DNA from: Coriobacteriia bacterium
GTDB taxonomy: Bacteria > Actinomycetota > Coriobacteriia > WRKU01 > WQUG01
Length of the DNA stretch: 45,597 nt
Direction: 5' to 3'
Assembly (NCBI GenBank): GCA_009778715.1
Contig: WRFR01000002.1
Location: 1 to 45,597, forward strand
The notes under the pieces were generated by a model. The model had not been told where the DNA came from and did no database searches. It saw only the letters and a program-made list of their open reading frames with translations. The position numbers and the translations under genes are program-made. Below, piece after piece: positions 1 through 45,597 of the stretch (position 1 is its first letter; the number at the start of each line of letters is the position of its first letter).

Positions 1-165
1 GCCAAACATATAACCATCCCATGTTTCCGGAATATCTTCCTGATAACTATCATCTATGATGCGATAGTAGGGTTCATCCCCCAAAAAACCTGTAGCTATT
101 ACCTTATAGATCTTGCCCTTGGTTAGTGTTGCCGGGCGATCCTTATCTATGTAACGTACCTTCAT
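1..165 (-). CDS. Small putative immunity-like protein (3' end cut by window)
   Basis: The first 55 residues are visible, beginning MKVRYIDKDRPATLTKGKIY; the rest lies beyond the left edge. The start ATG (163-165) shares one base with the TAA stop of the gene upstream (TAATG), so the two are probably translationally coupled. The visible part looks like a small SH3-like beta protein: a short lead-in, the segment TKGKIYKVIA, then YYRIIDDS and an acidic stretch ending near a Trp. Small Firmicutes proteins with this look often sit next to toxin-like C-terminal modules. No specific family can be named with confidence. Its position directly after a toxin-like ORF suggests an immunity role, which is inference. 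Confidence 0.5.
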   Translation of the reverse strand, partial: MKVRYIDKDRPATLTKGKIYKVIATGFLGDEPYYRIIDDSYQEDIPETWDGYMFG

Positions 166-470
166 TAATAAAACCTCGCTTTGACTTTCATAGCAATAAG
201 TCTAGCATGCCCACCTGTTTCGTACCAATGCGCCTCAACACGCGTAAGGATACCCTTGATGGGGATCATTAACTCACCGCGCATTTTTATTATCTGATCG
301 GCGGGTAATCCAAACTCACGCTCGAGAAGATAACGATCCCTGATCTCCTTTTGTGTCCCCTTCCCGGCTATCGCTCTGATCTTCATAACTTCTGTTCCTT
401 CTGGAACAGATGTGTGCATGCCGTTTTCAAGTCTGATTCGCAGGTTTCTGTAGCTACGCATCATTCTCAC
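165..470 (-). CDS. Small toxin-like protein (polymorphic-toxin C-terminal module type)
   Basis: This 101-residue ORF begins with GTG at 470, overlapping the dprA stop as GTGA; in-frame ATGs at 464 and 461 are alternatives. After a variable N-terminus it has a basic stretch (MKIRAIAGKGTQKEIRD), a middle YLLEREFGLPADQ, and a C-terminal EAHWYETGGHARLIAMKVK. The order K-x-x-RD, long helix with an FG turn, then a xEhHWYE strand and a basic tail recalls C-terminal modules of polymorphic or contact-dependent toxins and of some phage minor capsid proteins. I cannot assign a catalytic activity. There is no secretion signal or delivery domain, so it may be an orphan module or part of a toxin-antitoxin-like pair with the next gene. 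The family link is from memory of the pattern and is uncertain. Confidence 0.45.
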   Translation of the reverse strand: MRMMRSYRNLRIRLENGMHTSVPEGTEVMKIRAIAGKGTQKEIRDRYLLEREFGLPADQIIKMRGELMIPIKGILTRVEAHWYETGGHARLIAMKVKARFY

Positions 471-1507
471 GCCTTCGATCGTTCATGAATGGAGCACACT
501 TTGGCGCGACGCAGGAGTTCTGCAGAACTGAGGCCATAGCGGCCATCAGGATAGCGTTCAACGACGCCCTCGATCTCCGCACGGCTGCAACGCAGCATCG
601 CTTCGCGCGGGCTGAGTGAAAGTTCGCGTGCCAGCTCTTCCAACCCAGTTGGCTGGGCAGCAAGTATCCGCAGGAGTTGATCGTCTGTTGCAACCGGCAG
701 CGCGAGCTGGCACGTTTCGCCTGCGCTGCTCCCAGCTTCAGGATCTCCGGGGATCCTTTCCTGCACCTCAATTGGTAGGAAACGCTCTATTGCGCTGTCA
801 AGGTCGCCCTGACAGGTCAGAGGGATCGCTCCCTCCCCGATGAAGCGATTGGGCGCCTGTGACTCGGGACAAAAGATCGAACCGGGTACCGCCGCCAGAC
901 CGACGCCCAAATCCAGCGCATGTTCGACCGTCGAGAAAGTACCGCTGGGAATGCGCGCCTCCACCACTACGACAAGCTGGCTGAGCGCCGCAATAAGCCA
1001 GTTGCGCTCGCGAAAGCGGTACGCTGCAGGAGGCGTCCCCCACGCATACTTCGAGACCACGCAACCGGCCCCGGTGATCTCATCAAGCAGTCCAGCCGCG
1101 CGATTGGGGTAGGCGACGTCTGCGCCACAGCCCAGTACCGCCACTGTGGATCCGCCCGCTTCAAGCGCTCCCCGATGCGCCGCCTGGTCACAGCCACGGG
1201 CGCAGCCGGAATATACCGCCAGGCCGCGCGCGACTGCCCAGGTCGCAACCGCCCTGGCCGCGCTGATCCCATAGGGAGTTGCGTTGCGCGCGCCGATGAT
1301 CGCAACTCCGGGGCGCAGGGTCGAGGCCTGGCCCCTGCCATAGATCACTTCGGGAGCTTGCTCATAGTCCAGAAGCTGACGCGGGTAGAACTCATCGGTT
1401 GTCTCAAGCTCGAAACAAGGCCTCGGGCCAGGCAGGTCAGTCTGCGTTGGTACTTGCTTTCGCGCCTGTGCCCGCGCCTGCTGTTCTCGTAAAGTAGTAA
1501 CGCCCAT
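467..1507 (-). CDS. dprA: DNA-processing protein DprA (Smf)
   Basis: Predicted 346-residue DprA, which loads RecA onto incoming single-stranded DNA during transformation. The Rossmann-like core is visible: VAIIGARNATPYG, then SGCARGCDQAAHRGAL (canonical SGxARGID..AH..AL), TVAVLGCGADVAYP, and RERNWLIAALSQLVVVVEA. The usual GSLITARLALEQGR segment is altered to SGTFSTVEHALDLG but leads into the expected AVPG. A C-terminal winged-helix-like domain (LLRILAAQPTGLEELARELSLS) follows. I chose ATG 1507 (MGVTTLREQQ) because AGGAAAGG sits just upstream; the longer open frame to 1690 only overlaps comM out of frame. It is the last housekeeping gene of rnhB-yraN-comM-dprA, with comM 17 bases upstream. Confidence 0.93.
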   Translation of the reverse strand: MGVTTLREQQARAQARKQVPTQTDLPGPRPCFELETTDEFYPRQLLDYEQAPEVIYGRGQASTLRPGVAIIGARNATPYGISAARAVATWAVARGLAVYSGCARGCDQAAHRGALEAGGSTVAVLGCGADVAYPNRAAGLLDEITGAGCVVSKYAWGTPPAAYRFRERNWLIAALSQLVVVVEARIPSGTFSTVEHALDLGVGLAAVPGSIFCPESQAPNRFIGEGAIPLTCQGDLDSAIERFLPIEVQERIPGDPEAGSSAGETCQLALPVATDDQLLRILAAQPTGLEELARELSLSPREAMLRCSRAEIEGVVERYPDGRYGLSSAELLRRAKVCSIHERSKA

Positions 1508-1524
1508 GGCAACCTTTCCTGCTT

Positions 1525-3012
1525 TCAAAAATGTTCGAGCGCGCTCACGCGATATGAGAGCGCTTCGATAAGGTGATCTTCTGCTACCAGCGCGCACTGG
1601 TCCATATCCGCAATGACCCTCGCCACGCGCAGCACCCGCACGATCGCGCGCGGCGACAGCAGCAAACGTTCGGCGCTGCGCTTCAGGCACCGCAGGGCCG
1701 CGTCCTCGGTAAGCGCGGCGTCACAGAGCTCGTCGCGCTGCAGCTCACGCACGGGTTTTGACTGCCGCTGGGTGGCGAAGTTGCGCGCGCGGATCACCTG
1801 AGCGCGGAGATCGGCGGAGCAGCTCCGGCCCTGTCGATCGTTTTCAAACAGGCCGTCGACTGGCGGGCGACTCGCGTAGAGTGTCATATCGAAGCGATCG
1901 ATCAGCGGCCCGCCAATGCGGTTCTGATAGCTCTGGATCTCTGCTGGTGTGCAGCGGCATTTCTTCTCCCGATCACCAAAGTAACCACAGGGGCAGGGGT
2001 TTGCGGCGCCAACCAACATGACCCGTGCCGGCATCGTCACTGCCTCCTGAGCGCGCACGATACGCAGGCGCCCGTCCTCCAGGGGCTGGCGCAGGCTTTG
2101 CAGGCAGGCTGACGAGAACTGCGGCATCTCATCAAGAAACAGCACTCCGTTATGGGCCAGAGTGATCTCACCAGGATGGATCGGCGTACCTCCGCCGACG
2201 ATGCCGACCGTCGTCGCGCTGTGGTGCGGGCTGCGAAAAGGCCGCTGAGAGGGCGGCTCATGCCCCAGGTCACCGGCAACAGAACGCACCAGGGCTGTCT
2301 CGATAAACTCATCATGATTCATCGGCGGCAGGATCGAGGGCAAACGGGAAGCAAGCATGGTCTTACCAGTACCTGGCGGCCCGATCAATAACACGTTGAA
2401 CTGCCCAGCCGCAGCGATCGTCAGGGCGCGTATCGCCTGGGCCTGTCCAATGACCTCTGAGAAGTCCGTCGCATAACTCAACTGGCTGTCACTTTCTGGC
2501 TGCCCCTGGATGGCCTGTTCCTGAAGTTTTCCCAGGTCGCCGAGAGAGTCTATCGGGATCGCCTGACAGGAGATGACCCCTTCAAGCTGTTCTGGGCGCG
2601 GGGTCAGAAGCTTCAGGCCTTTCTCACACGCCAGGCGCGCGTAGGAAACCAGCCCGGCAACGGTCGATACCTGCCCGCGCAGGCCCAACTCACCAACGAT
2701 CAGCATATCCTCATAGTGGGAAACCTGTCCCTGCCCGCTCGCTACGATGATACCGAGCGCTATCGCCAGATCAAAGCCCGTACCATGCTTATGAAGCAGC
2801 GCTGGCGCCAGATTGACGGTAATGCAGCGATCTGGCAGCCGAAACCCACAGGATCGCAGTGCCGCCGTGACCCGCTGGCGCGCCTCCTTGACCGCCACAT
2901 CCCCCATCCCGACGATATGGAAGTTCGGCAGACCGGAAGCGATATGGACCTGGACCTCGACCGGTATCGCCTCGATACCAGACAGAGTGGCTGTCCTCAG
3001 CTCGCAGTACAT
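1525..3012 (-). CDS. comM: YifB/ComM family Mg-chelatase-like AAA+ ATPase
   Basis: 495-residue member of the ComM/YifB family; ComM in Vibrio and Haemophilus is a hexameric helicase promoting branch migration in natural transformation. Visible parts are the N-terminal ChlI-like domain (VEVQVHIASGLPNFHIVGMGDVAVKEARQRV in two blocks), Walker A GPPGTGKTM near residue 212, Walker B VLFLDEMPQF, a sensor region with NPCPCGYFGD, and the C-terminal Mg_chelatase_C region (SPRAIVRVLRVARVIADMD). ATG 3012 lies 7 bases after GAGG; a GTG one codon earlier overlaps the yraN stop. Neighbouring dprA supports a DNA-uptake or recombination role. Whether the organism is naturally competent cannot be judged from this window. 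Confidence 0.93.
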   Translation of the reverse strand: MYCELRTATLSGIEAIPVEVQVHIASGLPNFHIVGMGDVAVKEARQRVTAALRSCGFRLPDRCITVNLAPALLHKHGTGFDLAIALGIIVASGQGQVSHYEDMLIVGELGLRGQVSTVAGLVSYARLACEKGLKLLTPRPEQLEGVISCQAIPIDSLGDLGKLQEQAIQGQPESDSQLSYATDFSEVIGQAQAIRALTIAAAGQFNVLLIGPPGTGKTMLASRLPSILPPMNHDEFIETALVRSVAGDLGHEPPSQRPFRSPHHSATTVGIVGGGTPIHPGEITLAHNGVLFLDEMPQFSSACLQSLRQPLEDGRLRIVRAQEAVTMPARVMLVGAANPCPCGYFGDREKKCRCTPAEIQSYQNRIGGPLIDRFDMTLYASRPPVDGLFENDRQGRSCSADLRAQVIRARNFATQRQSKPVRELQRDELCDAALTEDAALRCLKRSAERLLLSPRAIVRVLRVARVIADMDQCALVAEDHLIEALSYRVSALEHF

Positions 3013-3401
3013 CACAGGGCCTCGACCAGGCCGAACGCTCCCTTCAGGAGCGTGATCGTAGCACTCTGGGGCCCGGTGACAAGTATGGTGACCACATCAA
3101 AACGTACCACACAGTCCTGGCCACCAAAACGACTGAGCCAGAGGGCGGCTACCTGGCTATATTTACGTTGCTTTTTAAGCGTGATTGCCTCGGAGGGTTG
3201 ACCAGTCCTGATGCTCTTGCGTGTCTTCACCTCACAAAAGACGATCGTATCGCCATCCTGGGTGATAAGGTCGACTTCACCAAAACGACAGCGCCAGTTT
3301 CGCGCAATGATGTGTTGGCCCAGGTTCTGGAGAAATTTTGCCGCGACCGCTTCCCCGCGCTGACCCAGCTCCCGTTGCGCTTCTACACTTTTTTTCGTCA
3401 T
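3012..3401 (-). CDS. UPF0102/YraN family endonuclease-like protein
   Basis: A 129-residue protein with the YraN signature: GQRGEAVAAKFL at the N-terminus, then GEVDLITQDGDTIVFCEVKTR, which is the E-x-D-(x)n-E-x-K arrangement of restriction-endonuclease-like folds. The family is widespread, usually beside rnhB, and its function is unsettled (Holliday-junction-like activity is predicted). I chose ATG 3401 (MTKKSVEAQ) because of a strong GGAGGTG ribosome site six bases upstream; the frame stays open a few codons further. Its stop overlaps the comM start. The rnhB-yraN-comM-dprA order is conserved in many bacteria. Confidence 0.9.
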   Translation of the reverse strand: MTKKSVEAQRELGQRGEAVAAKFLQNLGQHIIARNWRCRFGEVDLITQDGDTIVFCEVKTRKSIRTGQPSEAITLKKQRKYSQVAALWLSRFGGQDCVVRFDVVTILVTGPQSATITLLKGAFGLVEAL

Positions 3402-3514
3402 GTTTGACACCTCCGGCACCATCATGCCAGAAGGTTCTTACCCATCCCTTACCATGAGCTTACCAAAGGCAGTCTTCCCGGAGCTCACAATTCCCTGAGC
3501 TGGGAATTTCAAAT

Positions 3515-4159
3515 CTAAGAACGGACGGGGTTGATAAATTCTCCACAAAAGGAATGCCGGTGAATCGGAGTTAGCCCGAACTCACGGATCGCAGCGATGT
3601 GCTCTGCTGTTCCATAGCCCTTGTTGCGTGAGAAACCATACTCCGGATAATACTGGTCAGCGATACGCATGAGCGCATCGCGTTCAACTTTGGCCAGAAC
3701 AGACGCTGCAGAGATGCAGGCGACCTTCTCATCCCCCTTCACGATCGCACGCTCCTGTGGCCAAATCGACAGGGGACGACCGTCCAGGAGAATTATGTCA
3801 GGTTTAAGCAAAAGGCCAGCCACCGCTTCATACATCGCCCGCTTCAAGGCTCCCATGATCCCGTAGGTATCAACGTCTTCTGCAGGGACATGGGCAACAT
3901 GCCAGGCATAGGCCTGCTCACGCAGAGCGGCGGCAACTTCTTCACGCCGCTTTTCACTCAGCTTTTTTGAATCGTTCAAATAGGGAATCACCGCACCAGG
4001 GCCAAGTACGCAGGCCCCTGCACTTACGGGGCCTGCGAGCGGTCCACGCCCTACTTCATCAACGCCAGCGACCACAGCGGCGCCTGCAGCGTAAAGTGCA
4101 CGCTCATACGCAAAGAGCGCCCTGAGGCGCCCCTGTTCTTGATCTTTTGTTCTTGTCAT
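3515..4159 (-). CDS. rnhB: Ribonuclease HII
   Basis: 214-residue RNase HII, which removes ribonucleotides and RNA from DNA:RNA hybrids. Diagnostic motifs: VAGVDEVGRGPLAGPV with the first two acidic catalytic residues, LNDSKKLSEKRRE, DIILLDGRPL with the third Asp, and SVLAKVERD with the fourth. Length is typical. The start ATG at 4159 (preceded by an in-frame TTG) has only a weak ribosome site (TGATGG), so initiation may depend on upstream RNA. The gene follows rplS after a 120-base spacer holding a long palindrome; lepB, common at this position elsewhere, is absent. Confidence 0.95.
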   Translation of the reverse strand: MTRTKDQEQGRLRALFAYERALYAAGAAVVAGVDEVGRGPLAGPVSAGACVLGPGAVIPYLNDSKKLSEKRREEVAAALREQAYAWHVAHVPAEDVDTYGIMGALKRAMYEAVAGLLLKPDIILLDGRPLSIWPQERAIVKGDEKVACISAASVLAKVERDALMRIADQYYPEYGFSRNKGYGTAEHIAAIREFGLTPIHRHSFCGEFINPVRS

Positions 4160-4196
4160 CAAACCATCAGGCCGGTCGGCAACGGAATCGTTTCGG

Positions 4197-4259
4197 CTAA
4201 GCCCCGAAGAGTGATTCGCATTGGGCTTGCGCCCACGCGAATTGCGCTGAGCGGCTTAG
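4197..4259. repeat. Nested palindrome in the rplS-rnhB spacer
   Basis: Outer arms CTAAGCC (4197-4203) and GGCTTAG (4253-4259) enclose a second dyad ATTCGC (4214-4219)/GCGAAT (4237-4242), which holds GGGC-TTGC-GCCC (4223-4234). As RNA from the rplS side this would be one long stem with internal loops. No U-run follows on either strand, so it is not a classical intrinsic terminator. It could be a processing or stability structure between the ribosomal gene and rnhB, or a degenerate repeat copy. Confidence 0.6.
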
Positions 4260-4279
4260 GCGGAAGGAGGCCGAGCCAA

Positions 4280-4624
4280 TTAGTACCCTTTTTCTTTAAG
4301 GCGAGCGGCCTTTCCGACTTTGTCGCGCAGGAAGTAGAGTTTCGCCCGACGGACCTTACCACGACCACTGACCTCGATCTTGTCGATCTTTGGGGAGTTT
4401 ACTGGAAACGTTCTCTCAACGCCGACGCCGAAGCTGATCTTGCGGACCGTGAAGGTCTCGCGGCTCGTCTCCCCCTGGCGCCGTATCACACGTCCCTCGA
4501 AGACCTGAATACGCTCGCGGGAGCCTTCGATAATCTTATAAGAGACTTTAACGTTATCGCCTACATTGAAATCAGTCAGATCAGTGCGGATCTGCTGTTG
4601 TTCGATAGCGCGGACCATATCCAT
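4280..4624 (-). CDS. rplS: 50S ribosomal protein bL19
   Basis: 114-residue bL19, at the 30S-50S interface of the ribosome. Family landmarks are [46 protein letters not shown] and the C-terminal [20 protein letters not shown]. Full length. ATG 4624 is preceded by AAGGAAC. In many bacteria rplS ends the rpsP-rimM-trmD-rplS operon, but here the upstream neighbour is recX, so the usual operon has been split. Confidence 0.97.
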
Positions 4625-4685
4625 AATAAGTTCCTTTTCTTAATAATTCATGACGAAAGAGCGCCAAAACGCGCGAATATCTAGT

Positions 4686-5303
4686 CTAAAGCATCATCTT
4701 GCGAGCGTCAAGGACCTTGAGGGCCGTCGGATAGGCATAACCTCGTGAGATCAAGCGCCTCAACACCCGGTTGCGCTCTTTCTCAGTCCCCACCGGTAGG
4801 CGCTCGACCAGGGCGAACGCTGCCTGGTATTCGTCCTCAGGATCAGGTCTATAGTGTTCGTCATCCGGATCAAGTTCGATACCTTTGCGTGCCAATTCCC
4901 TGACGATCCGCCCCCAACCCTTTTTCGCGCGCAGGCTGGTATCCACGTAGTTTTCCGCGAAGCGTTCATCATCGACCAGGGACAATTCGAGCAGGCGATC
5001 CAGCGTCGCATCGATCGCCCTGCCATGATAACCATCCTGGGACAGGCGCGCTCTCAGCTCATGTGTCGTCTTATCGCGGGCGTTTAATAGGCGCAGGCAT
5101 CGCGCCATCGCAGCAGGCGGTTCTGCCTCATCGACCTTCTCACGCAACTCAGCCGGGGAGGCAAACTTGCTTCCCTCCACGATCGAGAGTTCATTGACGA
5201 TCGCTTTGGGTAGTACGTATCCCTCGGGCAGGTCTGGCCCAAAGAAGATCCGGCAGGCTCGCTTGTCGGGGCCTGCCGGTTCGATTGTTGTTACGACTAA
5301 CAT
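4686..5303 (-). CDS. recX: Regulatory protein RecX
   Basis: 205-residue RecX, an inhibitor that caps RecA filaments. The three-helix repeats are visible: RCLRLLNARDKTTHELRARLSQDGY, then DRLLELSLVDDERFAENYVD and KKGWGRIVRELARKGIE, and a last repeat AFALVERL..RVLRRLISRGY. An N-terminal extension of about 70 residues (MLVVTTIEPAGPDKRACRIF) is longer than in proteobacterial RecX and is common in Gram-positive members. The gene lies 46 bases after recA with no terminator between, so it is very likely co-transcribed and SOS-induced with recA. Confidence 0.94.
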   Translation of the reverse strand: MLVVTTIEPAGPDKRACRIFFGPDLPEGYVLPKAIVNELSIVEGSKFASPAELREKVDEAEPPAAMARCLRLLNARDKTTHELRARLSQDGYHGRAIDATLDRLLELSLVDDERFAENYVDTSLRAKKGWGRIVRELARKGIELDPDDEHYRPDPEDEYQAAFALVERLPVGTEKERNRVLRRLISRGYAYPTALKVLDARKMML

Positions 5304-5349
5304 AGCTTCGCTCTACGGATTGTGGAGGTTCAACCTGAGCGAGCAGGCG

Positions 5350-6423
<1,074 letters not shown>

Positions 6424-6470
6424 CGATCTCTCCGATTTCTCAGGGTATTCTGGCGGGAAAGTACCCTTAT

Positions 6471-6498
6471 CCTATACCGTACATCTGTTCGCTGTCAA
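6471..6498 (-). promoter_or_regulatory. recA promoter with embedded SOS (LexA) box
   Basis: Reading the minus strand: TTGACA (6493-6498), a 16-base spacer, then TATAGG (6471-6476) upstream of recA. Within the spacer and overlapping the -35 edge is CGAACAGATGTACG (6478-6491), which matches the Gram-positive SOS box CGAACRNRYGTTYG at all but one position. LexA binding there would block RNA polymerase. The lexA gene is not in the window. Confidence 0.82.
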
Positions 6499-6512
6499 GT
6501 AGTCCGCAGAAA

Positions 6513-7037
6513 CTACGCAACTAAGGCGCCTATGTGGTCGCTCAGTTGCTGTAAAGCTGCCTTGACCGTCGCGAGGCGAACGCCGTCACGTCCCACCTCG
6601 CCAAAAGCATAGCAAAGGGCTCGGACATCATCATCTGCGCAGGTCGCGATCCAAACCGTACCGACCACCTCTGTATCCCCGGGACTGGCTGGGCCCGCGA
6701 CACCGGTCACTGCTATCGCGCACTTCGCCTTGAAACGGCGCGCTACGCCGCGCGCCATCGCCACGGCGACCTCTTTTGACACGACCCCGCAGCGTTCGAT
6801 CAGCTCGGCGGAAACCTCTAACTGGATCGTTTTCTGTTCTGTCTGGTAGGTAATTAGTCCTCCCGCCACATACTCAGAAGACCCCGCGACAGCCGTCAGC
6901 GCAGCTGCAATGGCGCCTCCCGTCAGCGATTCCGCTGTAGCCACCGTCCATCCCCGCTCGCGCAGACGCAGGCCCAGCTCCGCAGCTGCTTGCGCCAGCT
7001 CAGGGGCTACTAACACGGGATAATCGCTTAGTTCCAT
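6513..7037 (-). CDS. pncC: Nicotinamide-nucleotide amidohydrolase (CinA C-terminal domain)
   Basis: 174-residue stand-alone CinA-C domain, the PncC type that deamidates NMN to NaMN in pyridine-nucleotide recycling. Motifs: VATAESLTGGAIAAALT with the catalytic Ser, GGLITYQTEQK, GVVSKEVAVAMARGV, and AVTGVAGPASPGDTEVVGTV. It lacks the N-terminal molybdopterin-binding domain of full CinA. Its start overlaps the pgsA end by ten bases; recA follows after a promoter-bearing gap. The cinA-recA neighbourhood is widely conserved. Confidence 0.92.
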   Translation of the reverse strand: MELSDYPVLVAPELAQAAAELGLRLRERGWTVATAESLTGGAIAAALTAVAGSSEYVAGGLITYQTEQKTIQLEVSAELIERCGVVSKEVAVAMARGVARRFKAKCAIAVTGVAGPASPGDTEVVGTVWIATCADDDVRALCYAFGEVGRDGVRLATVKAALQQLSDHIGALVA

Positions 7038-7675
7038 GGGCCTTGCAAGGTATCAAGCGCGTGCTTGAAATAACTGACCAATGAGATGATAGTGAAAAGT
7101 ACCGCAGCCGCCATCACGCACCAGGAAGCAACGTTGAAGATCAGCGGCAGGGAGTGGGGCAGATTAAGTATGGGGCGTGAATCCTTGACAATGAACATGC
7201 AGATCGCAACGATCTGCAGATTCGTCTTAAGCTTGCCAAGCCATGAGGCAGCGATGACGACCCCTTCTGCTGAAGCGATCATGCGAAGGCCGCTCACGAT
7301 GAACTCGCGCGCGATGATGATGAGCGCGATCCACGAGGGTAAGACGTTCATCTCGACCAAAGCGAGCAAGGCCGCCGTGATCAGTATCTTGTCGGCGAGC
7401 GGGTCAATGAATTTCCCGAAGGTGGTGATCTCCCCCCTGCTGCGCGCCAGGTAGCCATCGACCGCATCGGTAGCGGCAAGCACCGCAAAGACCGCAGTCG
7501 CGATCCAGGGACGCAGGACATAGAGCAGCGGGGATCCGCCGAACAGCTTGGGCCAGGCGCTCAGGAGCGCTATCAGGAAAAAGGGGATCAGCAGGATGCG
7601 GGCTAAGGTTACCGTATTGGCAGGGCCTAAGCCCCAGCTCAGCCTGCGGGAAGAGGGGTCACGTTGTTTCATCAT
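7028..7675 (-). CDS. pgsA: CDP-diacylglycerol-glycerol-3-phosphate 3-phosphatidyltransferase
   Basis: 215-residue integral membrane enzyme making phosphatidylglycerol phosphate. The CDP-alcohol phosphotransferase signature D-x2-DG-x2-AR-x8-G-x3-D-x3-D is complete: DAVDGYLARSRGEITTFGKF followed by IDPLAD. About five to six hydrophobic segments are visible, starting with TLARILLIPFFLIALL. It overlaps rimO upstream by 17 bases and pncC downstream. ATG 7675 has AGGGG six bases upstream. Confidence 0.94.
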   Translation of the reverse strand: MMKQRDPSSRRLSWGLGPANTVTLARILLIPFFLIALLSAWPKLFGGSPLLYVLRPWIATAVFAVLAATDAVDGYLARSRGEITTFGKFIDPLADKILITAALLALVEMNVLPSWIALIIIAREFIVSGLRMIASAEGVVIAASWLGKLKTNLQIVAICMFIVKDSRPILNLPHSLPLIFNVASWCVMAAAVLFTIISLVSYFKHALDTLQGPWN

Positions 7676-9014
7676 TGATCACCCCTTCAAGATCATAGAG
7701 AAGCGCATCTTGTATCGTCACCTTCATGATAGCACCCGGCTGCAGCGTCGACGCTTCCTGCTGGTCAGGGTCAATGCGCACCACTCCGTCGATGTCAGGA
7801 GCCTGAAACGGCGCGCGCGCCAGCCAGATTCCCTCTTCAGCGTCAAAGCTCTCTACCAGGACCTCAACGCGCTCACCGACATGGGCAGCGGCATGCTCCC
7901 AGCCGATCTCATCAGCAGCGTCACGCAGCATCTGCGCGCGGGCCAGGCGCGTCTCTTCGTCGACTTGGCCGGGAAGCTCCGCCGCCATCGTGCCATCCTC
8001 GGGCGAGAAGGGGAAGACTCCCACATAATCAAAGCGTATCTCCTGCACAAAGTCGAGTAGATCATGGAAGTCTTTCTCGCTCTCTCCGGGAAAGCCCGTA
8101 ATCAGGGTCGTGCGCAACGCCAGGCCGGGCAGGCATTCGCGCAGGCGGGCGATAAGCGCGCTGAACTGCGCGTGGCCTCCCGCACGTTGCATGGCGCGCA
8201 AGAGCCGCGCGCTGCTGTGTTGCAGAGGCATCTCAAGGGAGCGCACGACCTGGGGATGCGCAGCAATGGCCGCGATCAACTCGTCGGTCACGCCTTCGGG
8301 CTGCAAATACATCAGGCGCAGCCAGGTGACTTCGGTCTCCTCGCAAAGGCGCGTCACAAGCGCGGCCAGGTTCGGGTGGGCGGGCAGATCATGGCCGTAA
8401 GCGGTCGTATCCTGAGCGATCAAGACCAGCTCACGTACGCCGGAATCAACAAGGCGCTGCGCTTCTGCCACCAGCTCATCGGGTGTCTGGCTGCGATAGG
8501 GACCCCGTATCGACGGGATCGTGCAGTAACTGCACCTGCGGTCACAACCGTCGGCGATCATCAGGTAGGCAGAGGGCAGGCCCGCCTGGCCCAGTGCCGA
8601 CGTCGGCTTCTCACCAGAGCTTCCGCTGCCGGATGGCTCTCCTGTCAGGTCCTCGATCACACGGAGCAAGTCGGACTCCCCCGCCAAAGGGATAAACGCA
8701 TTGACCTCCGGTAGTTCGGCGCCCAGCTCTCCGGTATCATAGCGGTTCACCAGGCATCCCGTGACCAACAGCATCCGCTCATGGCCGGCCACTGGCTTCG
8801 GAAGGTCTCCTTGTTGCTCGGCGAGATCGAGAATGGTCTCGATGGAAGCCTCGGTTGCCGTGGCAATAAACGAACAGGTGTTGACGACCACGACGTCGGC
8901 GTCAGCGGGATCCTCGCACAGCTTATAACGCGATGCCTCCACCAAAGCCTTCATGGCGGCAGTATCAACTTCGTTTTTCGGACACCCCAGGGTGACAAAT
9001 GCGACCGAGACCAT
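7659..9014 (-). CDS. rimO: Ribosomal protein uS12 methylthiotransferase RimO
   Basis: 451-residue radical-SAM methylthiotransferase of the RimO clade, modifying an Asp of ribosomal protein S12. Visible: N-terminal MTTase domain (VAFVTLGCPKNEVD, VNTCSFI), the radical-SAM CxxxCxxC in GCDRRCSYCTIPSIRGPYRS near residue 158, MPLQHSSARLLRAM, and a C-terminal TRAM-type domain (VEVLVESFDAEEG). The start of the family signature (GCPKN) and the PLQH block favour RimO over MiaB. It follows yajQ by 12 bases. ATG 9014 has a modest ribosome site. Confidence 0.94.
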   Translation of the reverse strand: MVSVAFVTLGCPKNEVDTAAMKALVEASRYKLCEDPADADVVVVNTCSFIATATEASIETILDLAEQQGDLPKPVAGHERMLLVTGCLVNRYDTGELGAELPEVNAFIPLAGESDLLRVIEDLTGEPSGSGSSGEKPTSALGQAGLPSAYLMIADGCDRRCSYCTIPSIRGPYRSQTPDELVAEAQRLVDSGVRELVLIAQDTTAYGHDLPAHPNLAALVTRLCEETEVTWLRLMYLQPEGVTDELIAAIAAHPQVVRSLEMPLQHSSARLLRAMQRAGGHAQFSALIARLRECLPGLALRTTLITGFPGESEKDFHDLLDFVQEIRFDYVGVFPFSPEDGTMAAELPGQVDEETRLARAQMLRDAADEIGWEHAAAHVGERVEVLVESFDAEEGIWLARAPFQAPDIDGVVRIDPDQQEASTLQPGAIMKVTIQDALLYDLEGVINDETT

Positions 9015-9026
9015 CAGCGGCGGTTC

Positions 9027-9527
9027 CTAGCGGTAGTTGACAAACTGCAGCGGGATGCCGTAATCCTGCTCTTTGAGCCAGGTGATCACCGCCTGCAACT
9101 CGTCGCGGCTCGGTGAAAACACGCGGATCTTCTCACCCTCGATCTGGGTCTTGACCTTGCCAAACTTCTGGGCCTTGATGTCCTTGTTCATCTTTTTGAT
9201 GAGGTCCTCGTCGATCCCGCTCACCAGTGCCCCGATGAAACGTACCGCTCCCCCGCTGGCAGAGATCGGCGCTGACCACTGTACCGCCTTCAAATCGACC
9301 TGGCGACGGACCAGCTTGCTCCCAAGCACATCTTTGACCTGCGTCGCAACGAAATCGCTGGGAGCCAGGAGTATGAACTCATGCTTCTGCTTGTCATAGT
9401 CGAGCTGGGCGCCGCTGTCCTTCAGGTCGTAGCGCTGCTTGAGCTCTTTGAGAGCCTGTTGCCATGCGTTATCGACTTCCTGGAAATCGACTTCCGAGAC
9501 TACGTCGAAACTTGCATCTTTAGCCAT
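9027..9527 (-). CDS. YajQ family nucleotide-binding protein (UPF0234)
   Basis: 166-residue YajQ family protein with two RNP-like domains. Landmarks: SFDVVSEVDFQEVDNAWQQA, KQRYDLKDSGAQLDYD, the central DLKAVQW, IKKMNKDIKAQKFGKVKTQI and RVFSPSRDELQAVI. Family members bind nucleic acids or nucleotides; one Xanthomonas homologue binds cyclic di-GMP, which cannot be assumed here. A strong ribosome site (AAGGAGG) precedes ATG 9527. It lies between the rodZ-like gene and rimO. Confidence 0.93.
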   Translation of the reverse strand: MAKDASFDVVSEVDFQEVDNAWQQALKELKQRYDLKDSGAQLDYDKQKHEFILLAPSDFVATQVKDVLGSKLVRRQVDLKAVQWSAPISASGGAVRFIGALVSGIDEDLIKKMNKDIKAQKFGKVKTQIEGEKIRVFSPSRDELQAVITWLKEQDYGIPLQFVNYR

Positions 9528-9561
9528 GTTCAGCCTCCTTTGTATCGATCGTCGTACCAGC

Positions 9562-10344
9562 CTATTTGGCCGTTGCCCGTAGCGTCACAGTCGCAGGAGC
9601 CGTGCGCGGGATCGCGACCGCCTTGCCGCCCCGCGTCACCGTGAGCGCAGCAGGGTTCGCGATAGTCAGCACCGCAGTCTGCTGTGCCATGAAGGTCTCT
9701 TTCATGCCTGAGGTGAAGGAACCGCTGTAGGCCTGCACCCCATCACAGATAACCGTCAAGTCACTTGCCGTCCCATCCTTAGCCTGGATCGTGAAGCTGA
9801 AAGGTTGCGTCGTGAGGTGTTGGGCCGAGTCGCTCGCTGCGGCTCCCGTACCTCCGCTTTTTGGTGACGCAGTGGTGTCTCCCGAGCTGGCAGGAGCCGT
9901 CGTCTCTTGGGAAGGAGGCGGCGTTTGAAGGGGGTTGGATGTGTTGTTATTGTTGCGTGCGGCTATGATGATGAACACCCCTACCACTATCAACAACAAT
10001 ATTATTCCTAAGATGATCGCAGTACGCCAGGGGATGTCATGTTGATCATGAGCCTCAGCTACTGCTGTGTTGTTGATTGCGAGGTCATCGATCGTGTTCT
10101 GGCGCTTATTGCCAGTGTCGATCTCATACTGATGCAAGAACGGCCCTGCTTCCAGACGCAGAAAGCGGCAGTAGCTCAGAATATAACCACGTACATACCC
10201 GGGAGCCGGAAGGTGTTCGTAGTCATCGTCTTCAAGCGCCTGAATCGAACTCTGCATGATACGTGTGCCAACGGCGATGTCAAGCGTCGTCAGGCCGCGT
10301 GTCTTGCGCTCCGCGCGCAACATCTCCCCCGCAGTGACCGGCAT
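9562..10344 (-). CDS. RodZ-like helix-turn-helix membrane protein
   Basis: 260 residues arranged as RodZ: an N-terminal HTH_25 domain (GEMLRAERKTRGLTTLDIAV ... ALEDDDYEHLPAPGYVRGYI), one transmembrane helix near 105-125 (AIILGIILLLIVVGVFIII), a low-complexity Pro/Ser/Thr/Gly linker, and a C-terminal DUF4115-like beta domain (FSFTIQAKDGTASDLTVICD). RodZ links MreB to the cell-wall machinery in rods; in bacteria without MreB such proteins may do other envelope jobs. Its ATG overlaps the ftsK stop by one base (TGATG), so the two are probably coupled. Confidence 0.85.
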   Translation of the reverse strand: MPVTAGEMLRAERKTRGLTTLDIAVGTRIMQSSIQALEDDDYEHLPAPGYVRGYILSYCRFLRLEAGPFLHQYEIDTGNKRQNTIDDLAINNTAVAEAHDQHDIPWRTAIILGIILLLIVVGVFIIIAARNNNNTSNPLQTPPPSQETTAPASSGDTTASPKSGGTGAAASDSAQHLTTQPFSFTIQAKDGTASDLTVICDGVQAYSGSFTSGMKETFMAQQTAVLTIANPAALTVTRGGKAVAIPRTAPATVTLRATAK

Positions 10345-12758
10345 CAGTCCTCCCCTTCGTTAAATCCCGGGGACGCCTGGCCGTCGCCGGCACTCTCAAT
10401 GCCTGAGGACATGCCCAGCATCTGGTCAAGTTCCTGGGGCGTGATCAATACCTCGCGCGGCTTGGAGCCATCCGCCGGGCCGACGATGCCATGCTGCTCG
10501 AGCATATCCGTGATACGACCCGCACGGGAATAGCCTACGCGAAAACGCCGTTGGATCGAGCTGGTCGAGGCAATGCCTGCCGCTACGACCATCTGCGCAG
10601 CCTCCCAGAGTAACGGATCCTCGTCCTCCAAGCTCTCATCTGCGCCGCCGCCCGCAGCGCCGGGCGCGACCCTCAGGATCTCCTCATGATAGTCAGGCTC
10701 TGCCTGGTGTTTAAGCCGATCGGTGACCGCAGACACCTCTTCCTCGCTGACAAAGCAACCCTGGATGCGTTTGGGTTTGGGCCACTCGGGTATCAGAAAA
10801 AGCATATCGCCCAGGCCGGTCAGGGCTTCTGCGCCGGATTGTCCCAAAATGACGCGGGAGTCGATGGAAGAGGGCACGTTAAACGCGATGCGGTTCGTGA
10901 TATTGGCTTTGATGAGTGGCGTGACAATGTTGGCGTCAGGACGCTGCGTCGCCACGATCAGGTGAATGCCGCCAGCGCGCCCAAGCTGGGCCAGACGCAC
11001 GATCGACTGTTCGACCTCCTTGCCCGCGGCCATCATGAGGTCGGCCAACTCGTCGATAACGATGACGAGCAGGGGCATATCGACTGCCCAGTCAGGACGG
11101 TCCTGGGCTGCCTCTGACTTTTCCAGGAACCGATAGTATTCGTTGATGTTGCGCGCGCCTGCTTTCTGAAGAGTCTTCAGCCTGCGCTCCATTTCAGTAA
11201 CAGCCCAGGCCAGCGCGCTGGCCGCCTCTTTAGGGTCGGTCACGACCGGCACATACAGGTGCGGGATGCCATTATAAGCGGACAGCTCGACCCGTTTGGG
11301 ATCGACCAGCACCAAGCGCACCTCATCAGGTGTTGCGCGCATCAGGATGCTCATGAGCATGGAATTTATCGCGACCGACTTGCCCGAGCCCGTCGTCCCG
11401 CCTATCAGGACATGCGGCATCTTGGACAGGTCGCGCAGGATCGCCGTACCGCTGACATCTTTGCCGATCGCCAGCGTCAGGGGAGGCGCCTCCGCCGAAG
11501 TCTGCCCCAGCACGTCACCGAGCGTCACCGAACTGCGGCGCTCGTTGGGCACCTCAATGCCGATGAGGCTCTCGCCCGGGATCGGCGCCATGATGCGGAT
11601 CGTTGACGCCGCCAGCGCCAGCGCCAGGTCGTCAGTGAGCGCGGTGATGCGGTTCGTACGCACCCCTTTGGCGATGTCGACTTTGAAGAGCGTGACGGTC
11701 GGGCCGCAGATCCAATCGACTACTCGCGCAGGCACGCCGAAGGTCTGCAGCGTGTCAACGATGGTCGCTGCGGTCTGATCAAGCTCGATCTTCATGTCAC
11801 GGCTGGTCGCAGCGGTGCGCTTCTGACTGAGCTTAAGCAAGCTGAGCGGAGGCAGCTTGAAATCCTGTGCTGCTCCCGAGCGGGCGATCTGCACGGTTTT
11901 GGCTCCCGGTGCTGTGCCGGTTACTCCCTCTCCTCTGCCTTTATCGCTGCCTGCGCCACCCGGCCCTAACGCCACCGTCTTCTCAGTACCATGCCCCCCC
12001 AACTTGCGGGTCTTGGCGTCAGAAATAACTTCGTCGGCCGCATCAGATGTGAAATCCTGCGCAGGCAGGCTGCGCCGGCTTCGCTGGGCAGGCGTTGACA
12101 AGGTACGGTCATCACGCAGGTTCTCAGGATCTGCCAGGCCCTGGCCAAGCAGGCGACGCTCTTCGCGCCAGGCCGCGATCCGCTCGGTCAGCGCAGTCAG
12201 CGAAAGCCCGCAGATGATGAGCCCGATCAGGAAGATTGCGGCCAACAGGATGGCCGCAATGGCCACGCCCAGCAGGTCGACGAGCGCCCAGGTGATGCCC
12301 CCACCCACATAGCCGCCATAATGGCCCACATTATTGACCAGAAGATAGCCGCGCGCCGGTGTGAACAGCGCGATCAGTGAGATCGTCGCCAACAAAAGTA
12401 TCGCAAGACCAAGACCGACCCGCCCCTCCTCTATCTCTATGCGTGGGATGAAGAACGAGAGCCCCCATATGAGCAGGATGAGTGGAAAGACAAAACGTCC
12501 GATGCCAAAGGCATAACCCAATCCCGAGGCCAATGCAAGGGCCACCGGACCAGTATGGGAACTCAGTACAGCGACAAACAACGCCAGCCCTAAAGCCGCG
12601 ATCACCACACCGATGATGTCACGCGCATTGCGACTGTCGAGCCAGGGTGTCTTCTGCTTGCTGCTCTTGCGGCCACTGTTGCTCGACTGCGTAGGACGTT
12701 TCTGCGTCGTGCGTGACGAGGGTCGGGAATTCTTCTTGTTTCGGGAGGAAGCAGCCAT
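10344..12758 (-). CDS. ftsK: DNA translocase FtsK/SpoIIIE
   Basis: 804-residue septal DNA pump. An Arg/Lys/Ser-rich N-terminus leads into about four transmembrane segments (VIAALGLALFVAVLSS, FVFPLILLIWGLSFFI, LAILLLATISLIALF, LLAAIFLIGLIICGL), then a Gly/Thr linker and the motor: FK-L-P-PLSLL, Walker A GTTGSGKSVA near residue 455, LVLVDPKRVEL, and VIVIDELADLMM. The C-terminal gamma winged helix (TSSIQRRFRVGYSRAGRITD) reads the KOPS orienting sequences. ATG 12758 directly follows the uppP stop. Full length with no breaks. Confidence 0.96.
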   Translation of the reverse strand: MAASSRNKKNSRPSSRTTQKRPTQSSNSGRKSSKQKTPWLDSRNARDIIGVVIAALGLALFVAVLSSHTGPVALALASGLGYAFGIGRFVFPLILLIWGLSFFIPRIEIEEGRVGLGLAILLLATISLIALFTPARGYLLVNNVGHYGGYVGGGITWALVDLLGVAIAAILLAAIFLIGLIICGLSLTALTERIAAWREERRLLGQGLADPENLRDDRTLSTPAQRSRRSLPAQDFTSDAADEVISDAKTRKLGGHGTEKTVALGPGGAGSDKGRGEGVTGTAPGAKTVQIARSGAAQDFKLPPLSLLKLSQKRTAATSRDMKIELDQTAATIVDTLQTFGVPARVVDWICGPTVTLFKVDIAKGVRTNRITALTDDLALALAASTIRIMAPIPGESLIGIEVPNERRSSVTLGDVLGQTSAEAPPLTLAIGKDVSGTAILRDLSKMPHVLIGGTTGSGKSVAINSMLMSILMRATPDEVRLVLVDPKRVELSAYNGIPHLYVPVVTDPKEAASALAWAVTEMERRLKTLQKAGARNINEYYRFLEKSEAAQDRPDWAVDMPLLVIVIDELADLMMAAGKEVEQSIVRLAQLGRAGGIHLIVATQRPDANIVTPLIKANITNRIAFNVPSSIDSRVILGQSGAEALTGLGDMLFLIPEWPKPKRIQGCFVSEEEVSAVTDRLKHQAEPDYHEEILRVAPGAAGGGADESLEDEDPLLWEAAQMVVAAGIASTSSIQRRFRVGYSRAGRITDMLEQHGIVGPADGSKPREVLITPQELDQMLGMSSGIESAGDGQASPGFNEGED

Positions 12759-13571
12759 TTAGAACTTCATCACTCCAATGACTAAGCAAACGATCGCGAT
12801 GATCCCGGTATAGACCGCAAAGCCGTAGAGTTTCACGCGCTTGACCAGCGCCAGCAAAAACGCAATGCTCAGGTAGCCGATCACTCCGGCCAGTATAAAG
12901 CCAATGATCGTCGGCGCGTTCAGGCTGACCCCGCCCGTTTTAAACACATCGAGCGCGAAACTTGCGAGGATAGCGGGGATGCCCGCTAAAAACGCATAGC
13001 GCGTCGCCTGCTCCCGGTCCAGGCCGGACATAAGCCCAGCTGCGATCGTGGTGCCGCTGCGCGAGACACCCGGTGGTATTGCCAGGCCTTGCATGAAACC
13101 GATGAAAAGCGCACGTCCTGGCCCCATTCGGTCGAGATGCTTCTGCGTGACTCGCGCGCTGAGGATCTCTGAAAGAACCAGAAAGATCGTGGTCGCGATA
13201 AAGCCGATACCGACCGCTATCAGATTGCTGTCGAGCGCCGGCATGTACTTATTGAGTACGATGCCCATCGGGCCGGTTACGAGACTGGTCAAAATGATGA
13301 ACACGAAAATCCGTCGCTGTCCTGCCATATCATGGCGGTGGCTGGGCGCCCAACAGCGAATGAGATCGATGATATCGCGCCAGAAGTAAGCCAAAAGCGC
13401 AAGAAGCGTTGCGCCGTGCAACCAGATCATGAACGAGAGGCCAAAGTCTCCCCCCACTCCAAAGAAGTGGTTCACGATTGCTAAGTGGCCCGATGAAGAT
13501 ATCGGAAGATACTCCGTCAAGCCCTGAACAATCGCTGTTACGATCGCATAAAAAATGGTTACGTGATGCAC
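12759..13571 (-). CDS. uppP: Undecaprenyl-diphosphatase (UppP/BacA)
   Basis: 270-residue membrane enzyme that recycles the lipid carrier of cell-wall synthesis; overproduction gives bacitracin resistance. Signature motifs QGLTEYLPISSSGHL and GVSRSGTTI are intact, with about eight hydrophobic segments. There is no in-frame ATG; GTG 13571 has AAGGG about nine bases upstream, while TTG 13577 is closer to it, so I prefer the GTG. The stop abuts the ftsK ATG. Confidence 0.93.
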   Translation of the reverse strand: MHHVTIFYAIVTAIVQGLTEYLPISSSGHLAIVNHFFGVGGDFGLSFMIWLHGATLLALLAYFWRDIIDLIRCWAPSHRHDMAGQRRIFVFIILTSLVTGPMGIVLNKYMPALDSNLIAVGIGFIATTIFLVLSEILSARVTQKHLDRMGPGRALFIGFMQGLAIPPGVSRSGTTIAAGLMSGLDREQATRYAFLAGIPAILASFALDVFKTGGVSLNAPTIIGFILAGVIGYLSIAFLLALVKRVKLYGFAVYTGIIAIVCLVIGVMKF

Positions 13572-13620
13572 TCTCAAAAACCCTTCGTTTGTCCGTTTGC
13601 CTTACCGGTGCGACCCGGCC

Positions 13621-15291
13621 TTATACTTCGATCATGACCGGGATCACCATCGGGCGGCGTTTCGTCGTTTCCCATACCAGTTGCGACGCACTGTCGCGGA
13701 TACTTTTGCGCAGGTTGCCGAGCGATGCATGCTCGCGCGTGGCGCGTCCCACGGTCTTCTTTGCGCGATCCAGGAGTTCTTTTTCCAGGTCGCGCCCCTC
13801 GGGGAACACCACACCGCGCGCGACGATCTCAGACTGGCCGACAACGCTTCCCTGCCGGCGGTTGACGGTCAGCACCAGCGTGATGATGCCGTCCTGGGAC
13901 AGGTGTTGCCGGTCACGGATCACCACCTGGTCACTGTCGCCAACATTGAGCCCGTCGACGTAGATGACGCCGTTGGTCACCTGCTCGGGCGCGATACGCG
14001 CGCCTTCCTCAGTAAACTCAAGCACGTCCCCGTTATCGAGTACGAAGATATAGTTCTCAGGAATACCCACCGCCAGCGCAAGTTCCTTATGCGCGACCAA
14101 GTGGCGCGTCTCTCCGTGGACCGGGACGAAGTACTCCGGCTTGATGAGGTTGAGCATGAGTTTCAATTCTTCTGCTGAGGCATGTCCCGAGACATGAACT
14201 TCCGCGCGGTTCTTGTCATAAACGTCGGCGCCGATCTTCATCAAGCGATTGATGACCGTCCCCACAGCCTTCTCGTTGCCCGGGACCGGTGATGCAGAAA
14301 GGATAATGGTATCGTCCGCATCGATCGATATCGTTCGATGCTCGCCCATCGCCATGCGCGCCAGCGCAGAGAGCGGCTCTCCCTGACTGCCAGTGCACAT
14401 GACCACAACGTCTTTCGGACTTAGGTTCTTCATCTCGTAAGCGTCGACCAGATCCTCTTCCTTGATGCTGAGATACCCCAGATCACGCGCGATCTTGACA
14501 TTCTGCAACATCGAACGTCCGGTAATCACGACTTTGCGATGCGCGGCGACGGCGGCGTCGGCCACCTGCTGCAGGCGATGAATGTGGCTCGCAAACGACG
14601 CGACGATCACCGAGCCTTTTGCCTGCGCAATGATGCGGCTCAACGCTTTGCCTACCACCGCTTCGCTGCGTGTAATGTCAGCGTACTCGGCATTGGTGGA
14701 GTCACTCATCAGCAACATGACCCCCTGGCGCCCCAGTTTAGCCAAGGCAGCGTAGTCGGTCAGGCGCCCGTCGATAGGAGTCTGGTCGAACTTGAAGTCT
14801 CCGGTATGAAGCACGTTGCCCACCGGTGTTCGCACGCAAACGGCGATAGCATCAGGGATCGAGTGGTTGACCGCGATGAAATCGAGCCCGAAGACTCCCC
14901 GGCTCATGTGCATACCGTCCTTGACCTCATGGTATCTAACCTTCTTGATACCATGTTCGTCAAGCTTTCCTTTGATAAGGCCCAGCGTCAGCTTCGTTGC
15001 GATGATTGGCACCGATCGATCGAGCTCTTTCAGCAAATAGGGCAAGGCGCCCGTATGGTCTTCATGGCCATGAGTCACGACGATCCCGCGCAGTTTGTCC
15101 GCATTGTCGATCAAATAGGAATAGTCCGGCAGGATCAGGTCAATGCCGGGATGATCGTCATCAGGAAACATCAGCCCCGCATCGATCACGATCATATCGT
15201 TGCCATACTCGAGTACCGTCATGTTCTTGCCGATACCATCGAGTCCTCCCAGCGGGATGACCCGAAGCGCTTTTTTGTTGTCTTGCGTCAT
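13621..15291 (-). CDS. rnj: Ribonuclease J
   Basis: 556-residue RNase J, a 5'-3' exo- and endoribonuclease of mRNA decay. The metallo-beta-lactamase site THGHEDHTG (residues 73-81) is intact, preceded by IVIDAGLMFPDDDHPGIDLI. Then VGNVLHTGDFKFDQTP, the beta-CASP region (SDSTNAEYADITRSE, CTGSQGEPLSALARM), and SGHASAEELKLMLNLIKPEYFVPVHGE. A C-terminal domain ends at VIPVMIEV. The ATG is four bases past the dapA stop, an association seen in many Gram-positive bacteria. Confidence 0.95.
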   Translation of the reverse strand: MTQDNKKALRVIPLGGLDGIGKNMTVLEYGNDMIVIDAGLMFPDDDHPGIDLILPDYSYLIDNADKLRGIVVTHGHEDHTGALPYLLKELDRSVPIIATKLTLGLIKGKLDEHGIKKVRYHEVKDGMHMSRGVFGLDFIAVNHSIPDAIAVCVRTPVGNVLHTGDFKFDQTPIDGRLTDYAALAKLGRQGVMLLMSDSTNAEYADITRSEAVVGKALSRIIAQAKGSVIVASFASHIHRLQQVADAAVAAHRKVVITGRSMLQNVKIARDLGYLSIKEEDLVDAYEMKNLSPKDVVVMCTGSQGEPLSALARMAMGEHRTISIDADDTIILSASPVPGNEKAVGTVINRLMKIGADVYDKNRAEVHVSGHASAEELKLMLNLIKPEYFVPVHGETRHLVAHKELALAVGIPENYIFVLDNGDVLEFTEEGARIAPEQVTNGVIYVDGLNVGDSDQVVIRDRQHLSQDGIITLVLTVNRRQGSVVGQSEIVARGVVFPEGRDLEKELLDRAKKTVGRATREHASLGNLRKSIRDSASQLVWETTKRRPMVIPVMIEV

Positions 15292-15295
15292 AACG

Positions 15296-16213
15296 TCAGC
15301 AGTAGTCCCTTTCCTTCAGCTTTGAATTCACGGAGTCCCGCACCTCACGCAGAGCATTGATCTGCTCGGCAGTAGCCTCTATAAGCGGCAGGCGCAGTCC
15401 TCCGACGTCGAATCCCTCCATCCGCAAAGCAGCTTTGACCATAATGGGATTAGAGGTCATGAACAGCGCTTTGTGCAACGGCGTCAGTATCGCGTTTATC
15501 TCCTCGGCCGTATGCAGGTCGCCCGCGACATAGGCGTCGATCATTCTCATTAAGGGAGCGGCAGCAACATGGGCCGTCACCGAGATGACCCCGCTGCCCC
15601 CATGTTTCATCATCTCAAGCGTCAGGTCATCGTCGCCGGACAGGACTTCAAAGCCCTTCGGTGTCTGCGCCAGGATGGCGTCGACCTGGGTAAGGTCACT
15701 GTTAGCCTGTTTGACCGCTACGATATTGGGGGCGTCGGTCGCCAGGCGTACGATCGTATCAGGCTCAATGTTAATGACACAGCGCCCGGGGATGTTGTAT
15801 AGAACGACCGGGATGTCTGGAACCGCCTCGGCTACCGCCCGGAAGTGGCGATAGAGGCCCTCCTGAGGTGGCTTGTTGTAATAGGGCGTGACCACCAGTA
15901 AGCCTTCAAATCCGAGTTGAGCGACCTTTTGTGCAAAGGCGACGCTATCCTCGGTACAGTTGTCGCCGACATTGGCGACCAGCGGCACCTGGCCCCCTAC
16001 CGCGTCGCGGATCGCGGCAAAAAGTTCCATGCGCTCTGGACGCGATATCGTGGGTGATTCCCCGGTCGTGCCATTGATGATCAGGCCCTCGCTTCCCTGC
16101 TCAACCAGGCGGCGCGCAAGCTGGCCCGCGCGCGGCAGATCGAGACGGAGATCAGGGGTGAAAGGCGTCACCATAGCAGTGAGCAAACGACCGAAACGTG
16201 GATGCTGTGACAT
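15296..16213 (-). CDS. dapA: 4-hydroxy-tetrahydrodipicolinate synthase
   Basis: 305-residue DapA, condensing pyruvate with aspartate semialdehyde on the lysine/diaminopimelate path. Typical motifs: RLLTAMVTPF, GTTGESPTIS, VTPYYNKPPQEGLYRHF with the catalytic Tyr, LYNIPGRCVINI, and the Schiff-base Lys in IVAVKQANSDL. Strong ribosome site AAAGGAG before ATG 16213. It lies with lysC and dapB, separated from lysC by a reductase-like gene. Confidence 0.96.
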   Translation of the reverse strand: MSQHPRFGRLLTAMVTPFTPDLRLDLPRAGQLARRLVEQGSEGLIINGTTGESPTISRPERMELFAAIRDAVGGQVPLVANVGDNCTEDSVAFAQKVAQLGFEGLLVVTPYYNKPPQEGLYRHFRAVAEAVPDIPVVLYNIPGRCVINIEPDTIVRLATDAPNIVAVKQANSDLTQVDAILAQTPKGFEVLSGDDDLTLEMMKHGGSGVISVTAHVAAAPLMRMIDAYVAGDLHTAEEINAILTPLHKALFMTSNPIMVKAALRMEGFDVGGLRLPLIEATAEQINALREVRDSVNSKLKERDYC

Positions 16214-16262
16214 GCGTGCTCCTTTGTGACGATATACTAGATACTATTTTCTCATAGACCTG

Positions 16263-16820
16263 TCAGATATCAGAGCGCCAGGACTTAACCGTTCGGTATC
16301 GGAGTTTTACGAAGCCACCGGGCTTTTTCATGCATTCCTGCAGCTCAAGTCCCTGTTTACGAAGCTCTGGCCCCCTCGCCAACGGGAGCCCTGCCCCGAG
16401 CAGGATCGGCTGAACGAAGAGCTGGAGCTCGTCGACCAGGCCTGCCGCAAGCAAGGTCGAAGCCAGCTGCGCCCCTCCGCCCAGCCACAGGGGGCCTGCA
16501 TCGGCGTCCTGGAGCTTCAGGCGGGCAACGAAGACCTCAGGGGCGGTGTCGCTGATGATCTCGACGTTTTCGGCAGCGCGCTTCAGATTCGTGTTGCTGC
16601 TGAACACAGAGACCGATTTGTCTGCGTAGGGGAAGAAATCGCCCGTATCGAGCATCTGCTCATAGGTTTTACGGCCCAACAACAGGCCGCTAACGCCGCG
16701 ATAGAACTCCGCAAAGCCGTAGTCCTCATTTGCCGCGCCATGCATCCATGCGGTCGATCCCTGTGCGTCTGCCAGGTAGCCATCCAGGCTCATCGTAGCG
16801 TAATAGATCACCTCACGCAT
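16263..16820 (-). CDS. RibD C-terminal / dihydrofolate-reductase-like protein
   Basis: 185-residue protein of the RibD_C/DHFR superfamily: VIYYATMSLDGYLADAQGS, GLLLGRKTYEQML, PLWLGGGAQLASTLLAAGLVDELQLFVQPILLG in consecutive blocks, and ARGPELRKQGLEL. Members are NADPH-dependent reductases; the substrate here is unknown. I chose ATG 16820 (MREVIYY) with GGAAGGAG upstream; the longer open frame runs into the lysC-associated palindrome and is not needed. The gene overlaps the lysC 3' end by eight bases. Nothing in the sequence ties it to lysine synthesis beyond position. Confidence 0.85.
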   Translation of the reverse strand: MREVIYYATMSLDGYLADAQGSTAWMHGAANEDYGFAEFYRGVSGLLLGRKTYEQMLDTGDFFPYADKSVSVFSSNTNLKRAAENVEIISDTAPEVFVARLKLQDADAGPLWLGGGAQLASTLLAAGLVDELQLFVQPILLGAGLPLARGPELRKQGLELQECMKKPGGFVKLRYRTVKSWRSDI

Positions 16821-18132
16821 GGACGCTCTCCTTCCCGGATGATGACAAAGGGTCAGGTACTTTGTCACCTGATGACAAAGTACCTGACCCTTTGTCATCA
16901 TCTCCCAGGACAAACGCGGCATGAAGCGCGCGCACTGCCCTGGCCTCATGCACATCCGATATCAGGACTGAGATCGTGTTGTGTGAATCGGCCACTTGAA
17001 AGATGTCGATCCCTGCATCCTCCAGAGCTGTGGCGACCCTGGCCATGACGCCGGGAACGCCATGCATGCCCGCGCCGATCACCGTGGCCATAGCAAGCGC
17101 ATCCTGGCGCTCAAAAGCCAGGCCCAGGCTGGTGAGAACTTCCTGGACTGCCACGCTGTCGGTATGTTTTACCGTAAAATAAAGCTTCTCGCCCGCTGGT
17201 GTGAACATATCGAGCGATACATCCGCGTCGGCAAGGCGGCGGTAGATGCCTGCCTGCGTATGCAGGTGGCGGTCGGCGCCCTCGCAGTCCCCCAGCTTGA
17301 CCGTAAAACGGGCGACGTCGCTGGTGCTGGCAACCGCCGTGGCCAGCGCGCCGGGACGGTAAGCCGCAATATCGGCTACGCGTGTGCCGGGATGCTCGCT
17401 GTAGGTGTTCTTAACAAGCAAGGTCACGCCACTGGCCAGTGCGAGTTCAGCTGCAGGCGTATGAACGACCTTCGAGCCACGCTGCGCCATTTGGAAGAGC
17501 TCGTCAGCGCGGATCGTGTCGATCACGGCAGCGGCCGGGACCTGACGGGGATCAGCCGTCATCACGCCATCGACGTCGGTATAGATCACCACGGCCTCTG
17601 CACCCAGCGCCACGCCCAGCGCCGATGCTGTTGTGTCGCTGCCACCGCGCCCCAGCGTGGTCAGGCGCCCCGAGGGCGCTATGCCCTGGAAGCCACAGAC
17701 CACAGGCACACAGCCGTGGGCACAACGCGCCTCCAAGGGCGCCGTTATAATCGATTGGATGGTTGCGGCGCCAAATGTCTCATCGGTCAGTATGCCAGCT
17801 GCCGCGCCCGTCAGGGCCTCGGCATCGATACAGTAGCCGCGCAGCTGGGAGGCGACGACCAGCGCCGAGATGACCTCGCCACAGCTGGCGAGCAGGTCGA
17901 GCTGATCGGTGCTCAGCGTGTCCGGGGTAGCCAGTTCAAGCAGGGTATCGGTCGCATAGGGGTCACCGCGCCGCCCCATGGCCGAGACCACGACCACGGG
18001 CGCTTTGCCCGCCGCGCGCTGATCCCGCACGCGCTCACATATCGCCTGGCGACCGGCCTCAGTCGCCACCGACGTCCCCCCGAACTTCAGGATGACGATC
18101 GGCTTTGTTTCTGATTGCGCCATGCTTGCCAC
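16813..18132 (-). CDS. lysC: Aspartate kinase with repeat-encoded C-terminal tail
   Basis: 439-residue aspartokinase, first step of the aspartate family. Kinase motifs: IVILKFGGTSVATEAGR, GRGGSDTTASALGVALGAEAV in two blocks, IYTDVDGVMTADPR. Two ACT-type segments follow (RFTVKLGDCEGADRHL; MATVIGAGMHGVPGVMARV), so end-product feedback is likely. Start: GTG 18132 with GAGG upstream, or ATG 18123 with GGTGG; unresolved. Unusually, the last 30 or so residues beyond the ACT domain are encoded by a perfect palindrome (see repeat at 16838) giving DKGSGTLSSGDKVPDPLS; the true family C-terminus should end just before it. Confidence 0.94.
   Translation of the reverse strand: MASMAQSETKPIVILKFGGTSVATEAGRQAICERVRDQRAAGKAPVVVVSAMGRRGDPYATDTLLELATPDTLSTDQLDLLASCGEVISALVVASQLRGYCIDAEALTGAAAGILTDETFGAATIQSIITAPLEARCAHGCVPVVCGFQGIAPSGRLTTLGRGGSDTTASALGVALGAEAVVIYTDVDGVMTADPRQVPAAAVIDTIRADELFQMAQRGSKVVHTPAAELALASGVTLLVKNTYSEHPGTRVADIAAYRPGALATAVASTSDVARFTVKLGDCEGADRHLHTQAGIYRRLADADVSLDMFTPAGEKLYFTVKHTDSVAVQEVLTSLGLAFERQDALAMATVIGAGMHGVPGVMARVATALEDAGIDIFQVADSHNTISVLISDVHEARAVRALHAAFVLGDDDKGSGTLSSGDKVPDPLSSSGKESVHA
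16838..16902. repeat. Palindromic element, subtype 1 (double arm), inside lysC 3' end
   Basis: Perfect 30-base inverted repeat, arms 16838-16867 and 16873-16902 with a 5-base centre. Each arm is itself a hairpin: TGACAAAG, a 9-base GGTCAGGTA core, CTTTGTCA. It is translated in the lysC frame as DK...LSSGDK...LS. The 25-base arm is identical to the copy at 43153-43177 over 26 kb away, so this is a dispersed repeat and not chance. Confidence 0.92.
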
Positions 18133-18141
18133 CAGCGCCTC

Positions 18142-18939
18142 TTACAGCTCTATCAGGTTCTCAAGGCCCACAATGAGCCCTGAGCGCTGTCCGACCGCGC
18201 GACAAGCCGCCAGGACACCTGGCATGAAGCTCACCCGATCGAGCGAGTCATGGCGCAAGGTGAGCGTCTGCCCCGGGCCGCCGAAGATGACCTCCTCATG
18301 GGCTACCAGGCCCGGCAGGCGTATCGAATGCACGGGAATGTCCTCAGCCCGGGCGCCGCGCGCGCCCTCATAGCCACCGATCTCAGACTCAGCGCCTGGT
18401 GCGCCGAGCGGTGTCACACCAGCGTCTGCACGCGCTGCCACGATCAGTTCGGCCGTGCGGATCGCGGTGCCCGAGGGAGCATCCTTCTTCTGGTTATGAT
18501 GAAGTTCAATGATTTCGACGTCGGGCATCCAGCGCGCCGCGCGCGCCGCCAGCTGCATGAGCAGGACTGCTCCGATAGCGAAGTTCGGCGCCACAAACAG
18601 GCAGGTCCCCTGCGGGATCTCCGCTTCAAGCGCTTCGAGGGTCGCTGCGGACAGCCCGGTCGTACCGACCACGCAATCCACTCCAGCAGCAAGCGCCGCA
18701 CGGATATTGCCCTCGACGGAGCCCGGCGCGGTGAAGTCGACAAACACATCGGGATGAGTCGCCACCAGCGCCTCAGCGACACTGTCAAAGGCCTCAGCCT
18801 CCGGGGCGCTATCCGCATCGGCCATCGGCGCCCGATCGATGCAGGCCACCAACTCAAGATCATCTGCTCCGGCTAAAGCCTCGCGACAAGCCGTACCCAT
18901 GCGACCGGCTGCGCCTGCAACTGCGACTCGTATCATCAT
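18142..18939 (-). CDS. dapB: 4-hydroxy-tetrahydrodipicolinate reductase
   Basis: 265-residue DapB. NAD(P)-binding VAVAGAAGRMG at the N-terminus, DFTAPGSVEGNI, GTTGLSAATLEAL, FVAPNFAIGAVLLMQLA, and the substrate-binding ELHHNQKKDAPSGTA. Ends NLIEL, typical of the family. ATG 18939 (a second ATG follows directly) lies after AAAGGAG. lysC follows nine bases after its stop, so both are likely in one transcript with dapA. Confidence 0.95.
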   Translation of the reverse strand: MMIRVAVAGAAGRMGTACREALAGADDLELVACIDRAPMADADSAPEAEAFDSVAEALVATHPDVFVDFTAPGSVEGNIRAALAAGVDCVVGTTGLSAATLEALEAEIPQGTCLFVAPNFAIGAVLLMQLAARAARWMPDVEIIELHHNQKKDAPSGTAIRTAELIVAARADAGVTPLGAPGAESEIGGYEGARGARAEDIPVHSIRLPGLVAHEEVIFGGPGQTLTLRHDSLDRVSFMPGVLAACRAVGQRSGLIVGLENLIEL

Positions 18940-18999
18940 AAGCTCCTTTCAACACCACATCTAGATTATAAAACGCGGCCAATGTCTGCCAACGGGCAT

Positions 19000-20247
19000 T
19001 CAGCGCGTTTCGAAATTTTGCTGAGTAAACGGTCCGACCACTGCCAGCGTGCGCGCTTGCGCTCCCAGCTCGGCCATCACCGTGGCGATGTCATCGATCG
19101 TCACCGCGTCATAGCGCGCCAACAGCTCGTCGAAATCAAGCTGAGGCGAGCCAAACAGTTCATTTTGTGCCAGTGCTATCATGCGCTTTGACGTTGACTC
19201 CAAAGAGAGCGCCAGGGCGCCTTTCGCCGATTGGCGCGCCATCTCAAGCTCGCCTGCGCTGACGGGTTCTGCGGCGATCTTGTCAAACTCGCGTTCCATG
19301 AGCTCGGCCACGTGCCCGGCGTTTTCCGGGCGGGTCCCTGAGTACAGCGCAAACAATCCGCTGTCCTGATAGAGCTGTGGCATCGAATAAGTCGCATACA
19401 CGAGGCCCTCTTTTTCCCGGATCTCCTGGAACAGGCGCGAACTCATCGTGCCACCGAGAATGTTATTGCCCAGCGCCAGGGCAAAGCGGCGCTCATCAGC
19501 GCCCGCCATCGCAGTCGTGCCCAGGTAGATCTGCGCTTGTTCGGTATCCTTTTGCTTGAAGGCGCGCGCGGCAGCAGAGGGCGCGGGGCTACTGCGAAGA
19601 GGTACGGTGTCAGCCTGTGGCAAGTCGGCCAGATAGCGCTGGGCCAGATCGATCAGGCGCTCATGCTCCAGGTTGCCTGCCGCAGCGACGATGCAATTCG
19701 CCGTACCGTAATGGCGGCTGCGGAAATCGACGGCTGCCTCATGGCCAAATCCCCCGACGATCTCGCGCGTACCGGCGATCGGCAGGCCGAGCGGATGGTC
19801 CGGCCACAGCGTCAGGGTAAAAAGTTCGCTCGCCACATCGTCGGGGTCATCCTCGCCGCGCGCGATCTCTTCGATGATGACCTGTCGCTCAAGCTCGCAC
19901 TGGTCCTGGGCAAGCTCCGCGTGGCAGACCATGTCGCCGAGCAACTCGAAAGCGCCTTCAAGTGACTCATCAAGGAAGTTCGCAAAATAGCAGGTATATT
20001 CCCTGCTGGTGAAGGCGTTCTGCTGCGCTCCCAGGCGATCGAAAGCCTCTGAAAGCTGGCGCGCGTCGCGGGTGGGCGTGCCCTTAAACATCATGTGCTC
20101 CATGAAGTGCGACATCCCCGCTTCCGCAGGCGCCTCATCGCGCGAGCCGACCCTGAACCAGATCCCGAGCGCCACCGACCTCACCGAGTTCATCTTCTCA
20201 GTGATGATGGTCATGCCGTTATCGAGTACAGTTTTTCTGGCAGTCAA
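19000..20247 (-). CDS. M16 family zinc metallopeptidase (pitrilysin type)
   Basis: 415-residue peptidase with the inverted zinc motif HFMEH (residues 47-51) and the downstream Glu in ELERQVIIEEI, as in Bacillus MlpA/YmxG and mitochondrial processing peptidase beta subunits. A second, inactive-type M16 domain follows (QIYLGTTAMAGADERRFALAL, GTMSSRLFQEIREKEGLVY). No signal peptide, so cytoplasmic. The best start is TTG 20247 with GGAGG nine bases upstream; this makes it overlap the FeoB-associated gene by 29 bases. The substrate is unknown. Confidence 0.92.
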   Translation of the reverse strand: MTARKTVLDNGMTIITEKMNSVRSVALGIWFRVGSRDEAPAEAGMSHFMEHMMFKGTPTRDARQLSEAFDRLGAQQNAFTSREYTCYFANFLDESLEGAFELLGDMVCHAELAQDQCELERQVIIEEIARGEDDPDDVASELFTLTLWPDHPLGLPIAGTREIVGGFGHEAAVDFRSRHYGTANCIVAAAGNLEHERLIDLAQRYLADLPQADTVPLRSSPAPSAAARAFKQKDTEQAQIYLGTTAMAGADERRFALALGNNILGGTMSSRLFQEIREKEGLVYATYSMPQLYQDSGLFALYSGTRPENAGHVAELMEREFDKIAAEPVSAGELEMARQSAKGALALSLESTSKRMIALAQNELFGSPQLDFDELLARYDAVTIDDIATVMAELGAQARTLAVVGPFTQQNFETR

Positions 20248-20419
20248 TGCTCTTTACCTCCGCTTTTCCACAGGAGTCGCTATACGGGCAGCCCATGCAG
20301 CCTATCGATTTCTTGCGTTTATGCTGCTTTATTATCGCACGCAGGGCCAGGCCTGCCACAAACAGCACCACAAGCGTCAGGCTTATGTTGAGGACCCAGG
20401 CCCCCACGGCGTGGCTCAT
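20219..20419 (-). CDS. FeoB-associated Cys-rich membrane protein
   Basis: 66 residues: a transmembrane helix at about 7-28 (AWVLNISLTLVVLFVAGLAL), a basic turn (KQHKRKK), and a Cys cluster at 41, 44, 50, 60 and 64 (GCMGCPYSDSCGK...DCQKNC). This is the small protein often found after feoB; its role in ferrous iron uptake is undefined but Fe-S or metal binding is plausible. Its ATG overlaps the feoB stop (ATGA). The start codon also lies at the edge of a palindromic repeat copy. Confidence 0.88.
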   Translation of the reverse strand: MSHAVGAWVLNISLTLVVLFVAGLALRAIIKQHKRKKSIGCMGCPYSDSCGKAEVKSIDCQKNCTR

Positions 20420-22620
20420 GACAAAACCACCCCAGGGGTAGTTTTGTCTTCCGGGGCCTTTGACGCAGGACGCAGCAACGCGAACAGCATCCCCGCCAGC
20501 ACCACAACCGCAGCTATCGTGCCCACGCCAAAGCGTCCCGTCACCATCAGCATGCCAAACTGATAGATCATGAGCGCGACCGCATAGGACCAGCTCAGCT
20601 GGTAGGCCAGAGTAAAGAGCGCCCAACTGCGTGACTTCATCTCGCTTATCATCGTCGAGACAGCCACCACACAAGGGATGCAAAGCAAGTTGAAAGCCAT
20701 AAACGCATAGCCCGCCACCTTCTGCCCCCCAAAGAGCGCCAGCACCGACGGCGCACTTGTGCGCACACCCTGCCCTGAGGTCAGGATACCGATGACCGAT
20801 ACGATCTGCTCCTTAGCGGTAAAGCCTAAAAGCGAGGCGATCGTTGCCCGCCAGTTCCCAAAACCGAGCGGTATAAACACCCAGGCGAACAAGTCCCCGA
20901 TATGTGCGACCAGGCTGTGATCAAGGCTGCTCACCATCACAAAGCTGCCTCCCTCGAAGCCAAAGCGCGAGAGAAACCAGACCGCGATGCTCAGCAGTAA
21001 AATGATCGTGAACGCCTTTTTAACAAACGAGGAGATGCGATCCCAGACGCTGAGGGCGACATTGCGCGCGGTCGGCCAGTGATAAGCCGGCAGCTCCAGC
21101 ACGAAGGGCGAAATCTTGGACTTGAAGCGCTTGAGCTTCTTCAGGATCAGGCCGGAAAGCACCACTGAAGTAATGCCGAGGAAGTAGGCCGAGGGCGCAA
21201 CCCACCACACGCCGCCGAAGACTACTCCCGCGATCAGAGCGATCAACGGCAGCTTGGCAGAACAAGGCATGAACGTCGCCGTAAGTATCGTCATGCGGCG
21301 CTCGCTCTCCTGCTCGATCGTGCGCGCCGACATGATGGCAGGCACGCCGCAACCCGTCGATATCAGCAGCGGGATGAAGCTGCGCCCCGACATACCAAAG
21401 CGGCGAAACACGCGATCCAGCAAGAACGCAATACGCGACATGTAGCCGCAGTCTTCCAGCAGCGCGAGCAGCAGGAAGAGCACGATCATCTGCGGTATGA
21501 AGCTGATAACAGCTCCCACGCCGCCGATGATGCCGTCAACGATCAGGGAGCGTAGCCAGACTGCCGCGCCGCCGCGTGTCAGCGCGCTCATGAGCGGCTC
21601 CTGGATCCAGTGGCCGATGAAGGTGTGATTCATAAAGCCGGTGACGATCCCGCCCACCAGCGTCACCGACACGTAGTAGATCGCAAATATCAGCACGACA
21701 AAAAGCGGCAGCCCAAACAGGCGATGCGTGACCACGGCGTCGATCTTTTCTGACGTTGTCCGCTCTTCGACGGTTCGGTTGACGGTGCGCGCTATGACCC
21801 GCTCTACGAAGTCATAGCTTTCTCCCGTGATGATGGAGGGCGCCGTGTCGTCGAGCTGCGCCTCGCAGCCCGCTACGATGCCCTCGATCTGGCCGAGCAG
21901 CGCGCGATGCGCCGTATAATCCTCCTGCCGTTTATGTTCGGCGTCCAGTGCCGCGCCTGCCCAGATACGCTCATCGCGCTCGAAAAACTTTATCGCGTAC
22001 CAGCGCAGATGCTCGGGGGGCACTGCCCCATAGATGATCTTTGCGATCTTTGCGAGCGCGTCCTCGACGCGATAGGAGAACTTGCGGTTGAAAAACGGAG
22101 GTATCCCCTCGTCAGCGGCCTCGAAAGCCTGCTGCAGGAGCTGCTGCAACCCCGTCCCACGCAAAGCCGAAATCTCGACGACCGGTACGCCCAATTCAGA
22201 ACTGAGCCCTTCGATGTCAACCTCGTCACCGTGCTTGCGGACCAGATCCATCATGTTCAGCGCGATAACCTGCGGGACGCCGATATCAAGGAGTTGGGTG
22301 GAGAGGTAGAGATTGCGCTCGATATTAGTGGCGTCAATGATGTTGATGATAACGTCAGGCTCCTCGATGACCAGGTAGTCGCGAGTCACGACCTCTTCAG
22401 AGGTGTAGGGCGCAAGCGAGTAGACTCCGGGCAGGTCGATCACCGTTGCCTCACGGCCCCCCTGGCGAGCCCGTCCTTCCTTCTTGTCGACCGTTACCCC
22501 AGGCCAGTTGCCGACATGTTGCGACGAGCCGGTTAGCGCATTAAAAAGGGTAGTTTTGCCGCTATTGGGGTTTCCGACCAGCGCGATCTTGAGCGGGGTG
22601 TCCGAGGAATGCGCCATCAT
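20416..22620 (-). CDS. feoB: Ferrous iron transporter FeoB
   Basis: 734-residue FeoB. N-terminal G domain: LVGNPNSGKTTLFNALTG (G1), WPGVTVDKKEG (G2), DLPGVYSL (G3), LNMMD (G4), then a helical GDI-like region and the membrane part with gate motifs (GCGVPAIMSARTIEQESERR, MPCSAKLPLIALIAG). I chose ATG 22620 (MMAHSSDTPLKIALVG), 14 bases after feoA; the upstream open frame overlaps feoA. The last ten residues (DKTTPGVVLS) are encoded by a palindromic repeat copy. Probably iron-repressed through the DtxR-type regulator next door. Confidence 0.96.
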   Translation of the reverse strand: MMAHSSDTPLKIALVGNPNSGKTTLFNALTGSSQHVGNWPGVTVDKKEGRARQGGREATVIDLPGVYSLAPYTSEEVVTRDYLVIEEPDVIINIIDATNIERNLYLSTQLLDIGVPQVIALNMMDLVRKHGDEVDIEGLSSELGVPVVEISALRGTGLQQLLQQAFEAADEGIPPFFNRKFSYRVEDALAKIAKIIYGAVPPEHLRWYAIKFFERDERIWAGAALDAEHKRQEDYTAHRALLGQIEGIVAGCEAQLDDTAPSIITGESYDFVERVIARTVNRTVEERTTSEKIDAVVTHRLFGLPLFVVLIFAIYYVSVTLVGGIVTGFMNHTFIGHWIQEPLMSALTRGGAAVWLRSLIVDGIIGGVGAVISFIPQMIVLFLLLALLEDCGYMSRIAFLLDRVFRRFGMSGRSFIPLLISTGCGVPAIMSARTIEQESERRMTILTATFMPCSAKLPLIALIAGVVFGGVWWVAPSAYFLGITSVVLSGLILKKLKRFKSKISPFVLELPAYHWPTARNVALSVWDRISSFVKKAFTIILLLSIAVWFLSRFGFEGGSFVMVSSLDHSLVAHIGDLFAWVFIPLGFGNWRATIASLLGFTAKEQIVSVIGILTSGQGVRTSAPSVLALFGGQKVAGYAFMAFNLLCIPCVVAVSTMISEMKSRSWALFTLAYQLSWSYAVALMIYQFGMLMVTGRFGVGTIAAVVVLAGMLFALLRPASKAPEDKTTPGVVLS
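20419..20448. repeat. Palindromic element, single-arm copy at feoB 3' end
   Basis: Dyad GACAAAAC (20420-20427) ... GTTTTGTC (20441-20448) with inner CCCC-A-GGGG; 13 of 14 arm positions pair. It shares the TGACAAAA outer arms and reading frame (DK...VLS) with the copies in carA and pyrD, but its core is CCACCCC/GGGGT instead of GGGTCAGG. Membership in the same family is therefore likely but not certain. Confidence 0.65.
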
Positions 22621-22633
22621 CGATCCGCGGCCC

Positions 22634-22855
22634 TCACTGCACTTCGACCAGTGCTGCGTCCGCCTTGCGCAGTGACAATTGATAGCCCCGGACTTTGACC
22701 TCGATCGGGTCGCCAAGCGGCGCGGTCTTGCGCACCTTCACCAGGCAGCCCTTTGTGATGCCCATGTCCATGATCCGACGCTGCAAGGCGCCCGCGCCCT
22801 GCACGCGCAGGACTCGTGCGCTCCCACCCACTGGTATGTCTTTAAGTGTCCGCAT
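22634..22855 (-). CDS. feoA: Ferrous iron transport protein FeoA
   Basis: 73-residue SH3-like FeoA: LKDIPVGGSARVLRVQGAGALQRRI..MGITKGCLVKVRKTAPLGDPIEVKVRGYQLSLRKADA is the standard family pattern (shown here in pieces). It is thought to assist FeoB at the inner face of the membrane. Follows two dyad operators and precedes feoB by 13 bases. Confidence 0.95.
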   Translation of the reverse strand: MRTLKDIPVGGSARVLRVQGAGALQRRIMDMGITKGCLVKVRKTAPLGDPIEVKVRGYQLSLRKADAALVEVQ

Positions 22856-22871
22856 ACGCTCCCAATACGAG

Positions 22872-22889
22872 AGTTAGCCGTTGCTAACT
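22872..22889. promoter_or_regulatory. Candidate DtxR-type operator, feoA-proximal
   Basis: Perfect dyad AGTTAGC-CGTT-GCTAACT in the feoA leader. The GTTAGC half-site matches the core of the DtxR/IdeR box (TTAGGTTAGCCTAACCTAA). Lies just downstream of the proposed feoA start of transcription. Confidence 0.65.
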
Positions 22890-22903
22890 GATTACTTCTA
22901 TAT

Positions 22904-22935
22904 TTGAGTTTGCCACGGCTAACTCAAGAAGTCAA
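22904..22935 (-). promoter_or_regulatory. feoA promoter overlapped by a second DtxR-type operator
   Basis: Minus-strand promoter: TTGACT (22930-22935), 17-base spacer, CAAACT (22907-22912). The dyad TTGAGTT-AGCC/GGC-AAACTCAA (22904-22927, 11 of 12 arm positions pairing) covers the spacer and -10, so a bound repressor would block initiation. It repeats the GAGTTAGCC motif of the proximal site. Confidence 0.7.
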
Positions 22936-22966
22936 GAGGATTTACATGACACCCGGGTTACATTTT

Positions 22967-23326
22967 TTATTCGATGTGGGATTTGATCTGGGAGAAGGTC
23001 TTGTTGCTGATGACATGCTCGATGCGGCAGGCGTCATCGGCTGCTGTCTTCTTATCGACGCCAAGCGACTCCAGGAACTTCGTCAGAGTCACATGGCGAT
23101 CATAAACGGACGCAGCTTTCTTTTTGCCTCGAGCGGTCAGTTTGATGGACCCATCGGGGCTCATCGTAAGATAGCCAGCGACTTTGAGGTTCGACATCGC
23201 GCGGCTCACGCTCGGTTTCGTCACTTTGAGATACGTCGCCACATCGACCGAATGGACCGCCTCGGCCTGCTCCCCCAGCACGAGGATGGCTTCAAGATAC
23301 ATCTCTCCTGATTCCTGTAACTTCAT
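22967..23326 (-). CDS. DtxR family iron-dependent transcriptional regulator
   Basis: 119-residue two-domain form (no SH3 domain). Winged helix at about 25-60 (SVDVATYLKVTKPSVSRAMS), dimerisation/metal domain after it. Metal ligands match the DtxR iron pattern: Met9 in GEMYLEAI, His78 in YDRH, and Cys100-Glu103-His104 in DACRIEHVIS; MntR has Glu instead of the Cys. That favours iron over manganese. It sits directly upstream of feoA, whose leader has two matching dyads, so it is very likely the repressor of feoAB. An extended -10 box places the transcript start on the ATG (see promoter). Confidence 0.92.
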   Translation of the reverse strand: MKLQESGEMYLEAILVLGEQAEAVHSVDVATYLKVTKPSVSRAMSNLKVAGYLTMSPDGSIKLTARGKKKAASVYDRHVTLTKFLESLGVDKKTAADDACRIEHVISNKTFSQIKSHIE

Positions 23327-23332
23327 GCGACA

Positions 23333-23341
23333 AGTATATCA
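23333..23341 (-). promoter_or_regulatory. Extended -10 promoter giving a probable leaderless mRNA
   Basis: Minus-strand TGA-TATACT: TATACT occupies 23333-23338 and TG precedes it. The A of the regulator's ATG (23326) is seven bases beyond the -10, the normal start of transcription, and no Shine-Dalgarno lies between. No good -35 is visible. Confidence 0.55.
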
Positions 23342-23419
23342 CTCGCCCAGATCAGGGCGGCGATTCTTCAGAGAGAGCGGGAGCGGTGCGACTCAGATAA
23401 TCGCGATATTTTTACTGTC

Positions 23420-24316
23420 TTAAGATTTGGACTGGGCGGGTTGAGTGCGCCTGCGGCCTACCAGGAACAACACTAGTACCCCAGCAGCCACTGACGCGAC
23501 CAGTACCCCTATCAAGAGGGGGATGCTGTCGCCAGTCTTTGGCATATCGCCCGGATAATGAGGGCTGACATAAGTGTTCTTCAGATTGTAGTCCTTCACC
23601 GTGTGGGTGTAATGAGGAACATTAGCCTCATCAACGGAATAGTGGATGGGGCGCCCAGACGCATCGTTTGCTGGCAGTAACACGGACCATTTCCAGCCAC
23701 CTGCCGCGGTCACCGTGATTGTTTTGACGGTTGTGTTGCCGTTCTTGATAAGGACAGAAATGCTTCCCGGGCGATCATTGGAGGGCGCGGCGCCATAGTC
23801 CCAGGTCTTTGTGCCCGCTACTTCTACCTTACCCTTCGGCGTCGGCGCCTGATAACCCGGGTCTACCTCGACGTAGGGAACTTTGTCTCCGTCGGCCAGC
23901 TGCACGATGACAAGCGGCGTCTGATCATTCGTGATATAGAACGTTATAGTGTAGACTTCCGGGTCATTGGTATATCCAGCTCGCACGGGCGTGACGCACT
24001 TCAACTGATAGCTATAGACCCCCACCTTGGAAAAATAAATCGGACCAAGCGGTACCGTGCTATTGCCGGTGATCGCGAAGGTATAGCCGCTCGCATCACT
24101 GCCTGCAGGCAGGGGATTTGACGGGTCGTCAGGGATCAGTCGGTAGGAAAAGGTCTCATCGATATTGGGAGTTGAAGTGTGATTGAAGAACACCTGCTTC
24201 ACATCCAGCGTGGCGTCATGAGTATCAAGCGCATAGGCGGCAGGGGCAAATATGACGCCGACCAGGCAGGCCAGGGCCACACATGCCAGGAAAGTTCTCA
24301 GCATATGATCTCTCAT
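23420..24316 (-). CDS. Minor pilin / basal pilus anchor (FctB-like)
   Basis: 298 residues: signal peptide (MRDHMLRTFLACVALACLVG..PAAYA), a Spy0128/FctA-type isopeptide pilin domain (about residues 25-150: VKQVFFNHTS, DETFSYRLIP, GVYSYQLKCV), a Cna_B-like domain (VEVAGTKTWDYG, RPGSISVLIKNG, KWSVLLPANDA, HYSVDEANVP), then the sorting motif MPKTG (258-262), a hydrophobic helix and a basic tail. I chose ATG 24316, with GAGGG upstream; a GTG at 24352 directly abuts the sortase stop. Last gene of the pilus island, in the position of FctB in streptococcal FCT islands. Anchoring to the cell wall is inferred. Confidence 0.82.
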   Translation of the reverse strand: MRDHMLRTFLACVALACLVGVIFAPAAYALDTHDATLDVKQVFFNHTSTPNIDETFSYRLIPDDPSNPLPAGSDASGYTFAITGNSTVPLGPIYFSKVGVYSYQLKCVTPVRAGYTNDPEVYTITFYITNDQTPLVIVQLADGDKVPYVEVDPGYQAPTPKGKVEVAGTKTWDYGAAPSNDRPGSISVLIKNGNTTVKTITVTAAGGWKWSVLLPANDASGRPIHYSVDEANVPHYTHTVKDYNLKNTYVSPHYPGDMPKTGDSIPLLIGVLVASVAAGVLVLFLVGRRRTQPAQSKS

Positions 24317-24352
24317 ACGCAAGATCCCTCTATCAGAAACTATCCTGTTCAC

Positions 24353-25321
24353 CTATTCGTCTCCCTTGTGAGTATCCTCAGCGTGCGCTTCTTTTGGACG
24401 CTTCTTCTTTTTGATGATCAGTACGATCAACAGCAGCACCAGCAAAAACGGCAATGCGATGATCACGATCTTGACTGGCAATGGCGCCGCATCCCAGAGA
24501 TCCAAAAGGGAGTCCAGCGCAGGGATTCCGGTACCCCGATTCCCTGCAGAACCCCCAAAGGGGTCAGCGGGAACCTTGTCGGTAATCTTTGCCAGAAGGA
24601 TGTCGCGTCCGTTGGTTGTCGTCTCCGAGCAGGTTGAAAGCAGCACGATATGGTCATCCGGCGTGACCGGTACATCGCTGCGGGTATATTTCGCCTCACT
24701 CTTCAGCAGGTCGAGATAAGCTTGCTGCGCGTCGCGGCCGGTGATCTTGGTGCGATATACTGCATCATCATAAGCGTCGACATGAATGAACTCGAAAAAT
24801 TCCAGGCCATGTTCCTTGCCGTCAAAGTACAGAACCCCGTATTTGCGGGCGTTGAAGTAGCTTTGATTCGCGAACAGCCCGATCTCTCCAAACATTGTGT
24901 CCTCGTCCATGTGGTGGCCATAGATGATTGATGAGAAGTCACTGAAATCCGGGCTGCAGCCGGCATCCAGGAAGAGCGAGCCTGAGAGAGAGTACTTCCC
25001 CGTCGCGTCCGTGTTGATGTACTTCAGATTATTTGTGCTTTGCGCTACCGGGTAATCGATGTGCGTCCCATAGACCGTCAGCCAGGAGATCACCTCCGGG
25101 TTAATGGCCTGCAGCTCCTTAAACGAGAGCCCCCCGTTCTTATCCGTGGGCTTGTAGGCTGCGTACTGGGTCGAAGACGCCACCGCGTAGACCTGATGGG
25201 AGTCCCAGAGGGCGTAGCCGCCAAAAACCAGCAGCAGCATGATAACGACCATGATCGCCAGGTTGACAGTGCTGCTCGTCAGTGCAACTGCTTTTATGCC
25301 GATTTTCTTCGCTGCGTCCAT
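24353..25321 (-). CDS. Class B sortase, pilus polymerase type
   Basis: 322 residues: N-terminal membrane helix (19-39), the extracellular sortase fold, and a C-terminal helix (about 285-306, IVIIALPFLLVLLLIVLII) with a basic tail. Catalytic His136 in IIYGHHMDEDTMFG, Cys231 in VLLSTCSET and Arg239 in NGRDILLAK. The sequence between (VLYFDGKEHGLEFFEF, VTPDDHIVLLSTC) is class B, like the pilin sortase of FCT-3 islands (SrtC2/Spy0129), whose substrates carry xxPTG motifs. Between the major and minor pilin genes with a GAGGAGG ribosome site. The second membrane helix is more typical of pilin-polymerising sortases. Confidence 0.92.
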   Translation of the reverse strand: MDAAKKIGIKAVALTSSTVNLAIMVVIMLLLVFGGYALWDSHQVYAVASSTQYAAYKPTDKNGGLSFKELQAINPEVISWLTVYGTHIDYPVAQSTNNLKYINTDATGKYSLSGSLFLDAGCSPDFSDFSSIIYGHHMDEDTMFGEIGLFANQSYFNARKYGVLYFDGKEHGLEFFEFIHVDAYDDAVYRTKITGRDAQQAYLDLLKSEAKYTRSDVPVTPDDHIVLLSTCSETTTNGRDILLAKITDKVPADPFGGSAGNRGTGIPALDSLLDLWDAAPLPVKIVIIALPFLLVLLLIVLIIKKKKRPKEAHAEDTHKGDE

Positions 25322-25396
25322 CTGGGCCTCCTCTCCTCAGTATCAAGCTCAAAATATGGTTGGAATGAACCTCTCCCAGAGGAGAGGCGTCACATC

Positions 25397-26758
25397 CTAG
25401 TGGTTATAACTGTTCCGTTTGCGGGACTTCGTCACGACGTAGACCACCACAGCGCCAACAGCCAAAACAATCAGGCCGATATAGGGCAGGTTGTTGATGA
25501 GCAGGCCTGTCGGGGTGATGTCGGGCAGGTTATTGGTATAGTCTGCGGTGTTAGCGCTCTCGCTGACAAGATAGGCGCCCGTGCTGAGGCTACTGCCTGC
25601 AGCGGCGTTAGTGTTACCCGTCTTCGGAGCGCCCGCTGTGTCATTCGCGGTGACAGCCACGGACGGAACGTAGCTGGGTGTGCCCGTCTCGTTTGCGGTG
25701 AAGGTCGTGCCGACCGGCGTGTCGAGGAATACAAGCTTCTGCCCATTTTGAAGGCTGTAGCTGAATTGCGCGCCAGACGTGATGGTGATCAGCCCGGTTG
25801 TAGTGCTGAATGTGGCTCCCGAAATGCTGTTCGGGGTCGGATCGGTGATGATCGCGCCGCTCGCATCGAGGATGTAGGCCTGATAAGTTGGGGCCGTCGC
25901 GGTAAACGGAACCGGGCTCGCCGTCGTTACTGACGAGGCTGGAAGATTGCCGCTGGGGTCATAGGACACATCCGGTGCTGTCACGGTCATAGTATAAGGG
26001 AAGTACTTGGTCAGGTCTGCATACGAACCAGTTACCGTCTTGCTAACTTCAAGGTTCGGGTTGGTAATCGTACCCTGGTGAGTGCGCATGAAGGTGTTTG
26101 TAAAGACCATTCCATGCTCACCAAGGCTTGGGTCGACCTTATAGTCAGTCTTCTGATTGCTGTTGTCGATCGTGGTCACCACATCACTGACCGCCTGGAT
26201 GTACAGGCCGCCATTGCCGTCGTTAGCGACGAAGGCATAGAGCTTATATGACGCGGGTGAATAAACCATGACTTCCCCCGTGGCTGTCGTATAGGTACCC
26301 GCAGTCTCAGTGATGGTGTACACGTAGATGCCCGCATGCGGGAAGTTCACGCCAGCAAAGATGTTACCGGTCTCCTGCGTGTAGGTTGCTGTGTTGGTAT
26401 CAGCAGTCGCTGCCGTACCGCCCGGATAGGCGACGCTGAACTGGTTTCCGCTATTGAGCACCGGCGGCTTGACGGAGGTATCGCCATCAACGCTTTCCGG
26501 CGTCGCCGTAAACTTGAAGGTCGCGGTAGGGGCGGTCGTGCCGACCGGCATCTGCAGCACCTTCGTGATGTAGGCCGTCACCGAAGTGCCCGGCGTGTCG
26601 GATACGATGGCGCCTACGCCACCAGCGGCGATAACGGGGTCACCCGTTGTGCCGTTTTCGCCATTGGGCGCCTGCGCCGCAAAGGCAGACGAAATGCTCG
26701 CGAAGCACAGCGCAAACGTAAGCATGATCGCCACGAATAGTTTCTTTTTCTTGATCAT
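25397..26758 (-). CDS. Major pilin (FctA/Spy0128-like)
   Basis: 453 residues: signal peptide to about residue 27 (LFVAIMLTFALCFASISSAFA), a Spy0128-type pilin domain at about 58-230 (VTAYITKVLQMP with a candidate isopeptide Lys, FNFPHAG-like VNFPHAGIYVYTITETAG with the Glu partner, YKLYAFVANDG), a second isopeptide-type domain from about 237 (LEVSKTVTGSYADLTKYFPY), then the sorting motif ITPTG (414-418), hydrophobic helix and KSRKR tail. ITPTG fits the xxPTG type (EVPTG in S. pyogenes FctA) used by class B pilin sortases. Strong ribosome site GAGGAGG. Likely the polymerising shaft subunit. Confidence 0.88.
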   Translation of the reverse strand: MIKKKKLFVAIMLTFALCFASISSAFAAQAPNGENGTTGDPVIAAGGVGAIVSDTPGTSVTAYITKVLQMPVGTTAPTATFKFTATPESVDGDTSVKPPVLNSGNQFSVAYPGGTAATADTNTATYTQETGNIFAGVNFPHAGIYVYTITETAGTYTTATGEVMVYSPASYKLYAFVANDGNGGLYIQAVSDVVTTIDNSNQKTDYKVDPSLGEHGMVFTNTFMRTHQGTITNPNLEVSKTVTGSYADLTKYFPYTMTVTAPDVSYDPSGNLPASSVTTASPVPFTATAPTYQAYILDASGAIITDPTPNSISGATFSTTTGLITITSGAQFSYSLQNGQKLVFLDTPVGTTFTANETGTPSYVPSVAVTANDTAGAPKTGNTNAAAGSSLSTGAYLVSESANTADYTNNLPDITPTGLLINNLPYIGLIVLAVGAVVVYVVTKSRKRNSYNH

Positions 26759-26799
26759 TTTGAGCCTCCTCTAAGGTTTCTTTCTTTCCCCTATATTCA

Positions 26800-26860
26800 C
26801 ATGGACTCGGTCCATGAATTTTTTCAAAGCCTTGGCAAAACGTCCCCTTTGCAACGTTTG
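26800..26860 (-). other. Hairpins in the sipA-fctA spacer
   Basis: Two dyads in the 116-base spacer: CATGGAC-TCG-GTCCATG (26800-26816) and GGCAAA(A)CGT ... ACGTTTGCC (about 26834-26860). No U-run follows in the sense direction. They could stabilise the abundant pilin mRNA by marking a processed 5' end ahead of fctA. Confidence 0.45.
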
Positions 26861-26874
26861 CCGTCGTTGCCACA

Positions 26875-27399
26875 TTAAAAGTTTCGTCGCCTGATGAGCG
26901 TAATCACGGTTCCTAAGGTGTCCTTCGTGTTCACCGGGCCATAGACGCGGCTATCCGTCGCATTCCCCCTCGCGTCCCCTAAGACAAACACCTGGCCTGG
27001 GCCCACCGTGAGAGGAAACGAAACCCCCTTCGCATACCTCACGGTCTTCTGGTAAATGTTTGGCTCCTGTTGGAGCGCCCCGTTGACCACCAGTCCTTCG
27101 TCGGTGATGTCGACCGCATCTCCTGCGCCAGCAACGACGCGGCGGACCTCCTGCTTGCCGTGATAGCGCACGACCGTGAGGTCATCGACGGCGTAGGTCT
27201 TGTCCAGTCGATAGAACATCACCAGGTCGCCATCTTTTACCATCGGGGCCATGTCAGGATCTGTGTTGCGGTCGAGTCCATAAAAAAACGTGAAGACTAA
27301 GACGAACACCAGCACGACTACCAAGATCTTGAGTCCGAGCGAGGCGAGATCGCGCAAGACCGAAGGTCCAGCGGACCCTTGCGGTTTATCTTGCGCCAT
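26875..27399 (-). CDS. SipA-like pilus assembly factor (signal peptidase I homologue lacking catalytic dyad)
   Basis: 174 residues with the signal peptidase I fold: N-terminal membrane helix (24-40), DMAPMVKDGDLVMFYRL (box B), EVRRVVAGAGDAVDI (box D) and VFVLGDARGNATDSR (box E). In active enzymes box B has Ser before Met-x-Pro and box D has Lys-Arg; here those positions are Asp49 and Arg86, so the Ser-Lys dyad is missing. In S. pyogenes FCT islands SipA likewise has an Asp in place of the Ser, is not a peptidase in the usual sense and is needed for pilus assembly. Position between adhesin and major pilin matches SipA. It overlaps the adhesin end by 14 bases. ATG has AGGGG upstream. Confidence 0.88.
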   Translation of the reverse strand: MAQDKPQGSAGPSVLRDLASLGLKILVVVLVFVLVFTFFYGLDRNTDPDMAPMVKDGDLVMFYRLDKTYAVDDLTVVRYHGKQEVRRVVAGAGDAVDITDEGLVVNGALQQEPNIYQKTVRYAKGVSFPLTVGPGQVFVLGDARGNATDSRVYGPVNTKDTLGTVITLIRRRNF

Positions 27400-30300
27400 G
27401 TTCCCCTCCCCTCTTGCGGTGGTTGGCGACAGCTGTGCCGGTAATGAGCACCATCGCGAGCATGACCACAGTCGACAGTTCGGGTAGTAGTGCCTCGATC
27501 TTGCCAGCCCCTAATCCACTGAGTACCACGGGGGCGCGCCTGTTAGTGAAGTCGAACTCCTGGTCAGGCGACAGCGTGACGCTACCGGTATCATTGCCCA
27601 CGACCGGCGTTGTGGTCGTAGCAGCGCTGTTCAGATAGGATACACGGTAGTGAGCACTCGGATCCGGCGCTTCAACGATCTCAACGGTGCTGCCCAATGA
27701 TACGTCTTGCAACGTGATACTCTGTCCATGCGAGAGATTAAACGTTGCCGCGCCACCACTGTCAAAGTGCAGCGTGCCGTCGTCCGGAGGCGTCGCACCA
27801 GTGCCAGCAATAACTCCGCCTGTATAGGCGAAATCACCCGTCACCGGCGTGCCCGTTGAATCTTTCAGCAGGGCGGTAAAGGTGAACTCCCTGGTCAGGT
27901 CAGCAAGATCGCCCACGACCGTCTTTGATATGGTCAAGGTCGTAGTGCCCAGCTTGTAGTCATTGGTGAAATACGCTTTATAGACCGAGTAGGCAGAGCT
28001 CGTGTCGAACTGAACCGACAGGCGTGGATCGCTTGACCCGGCGGCTATCGTCGTCTCATTAGAGTTGAGGACGCCGGTCACTCCCTGAGAAGTGGTCGCC
28101 GCGAGAGTATAGTTGGTGATATCGCTCGTAGCGAGCTCCTTGATCGTATAGCGCGCCGGAATATTGAGCGCGACCGGATCCCCGTTTTTGTCAAGGAATT
28201 GCATAGAGCCATCGAAGCTGTCATCAGCCAGGGTGACCGTAGTAGTTGCGACGAGGCTACCCAGGTCGTCATAAAGGCCAAAGGTTGCTGAATAGCTGTC
28301 GGGCATGTCCGCAGCAGCGACGCCGGTGACTACCTTGTCGACGACAAGGCCTTGAGTAACGTAATAGAGCTGCAGGACCTGATTAGCTGTCGTAAGTTTG
28401 AAACTCGTGGCTCCATTCAAGCTCTTTCCGGCAGAAAGGTACTGTTCTGTCACGGGATCCCACGTCGTCGACATGGTCTTCTGCAGAGTATAGGTCGGAT
28501 TTGTGTCATACCCCGAGAACAAGGCAGCCATTTCGGTATTGGTGGTCACTGCACCCGAAGGATCGGTGATCGTGCCGTTGGCGTTAATGATCGTACCGAA
28601 GGCGCTCCGATCTTGCCAAGATGTCGTCTGCAGTTTGCCGTTCACGTAATACTCGATCTTGTAGGGGAGATCGGCGTTGAACTCAACGTCATCGAGCAAG
28701 TTGCCCACCGCCGCAGCGCCTGTCGGGGAATAACCTACAATACTCACAAAGAAGAACCGCACCACATAGACACCTGCAGGGACCGTATACTGCCCGGTAT
28801 AGTTCTCGCCCCCATTGCCGCTGTTCCAAGCCGTGTTGTTATCAGAGATCGTCGTTACCATCGTGCTTTTATCAGCAGTCTGGGTAATTGCTTCAGCCTG
28901 AGCTGACGTGATATTTACCGGCACCTGGCTGGTAGGCATGATGACCACGTTCATCACATCGTTGATCGTTGCGCTATTGCGTCCCCGGTGGGCCAGGCTC
29001 CAGTACAGCGTCGAGCCAGGAACAACCAGCACGTCCTGATAGAGTGTAGAATCACTGTTCGCGTTGAGCTCCGCGAAGTATTGGCTGTCGGGAGAGGCTG
29101 AGTCAAACGTTAGGCCCCCTGGCTGGCCCGGTTTGAAGTATCTTCCCCAGATCTCAACCATCCGGTCATCCTCAGTCGTATGCCAACCAGGAACCTTGGT
29201 CTCAGCAACGATCGCTGAGGTCCCGTTGCCAGCAGCAAGAGAAGTCCCCGGTGTGACGCCGGCCGTGTTGTCCTCGAAGCTGCCATTTACCAGCCGCGAA
29301 TTATAGGGCACCTGATAAGGATCCGAGGTATAAGTTGAGTCATCACTTAAGGTCGCCGTCACCTGGTAGAACATCTGCGCGCCGCCATCCACGGCAACGT
29401 TGATGCTTGCCCCGTCGTTTTCAAGGGCGTCAGGATCCACCGGGACATAGGTGCCGTTCGCCGTGGCACATTTTGTCCAGGTGTAGCTCACAACATCCGG
29501 ACTTAAGGCGGGACTGAGCACCGCATTTAAGAGGCCGTCCTGCACGATGGTATCTTTGATCCCGATATTCGGGTTTGGCGTGTTCACTGTAATGTTTACG
29601 GTCAGCGTTATCGACGTGGTAGCACCGCTGGAATACCGATTGTCATACTTGATTATGATCTGGGTATTCTGCGTGAAATTGATATTTAGAAACGGCGCGG
29701 TCGAGCCACCAAGCGTGCTGATAGCAAACGGTGAGCTGGGCAATTGTTCCACGCCATCTTTTGTGACGCTGGTAAACGCCAGGTTCTGATTAGTGGAGCT
29801 TAAGTTGAATGAATGCACCTCGCCTGGATAGGTCGAGGTCACCGTACCGGCGTAGGTGGCGTTTGCCCCCGTTGCCGCACGCTGGTAAGCAATGAGGCCG
29901 TCATCCAGGTAGATACTCCATTGGCTCACGCTGATGACCGTCACTGCATAGGTGGAGAAATGCTGAACGTCAAACGAAACACCGGTATCTGTCACGTTTA
30001 CCGGCGTGCTCAGGGTCTCAGGCTGTTGATCTTCTGGAATATAGAGCAGCGCCAGGTCCTTATTCTGTAAGCCAGCAGGAATATCGGGAAGATCGAAGCT
30101 AACCGTCAGGGGCTTGTCGAAATCGAACTTCGTCCCATCGGCCTGATAGACCGTAACGTCATAAGCCGCCAGTACATCCTCATTTTGCAGGCAGGTGGAA
30201 TCCACCGGATACGCCGTCGCATATCCGCCGATGGGCAAGTCGCCGCTCACCCGGACCGTCTTTCCAGAAACAAGATTTGTAAGGCCCGCATCACTGTACA

Positions 30301-30559
30301 CCGACGCAATAAATACCTGATTTGCCAAGCCGTCAGTATTCGAGGTATTCGAGGTAGCTGCACTGCTTTGGTCAGCAGTGGTAGTTGGAGAACTTGCTGC
30401 ATCCGTTGGTGGAGTTTTCTGGGTGCTCGTCTCTATCGAAGGTTCAGGCGTACTCGCAGGGCTTGCGGACGCATAAGATCCGGGGGACAGGGCAGGCAGG
30501 ATGAGCGCCGATATCACCAGCGCTGCTATTACTGCTTTATATTTGACCCACTTTTGCAC
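27386..30559 (-). CDS. Large pilus tip adhesin-like surface protein
   Basis: 1057 residues, first gene of the pilus island. Signal peptide (AVIAALVISALILPALSPGSYAS), a Ser/Thr/Pro-rich linker, a beta domain (SVYSDAGLTNLVSGKTVRVS ... VSFDVQHFSTYAV), an Ig-like stretch, then at about 425-625 a galactose-binding-like domain (LVNGSFEDN, VPGWHTTEDDRMVEIWGRYF, YFAELNANSDSTLYQDV, LYWSLAHRGR) as in secreted carbohydrate binders. Two isopeptide/Cna_B-like repeats follow (VVDKVVTGVAAADMPDSYSA; TISKTVVGDLADLTREFTFT). The C-terminus has a hydrophobic helix and RKRGGEHGAR tail but no clear LPXTG; VLSGLG (about 1012) is the best candidate. GTG start with AGGGGAAG upstream. Position equals Cpa of FCT islands; no thioester domain recognised. 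Confidence 0.8.
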   Translation of the reverse strand: MQKWVKYKAVIAALVISALILPALSPGSYASASPASTPEPSIETSTQKTPPTDAASSPTTTADQSSAATSNTSNTDGLANQVFIASVYSDAGLTNLVSGKTVRVSGDLPIGGYATAYPVDSTCLQNEDVLAAYDVTVYQADGTKFDFDKPLTVSFDLPDIPAGLQNKDLALLYIPEDQQPETLSTPVNVTDTGVSFDVQHFSTYAVTVISVSQWSIYLDDGLIAYQRAATGANATYAGTVTSTYPGEVHSFNLSSTNQNLAFTSVTKDGVEQLPSSPFAISTLGGSTAPFLNINFTQNTQIIIKYDNRYSSGATTSITLTVNITVNTPNPNIGIKDTIVQDGLLNAVLSPALSPDVVSYTWTKCATANGTYVPVDPDALENDGASINVAVDGGAQMFYQVTATLSDDSTYTSDPYQVPYNSRLVNGSFEDNTAGVTPGTSLAAGNGTSAIVAETKVPGWHTTEDDRMVEIWGRYFKPGQPGGLTFDSASPDSQYFAELNANSDSTLYQDVLVVPGSTLYWSLAHRGRNSATINDVMNVVIMPTSQVPVNITSAQAEAITQTADKSTMVTTISDNNTAWNSGNGGENYTGQYTVPAGVYVVRFFFVSIVGYSPTGAAAVGNLLDDVEFNADLPYKIEYYVNGKLQTTSWQDRSAFGTIINANGTITDPSGAVTTNTEMAALFSGYDTNPTYTLQKTMSTTWDPVTEQYLSAGKSLNGATSFKLTTANQVLQLYYVTQGLVVDKVVTGVAAADMPDSYSATFGLYDDLGSLVATTTVTLADDSFDGSMQFLDKNGDPVALNIPARYTIKELATSDITNYTLAATTSQGVTGVLNSNETTIAAGSSDPRLSVQFDTSSAYSVYKAYFTNDYKLGTTTLTISKTVVGDLADLTREFTFTALLKDSTGTPVTGDFAYTGGVIAGTGATPPDDGTLHFDSGGAATFNLSHGQSITLQDVSLGSTVEIVEAPDPSAHYRVSYLNSAATTTTPVVGNDTGSVTLSPDQEFDFTNRRAPVVLSGLGAGKIEALLPELSTVVMLAMVLITGTAVANHRKRGGEHGAR

Positions 30560-30813
30560 TATTCTTCCCCTGCACTTTACAAAAATTTTATGTAAAAACC
30601 TCCAGTAAAAGTATATCAGATTCCTCGTAATTGTTACTGTTACCTAACAATATACAAATCAACAATTTCACGACTCAAATGTATAAATTTGTTAATATAA
30701 AATCGCTTGTTTATTCATTTCTGAATAAACATATGCGAGCGCATCGGTCAAGTTATTACCATTCTGTTACAAAAGGGTTTTCCGGCGACACATAATGGTT
30801 TATTTTTATGAAA
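30560..30813 (-). promoter_or_regulatory. AT-rich promoter region of the pilus island
   Basis: The 356-base gap between the adhesin start and pnp is much richer in A+T than its surroundings. On the minus strand it holds an extended -10 TGA-TATACT (TATACT at 30610-30615) with only a poor -35 (GTAACA, 30632-30637), giving a leader of about 45 bases. Upstream is a perfect dyad GTTTATTCA-TTTC-TGAATAAAC (30709-30730), a candidate operator. TTGTTA/TAACAA (30631-30650) is a weaker dyad over the -35. No regulator gene of the RofA/Nra type lies alongside. Confidence 0.6.
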
Positions 30814-30841
30814 AACCTGCCCCTCAGTCGAGGGGCAGGTT
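30809..30841 (-). terminator. Intrinsic terminator after pnp
   Basis: Perfect 12-bp stem AACCTGCCCCTC (30814-30825)/GAGGGGCAGGTT (30830-30841) with a 4-base loop; read on the minus strand it runs into a short U-run. It isolates pnp from the pilus island. A weaker U-rich side exists on the plus strand. Confidence 0.85.
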
Positions 30842-30915
30842 CTTTGCCTTGTGCGGTTGTATTGTGCCCCGTAGCGTCGCCTCGTGACGGCGACGGGGTC
30901 TGCGACAGGATGCGT

Positions 30916-33138
30916 TTAGTGGTGACGGCGGGGCCTGCGATCGTCTCCGCCTCCATGGTCGTCACGGCGCGGACGGTTGCGATCGTAACCGCCTCCGTTG
31001 CCACGACCCCCACGGTCATCACGTCCACCGCCCTGGCCACCCGTCCAGCTGCCCTCAGGAGCATCTGGCTTGTTCAGGCGATCCAGCGAGACCTTGCCGT
31101 TGTCGTCGACTTCCAGTACGACCACGTCGACCTCATCGCCGATGGCCAGGACATCCTCAACCTTGCCGATGCGCCCATTGGCCATGCGTGAGATATGCAG
31201 CAGGCCGTCCTTGCCCGGCGTCAACTCGATGAAGGCGCCAAAGCTCTGGATACCCACGACCTTGCCGTGATACTCCTCGCCGACTTCCGGATCCTTGACG
31301 ATCATGTTGATACGACGCGCGGCTTCTTCCCCACCCAGGTCCTTGGACCCGATGAAGATGACGCCGTCCTCCTGGATATCGATCGACGCGCCGGTCTCCT
31401 CCTGGATAGCGCGGATCACTTTGCCGCCGCTGCCAATGACCTCGCGGATCTTGTCGACCGGGATCTTGATCGTTATAACGCGCGGCGCAAACTCGGAGAG
31501 CTCTTCGCGCGGACGGGGCAGCGCTTCGAGCATCTTGCCAAGAATGTGAGCGCGGCCAGCTTTTGCCTGCTCGATGGCACGGGTCAGGATCTCAAGCGAG
31601 AGGCCTTTGGCCTTGTTGTCCATCTGCAGGGCGGTAATGCCCTTCTCAGTGCCAGCGACCTTGAAGTCCATGTCACCGAGAAAGTCCTCCAGCCCCTGGA
31701 TGTCAGAGAGTACCGCGACGCGATCGCCCTCCTTGATAAGTCCCATCGCAATGCCGGATACCGGAGAGGAGATGGGCACGCCGGCGTCCATAAGCGCAAG
31801 CGTTGAACCACAGACTGAGGCCATTGAGGACGAGCCGTTGCTCTCCAGTACCTCGGAGACCACGCGGATCGCGTAGGGGAAGTCCTCGCGTGTCGGCAGC
31901 ATCGGACGCAGCGCGCGCTCTGCCAGGGCCCCATGGCCGATCGCGCGGCGATTGGGGCCGCGCATGAAACCGGTCTCGCCAGTCGCAAACGGCGGGAAGT
32001 TGTAGTGATGGATATAGTACTTGCCCTCGCAGGGGTCGATCGTATCAAGGCGCTGCCACTCGCTCAGCATACCGAGCGCCGCTATGGAGAGCACCTGGGT
32101 CTGACCGCGCGTAAACAGGCCATCGCCATGACTGCGCGGCAGGAAACCGGCCACACAGGTGATCGGGCGAATCTCTTCGAGGCTGCGGCCATCGGCACGC
32201 TCGCCCTCATCGAGCACCATGGCGCGCATGGTCTTCTTCTCAAGTTTCTTGAGGGCTTCTTTGATCTTCTGTGCCCACTCAGCGCGCTCTTCTTCCGTGA
32301 AGAGCTCCGTGAGCTCAGCCTTGACGGCGTCGACATCGGCCATACGGGAGAGTTTGTCCGCGTTATGCAGGGCGGCATACATCTTCTGCTCGCCTGTCTC
32401 AGAGATGCGCTCCATGATCCATTCAGGCATTTCATCAAGCTCAAAGACCAGCGGGGTTGGCGCCACGGCAGCGACCAGGCGCTCCTGGGCCGCGCAGAAC
32501 TCACCGAGGGCTTCCTGCGCAAACATCATCGCGGCAAGCATGTCCTCTTCGCTGACCTCGTCGGCGCCCGCTTCGATCATGTAGACCGCGTCACGTGAGC
32601 CACCGACTACCAGGTCGAGGTCGCTGGCCTCTTCTTCCTCGAAGGTGGGGTTGACGATGAACTGGCCGTCCTCGCCCCGTGCGATGCGCACGCCGGCGAG
32701 CGGCCCCTCAAACGGGATACCCGCGACCAGCAGTGCTGCCGAAGCTCCCATGATCGAGATCACGTCGGGCTGATTGCTCTGGTCGGCGCCCAGAACGGTG
32801 ACCACTACCTGCACGTCATTGCGGAAGCCGTCGGCAAACGCACTGCGCAGCGGACGGTCGATCATGCGCGCGGTCAAGATGCCCTTTTCAGACGCGCGGC
32901 CCTCGCGCTTCAGAAAGCCGCCGGGAATCTTTCCGGCTGCATACATACGTTCCTCGAAATCGACCGTCAGCGGAAAGAAGTCATAGTCCTTCTTCTCCTT
33001 GCTGGCGGTAGCGGTCACCAACACGACCGTGTCACCCTGGCGCACCAGGCACGAACCGCCGGCCTGGCGGGCCAGCTCGCCCGTCTCAAGCGAATACTCT
33101 TTTCCAAAGAGTTCAAATGTTTCTACTACTTTTGGCAT
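30916..33138 (-). CDS. pnp: Polyribonucleotide nucleotidyltransferase (PNPase)
   Basis: 740-residue 3'-5' phosphorolytic exoribonuclease of the degradosome. Two RNase PH domains (GDTVVLVTATASKEKKDYDF, GGFLKREGRASEKGILTARM in parts; SFMR-like GFMRGPNRRAIGHGALAERA), a KH domain near 569 (IREVIGSGGKVIRAIQEETG) and an S1 domain near 622 (GEEYHGKVVGIQSFGAFIEL). The tail is Gly/Arg/Asp/His-rich (GGGRDDRGGRGNGGGYDRNR), an RGG-like extension that may bind RNA. Good ribosome site GAAGGAAG. It follows rpsO through a structured spacer, the classical rpsO-pnp pairing. Confidence 0.97.
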   Translation of the reverse strand: MPKVVETFELFGKEYSLETGELARQAGGSCLVRQGDTVVLVTATASKEKKDYDFFPLTVDFEERMYAAGKIPGGFLKREGRASEKGILTARMIDRPLRSAFADGFRNDVQVVVTVLGADQSNQPDVISIMGASAALLVAGIPFEGPLAGVRIARGEDGQFIVNPTFEEEEASDLDLVVGGSRDAVYMIEAGADEVSEEDMLAAMMFAQEALGEFCAAQERLVAAVAPTPLVFELDEMPEWIMERISETGEQKMYAALHNADKLSRMADVDAVKAELTELFTEEERAEWAQKIKEALKKLEKKTMRAMVLDEGERADGRSLEEIRPITCVAGFLPRSHGDGLFTRGQTQVLSIAALGMLSEWQRLDTIDPCEGKYYIHHYNFPPFATGETGFMRGPNRRAIGHGALAERALRPMLPTREDFPYAIRVVSEVLESNGSSSMASVCGSTLALMDAGVPISSPVSGIAMGLIKEGDRVAVLSDIQGLEDFLGDMDFKVAGTEKGITALQMDNKAKGLSLEILTRAIEQAKAGRAHILGKMLEALPRPREELSEFAPRVITIKIPVDKIREVIGSGGKVIRAIQEETGASIDIQEDGVIFIGSKDLGGEEAARRINMIVKDPEVGEEYHGKVVGIQSFGAFIELTPGKDGLLHISRMANGRIGKVEDVLAIGDEVDVVVLEVDDNGKVSLDRLNKPDAPEGSWTGGQGGGRDDRGGRGNGGGYDRNRPRRDDHGGGDDRRPRRHH

Positions 33139-33234
33139 ATTCTTCCTTCTTCTTCCTCATCCGGCCCCATGCCGGATGAAACTTCTCAAGCAGCTCCTCG
33201 CATGCCCGGCCTCAGACCGAATTATCTGTGGACT

Positions 33235-33256
33235 TTTATATGAGAATGATTCTCAT
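33235..33256 (-). promoter_or_regulatory. Fur-like operator and candidate internal promoter of pnp
   Basis: Perfect 7-1-7 dyad TGAGAAT-G-ATTCTCA (33241-33255, 17 bases with flanking A/T), close to the Fur consensus TGATAATNATTATCA. On the minus strand it directly abuts TATAAA (33235-33240), a near-consensus -10, about 100 bases before pnp. The dyad would fill the -10/-35 spacer; the -35 itself is poor. No fur gene is in the window, and PerR or Zur could read a similar site. Confidence 0.55.
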
Positions 33257-33257
33257 G

Positions 33258-33360
33258 AAGACGCCGATCGGCGTTCGCTGGCAAGGCGCTGCGAAACGTG
33301 GCGGCCTTAAAGGCCGCGAGTTTCGCAGGAACGCCGTCAGCGGGCGCCTAGCGGCGTCTT
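33258..33360 (-). other. Structured RNA region between rpsO and pnp
   Basis: Outer arms AAGACGCCG (33258-33266)/CGGCGTCTT (33352-33360) start exactly at the rpsO stop codon. Inside is a long hairpin: CTGCGAAAC (33289-33297)/GTTTCGCAG (33320-33328) enclosing GCGGCCTT-A-AAGGCCGC (33301-33317); GGCGTT/AACGCC add a further stem. The transcript can fold into a multi-branched structure. In E. coli the equivalent spacer carries a terminator and an RNase III site governing PNPase autocontrol; a like role is inferred. No U-run. Confidence 0.75.
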
Positions 33361-33628
33361 AACCGCGGATGCCGAGTTTGGCGATAAGCTCGCGATACGC
33401 CTCGATGTCACGTCCCTTGAGATAGTTCAGCAGACGCTTACGCTGACCGACCAACTTGAGTAGGCCACGACGCGTATGATGGTCGTGCCCGTGCATGTCA
33501 AGATGGACGTTGAGGTCTTTAATGCGTTGTGTGAGCAGAGCGATCTGGACTTCCGTCGAGCCGGAATCCTTGTCGTTGGCGCCGTACTCAGAGATAATCT
33601 GAGCTTTGACTTCCTTGGTCAAAGGCAT
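33359..33628 (-). CDS. rpsO: 30S ribosomal protein uS15
   Basis: 89-residue uS15, binder of the central domain of 16S rRNA. Landmarks: [60 protein letters not shown]. Full length, ending LGIRG. Ribosome site AGGTGAAG ahead of ATG 33628. Followed by pnp. Confidence 0.98.
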
Positions 33629-33741
33629 AGAACTTCACCTGTCTTTCTTTCATCCGCCCAGTTCCGAGTACGCCGCCGGTGAAAGCGCACGCCACAGGAG
33701 AGGGTACTTTTACAACTTATCTAGTGTAACACAGACAAACT

Positions 33742-33756
33742 TGTCATTGCGAGGAG
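33742..33756. repeat. Fragment resembling the common GTCATTGCGAGGAGC repeat
   Basis: TGTCATTGCGAGGAGC, just outside the acyltransferase stop codon, matches the start of a dispersed intergenic repeat found in many unrelated bacterial genomes. Only this one short piece is present here, so it may be a remnant or coincidence. Confidence 0.4.
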
Positions 33757-34581
33757 CTAGTCGATGTCGCGCTTAACCTCAGCCGGAGGCGTCTCCAGGC
33801 GTTCAGGATGCGCGATGGTCTGCTCCATGTAGCGGCTTGCGCGGATGAATCCAGCGCCGTTCGTGATACGCTCGTCAAGCGTCACGCCCAGCGCAAAGCT
33901 CTTGGGCCGTGTGGTCGAAAACCCCAGCGCCAGAAAGGTCGAGCATGTGCCAAACTCATAGAGATGGTGGTAGAGCATCGGGCCGCGGATCGACGCCAGG
34001 TTTGTGAAGAACATGCTGCAATGAAACGGGCTCGCTTCGATAAGCGCCTTGGGGAGCATGCCGTGCTTCTCGCACCACACAAGCGTCCCTACAATCGAGG
34101 ACGGCAGACCCGGCAGCTTCAGGATGCGGTCGGCGATCTTTTCGACCGAGTTCGCGTCATCAGCGCGGTTCAGGGTAATGGCCGCATTAAGTTTCTCCGC
34201 CACCTCGTCAAGTGTCTCGGCCCCTGTGAAGTGGATCTTGACGAGCGCCTCGGGCTGATCGCCCACGCCGTCCCAGTCGCTTTTGAGCGCCACAAAGGAC
34301 ACCGTGACGTCATTGTGAGCGTAGAGACGCTTATTCACGAGGAAGCGGTTGATGAACGGGAATTGTGAACACGTACGCACGTAGGCGGCGATGATGACCG
34401 CCATCAAGCTGATCGGCGGGCCGCCCTGTCCCTTGCGCGCCTTGATGTAGGCTTCGACCTTCTCATAGTCAAGCTCCCAAGTGACCTGATTACAGGAGTC
34501 CCAGCGATGCTTCATGATATAGCCCATGAAGCGCGTGATAGGGTCGAGCGTGCGGATGCGGCGCCCGTCCGAGCGGCTCAT
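33757..34581 (-). CDS. CAT/E2-like acyltransferase-fold protein
   Basis: 274 residues of the 2-oxoacid dehydrogenase acyltransferase / chloramphenicol acetyltransferase fold: YIMKHRWDSCNQVTWELDYEKVEAYI in the N-terminal part, ISLMAVIIAAYVRTCSQFPFINRF, and FALGVTLDERITNGAGFIRA near the end, where E2 enzymes have DHRxxDG. The catalytic His is replaced by Glu (DER), as is common in this stand-alone subfamily, so acyl transfer is doubtful. There is no lipoyl domain. Its ATG overlaps the HD-protein stop (ATGA), which suggests the two work together, but the pathway is unknown. Confidence 0.75.
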   Translation of the reverse strand: MSRSDGRRIRTLDPITRFMGYIMKHRWDSCNQVTWELDYEKVEAYIKARKGQGGPPISLMAVIIAAYVRTCSQFPFINRFLVNKRLYAHNDVTVSFVALKSDWDGVGDQPEALVKIHFTGAETLDEVAEKLNAAITLNRADDANSVEKIADRILKLPGLPSSIVGTLVWCEKHGMLPKALIEASPFHCSMFFTNLASIRGPMLYHHLYEFGTCSTFLALGFSTTRPKSFALGVTLDERITNGAGFIRASRYMEQTIAHPERLETPPAEVKRDID

Positions 34582-35204
34582 GCGGACTCCCCTGCCCCTG
34601 GCGCGGGAGCGGGCTCACCTTCGGCAGGCGCCGGCTCCCCTACCAGGCCGATCTCATCGGCTACATCGCGCATCCCGGTGATAGTGCCCTCGATCAGGTA
34701 GTCCAGGTCGACACCGAGCATCTCGGCGCCCTGGTTGATGATGTCGCGATCCACGCCGGCCGCAAAGCTCTTACTTTTGAACTTCTTTTTGACCGACTTG
34801 ACCTCGATGGTCAGCACCGAGTGGTCCGGACGCATCAGCACCGCCGCTGTGACCAGCCCGGTAAGTTCGTCACAGGCGAAAAGCACTTTCTCCATCGTGA
34901 GCGTTGGCTCCTGGTCGCTGCAGACCGGCCACCCATGGCTAATGACCGCATGGATGAAGGCATCATCGTAACCCGCCTCGCGCAGCAGCTCCGGCGTTTT
35001 ATGGCAGTGCTCATCGGGCCACTTCTCGTAGTCGATATCATGCAACAGACCGACCTGACCCCAGTACTCCGGGTCCTCGTTATAGAGCACCGCGAAGTGT
35101 CGCATCATGCCACGCACCGCGCGCCCATGTTTGCGCAGCGAATCGGTCTCGTTGTAGCGGTCGAGCAACTCCTCGGCCTGAGTATCAGTCAAAGGTAATG
35201 ACAT
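34578..35204 (-). CDS. HD-domain phosphohydrolase-like protein
   Basis: 208 residues with an HD domain: His26 (RKHGRAVRGMMRHFA), the His55-Asp56 pair in LLHDIDYEKWPDEH, further His residues at 66, 68 and 90 (AVISHGW). This metal site typifies HD phosphohydrolases acting on nucleotides or phosphate esters; the substrate is unknown. The tail is Pro/Ala/Glu/Gly-rich (GEPAPAEGEPAPAPGAGE). Strong ribosome site AAGGAGG. Coupled to the acyltransferase-like gene by a four-base overlap. Confidence 0.85.
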   Translation of the reverse strand: MSLPLTDTQAEELLDRYNETDSLRKHGRAVRGMMRHFAVLYNEDPEYWGQVGLLHDIDYEKWPDEHCHKTPELLREAGYDDAFIHAVISHGWPVCSDQEPTLTMEKVLFACDELTGLVTAAVLMRPDHSVLTIEVKSVKKKFKSKSFAAGVDRDIINQGAEMLGVDLDYLIEGTITGMRDVADEIGLVGEPAPAEGEPAPAPGAGESA

Positions 35205-35348
35205 AGAGTCCCTCCTTGGTGATCTTTGCCCTTTTTCATACTACCGCATTTTGAGTTGGGCATACCTGCGACATGAGAGGAGCCCTGCGAAGGGGGATCG
35301 CAGGGCTCCAGAGGTGTGAACGGAGCAGAAGGGGAACTGCATGGTAAT
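35205..35348 (-). other. Leader region of the HD-domain gene with a 12-bp hairpin
   Basis: Holds a perfect dyad GGAGCCCTGCGA (35279-35290)/TCGCAGGGCTCC (35298-35309) with a 7-base loop about 75 bases before the HD gene. No U-run follows, so it is not a plain terminator. A possible -10 (TAGTAT) lies closer to the gene. No riboswitch consensus recognised. Confidence 0.5.
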
Positions 35349-35394
35349 AAAAAAAATGCCGTAGCCCACGGTGTCTCCACGCGTGGGCTACGGC
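35349..35394 (-). terminator. Intrinsic terminator of the pyr operon
   Basis: 13-bp perfect stem GCCGTAGCCCACG (35358-35370)/CGTGGGCTACGGC (35382-35394); on the minus strand it is followed by eight U residues (35349-35356). It lies about 155 bases after the pyrE stop. The intervening 35400-35550 is A+T-rich and holds no gene that I can support. Confidence 0.93.
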
Positions 35395-35550
35395 TTCCCC
35401 TTTGAGCAGTAACTCCCTTTTTTCCCCCACTACTGCGCATTTTTATTATACCACAAATGTTTCTAACATCCTAGCAATTAACATAATTATTTTTTTGTCA
35501 ATCAAGCAAATCGAGCATCGGGTTTGAGCAGATCGGCGCAGGCCAGCCCA

Positions 35551-36126
35551 TCATGCCAGACGACGCGATCCCGGAGAAGTGAGCGCCTGTCCCTGCTGGC
35601 AGAGCGCGCAGTCCTCGGGCGCCCAGCTGGCTATATCGAGCGCGAGCAGCGGATAGAAGGGCTTATCGAATTTCTTGTCACCGCCCCGGTCTACGAGCGA
35701 GAGCACACCGGTAACAACACCTCCCGCTTGCTCTACGAGTGAAATGACCTCGCCGACGCTCCCGCCTGTCGTCACAACATCCTCAACCACAAAGACCCTC
35801 GCATTAGGCTCGACATGAAAACCGCGCCGGAAAATCATTGCGCCCTCTTTGCGCTCGCTGAAGATAAACGGCAAGTCAAGGACCTCCGCCATTGCAAAGC
35901 CGATGAGTATGCCGCCGACCGCCGGTGAGGCGACCACATCTGCCTGGACGCCCTGTGGCAAACGGGCCACCAGTTCGCGCGCCAGGCGCATTGTGAGCGA
36001 CGGTGACTCCAGCACGCGCGCACACTGCATGTAGGAGTCTGAATGTCGTCCGCTCGTCAGTTGGAAGTGACCATGCTGCAGCGCTCCGCAGTCCTTGAAG
36101 GCCGCCAGTATCTCATCGTTGGTCAT
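35551..36126 (-). CDS. pyrE: Orotate phosphoribosyltransferase
   Basis: 191-residue PyrE, making OMP from orotate and PRPP. Motifs: GHFQLTSGRHSDSYMQCARV, VVASPAVGGILIGFAMAEVL, FSERKEGAMIFRRGF, and the PRPP loop VFVVEDVVTTGGS near residue 113. ATG 36126 overlaps the pyrF stop. Last gene of the operon; terminator follows. The C-terminal CALCQQG stretch marks the Gram-positive/archaeal-like branch rather than the E. coli type. Confidence 0.95.
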   Translation of the reverse strand: MTNDEILAAFKDCGALQHGHFQLTSGRHSDSYMQCARVLESPSLTMRLARELVARLPQGVQADVVASPAVGGILIGFAMAEVLDLPFIFSERKEGAMIFRRGFHVEPNARVFVVEDVVTTGGSVGEVISLVEQAGGVVTGVLSLVDRGGDKKFDKPFYPLLALDIASWAPEDCALCQQGQALTSPGSRRLA

Positions 36127-36851
36127 GCTAAAGCTCCTTTCGAGCTGATCTCCTGCAGTATCTCTTGAGCAGCAGCGGCGGGATCTGGTGTCTGGGTAAT
36201 CGGGCGGCCAACCACCAGGTGGGTGGCGCCAAGCTCCAGCGCGCGGGCCGGAGTCGCAATGCGGCTCTGATCGCCGACCTCTGAACCTGCGGGGCGTACG
36301 CCCGGCGTCACGATGGTCGTGCCAGGTCCCAGTATCGGACGCACCAGAGGGGCCTCCAAGGGTGAGCAGACGATGCCGCCAATCCCTGCCTGTTGTGCCA
36401 GACGCGCCAGGCGCTCAACCTGGGTCTGCGGGTCGTCTGGCACGCCAACCTGGTGAAGACCTGTCGCATCCATGCTCGTCAACACCGTGACCGCCAGGAT
36501 CCTCGGCATTGGCTTACCGACTTGATTTGCCCCGCGATTCGCGCCACGCACCGCCGCCGCCATCATCTCAAGGCCGCCTGCCGCGTGCACAGTCATCATC
36601 TCGACGCCCATTTTTGCAAGGGCCTCAGCCGCTCCCTCGACCTGGTGCGGGATGTCGTGAAGCTTCAGGTCAAGAAAGACCTTGAAGCCCCGCGCATGCA
36701 GGTCATCGATGATGCTCGCGCCCAGCACATAGTGCAGAGTCATGCCCACCTTGACCCAGGTGACGGCGCCCTGCAGCGCGTCGGCCCAGGCAGCAACCTC
36801 ACCGGGCGCACCATCAAGCGCAACGATCAGTTGGTCTTTGGGGTCTGTCAT
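36123..36851 (-). CDS. pyrF: Orotidine-5'-phosphate decarboxylase
   Basis: 242-residue OMP decarboxylase, final step to UMP. Active-site block FLDLKLHDIPHQVEGAAEAL near residue 60 with the Lys-Asp-Lys network, LIVALDGAPGEVAAWADAL at the N-terminus, and phosphate-binding VTPGVRPAGSEVGDQSR, typical of the class I enzyme. ATG 36851 has AAAGGAC upstream. Between pyrD (13 bases) and pyrE (overlap). Confidence 0.96.
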   Translation of the reverse strand: MTDPKDQLIVALDGAPGEVAAWADALQGAVTWVKVGMTLHYVLGASIIDDLHARGFKVFLDLKLHDIPHQVEGAAEALAKMGVEMMTVHAAGGLEMMAAAVRGANRGANQVGKPMPRILAVTVLTSMDATGLHQVGVPDDPQTQVERLARLAQQAGIGGIVCSPLEAPLVRPILGPGTTIVTPGVRPAGSEVGDQSRIATPARALELGATHLVVGRPITQTPDPAAAAQEILQEISSKGALA

Positions 36852-36864
36852 CGTGGTCGTCCTT

Positions 36865-37842
36865 TCAGCTCGCCGGTCTGACGGCGCCGATCAGTTCGGT
36901 GACGGCGCTCACACCCTGTTGCTCGCAGTAACGGATCAACTCATCAAGCGCGTCGGTGGTTGCCTGTGGATTGGTGAAGTTCGCGGTGCCGAGCGCCACA
37001 GCCGTAGCCCCTGCCAGCATGAACTCAACGACATCGGTCCCCGTCGCCGCTCCGCCCATGCCAATGACCGGAATATCGGTCGCACGCGCCACCTCATAGA
37101 CCATACGAAGCGCCACCGGCTTGATCGCCGGGCCGGACAACCCTGCTACGGCGCGCTCGAAAATCAGCTTGCGGCTGTGTGCGTCGATCGACAGCCCCAG
37201 GATCGTGTTGATGAGGCTGACCGCGTCAGCGCCTGCCCCCTCGACCGCACGCGCAACCTCCGTGATATCAGTGACGTTAGGCGTGAGCTTCACAATGAGC
37301 GGGCGCTTAGTGAGCGCACGGCAAGCGCTGGTCACCTTGGCGGCCGCAGCCGGGTCGACCCCGATCGCCATACCACCAGCATCGACGTTGGGGCAGCTGA
37401 CATTGAGCTCGTAGGCCGCTATTCCCTCTGCTTGTTCCAGATACTCGATCACAGCGGTGTATTCCGGCACGCGGTGCCCCACTACGTTCACGATGACCGG
37501 CAGTTCGGGAGCGTTGTCCCGCAGCCAGGCCAGGTCATAGCGCACGAAGTGCTCCATACCGGGATTCTGCAGTCCGATCGAGTTCAGCATGCCGGAGGCC
37601 GTCTCATCCAGGCGCCGCCCGGGATTGCCTTCCCAGGGAACCGCAGAGACGCCCTTGGTCGTGGTCGCGCCCAAGCGCGTGAGGTCGACGAAGTCAGAAT
37701 ATTCACGACCCGCCGCGAAGGTGCCTGAGGCAGTAAGAATCGGATTGGCAAGGGTAAGCGAGCCGATCATGACCCGCATATCTGACAAAACGGTGCCTGT
37801 CCCCCTTTTGTCATCAGCGGACTCGTGAGGCGACATTGTCAT
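36865..37842 (-). CDS. pyrD: Dihydroorotate dehydrogenase B catalytic subunit, repeat-extended N-terminus
   Basis: 325-residue class 1B enzyme; FMN-binding TIM barrel using NAD+ through PyrK. Landmarks: SLTLANPILTASGTFAAGRE, TTKGVSAVPWEGNPGRRLDE, LNSIGLQNPGMEHF, ELNVSCPNVDAGGMAIG with the catalytic Cys, KLTPNVTDITEVARAV, GMGGAATGTDVVEFMLAGA. ATG 37842 ([12 protein letters not shown]) has an excellent AGGAGGTG seven bases upstream. It makes about 30 residues before the usual family start near MIGSLTLANP, and residues 10-20 come from a palindromic repeat copy. Overlaps pyrK by 29 bases. Confidence 0.95.
   Translation of the reverse strand: MTMSPHESADDKRGTGTVLSDMRVMIGSLTLANPILTASGTFAAGREYSDFVDLTRLGATTTKGVSAVPWEGNPGRRLDETASGMLNSIGLQNPGMEHFVRYDLAWLRDNAPELPVIVNVVGHRVPEYTAVIEYLEQAEGIAAYELNVSCPNVDAGGMAIGVDPAAAAKVTSACRALTKRPLIVKLTPNVTDITEVARAVEGAGADAVSLINTILGLSIDAHSRKLIFERAVAGLSGPAIKPVALRMVYEVARATDIPVIGMGGAATGTDVVEFMLAGATAVALGTANFTNPQATTDALDELIRYCEQQGVSAVTELIGAVRPAS
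37783..37813. repeat. Palindromic element, subtype 2 single arm, at pyrD N-terminus
   Basis: TGACAAAA (37783-37790), a 15-base core CGGTGCCTGTCCCCC, TTTTGTCA (37806-37813). It aligns over all 31 bases with the arms of the carA copy, with only two differing bases. Translated in pyrD as DKRGTGTVLS; its outer edge abuts the pyrK stop codon. Confidence 0.88.
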
Positions 37843-38609
37843 CCCAGCACACCTCCTCCGCATCAAATATCGGGCCAAGCATACAGACCCCTTTCAGGCC
37901 GCTCGTTGTTTTGACCACACAACCGGCGCACGCTCCAATGCCGCAGGCCATGCGCCGCTCCAGCGACACATAGCAACGCAGTCCGTGCTGCGCGCACAGC
38001 CGCGCGACCGGCGCCTGCATGACCTCTGGCCCGCAGACATAGGCCACATCGAAGTGTTGCGTGGCGAGCAGTTCCTCCAGTGGCACGGTGATGAGCCCGC
38101 AGGCCCCCGCGCTCCCATCATCAGTGGCGCAAAGCCAGGTATCAACCGTGCGCTCAAAAAACCCGCGCGCGACCAGGCGTTCAGCCGTCTGTGCCGCCTG
38201 GACCATCGTGACTGTGATCGCAGGGTCGGCCTTCAGTTGCTGGTCCAGCAGCGCGAGCGGCGCGGTGCCGATCCCGCCACCGATCAACAGCGCACGACGC
38301 GTGCCCTCTGGCACCGGCCAGGGCATACCGAGTGGTCCCAGAAGCGATCGAGTCTCACCCGGACGCCACGCGCTCATCAGGCGAGTGCCGGAACCGACGA
38401 CCTGATACAGCAGCTCGATCTCACCGGCCTTCAGGTCAGCCTGATAGACCGAGAGCGGACGCCTCAGGATGTGGCCGCTCTCGCCCAGATCGATCTTGAC
38501 GAACTGCCCCGGTTTGATAGCCGCAGCCATGCGGGGCGCCTGCAAACGCAGCGACCAGAGGTCCGGCGCGAAGTTCATGTTGCTGAGTATGCGCGCATCT
38601 TCCAGGAAC

Positions 38610-38617
<8 letters not shown>
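37814..38617 (-). CDS. pyrK: Dihydroorotate dehydrogenase B electron-transfer subunit
   Basis: 267-residue PyrK, FAD and [2Fe-2S] subunit passing electrons from PyrD to NAD+. FAD motif [11 protein letters not shown]-binding [15 protein letters not shown], and the C-terminal iron-sulfur ligands in [18 protein letters not shown] and [13 protein letters not shown] 38617 has GAGG upstream and overlaps the carB stop by eight bases. Its stop lies at the border of the palindromic repeat inside pyrD. Confidence 0.95.
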
Positions 38618-41817
<3,200 letters not shown>

Positions 41818-41831
<14 letters not shown>

Positions 41832-43131
41832 ACGCGACCTCACTTTCTTTGAGAGCGGCCGGTGTGTCCGCGTCAGTAAATGGACCGGATGCTGGTCGTC
41901 GCGCCGCCATGAGCGCGAGGAAATCCTTGAAGAGATAGTGCGCGTCGCTGGGGCCGGGGCCCGCTTCCGGGTGATATTGGACTGAGAAAGCCTGTTTGTC
42001 AAGCAGGCGGATGCCCTCGACGGTCATATCATTGAGATTGAGATGCGTGAGCTGCACACGCCCGTGCTTGGCGCTGGTCACGATCGGCGCTGACAAAATG
42101 GGGTCAGGCACCGTTTTGTCATCAGATGACAAAACGGTGCCTGACCCCATTTTGTCACCAATGCTGTCGAAGTCCACGCAGAAGCCGTGGTTCTGGGCCG
42201 TGATCTCAACGGCGCCGGTCAGCAGGTTCTTCACGGGATGGTTACCCCCATGATGACCGTACTTGAGCTTGTAAGTTTTCGCACCGACTGCCAGCGAGAG
42301 CATCTGATGCCCCAGGCAGATGCCGAAGATCGGCAGCTCTCCAATGAGTTCTGCGACGGTTCGGTAGAGATAGCCAACGGGTTCCGGGTCACCGGGGCCG
42401 TTGGAGAGGAAGAGCCCGTCAGGATCAAGGGCGCGAATATCGGCCGCCGTTGCCGTTGGCGGCAGGACGCGAACCTCGCAGCCAAGCGCCGACAGGTTGC
42501 GCAGGATGTTGAACTTGATGCCCGCGTCGATCGCCACAACACGATACGGCTTGCTTGCATCAGTTGTGACTTGATAGGGTGTGCCGTAGGCGACTTCGCA
42601 GACCAAATCGCGACCGGTCAGGGGTGCGGCTGCCTGGGCGCGTGCCACCAGCTCTGCGGTGTTAATGCTGGCGTCCGTGCTGATGACGGCCATAGTCGCG
42701 CCTTGCTCGCGAATGTGAGTGACCAGCAGGCGCGTGTCGACACCGCTGATCGCTACCACTCCCTGCTCGCGCAGCCAGTCCGGCACTGAGCTCTCAGCGG
42801 CAAAGTTCGAGGGCGCCGCGCACATCTGGCGCACCACCAACCCGCTGCAAAAGCAGCCGCGTGATTCGTTATCCGTCGCCGTGATGCCATAGTTGCCGAT
42901 CTGAGGCACGGTGAGCGTGACGATCTGCCCGCGGTAGCTTGGGTCGGTCAGGATCTCCTGATAGCCCGTCATCGCCGTATTAAAGCATACTTCGCCAGCC
43001 GCTTCACCTTCGGCGCCGCAGGCCCATCCCTCAAAGACCAGGCCATCGGCCAGCGCAAGCCGCGCCGGGCGGGTGTCAGGCCAGGGCGCCTGATCAAGCG
43101 CCGGATATGTCATTATGCCTTCCTTTGGCAT
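41818..43131 (-). CDS. carA: Carbamoyl-phosphate synthase small subunit with repeat insertion
   Basis: 437-residue glutamine amidotransferase subunit. N-terminal CPSase_sm domain ([40 protein letters not shown]), then class I GATase with nucleophile Cys in [15 protein letters not shown] and the His-Glu pair in [14 protein letters not shown]. Between VDFDSIG and [11 protein letters not shown], residues about 325-347 are encoded by a 67-base perfect palindrome (42091-42157) giving [10 protein letters not shown] and a mirror part; other CarA proteins have no such insert. Start ATG 43131 (AGGAAG upstream) or ATG 43113 (GGAAGG upstream). The GTG at 43197 overlapping the pyrC stop lacks a ribosome site. 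Confidence 0.95.
42091..42157. repeat. Palindromic element, subtype 2 (double arm), in frame inside carA
   Basis: Perfect 33-base inverted repeat, arms 42091-42123 and 42125-42157, centre one base. Each arm is itself a hairpin: TGACAAAA, TGGGGTCAGGCACCG, TTTTGTCA. It lies in the glutaminase domain coding region and is translated without stop or frameshift. Confidence 0.95.
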
Positions 43132-43150
43132 AGAGCTTCCTCTCTCTCCA

Positions 43151-43190
43151 GATGACAAAGGGTCAGGTACTTTGTCATCTTTTGTCATTA
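43151..43190. repeat. Palindromic element, subtype 1 single arm, between pyrC and carA
   Basis: TGACAAAG (43153-43160), GGTCAGGTA, CTTTGTCA (43170-43177): 25 bases identical to the lysC arm. A further TTTTGTCA (43181-43188) follows, as if left from a second arm. It fills most of the short pyrC-carA junction. Confidence 0.9.
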
Positions 43191-43193
43191 TAC

Positions 43194-44519
43194 TCACAGC
43201 TCTGCGGCCATCTTGCCGCGACCGACCAACGTGCCCGCTTCAAGCACCAGCTCGCCATCAACTATAACCTCACGCGCGGCGCCTTTCAGCTTCTCGCCCA
43301 GAAACGCCGAGTTCTTCGACTTGCCGACCAACCAGTCAGTCGTCACGGTGATCTCGGCCTCCGGATCGATGACTGTCACATCAGCGGCCTCACCGGGCTC
43401 GAATTTCACGATCGGCAGGCCGAGAATCTCGCGTGGTCGGCGCGCACAAGCGCGAACGAATTGCGCCCAGCTCATCGTGCCGGGACGCACCAGCTTATCC
43501 ACGATCAGCGACAGCGTGGTCTCCAGGCCGACGGTTCCGTTTGCCGCCAGCTCAAACTCGAGCTGCTTTTCCTGCGGAGCGTGCGGGGCATGATCACTCG
43601 CGATGCAATCGATCGTGCCGTCAAGCAGCCCGTCAAGCACCGCCTGGCGATCTTCCTCAGTGCGCAGCGGTGGGTTCATCTTCAGGTTCGTGTTATAGCT
43701 GGCGTCCAGCGCATCCTCGGTCAGCAGCAGGTGATGTGGCGTGGCCTCAGCACTCACAGGCAGGCCCGCAGCTTTTGCGCGCCGGATCGCTTCGACCGAC
43801 TCCTTGGTCGACACATGACAGAAATGCAAGGGCGCCTCCCCCACGTAGCGCGCGATCTCGATATCGCGCATGATCGGTAACGATTCGCACAGGTCCGGTG
43901 AGCCGGGCAGGCCCAGGCGGGTCGACGCCAGGCCCTCGTTGATGCAGCCACCAGCAAGCAGCGCTTCGTCCTCCTCATGTAGGAGCAGCGGCGTACCCAA
44001 CACCTGGGCATATTCCAAAGCCCGACGCATCATGAGCGGGTTTTGCACACCGCGCCCATCGTCAGAAAACGCGAGCGCTCCTTCAGCTTTCATGTCGGCC
44101 ATCTCGGCGAGCGACTCGCCTTTCTCGCCTTTCGTGATCGCGCCCAAGGGATAGACCTTGACCGCCGCGGTCTCTTTCGCACGGTCTGCAATAAAGCGCA
44201 CCGCCGCGCCATCGTCAATGACGGGCTTGGTGTTGGGCATGGCCGCCACGGCAGTAAAGCCGCCGTGGGCCGCCGCCGCCGTACCGCTCGCGATCGTCTC
44301 CTTGTACTCCTGTCCGGGTTCCCGCAAATGCACGTGCAGATCGAAAAGCCCGGGCGTCACTATCATGCTCGTGCAGTCGATGATCTTTGCGCCTTGGGGG
44401 GCTTCGATGGCCTGCGCTACCTCCTTGAACACTCCATCCTCGATCAGCACGTCAAGGACCGCATCCATCTCTATCGCCGGATCAACGACCCGTCCGCCTT
44501 TAAGCAGCAGCGCCATCAT
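43194..44519 (-). CDS. pyrC: Dihydroorotase (class I)
   Basis: 441-residue PyrC of the amidohydrolase family, cyclising carbamoyl aspartate. Zinc ligands in LFDLHVHLREPGQEYKE near residue 60, AMPNTKPVIDDG, HEEDEALL, HFCHVSTKESVEAI, ATPHHLLLTEDAL, and ASDHAPHAPQEK. Class I type as in Bacillus, usually associated with PyrB. ATG 44519 follows GGAGG by five bases; GTG 44525 and ATG 44516 are possible. Overlaps pyrB by 20 bases. Confidence 0.95.
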   Translation of the reverse strand: MMALLLKGGRVVDPAIEMDAVLDVLIEDGVFKEVAQAIEAPQGAKIIDCTSMIVTPGLFDLHVHLREPGQEYKETIASGTAAAAHGGFTAVAAMPNTKPVIDDGAAVRFIADRAKETAAVKVYPLGAITKGEKGESLAEMADMKAEGALAFSDDGRGVQNPLMMRRALEYAQVLGTPLLLHEEDEALLAGGCINEGLASTRLGLPGSPDLCESLPIMRDIEIARYVGEAPLHFCHVSTKESVEAIRRAKAAGLPVSAEATPHHLLLTEDALDASYNTNLKMNPPLRTEEDRQAVLDGLLDGTIDCIASDHAPHAPQEKQLEFELAANGTVGLETTLSLIVDKLVRPGTMSWAQFVRACARRPREILGLPIVKFEPGEAADVTVIDPEAEITVTTDWLVGKSKNSAFLGEKLKGAAREVIVDGELVLEAGTLVGRGKMAAEL

Positions 44520-45435
44520 CCTCACCTCCCAGCATCATATACATAACTGACATGCGTACCGCGACGCCCGCATTAACCTGGTCAAGCACGACCGCACGAG
44601 GATCCGCAATGACCTCCGGCGTGATCTCCACCCCACGATTCATCGGACCCGGGTGCATGATGAGCGCATCCTTTTGAACCTTCGCCATGCGCCGCGAATC
44701 CATGCCATAGAGCATCGAATACTCGCGCAGACTGGGCACCGAAAGCCCGTTAGCGCGCTCGCCTTGGATGCGCAGCAGATAGACCACGTCAAGCTCTGGC
44801 AGCACCGCGTCAAGCGAATGGCTGACTTCTGCGCCCAGCGCCGCCGGGACCGCCGGCAGGTAACTGGGGGGCGCGATAAAGATCACGCGCGCACCCAGCC
44901 GCTTCAGCGCGGGCGCGAGCGATCCCGCCACGCGGGAGTGAACAATGTCGCCAATGATGCCGACCGTCTTGCCTTCGACGGTCCCCATGCGTTCCTGCAT
45001 CGTGAACAGGTCGAGCAACGTCTGTGTGGGATGCTGATGGATGCCGTCACCTCCATTGACGATTCTGGCGTCCATGTGATCGGCCAGAATACGACAGTAG
45101 CCCCCGTACTTGTGGCGCGCCACCACCATATCGACTTTCATCGCATCGAAGGTCTCAGCCGTGTCAAGCAGGCTTTCGCCTTTGACTGTCGCCGACGACG
45201 ATGCGCTGAAATTCAGGCTGTCTGCCGAGAGGCGCTTTTCCGCCAGCTCAAACGAGCTGCGCGTGCGTGTTGAAGGCTCTAGAAAGAGGTTGATGACCGT
45301 CTTGCCGCGCAAAGTCGGCAGCTTCTTAATGGGACGGTCGTTGATCTCCTTGAAGGTCTTCGCATTCTCAAGGATCTCGTAGATCTCATCGTTAGTCACG
45401 TCGCCGATCTCAATAAGGTGCTTGCTTTTGATCAT
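44500..45435 (-). CDS. pyrB: Aspartate carbamoyltransferase catalytic subunit
   Basis: 311-residue ATCase catalytic chain. Carbamoyl-phosphate site FLEPSTRTRSSFELAEKRL near residue 56, NGGDGIHQHPTQTLLDLFTM, IIGDIVHSRVAGSLAPALKR, and IMHPGPMNRGVEI. No pyrI regulatory gene follows, so it is likely the unregulated trimer type. ATG 45435 overlaps the pyrR stop (ATGA). Confidence 0.97.
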   Translation of the reverse strand: MIKSKHLIEIGDVTNDEIYEILENAKTFKEINDRPIKKLPTLRGKTVINLFLEPSTRTRSSFELAEKRLSADSLNFSASSSATVKGESLLDTAETFDAMKVDMVVARHKYGGYCRILADHMDARIVNGGDGIHQHPTQTLLDLFTMQERMGTVEGKTVGIIGDIVHSRVAGSLAPALKRLGARVIFIAPPSYLPAVPAALGAEVSHSLDAVLPELDVVYLLRIQGERANGLSVPSLREYSMLYGMDSRRMAKVQKDALIMHPGPMNRGVEITPEVIADPRAVVLDQVNAGVAVRMSVMYMMLGGEDDGAAA

Positions 45436-45597
45436 CGCCGCTCACCTCCCGCAGGATCAAGACCCGGCGAGTGATCCGGAGCCGGGGCCTCCAGTATCTC
45501 GACGCTGTTAACCTCGTCAAACGGCGTCACGCGTACCCGCACGTTCTCCTGATACGCTGACGGCACATTCTTGCCCACGAAGTCCGCGCGGATTGGC
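45432..45597 (-). CDS. pyrR: PyrR bifunctional regulator, C-terminal part (cut by window)
   Basis: The last 54 residues are visible: PIRADFVGKNVPSAYQENVR, matching the PyrR C-terminal pattern P-I-R-x-D-x-VGKN-x-P, then a longer Pro/Gly-rich tail ending GGERR. PyrR binds pyr mRNA and controls attenuation in response to UMP, and has uracil phosphoribosyltransferase activity. Its position ahead of pyrB fits a PyrR-regulated operon; the attenuator itself would lie outside the window. The tail after EVNSVEILEA is longer than in Bacillus PyrR. Confidence 0.9.
   Translation of the reverse strand, partial: PIRADFVGKNVPSAYQENVRVRVTPFDEVNSVEILEAPAPDHSPGLDPAGGERR

What the first reader, a model, noticed from the sequence alone, without database searches (positions are those of the whole stretch)
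23420..30559. FCT-3-like sortase pilus island in an actinobacterial-type chromosome
Five adjacent genes encode, in order, a large adhesin, a signal-peptidase homologue, a Spy0128-type pilin, a class B sortase and a second pilin-domain protein with a Cna_B domain. Order and parts match cpa-sipA-fctA-srtC2-fctB of S. pyogenes FCT-3 islands, yet flanking genes (pnp; dtxR-feo) are housekeeping and Actinomycetota-like. Most known actinobacterial pili use class C sortases and no SipA. The A+T-rich upstream region and a terminator isolating it from pnp suggest a cassette acquired as a unit.
Basis: partly seen in the sequence, partly recalled or inferred. Interest (0 to 1): 0.85.

Follow-up and report, generated by a model that had tools for sequence, protein, structure and literature searches.

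The report
SipA–class B sortase pilus, sugar-binding tip
A gut actinobacterium, probably from termites, carries a five-gene kit for covalently linked surface fibres of a kind described so far mainly in streptococci; the fibre probably ends in a sugar-binding head, and a sister species keeps that head at the same chromosomal site but mounts it on an unrelated kind of fibre.

Summary
Observation confirmed: five adjacent minus-strand genes encode adhesin, SipA, FctA/PitB-type pilin, class B sortase and base pilin, between pnp and dtxR-feoAB. The sortase passes NCBI's class B cut-off. The pilin matches PitB over its full length, with both isopeptide triads and ITPTG. SipA lacks the signal-peptidase dyad (D/R). 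So it is an FCT-3/PI-2-type SipA-dependent pilus in Coriobacteriia, and no stray: 47 of 51 relatives with enough flank show sipA-fctA-srtB-fctB, and 35 of 400 Coriobacteriia genomes carry linked SipA+SrtB.

Differences from the streptococcal pili: no thioester or vWA tip, but an unnamed jelly-roll that Foldseek matches to carbohydrate-binding modules (CBM16/61/22); a sortase with a C-terminal transmembrane helix; no FCT regulator nearby.

'Acquired as a unit' is half right. One congener has the island at the same site and GC3 is host-like, so it is not recent. In another congener the same slot holds an orthologous adhesin head (41%) whose tail, shaft and polymerase are replaced by SpaA tail, SpaH-type pilin and class C sortase. 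The adhesin tail (DUF7601) thus travels with the sortase class while the head does not. This exchange is the most novel part, but rests on one genome.

The parts
27386..30559 (-). tip adhesin (1057 aa): signal peptide, N-terminal domains, jelly-roll head, stalk, DUF7601 tail, hydrophobic C-terminus
   Evidence: orthologue in G002 45% identical; head orthologue in G001 41%
28640..29308 (-). adhesin residues 418-640: jelly-roll head domain, no Pfam family
   Evidence: model pLDDT 69, pTM 0.71; Foldseek best hits CBM16/CBM61/CBM22, E 1e-6, TM 0.6-0.68 normalised by target; no Pfam or PDB sequence match
27389..27952 (-). adhesin residues 870-1057: DUF7601 tail with isopeptide triad candidates K879/E963/N1006, VLSG motif and TM segment; found in adhesins of SrtB loci of several phyla, absent from the G001 orthologue
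26875..27399 (-). sipA: signal-peptidase-like pseudoenzyme, dyad positions D49/R86
   Evidence: PDB 4n31 SipA E 1e-18; 0 of 61 homologues keep the catalytic Lys, own SPase I has S/K
25397..26758 (-). major pilin (FctA/PitB type): triads K66/E151/N221 and K240/E357/N409, candidate acceptor K207 in KVDP, sorting signal ITPTG
   Evidence: profile match to 4s3l 2.6e-37 over full length; conservation counts
24353..25321 (-). srtB: class B pilus sortase (H136, C231, R239) with an added C-terminal TM helix near residue 277
   Evidence: TIGR03064 1.2e-53; PDB 4y4q/3psq; hydropathy
23420..24352 (-). base pilin (FctB-like): FctA domain, Cna_B domain (K182 and partner residues present), MPKTG wall-sorting signal
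30814..30841 (-). intrinsic terminator of pnp (12 bp stem, T run), isolating the island
30649..30678 (-). promoter-like TTGAGT-18-TATATT in the A+T-rich leader (consensus match only)
30916..33138 (-). pnp, upstream flank
20416..23326 (-). downstream flank: dtxR 22967-23326, feoA about 22634-22855, feoB 20416-22716

Best explanation
The island encodes a covalent, sortase-assembled pilus of the SipA/class B type. Inferred working: adhesin, major pilin and base pilin are secreted and held in the membrane by their C-terminal signals. The class B sortase, aided by the pseudo-signal-peptidase SipA, cleaves the pilin at ITPTG between Thr and Gly and joins the Thr to a lysine of the next pilin (candidate K207 in KVDP), building the shaft. 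The adhesin, whose DUF7601 tail resembles the second domain of the pilin, is added at the tip. The Cna_B-containing base pilin ends growth and is fixed to the wall through MPKTG, perhaps by another sortase. Internal isopeptide bonds stiffen the subunits. The tip jelly-roll probably binds a polysaccharide of the gut (termite diet, host or microbial glycans). Shown: genes, families, catalytic and isopeptide residues, gene-order conservation, synteny, predicted fold. Inferred: polymerisation, order of subunits, acceptor lysine, ligand.
For: Family and structure matches for sortase, pilin and SipA. Triad columns conserved in 63-70 of 70 rows, the T and G of the sorting motif in 67 and 70; K207 conserved in 59 of 70. 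SipA dyad lost in all 61 homologues. sipA-fctA-srtB-fctB order in 47 of 51 loci with room. SipA within 5 kb upstream of SrtB in 35 Coriobacteriia genomes. Orthologous island in a congener with intact frames. Adhesin head matches CBM folds. Experiments in streptococci show that SipA and the class B sortase are needed for polymerisation (PMC4049620, PMC3019223, PMC7900414).
Against: No pilus has been seen in this organism; everything is sequence and prediction. Homology of the base pilin to GAS FctB is weak (3klq E 0.056). The adhesin sorting motif VLSG is degenerate. No class A or class E wall-anchoring sortase was found among the five sortases of the assembly, which is 94.7% complete. The head model has moderate confidence (pLDDT 69), and its fold class also includes non-lectin domains.
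Confidence: 0.85

Rival explanations
1. The class B sortase anchors iron or haem-uptake surface proteins (isd-like), as its dtxR-feo neighbours might suggest, and the pilin-like proteins are wall-anchored receptors.
For: SrtB of S. aureus serves haem uptake (PMC3019223); dtxR and feoAB lie next door on the same strand.
Against: No NEAT or haem-binding domain; ITPTG/MPKTG instead of NPQTN; pilin matches PitB over full length; SipA is present; the same operon recurs in many other genomes in other neighbourhoods; the DtxR-like boxes lie at feoA, not at the island.
Confidence: 0.03
2. The proteins are displayed singly or as short heteromers on the wall; no long pilus is made.
For: No experiment exists; the adhesin motif is degenerate; work in L. 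lactis and S. oralis shows that pilins can sit on the wall as monomers when a part is missing (PMC4049620; PMC3178606).
Against: All assembly parts and motifs are conserved together over dozens of loci.
Confidence: 0.1
3. The island is a recent transfer from termite-gut Bacillota.
For: Sortase tree: Actinomycetota are not one clade (AU p 1.8e-10); labels follow habitat (3 changes, shuffles 15-24) more than phylum (6 changes, shuffles 7-12); lower GC and A+T-rich leader.
Against: GC3 host-like; same site in a congener; a single clade of the 11 termite-type Coriobacteriia sortases is not rejected (p 0.15); the most similar Bacillota record L058 is a 3.3 kb contig that may be misbinned; the habitat result is biased by ranking hits to a query of probable termite origin.
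Confidence: 0.15

Closest known systems
Group A Streptococcus FCT-3 (and FCT-2/-4) pilus: cpa-sipA-fctA-srtC2-fctB
   Same: Gene order; class B pilus sortase; SipA without catalytic dyad; two-domain isopeptide pilin without YPKN, with xPTG; base pilin with LPXTG-like motif; pilus type varies at one locus
   Different: Tip is not a thioester adhesin; sortase has a C-terminal TM helix (reported absent in Spy0129); no Nra/RofA/MsmR regulators nearby; base pilin has an extra Cna_B domain; flanks are pnp and dtxR-feo
Pneumococcal / Mitis-group pilus islet 2: pitA-sipA-pitB-srtG1-srtG2
   Same: Pilin closest to PitB, colinear to the VTPTG motif; SipA; sortase next to the pilin
   Different: No second sortase in the window (16 of the 57 loci with room downstream have one); a base pilin gene is present instead; tip is not vWA
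SpaA/SpaH-type class C sortase pili of Actinomycetota
   Same: Covalent pilus with CnaB-type domains; found in the same genome (contigs C12, C17) and at the same slot in congener G001, with an orthologous adhesin head
   Different: Class C sortase, LPXTG pilin, no SipA

Membership tests
SipA/class B sortase pilus (FCT-3/PI-2 type) | Pilus sortase of class B with catalytic His/Cys/Arg | tested here: met
   TIGR03064 over cut-off; Spy0129 3psq second PDB hit; H136, C231, R239 invariant
SipA/class B sortase pilus (FCT-3/PI-2 type) | SipA: SPase I fold without Ser-Lys dyad, linked to the sortase | tested here: met
   Best PDB match SipA; D49/R86; 0 of 61 homologues keep the Lys
SipA/class B sortase pilus (FCT-3/PI-2 type) | Two-domain major pilin with K/E/N triads, xPTG signal, no YPKN | tested here: met
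   no YPKN in the sequence
SipA/class B sortase pilus (FCT-3/PI-2 type) | Base pilin with wall-sorting signal | tested here: inconclusive
   FctA domain and MPKTG present; homology to FctB structures weak, E 0.056-0.073
SipA/class B sortase pilus (FCT-3/PI-2 type) | Covalent polymer of pilin on the cell surface | not testable with these tools
   Needs expression and blotting or electron microscopy
FCT-3 island of S. pyogenes in the strict sense | Cpa tip with thioester domains | tested here: not met
   No thioester family hit; the two Cys are not conserved in the orthologue; head folds like CBMs
FCT-3 island of S. pyogenes in the strict sense | Nra/RofA and MsmR regulators at the locus | tested here: not met
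   Flanks are pnp/rpsO and dtxR/feoAB
Class C sortase pilus | Class C sortase and LPXTG SpaA/SpaH pilin | tested here: not met
   Only TIGR03064 over cut-off in the window; class C is found at the same slot in G001
Isd-type SrtB haem locus | NEAT-domain substrate with NPQTN motif | tested here: not met
   No such domain or motif

The most novel reading that the evidence does not exclude
The pnp-feo site is a pilus exchange locus in this genus. The sugar-binding tip is kept, while its C-terminal docking domain, the shaft and the polymerase are swapped as a block between two assembly systems (SipA/class B and class C). The tail domain (DUF7601 or SpaA) is what decides which polymerase accepts the tip.
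Probability: 0.45. Interest if true: 0.75.

Novelty: new variant of a known kind. Interest (0 to 1): 0.6.

Why it matters
Papers on SipA plus class B sortase pili describe them from streptococci and ask why they exist (PMC7900414, PMC4049620, PMC3019223). Here the pair is conserved over Clostridia, Enterococcus and Coriobacteriia, with universal loss of the SipA lysine and a conserved KVDP lysine in the pilin, so the co-requirement can be tested by comparison outside pathogens. The sister species that carries an orthologous adhesin head on a class C pilus offers a natural experiment on what lets a tip dock on a given polymerase.

Tried and rejected
The first adhesin model (residues 326-640, 4 rows) was poor, pLDDT 55, and its fold hits are not used; it was replaced by a 15-row jelly-roll model. 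An iron/haem role was considered because of dtxR-feo and rejected. Recent transfer was tested by GC3, synteny and tree and is not supported. Search for a shared operator upstream of the islands: leaders of the window, G002, G001 and the second islands do not align beyond pnp. Literature searches for class B/SipA pili in Coriobacteriia or termite guts gave nothing in the held library, which does not prove absence.
Full report
WHAT IS THERE. Upstream is pnp with its own terminator; downstream are dtxR, feoA and feoB. The window lies in a 1.73 Mb, 48-contig assembly, on a 135 kb contig. That the window itself comes from a termite gut is therefore an inference.

WHAT THE PROTEINS ARE. The sortase is class B: TIGR03064 181.9 bits against a cut-off of 153.75, nearest solved structures 4y4q and the GAS pilus sortase Spy0129 (3psq), with H136, C231 and R239 invariant. 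Unlike Spy0129, which is reported to lack a C-terminal transmembrane region (PMC7900414), it carries a hydrophobic helix after the catalytic domain, as do 74 of the 83 sortases examined. The major pilin aligns colinearly with PitB (4s3l) from residue 34 of the profile to the TPTG motif (E 2.6e-37). In 70 aligned sequences (69 pilins plus PitB) the two Lys/Glu/Asn triads are conserved in 63-70 rows and the T and G of the sorting motif in 67 and 70. A lysine in a KVDP(TPG) motif before the last strand of the first domain is conserved in 59 rows and aligns with a PitB lysine; it is the best candidate for the intermolecular acceptor, by analogy with omega-loop Lys161 of Spy0128 (PMC7900414). SipA has Asp and Arg where signal peptidase has Ser and Lys. 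None of 61 SipA proteins from these loci keeps the Lys (47 Arg, 7 Gly), 17 keep the Ser, and the genome's own signal peptidase I has both. The last protein has an FctA-type domain, a Cna_B domain and MPKTG.

THE ADHESIN. It has no named domain except a DUF7601 tail. Residues 418-640 form an unnamed domain; a profile of it with the preceding domain matches 24 of 400 Coriobacteriia genomes, and it has no Pfam or PDB sequence match. Its model (15 sequences, pLDDT 69, pTM 0.71) matches CBM16, CBM61, a porphyran-binding module and CBM22 at E about 1e-6 and TM 0.6-0.68 on the target. I infer a carbohydrate-binding tip. The thioester domain of Cpa is absent.

HOW COMMON IT IS. A scan of one genome for each of 84,980 species returned 80 loci. 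Of 51 loci with enough DNA on both sides (window and relatives), 47 have sipA-fctA-srtB-fctB. They lie in Oscillospiraceae, Lachnospiraceae, Family XIII, Enterococcus raffinosus, Breznakia, Desulforamulus, Propionibacteriaceae, Bifidobacteriaceae, the named Coriobacteriia species Raoultibacter timonensis and termite-gut Coriobacteriia. Among 400 Coriobacteriia genomes, 41 have a pilus-type sortase above 230 bits (leaving out four with an orphan class B sortase outside any pilus locus). In 35 of these a SipA-type protein (138 bits or more; ordinary signal peptidases score 87 or less) lies within 5 kb upstream on the same strand (counted by me from the two tables). The window's genome holds a second such island on C13, without its own sipA.

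WHERE IT CAME FROM. On the sortase tree the Actinomycetota are not one clade (AU p 1.8e-10). Labels follow habitat closely (termite or not: 3 changes, shuffles 15-24) and phylum weakly (6, shuffles 7-12). This suggests exchange between phyla in the gut, but hits were ranked by similarity to a query of probable termite origin, and some contigs are short and may be misbinned. For the 11 termite-type Coriobacteriia sortases alone, one clade is not rejected (p 0.15). The five genes have host-like GC3, and G002 has the island at the same site, next to pnp and dtxR. The island is therefore an established resident, not a fresh import. Its proteins diverge faster (adhesin 45%, base pilin 62%, pilin 68%, sortase 73%, SipA 76%) than the neighbours (feoB 87%, M16 protease 89%).

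THE SWAP. A third species of the genus, G001 (pnp 91% identical), has between pnp and feoA-feoB, on one 14 kb contig, an adhesin 41% identical to the window's over residues 51-886. Identity ends about where DUF7601 begins (874); instead the protein ends in a SpaA domain and LPLSG. It is followed by a SpaH/EbpB-type LPXTG pilin (9e-72) and a class C sortase (1e-80). No SipA-type protein was found in this 82%-complete genome. Conversely, the DUF7601 tail of the window adhesin is found in about 30 otherwise unrelated adhesins of SrtB/SipA loci in several phyla. The head domain occurs with class B pili (L179, L180), class C sortases (L177) and on a stand-alone wall protein in the window's own genome (L185). 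So heads move freely and tails go with the polymerase. The simplest reading is that the tail is the docking module. One genome shows the swap at the same site, and its direction is unknown.

VERDICT. The 'foreign cassette' idea is replaced by a resident pilus locus whose assembly system differs between sister species. New variant of a known kind.

Noticed in passing
L139 (G001:C30) 3456-8907: Same slot in a congener: orthologous adhesin head with SpaA tail, SpaH-type pilin and class C sortase instead of the SipA/class B set.
   Followed up: yes
L041 (G000:C13) 8456-15649: Second class B pilus island in the same genome with a different adhesin head and no sipA of its own; the assembly holds only one SipA-type gene, so one SipA may serve both islands.
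   Followed up: partly
L059, L073, L081, L086, L087, L088 (gene after srtB): In several relatives the base protein lacks an LPXTG-like signal and ends in one or more hydrophobic segments, as if the pilus were membrane-anchored rather than wall-anchored.
   Followed up: no
window 22872-22889 and 22907-22924: Inverted repeat AGTTAGCCGTTGCTAACT and a near copy between dtxR and feoA, plausibly a DtxR-type operator for feoAB; none was found near the pilus promoter.
   Followed up: partly
L042 (G000:C12) 6896-11853; L043 (G000:C17) 7371-8964: Two class C sortase pilus loci in the same genome; the C17 sortase is 59% identical to the one at the pnp-feo slot of G001.
   Followed up: partly
L051, L052, L053: Orphan class B sortase with long C-terminal extension, each time beside a conserved 305-aa gene (perhaps metA), in other genera of the family.
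   Followed up: no
L186 (G005:C2): Variant pilus locus in the family with order sipA, two ~1800-aa proteins, then fctA; a more distant class B sortase lies further along the contig.
   Followed up: partly
L185 (G000:C22) 5123-7390: The same jelly-roll head domain on a stand-alone LPKTG surface protein in the window's genome.
   Followed up: no
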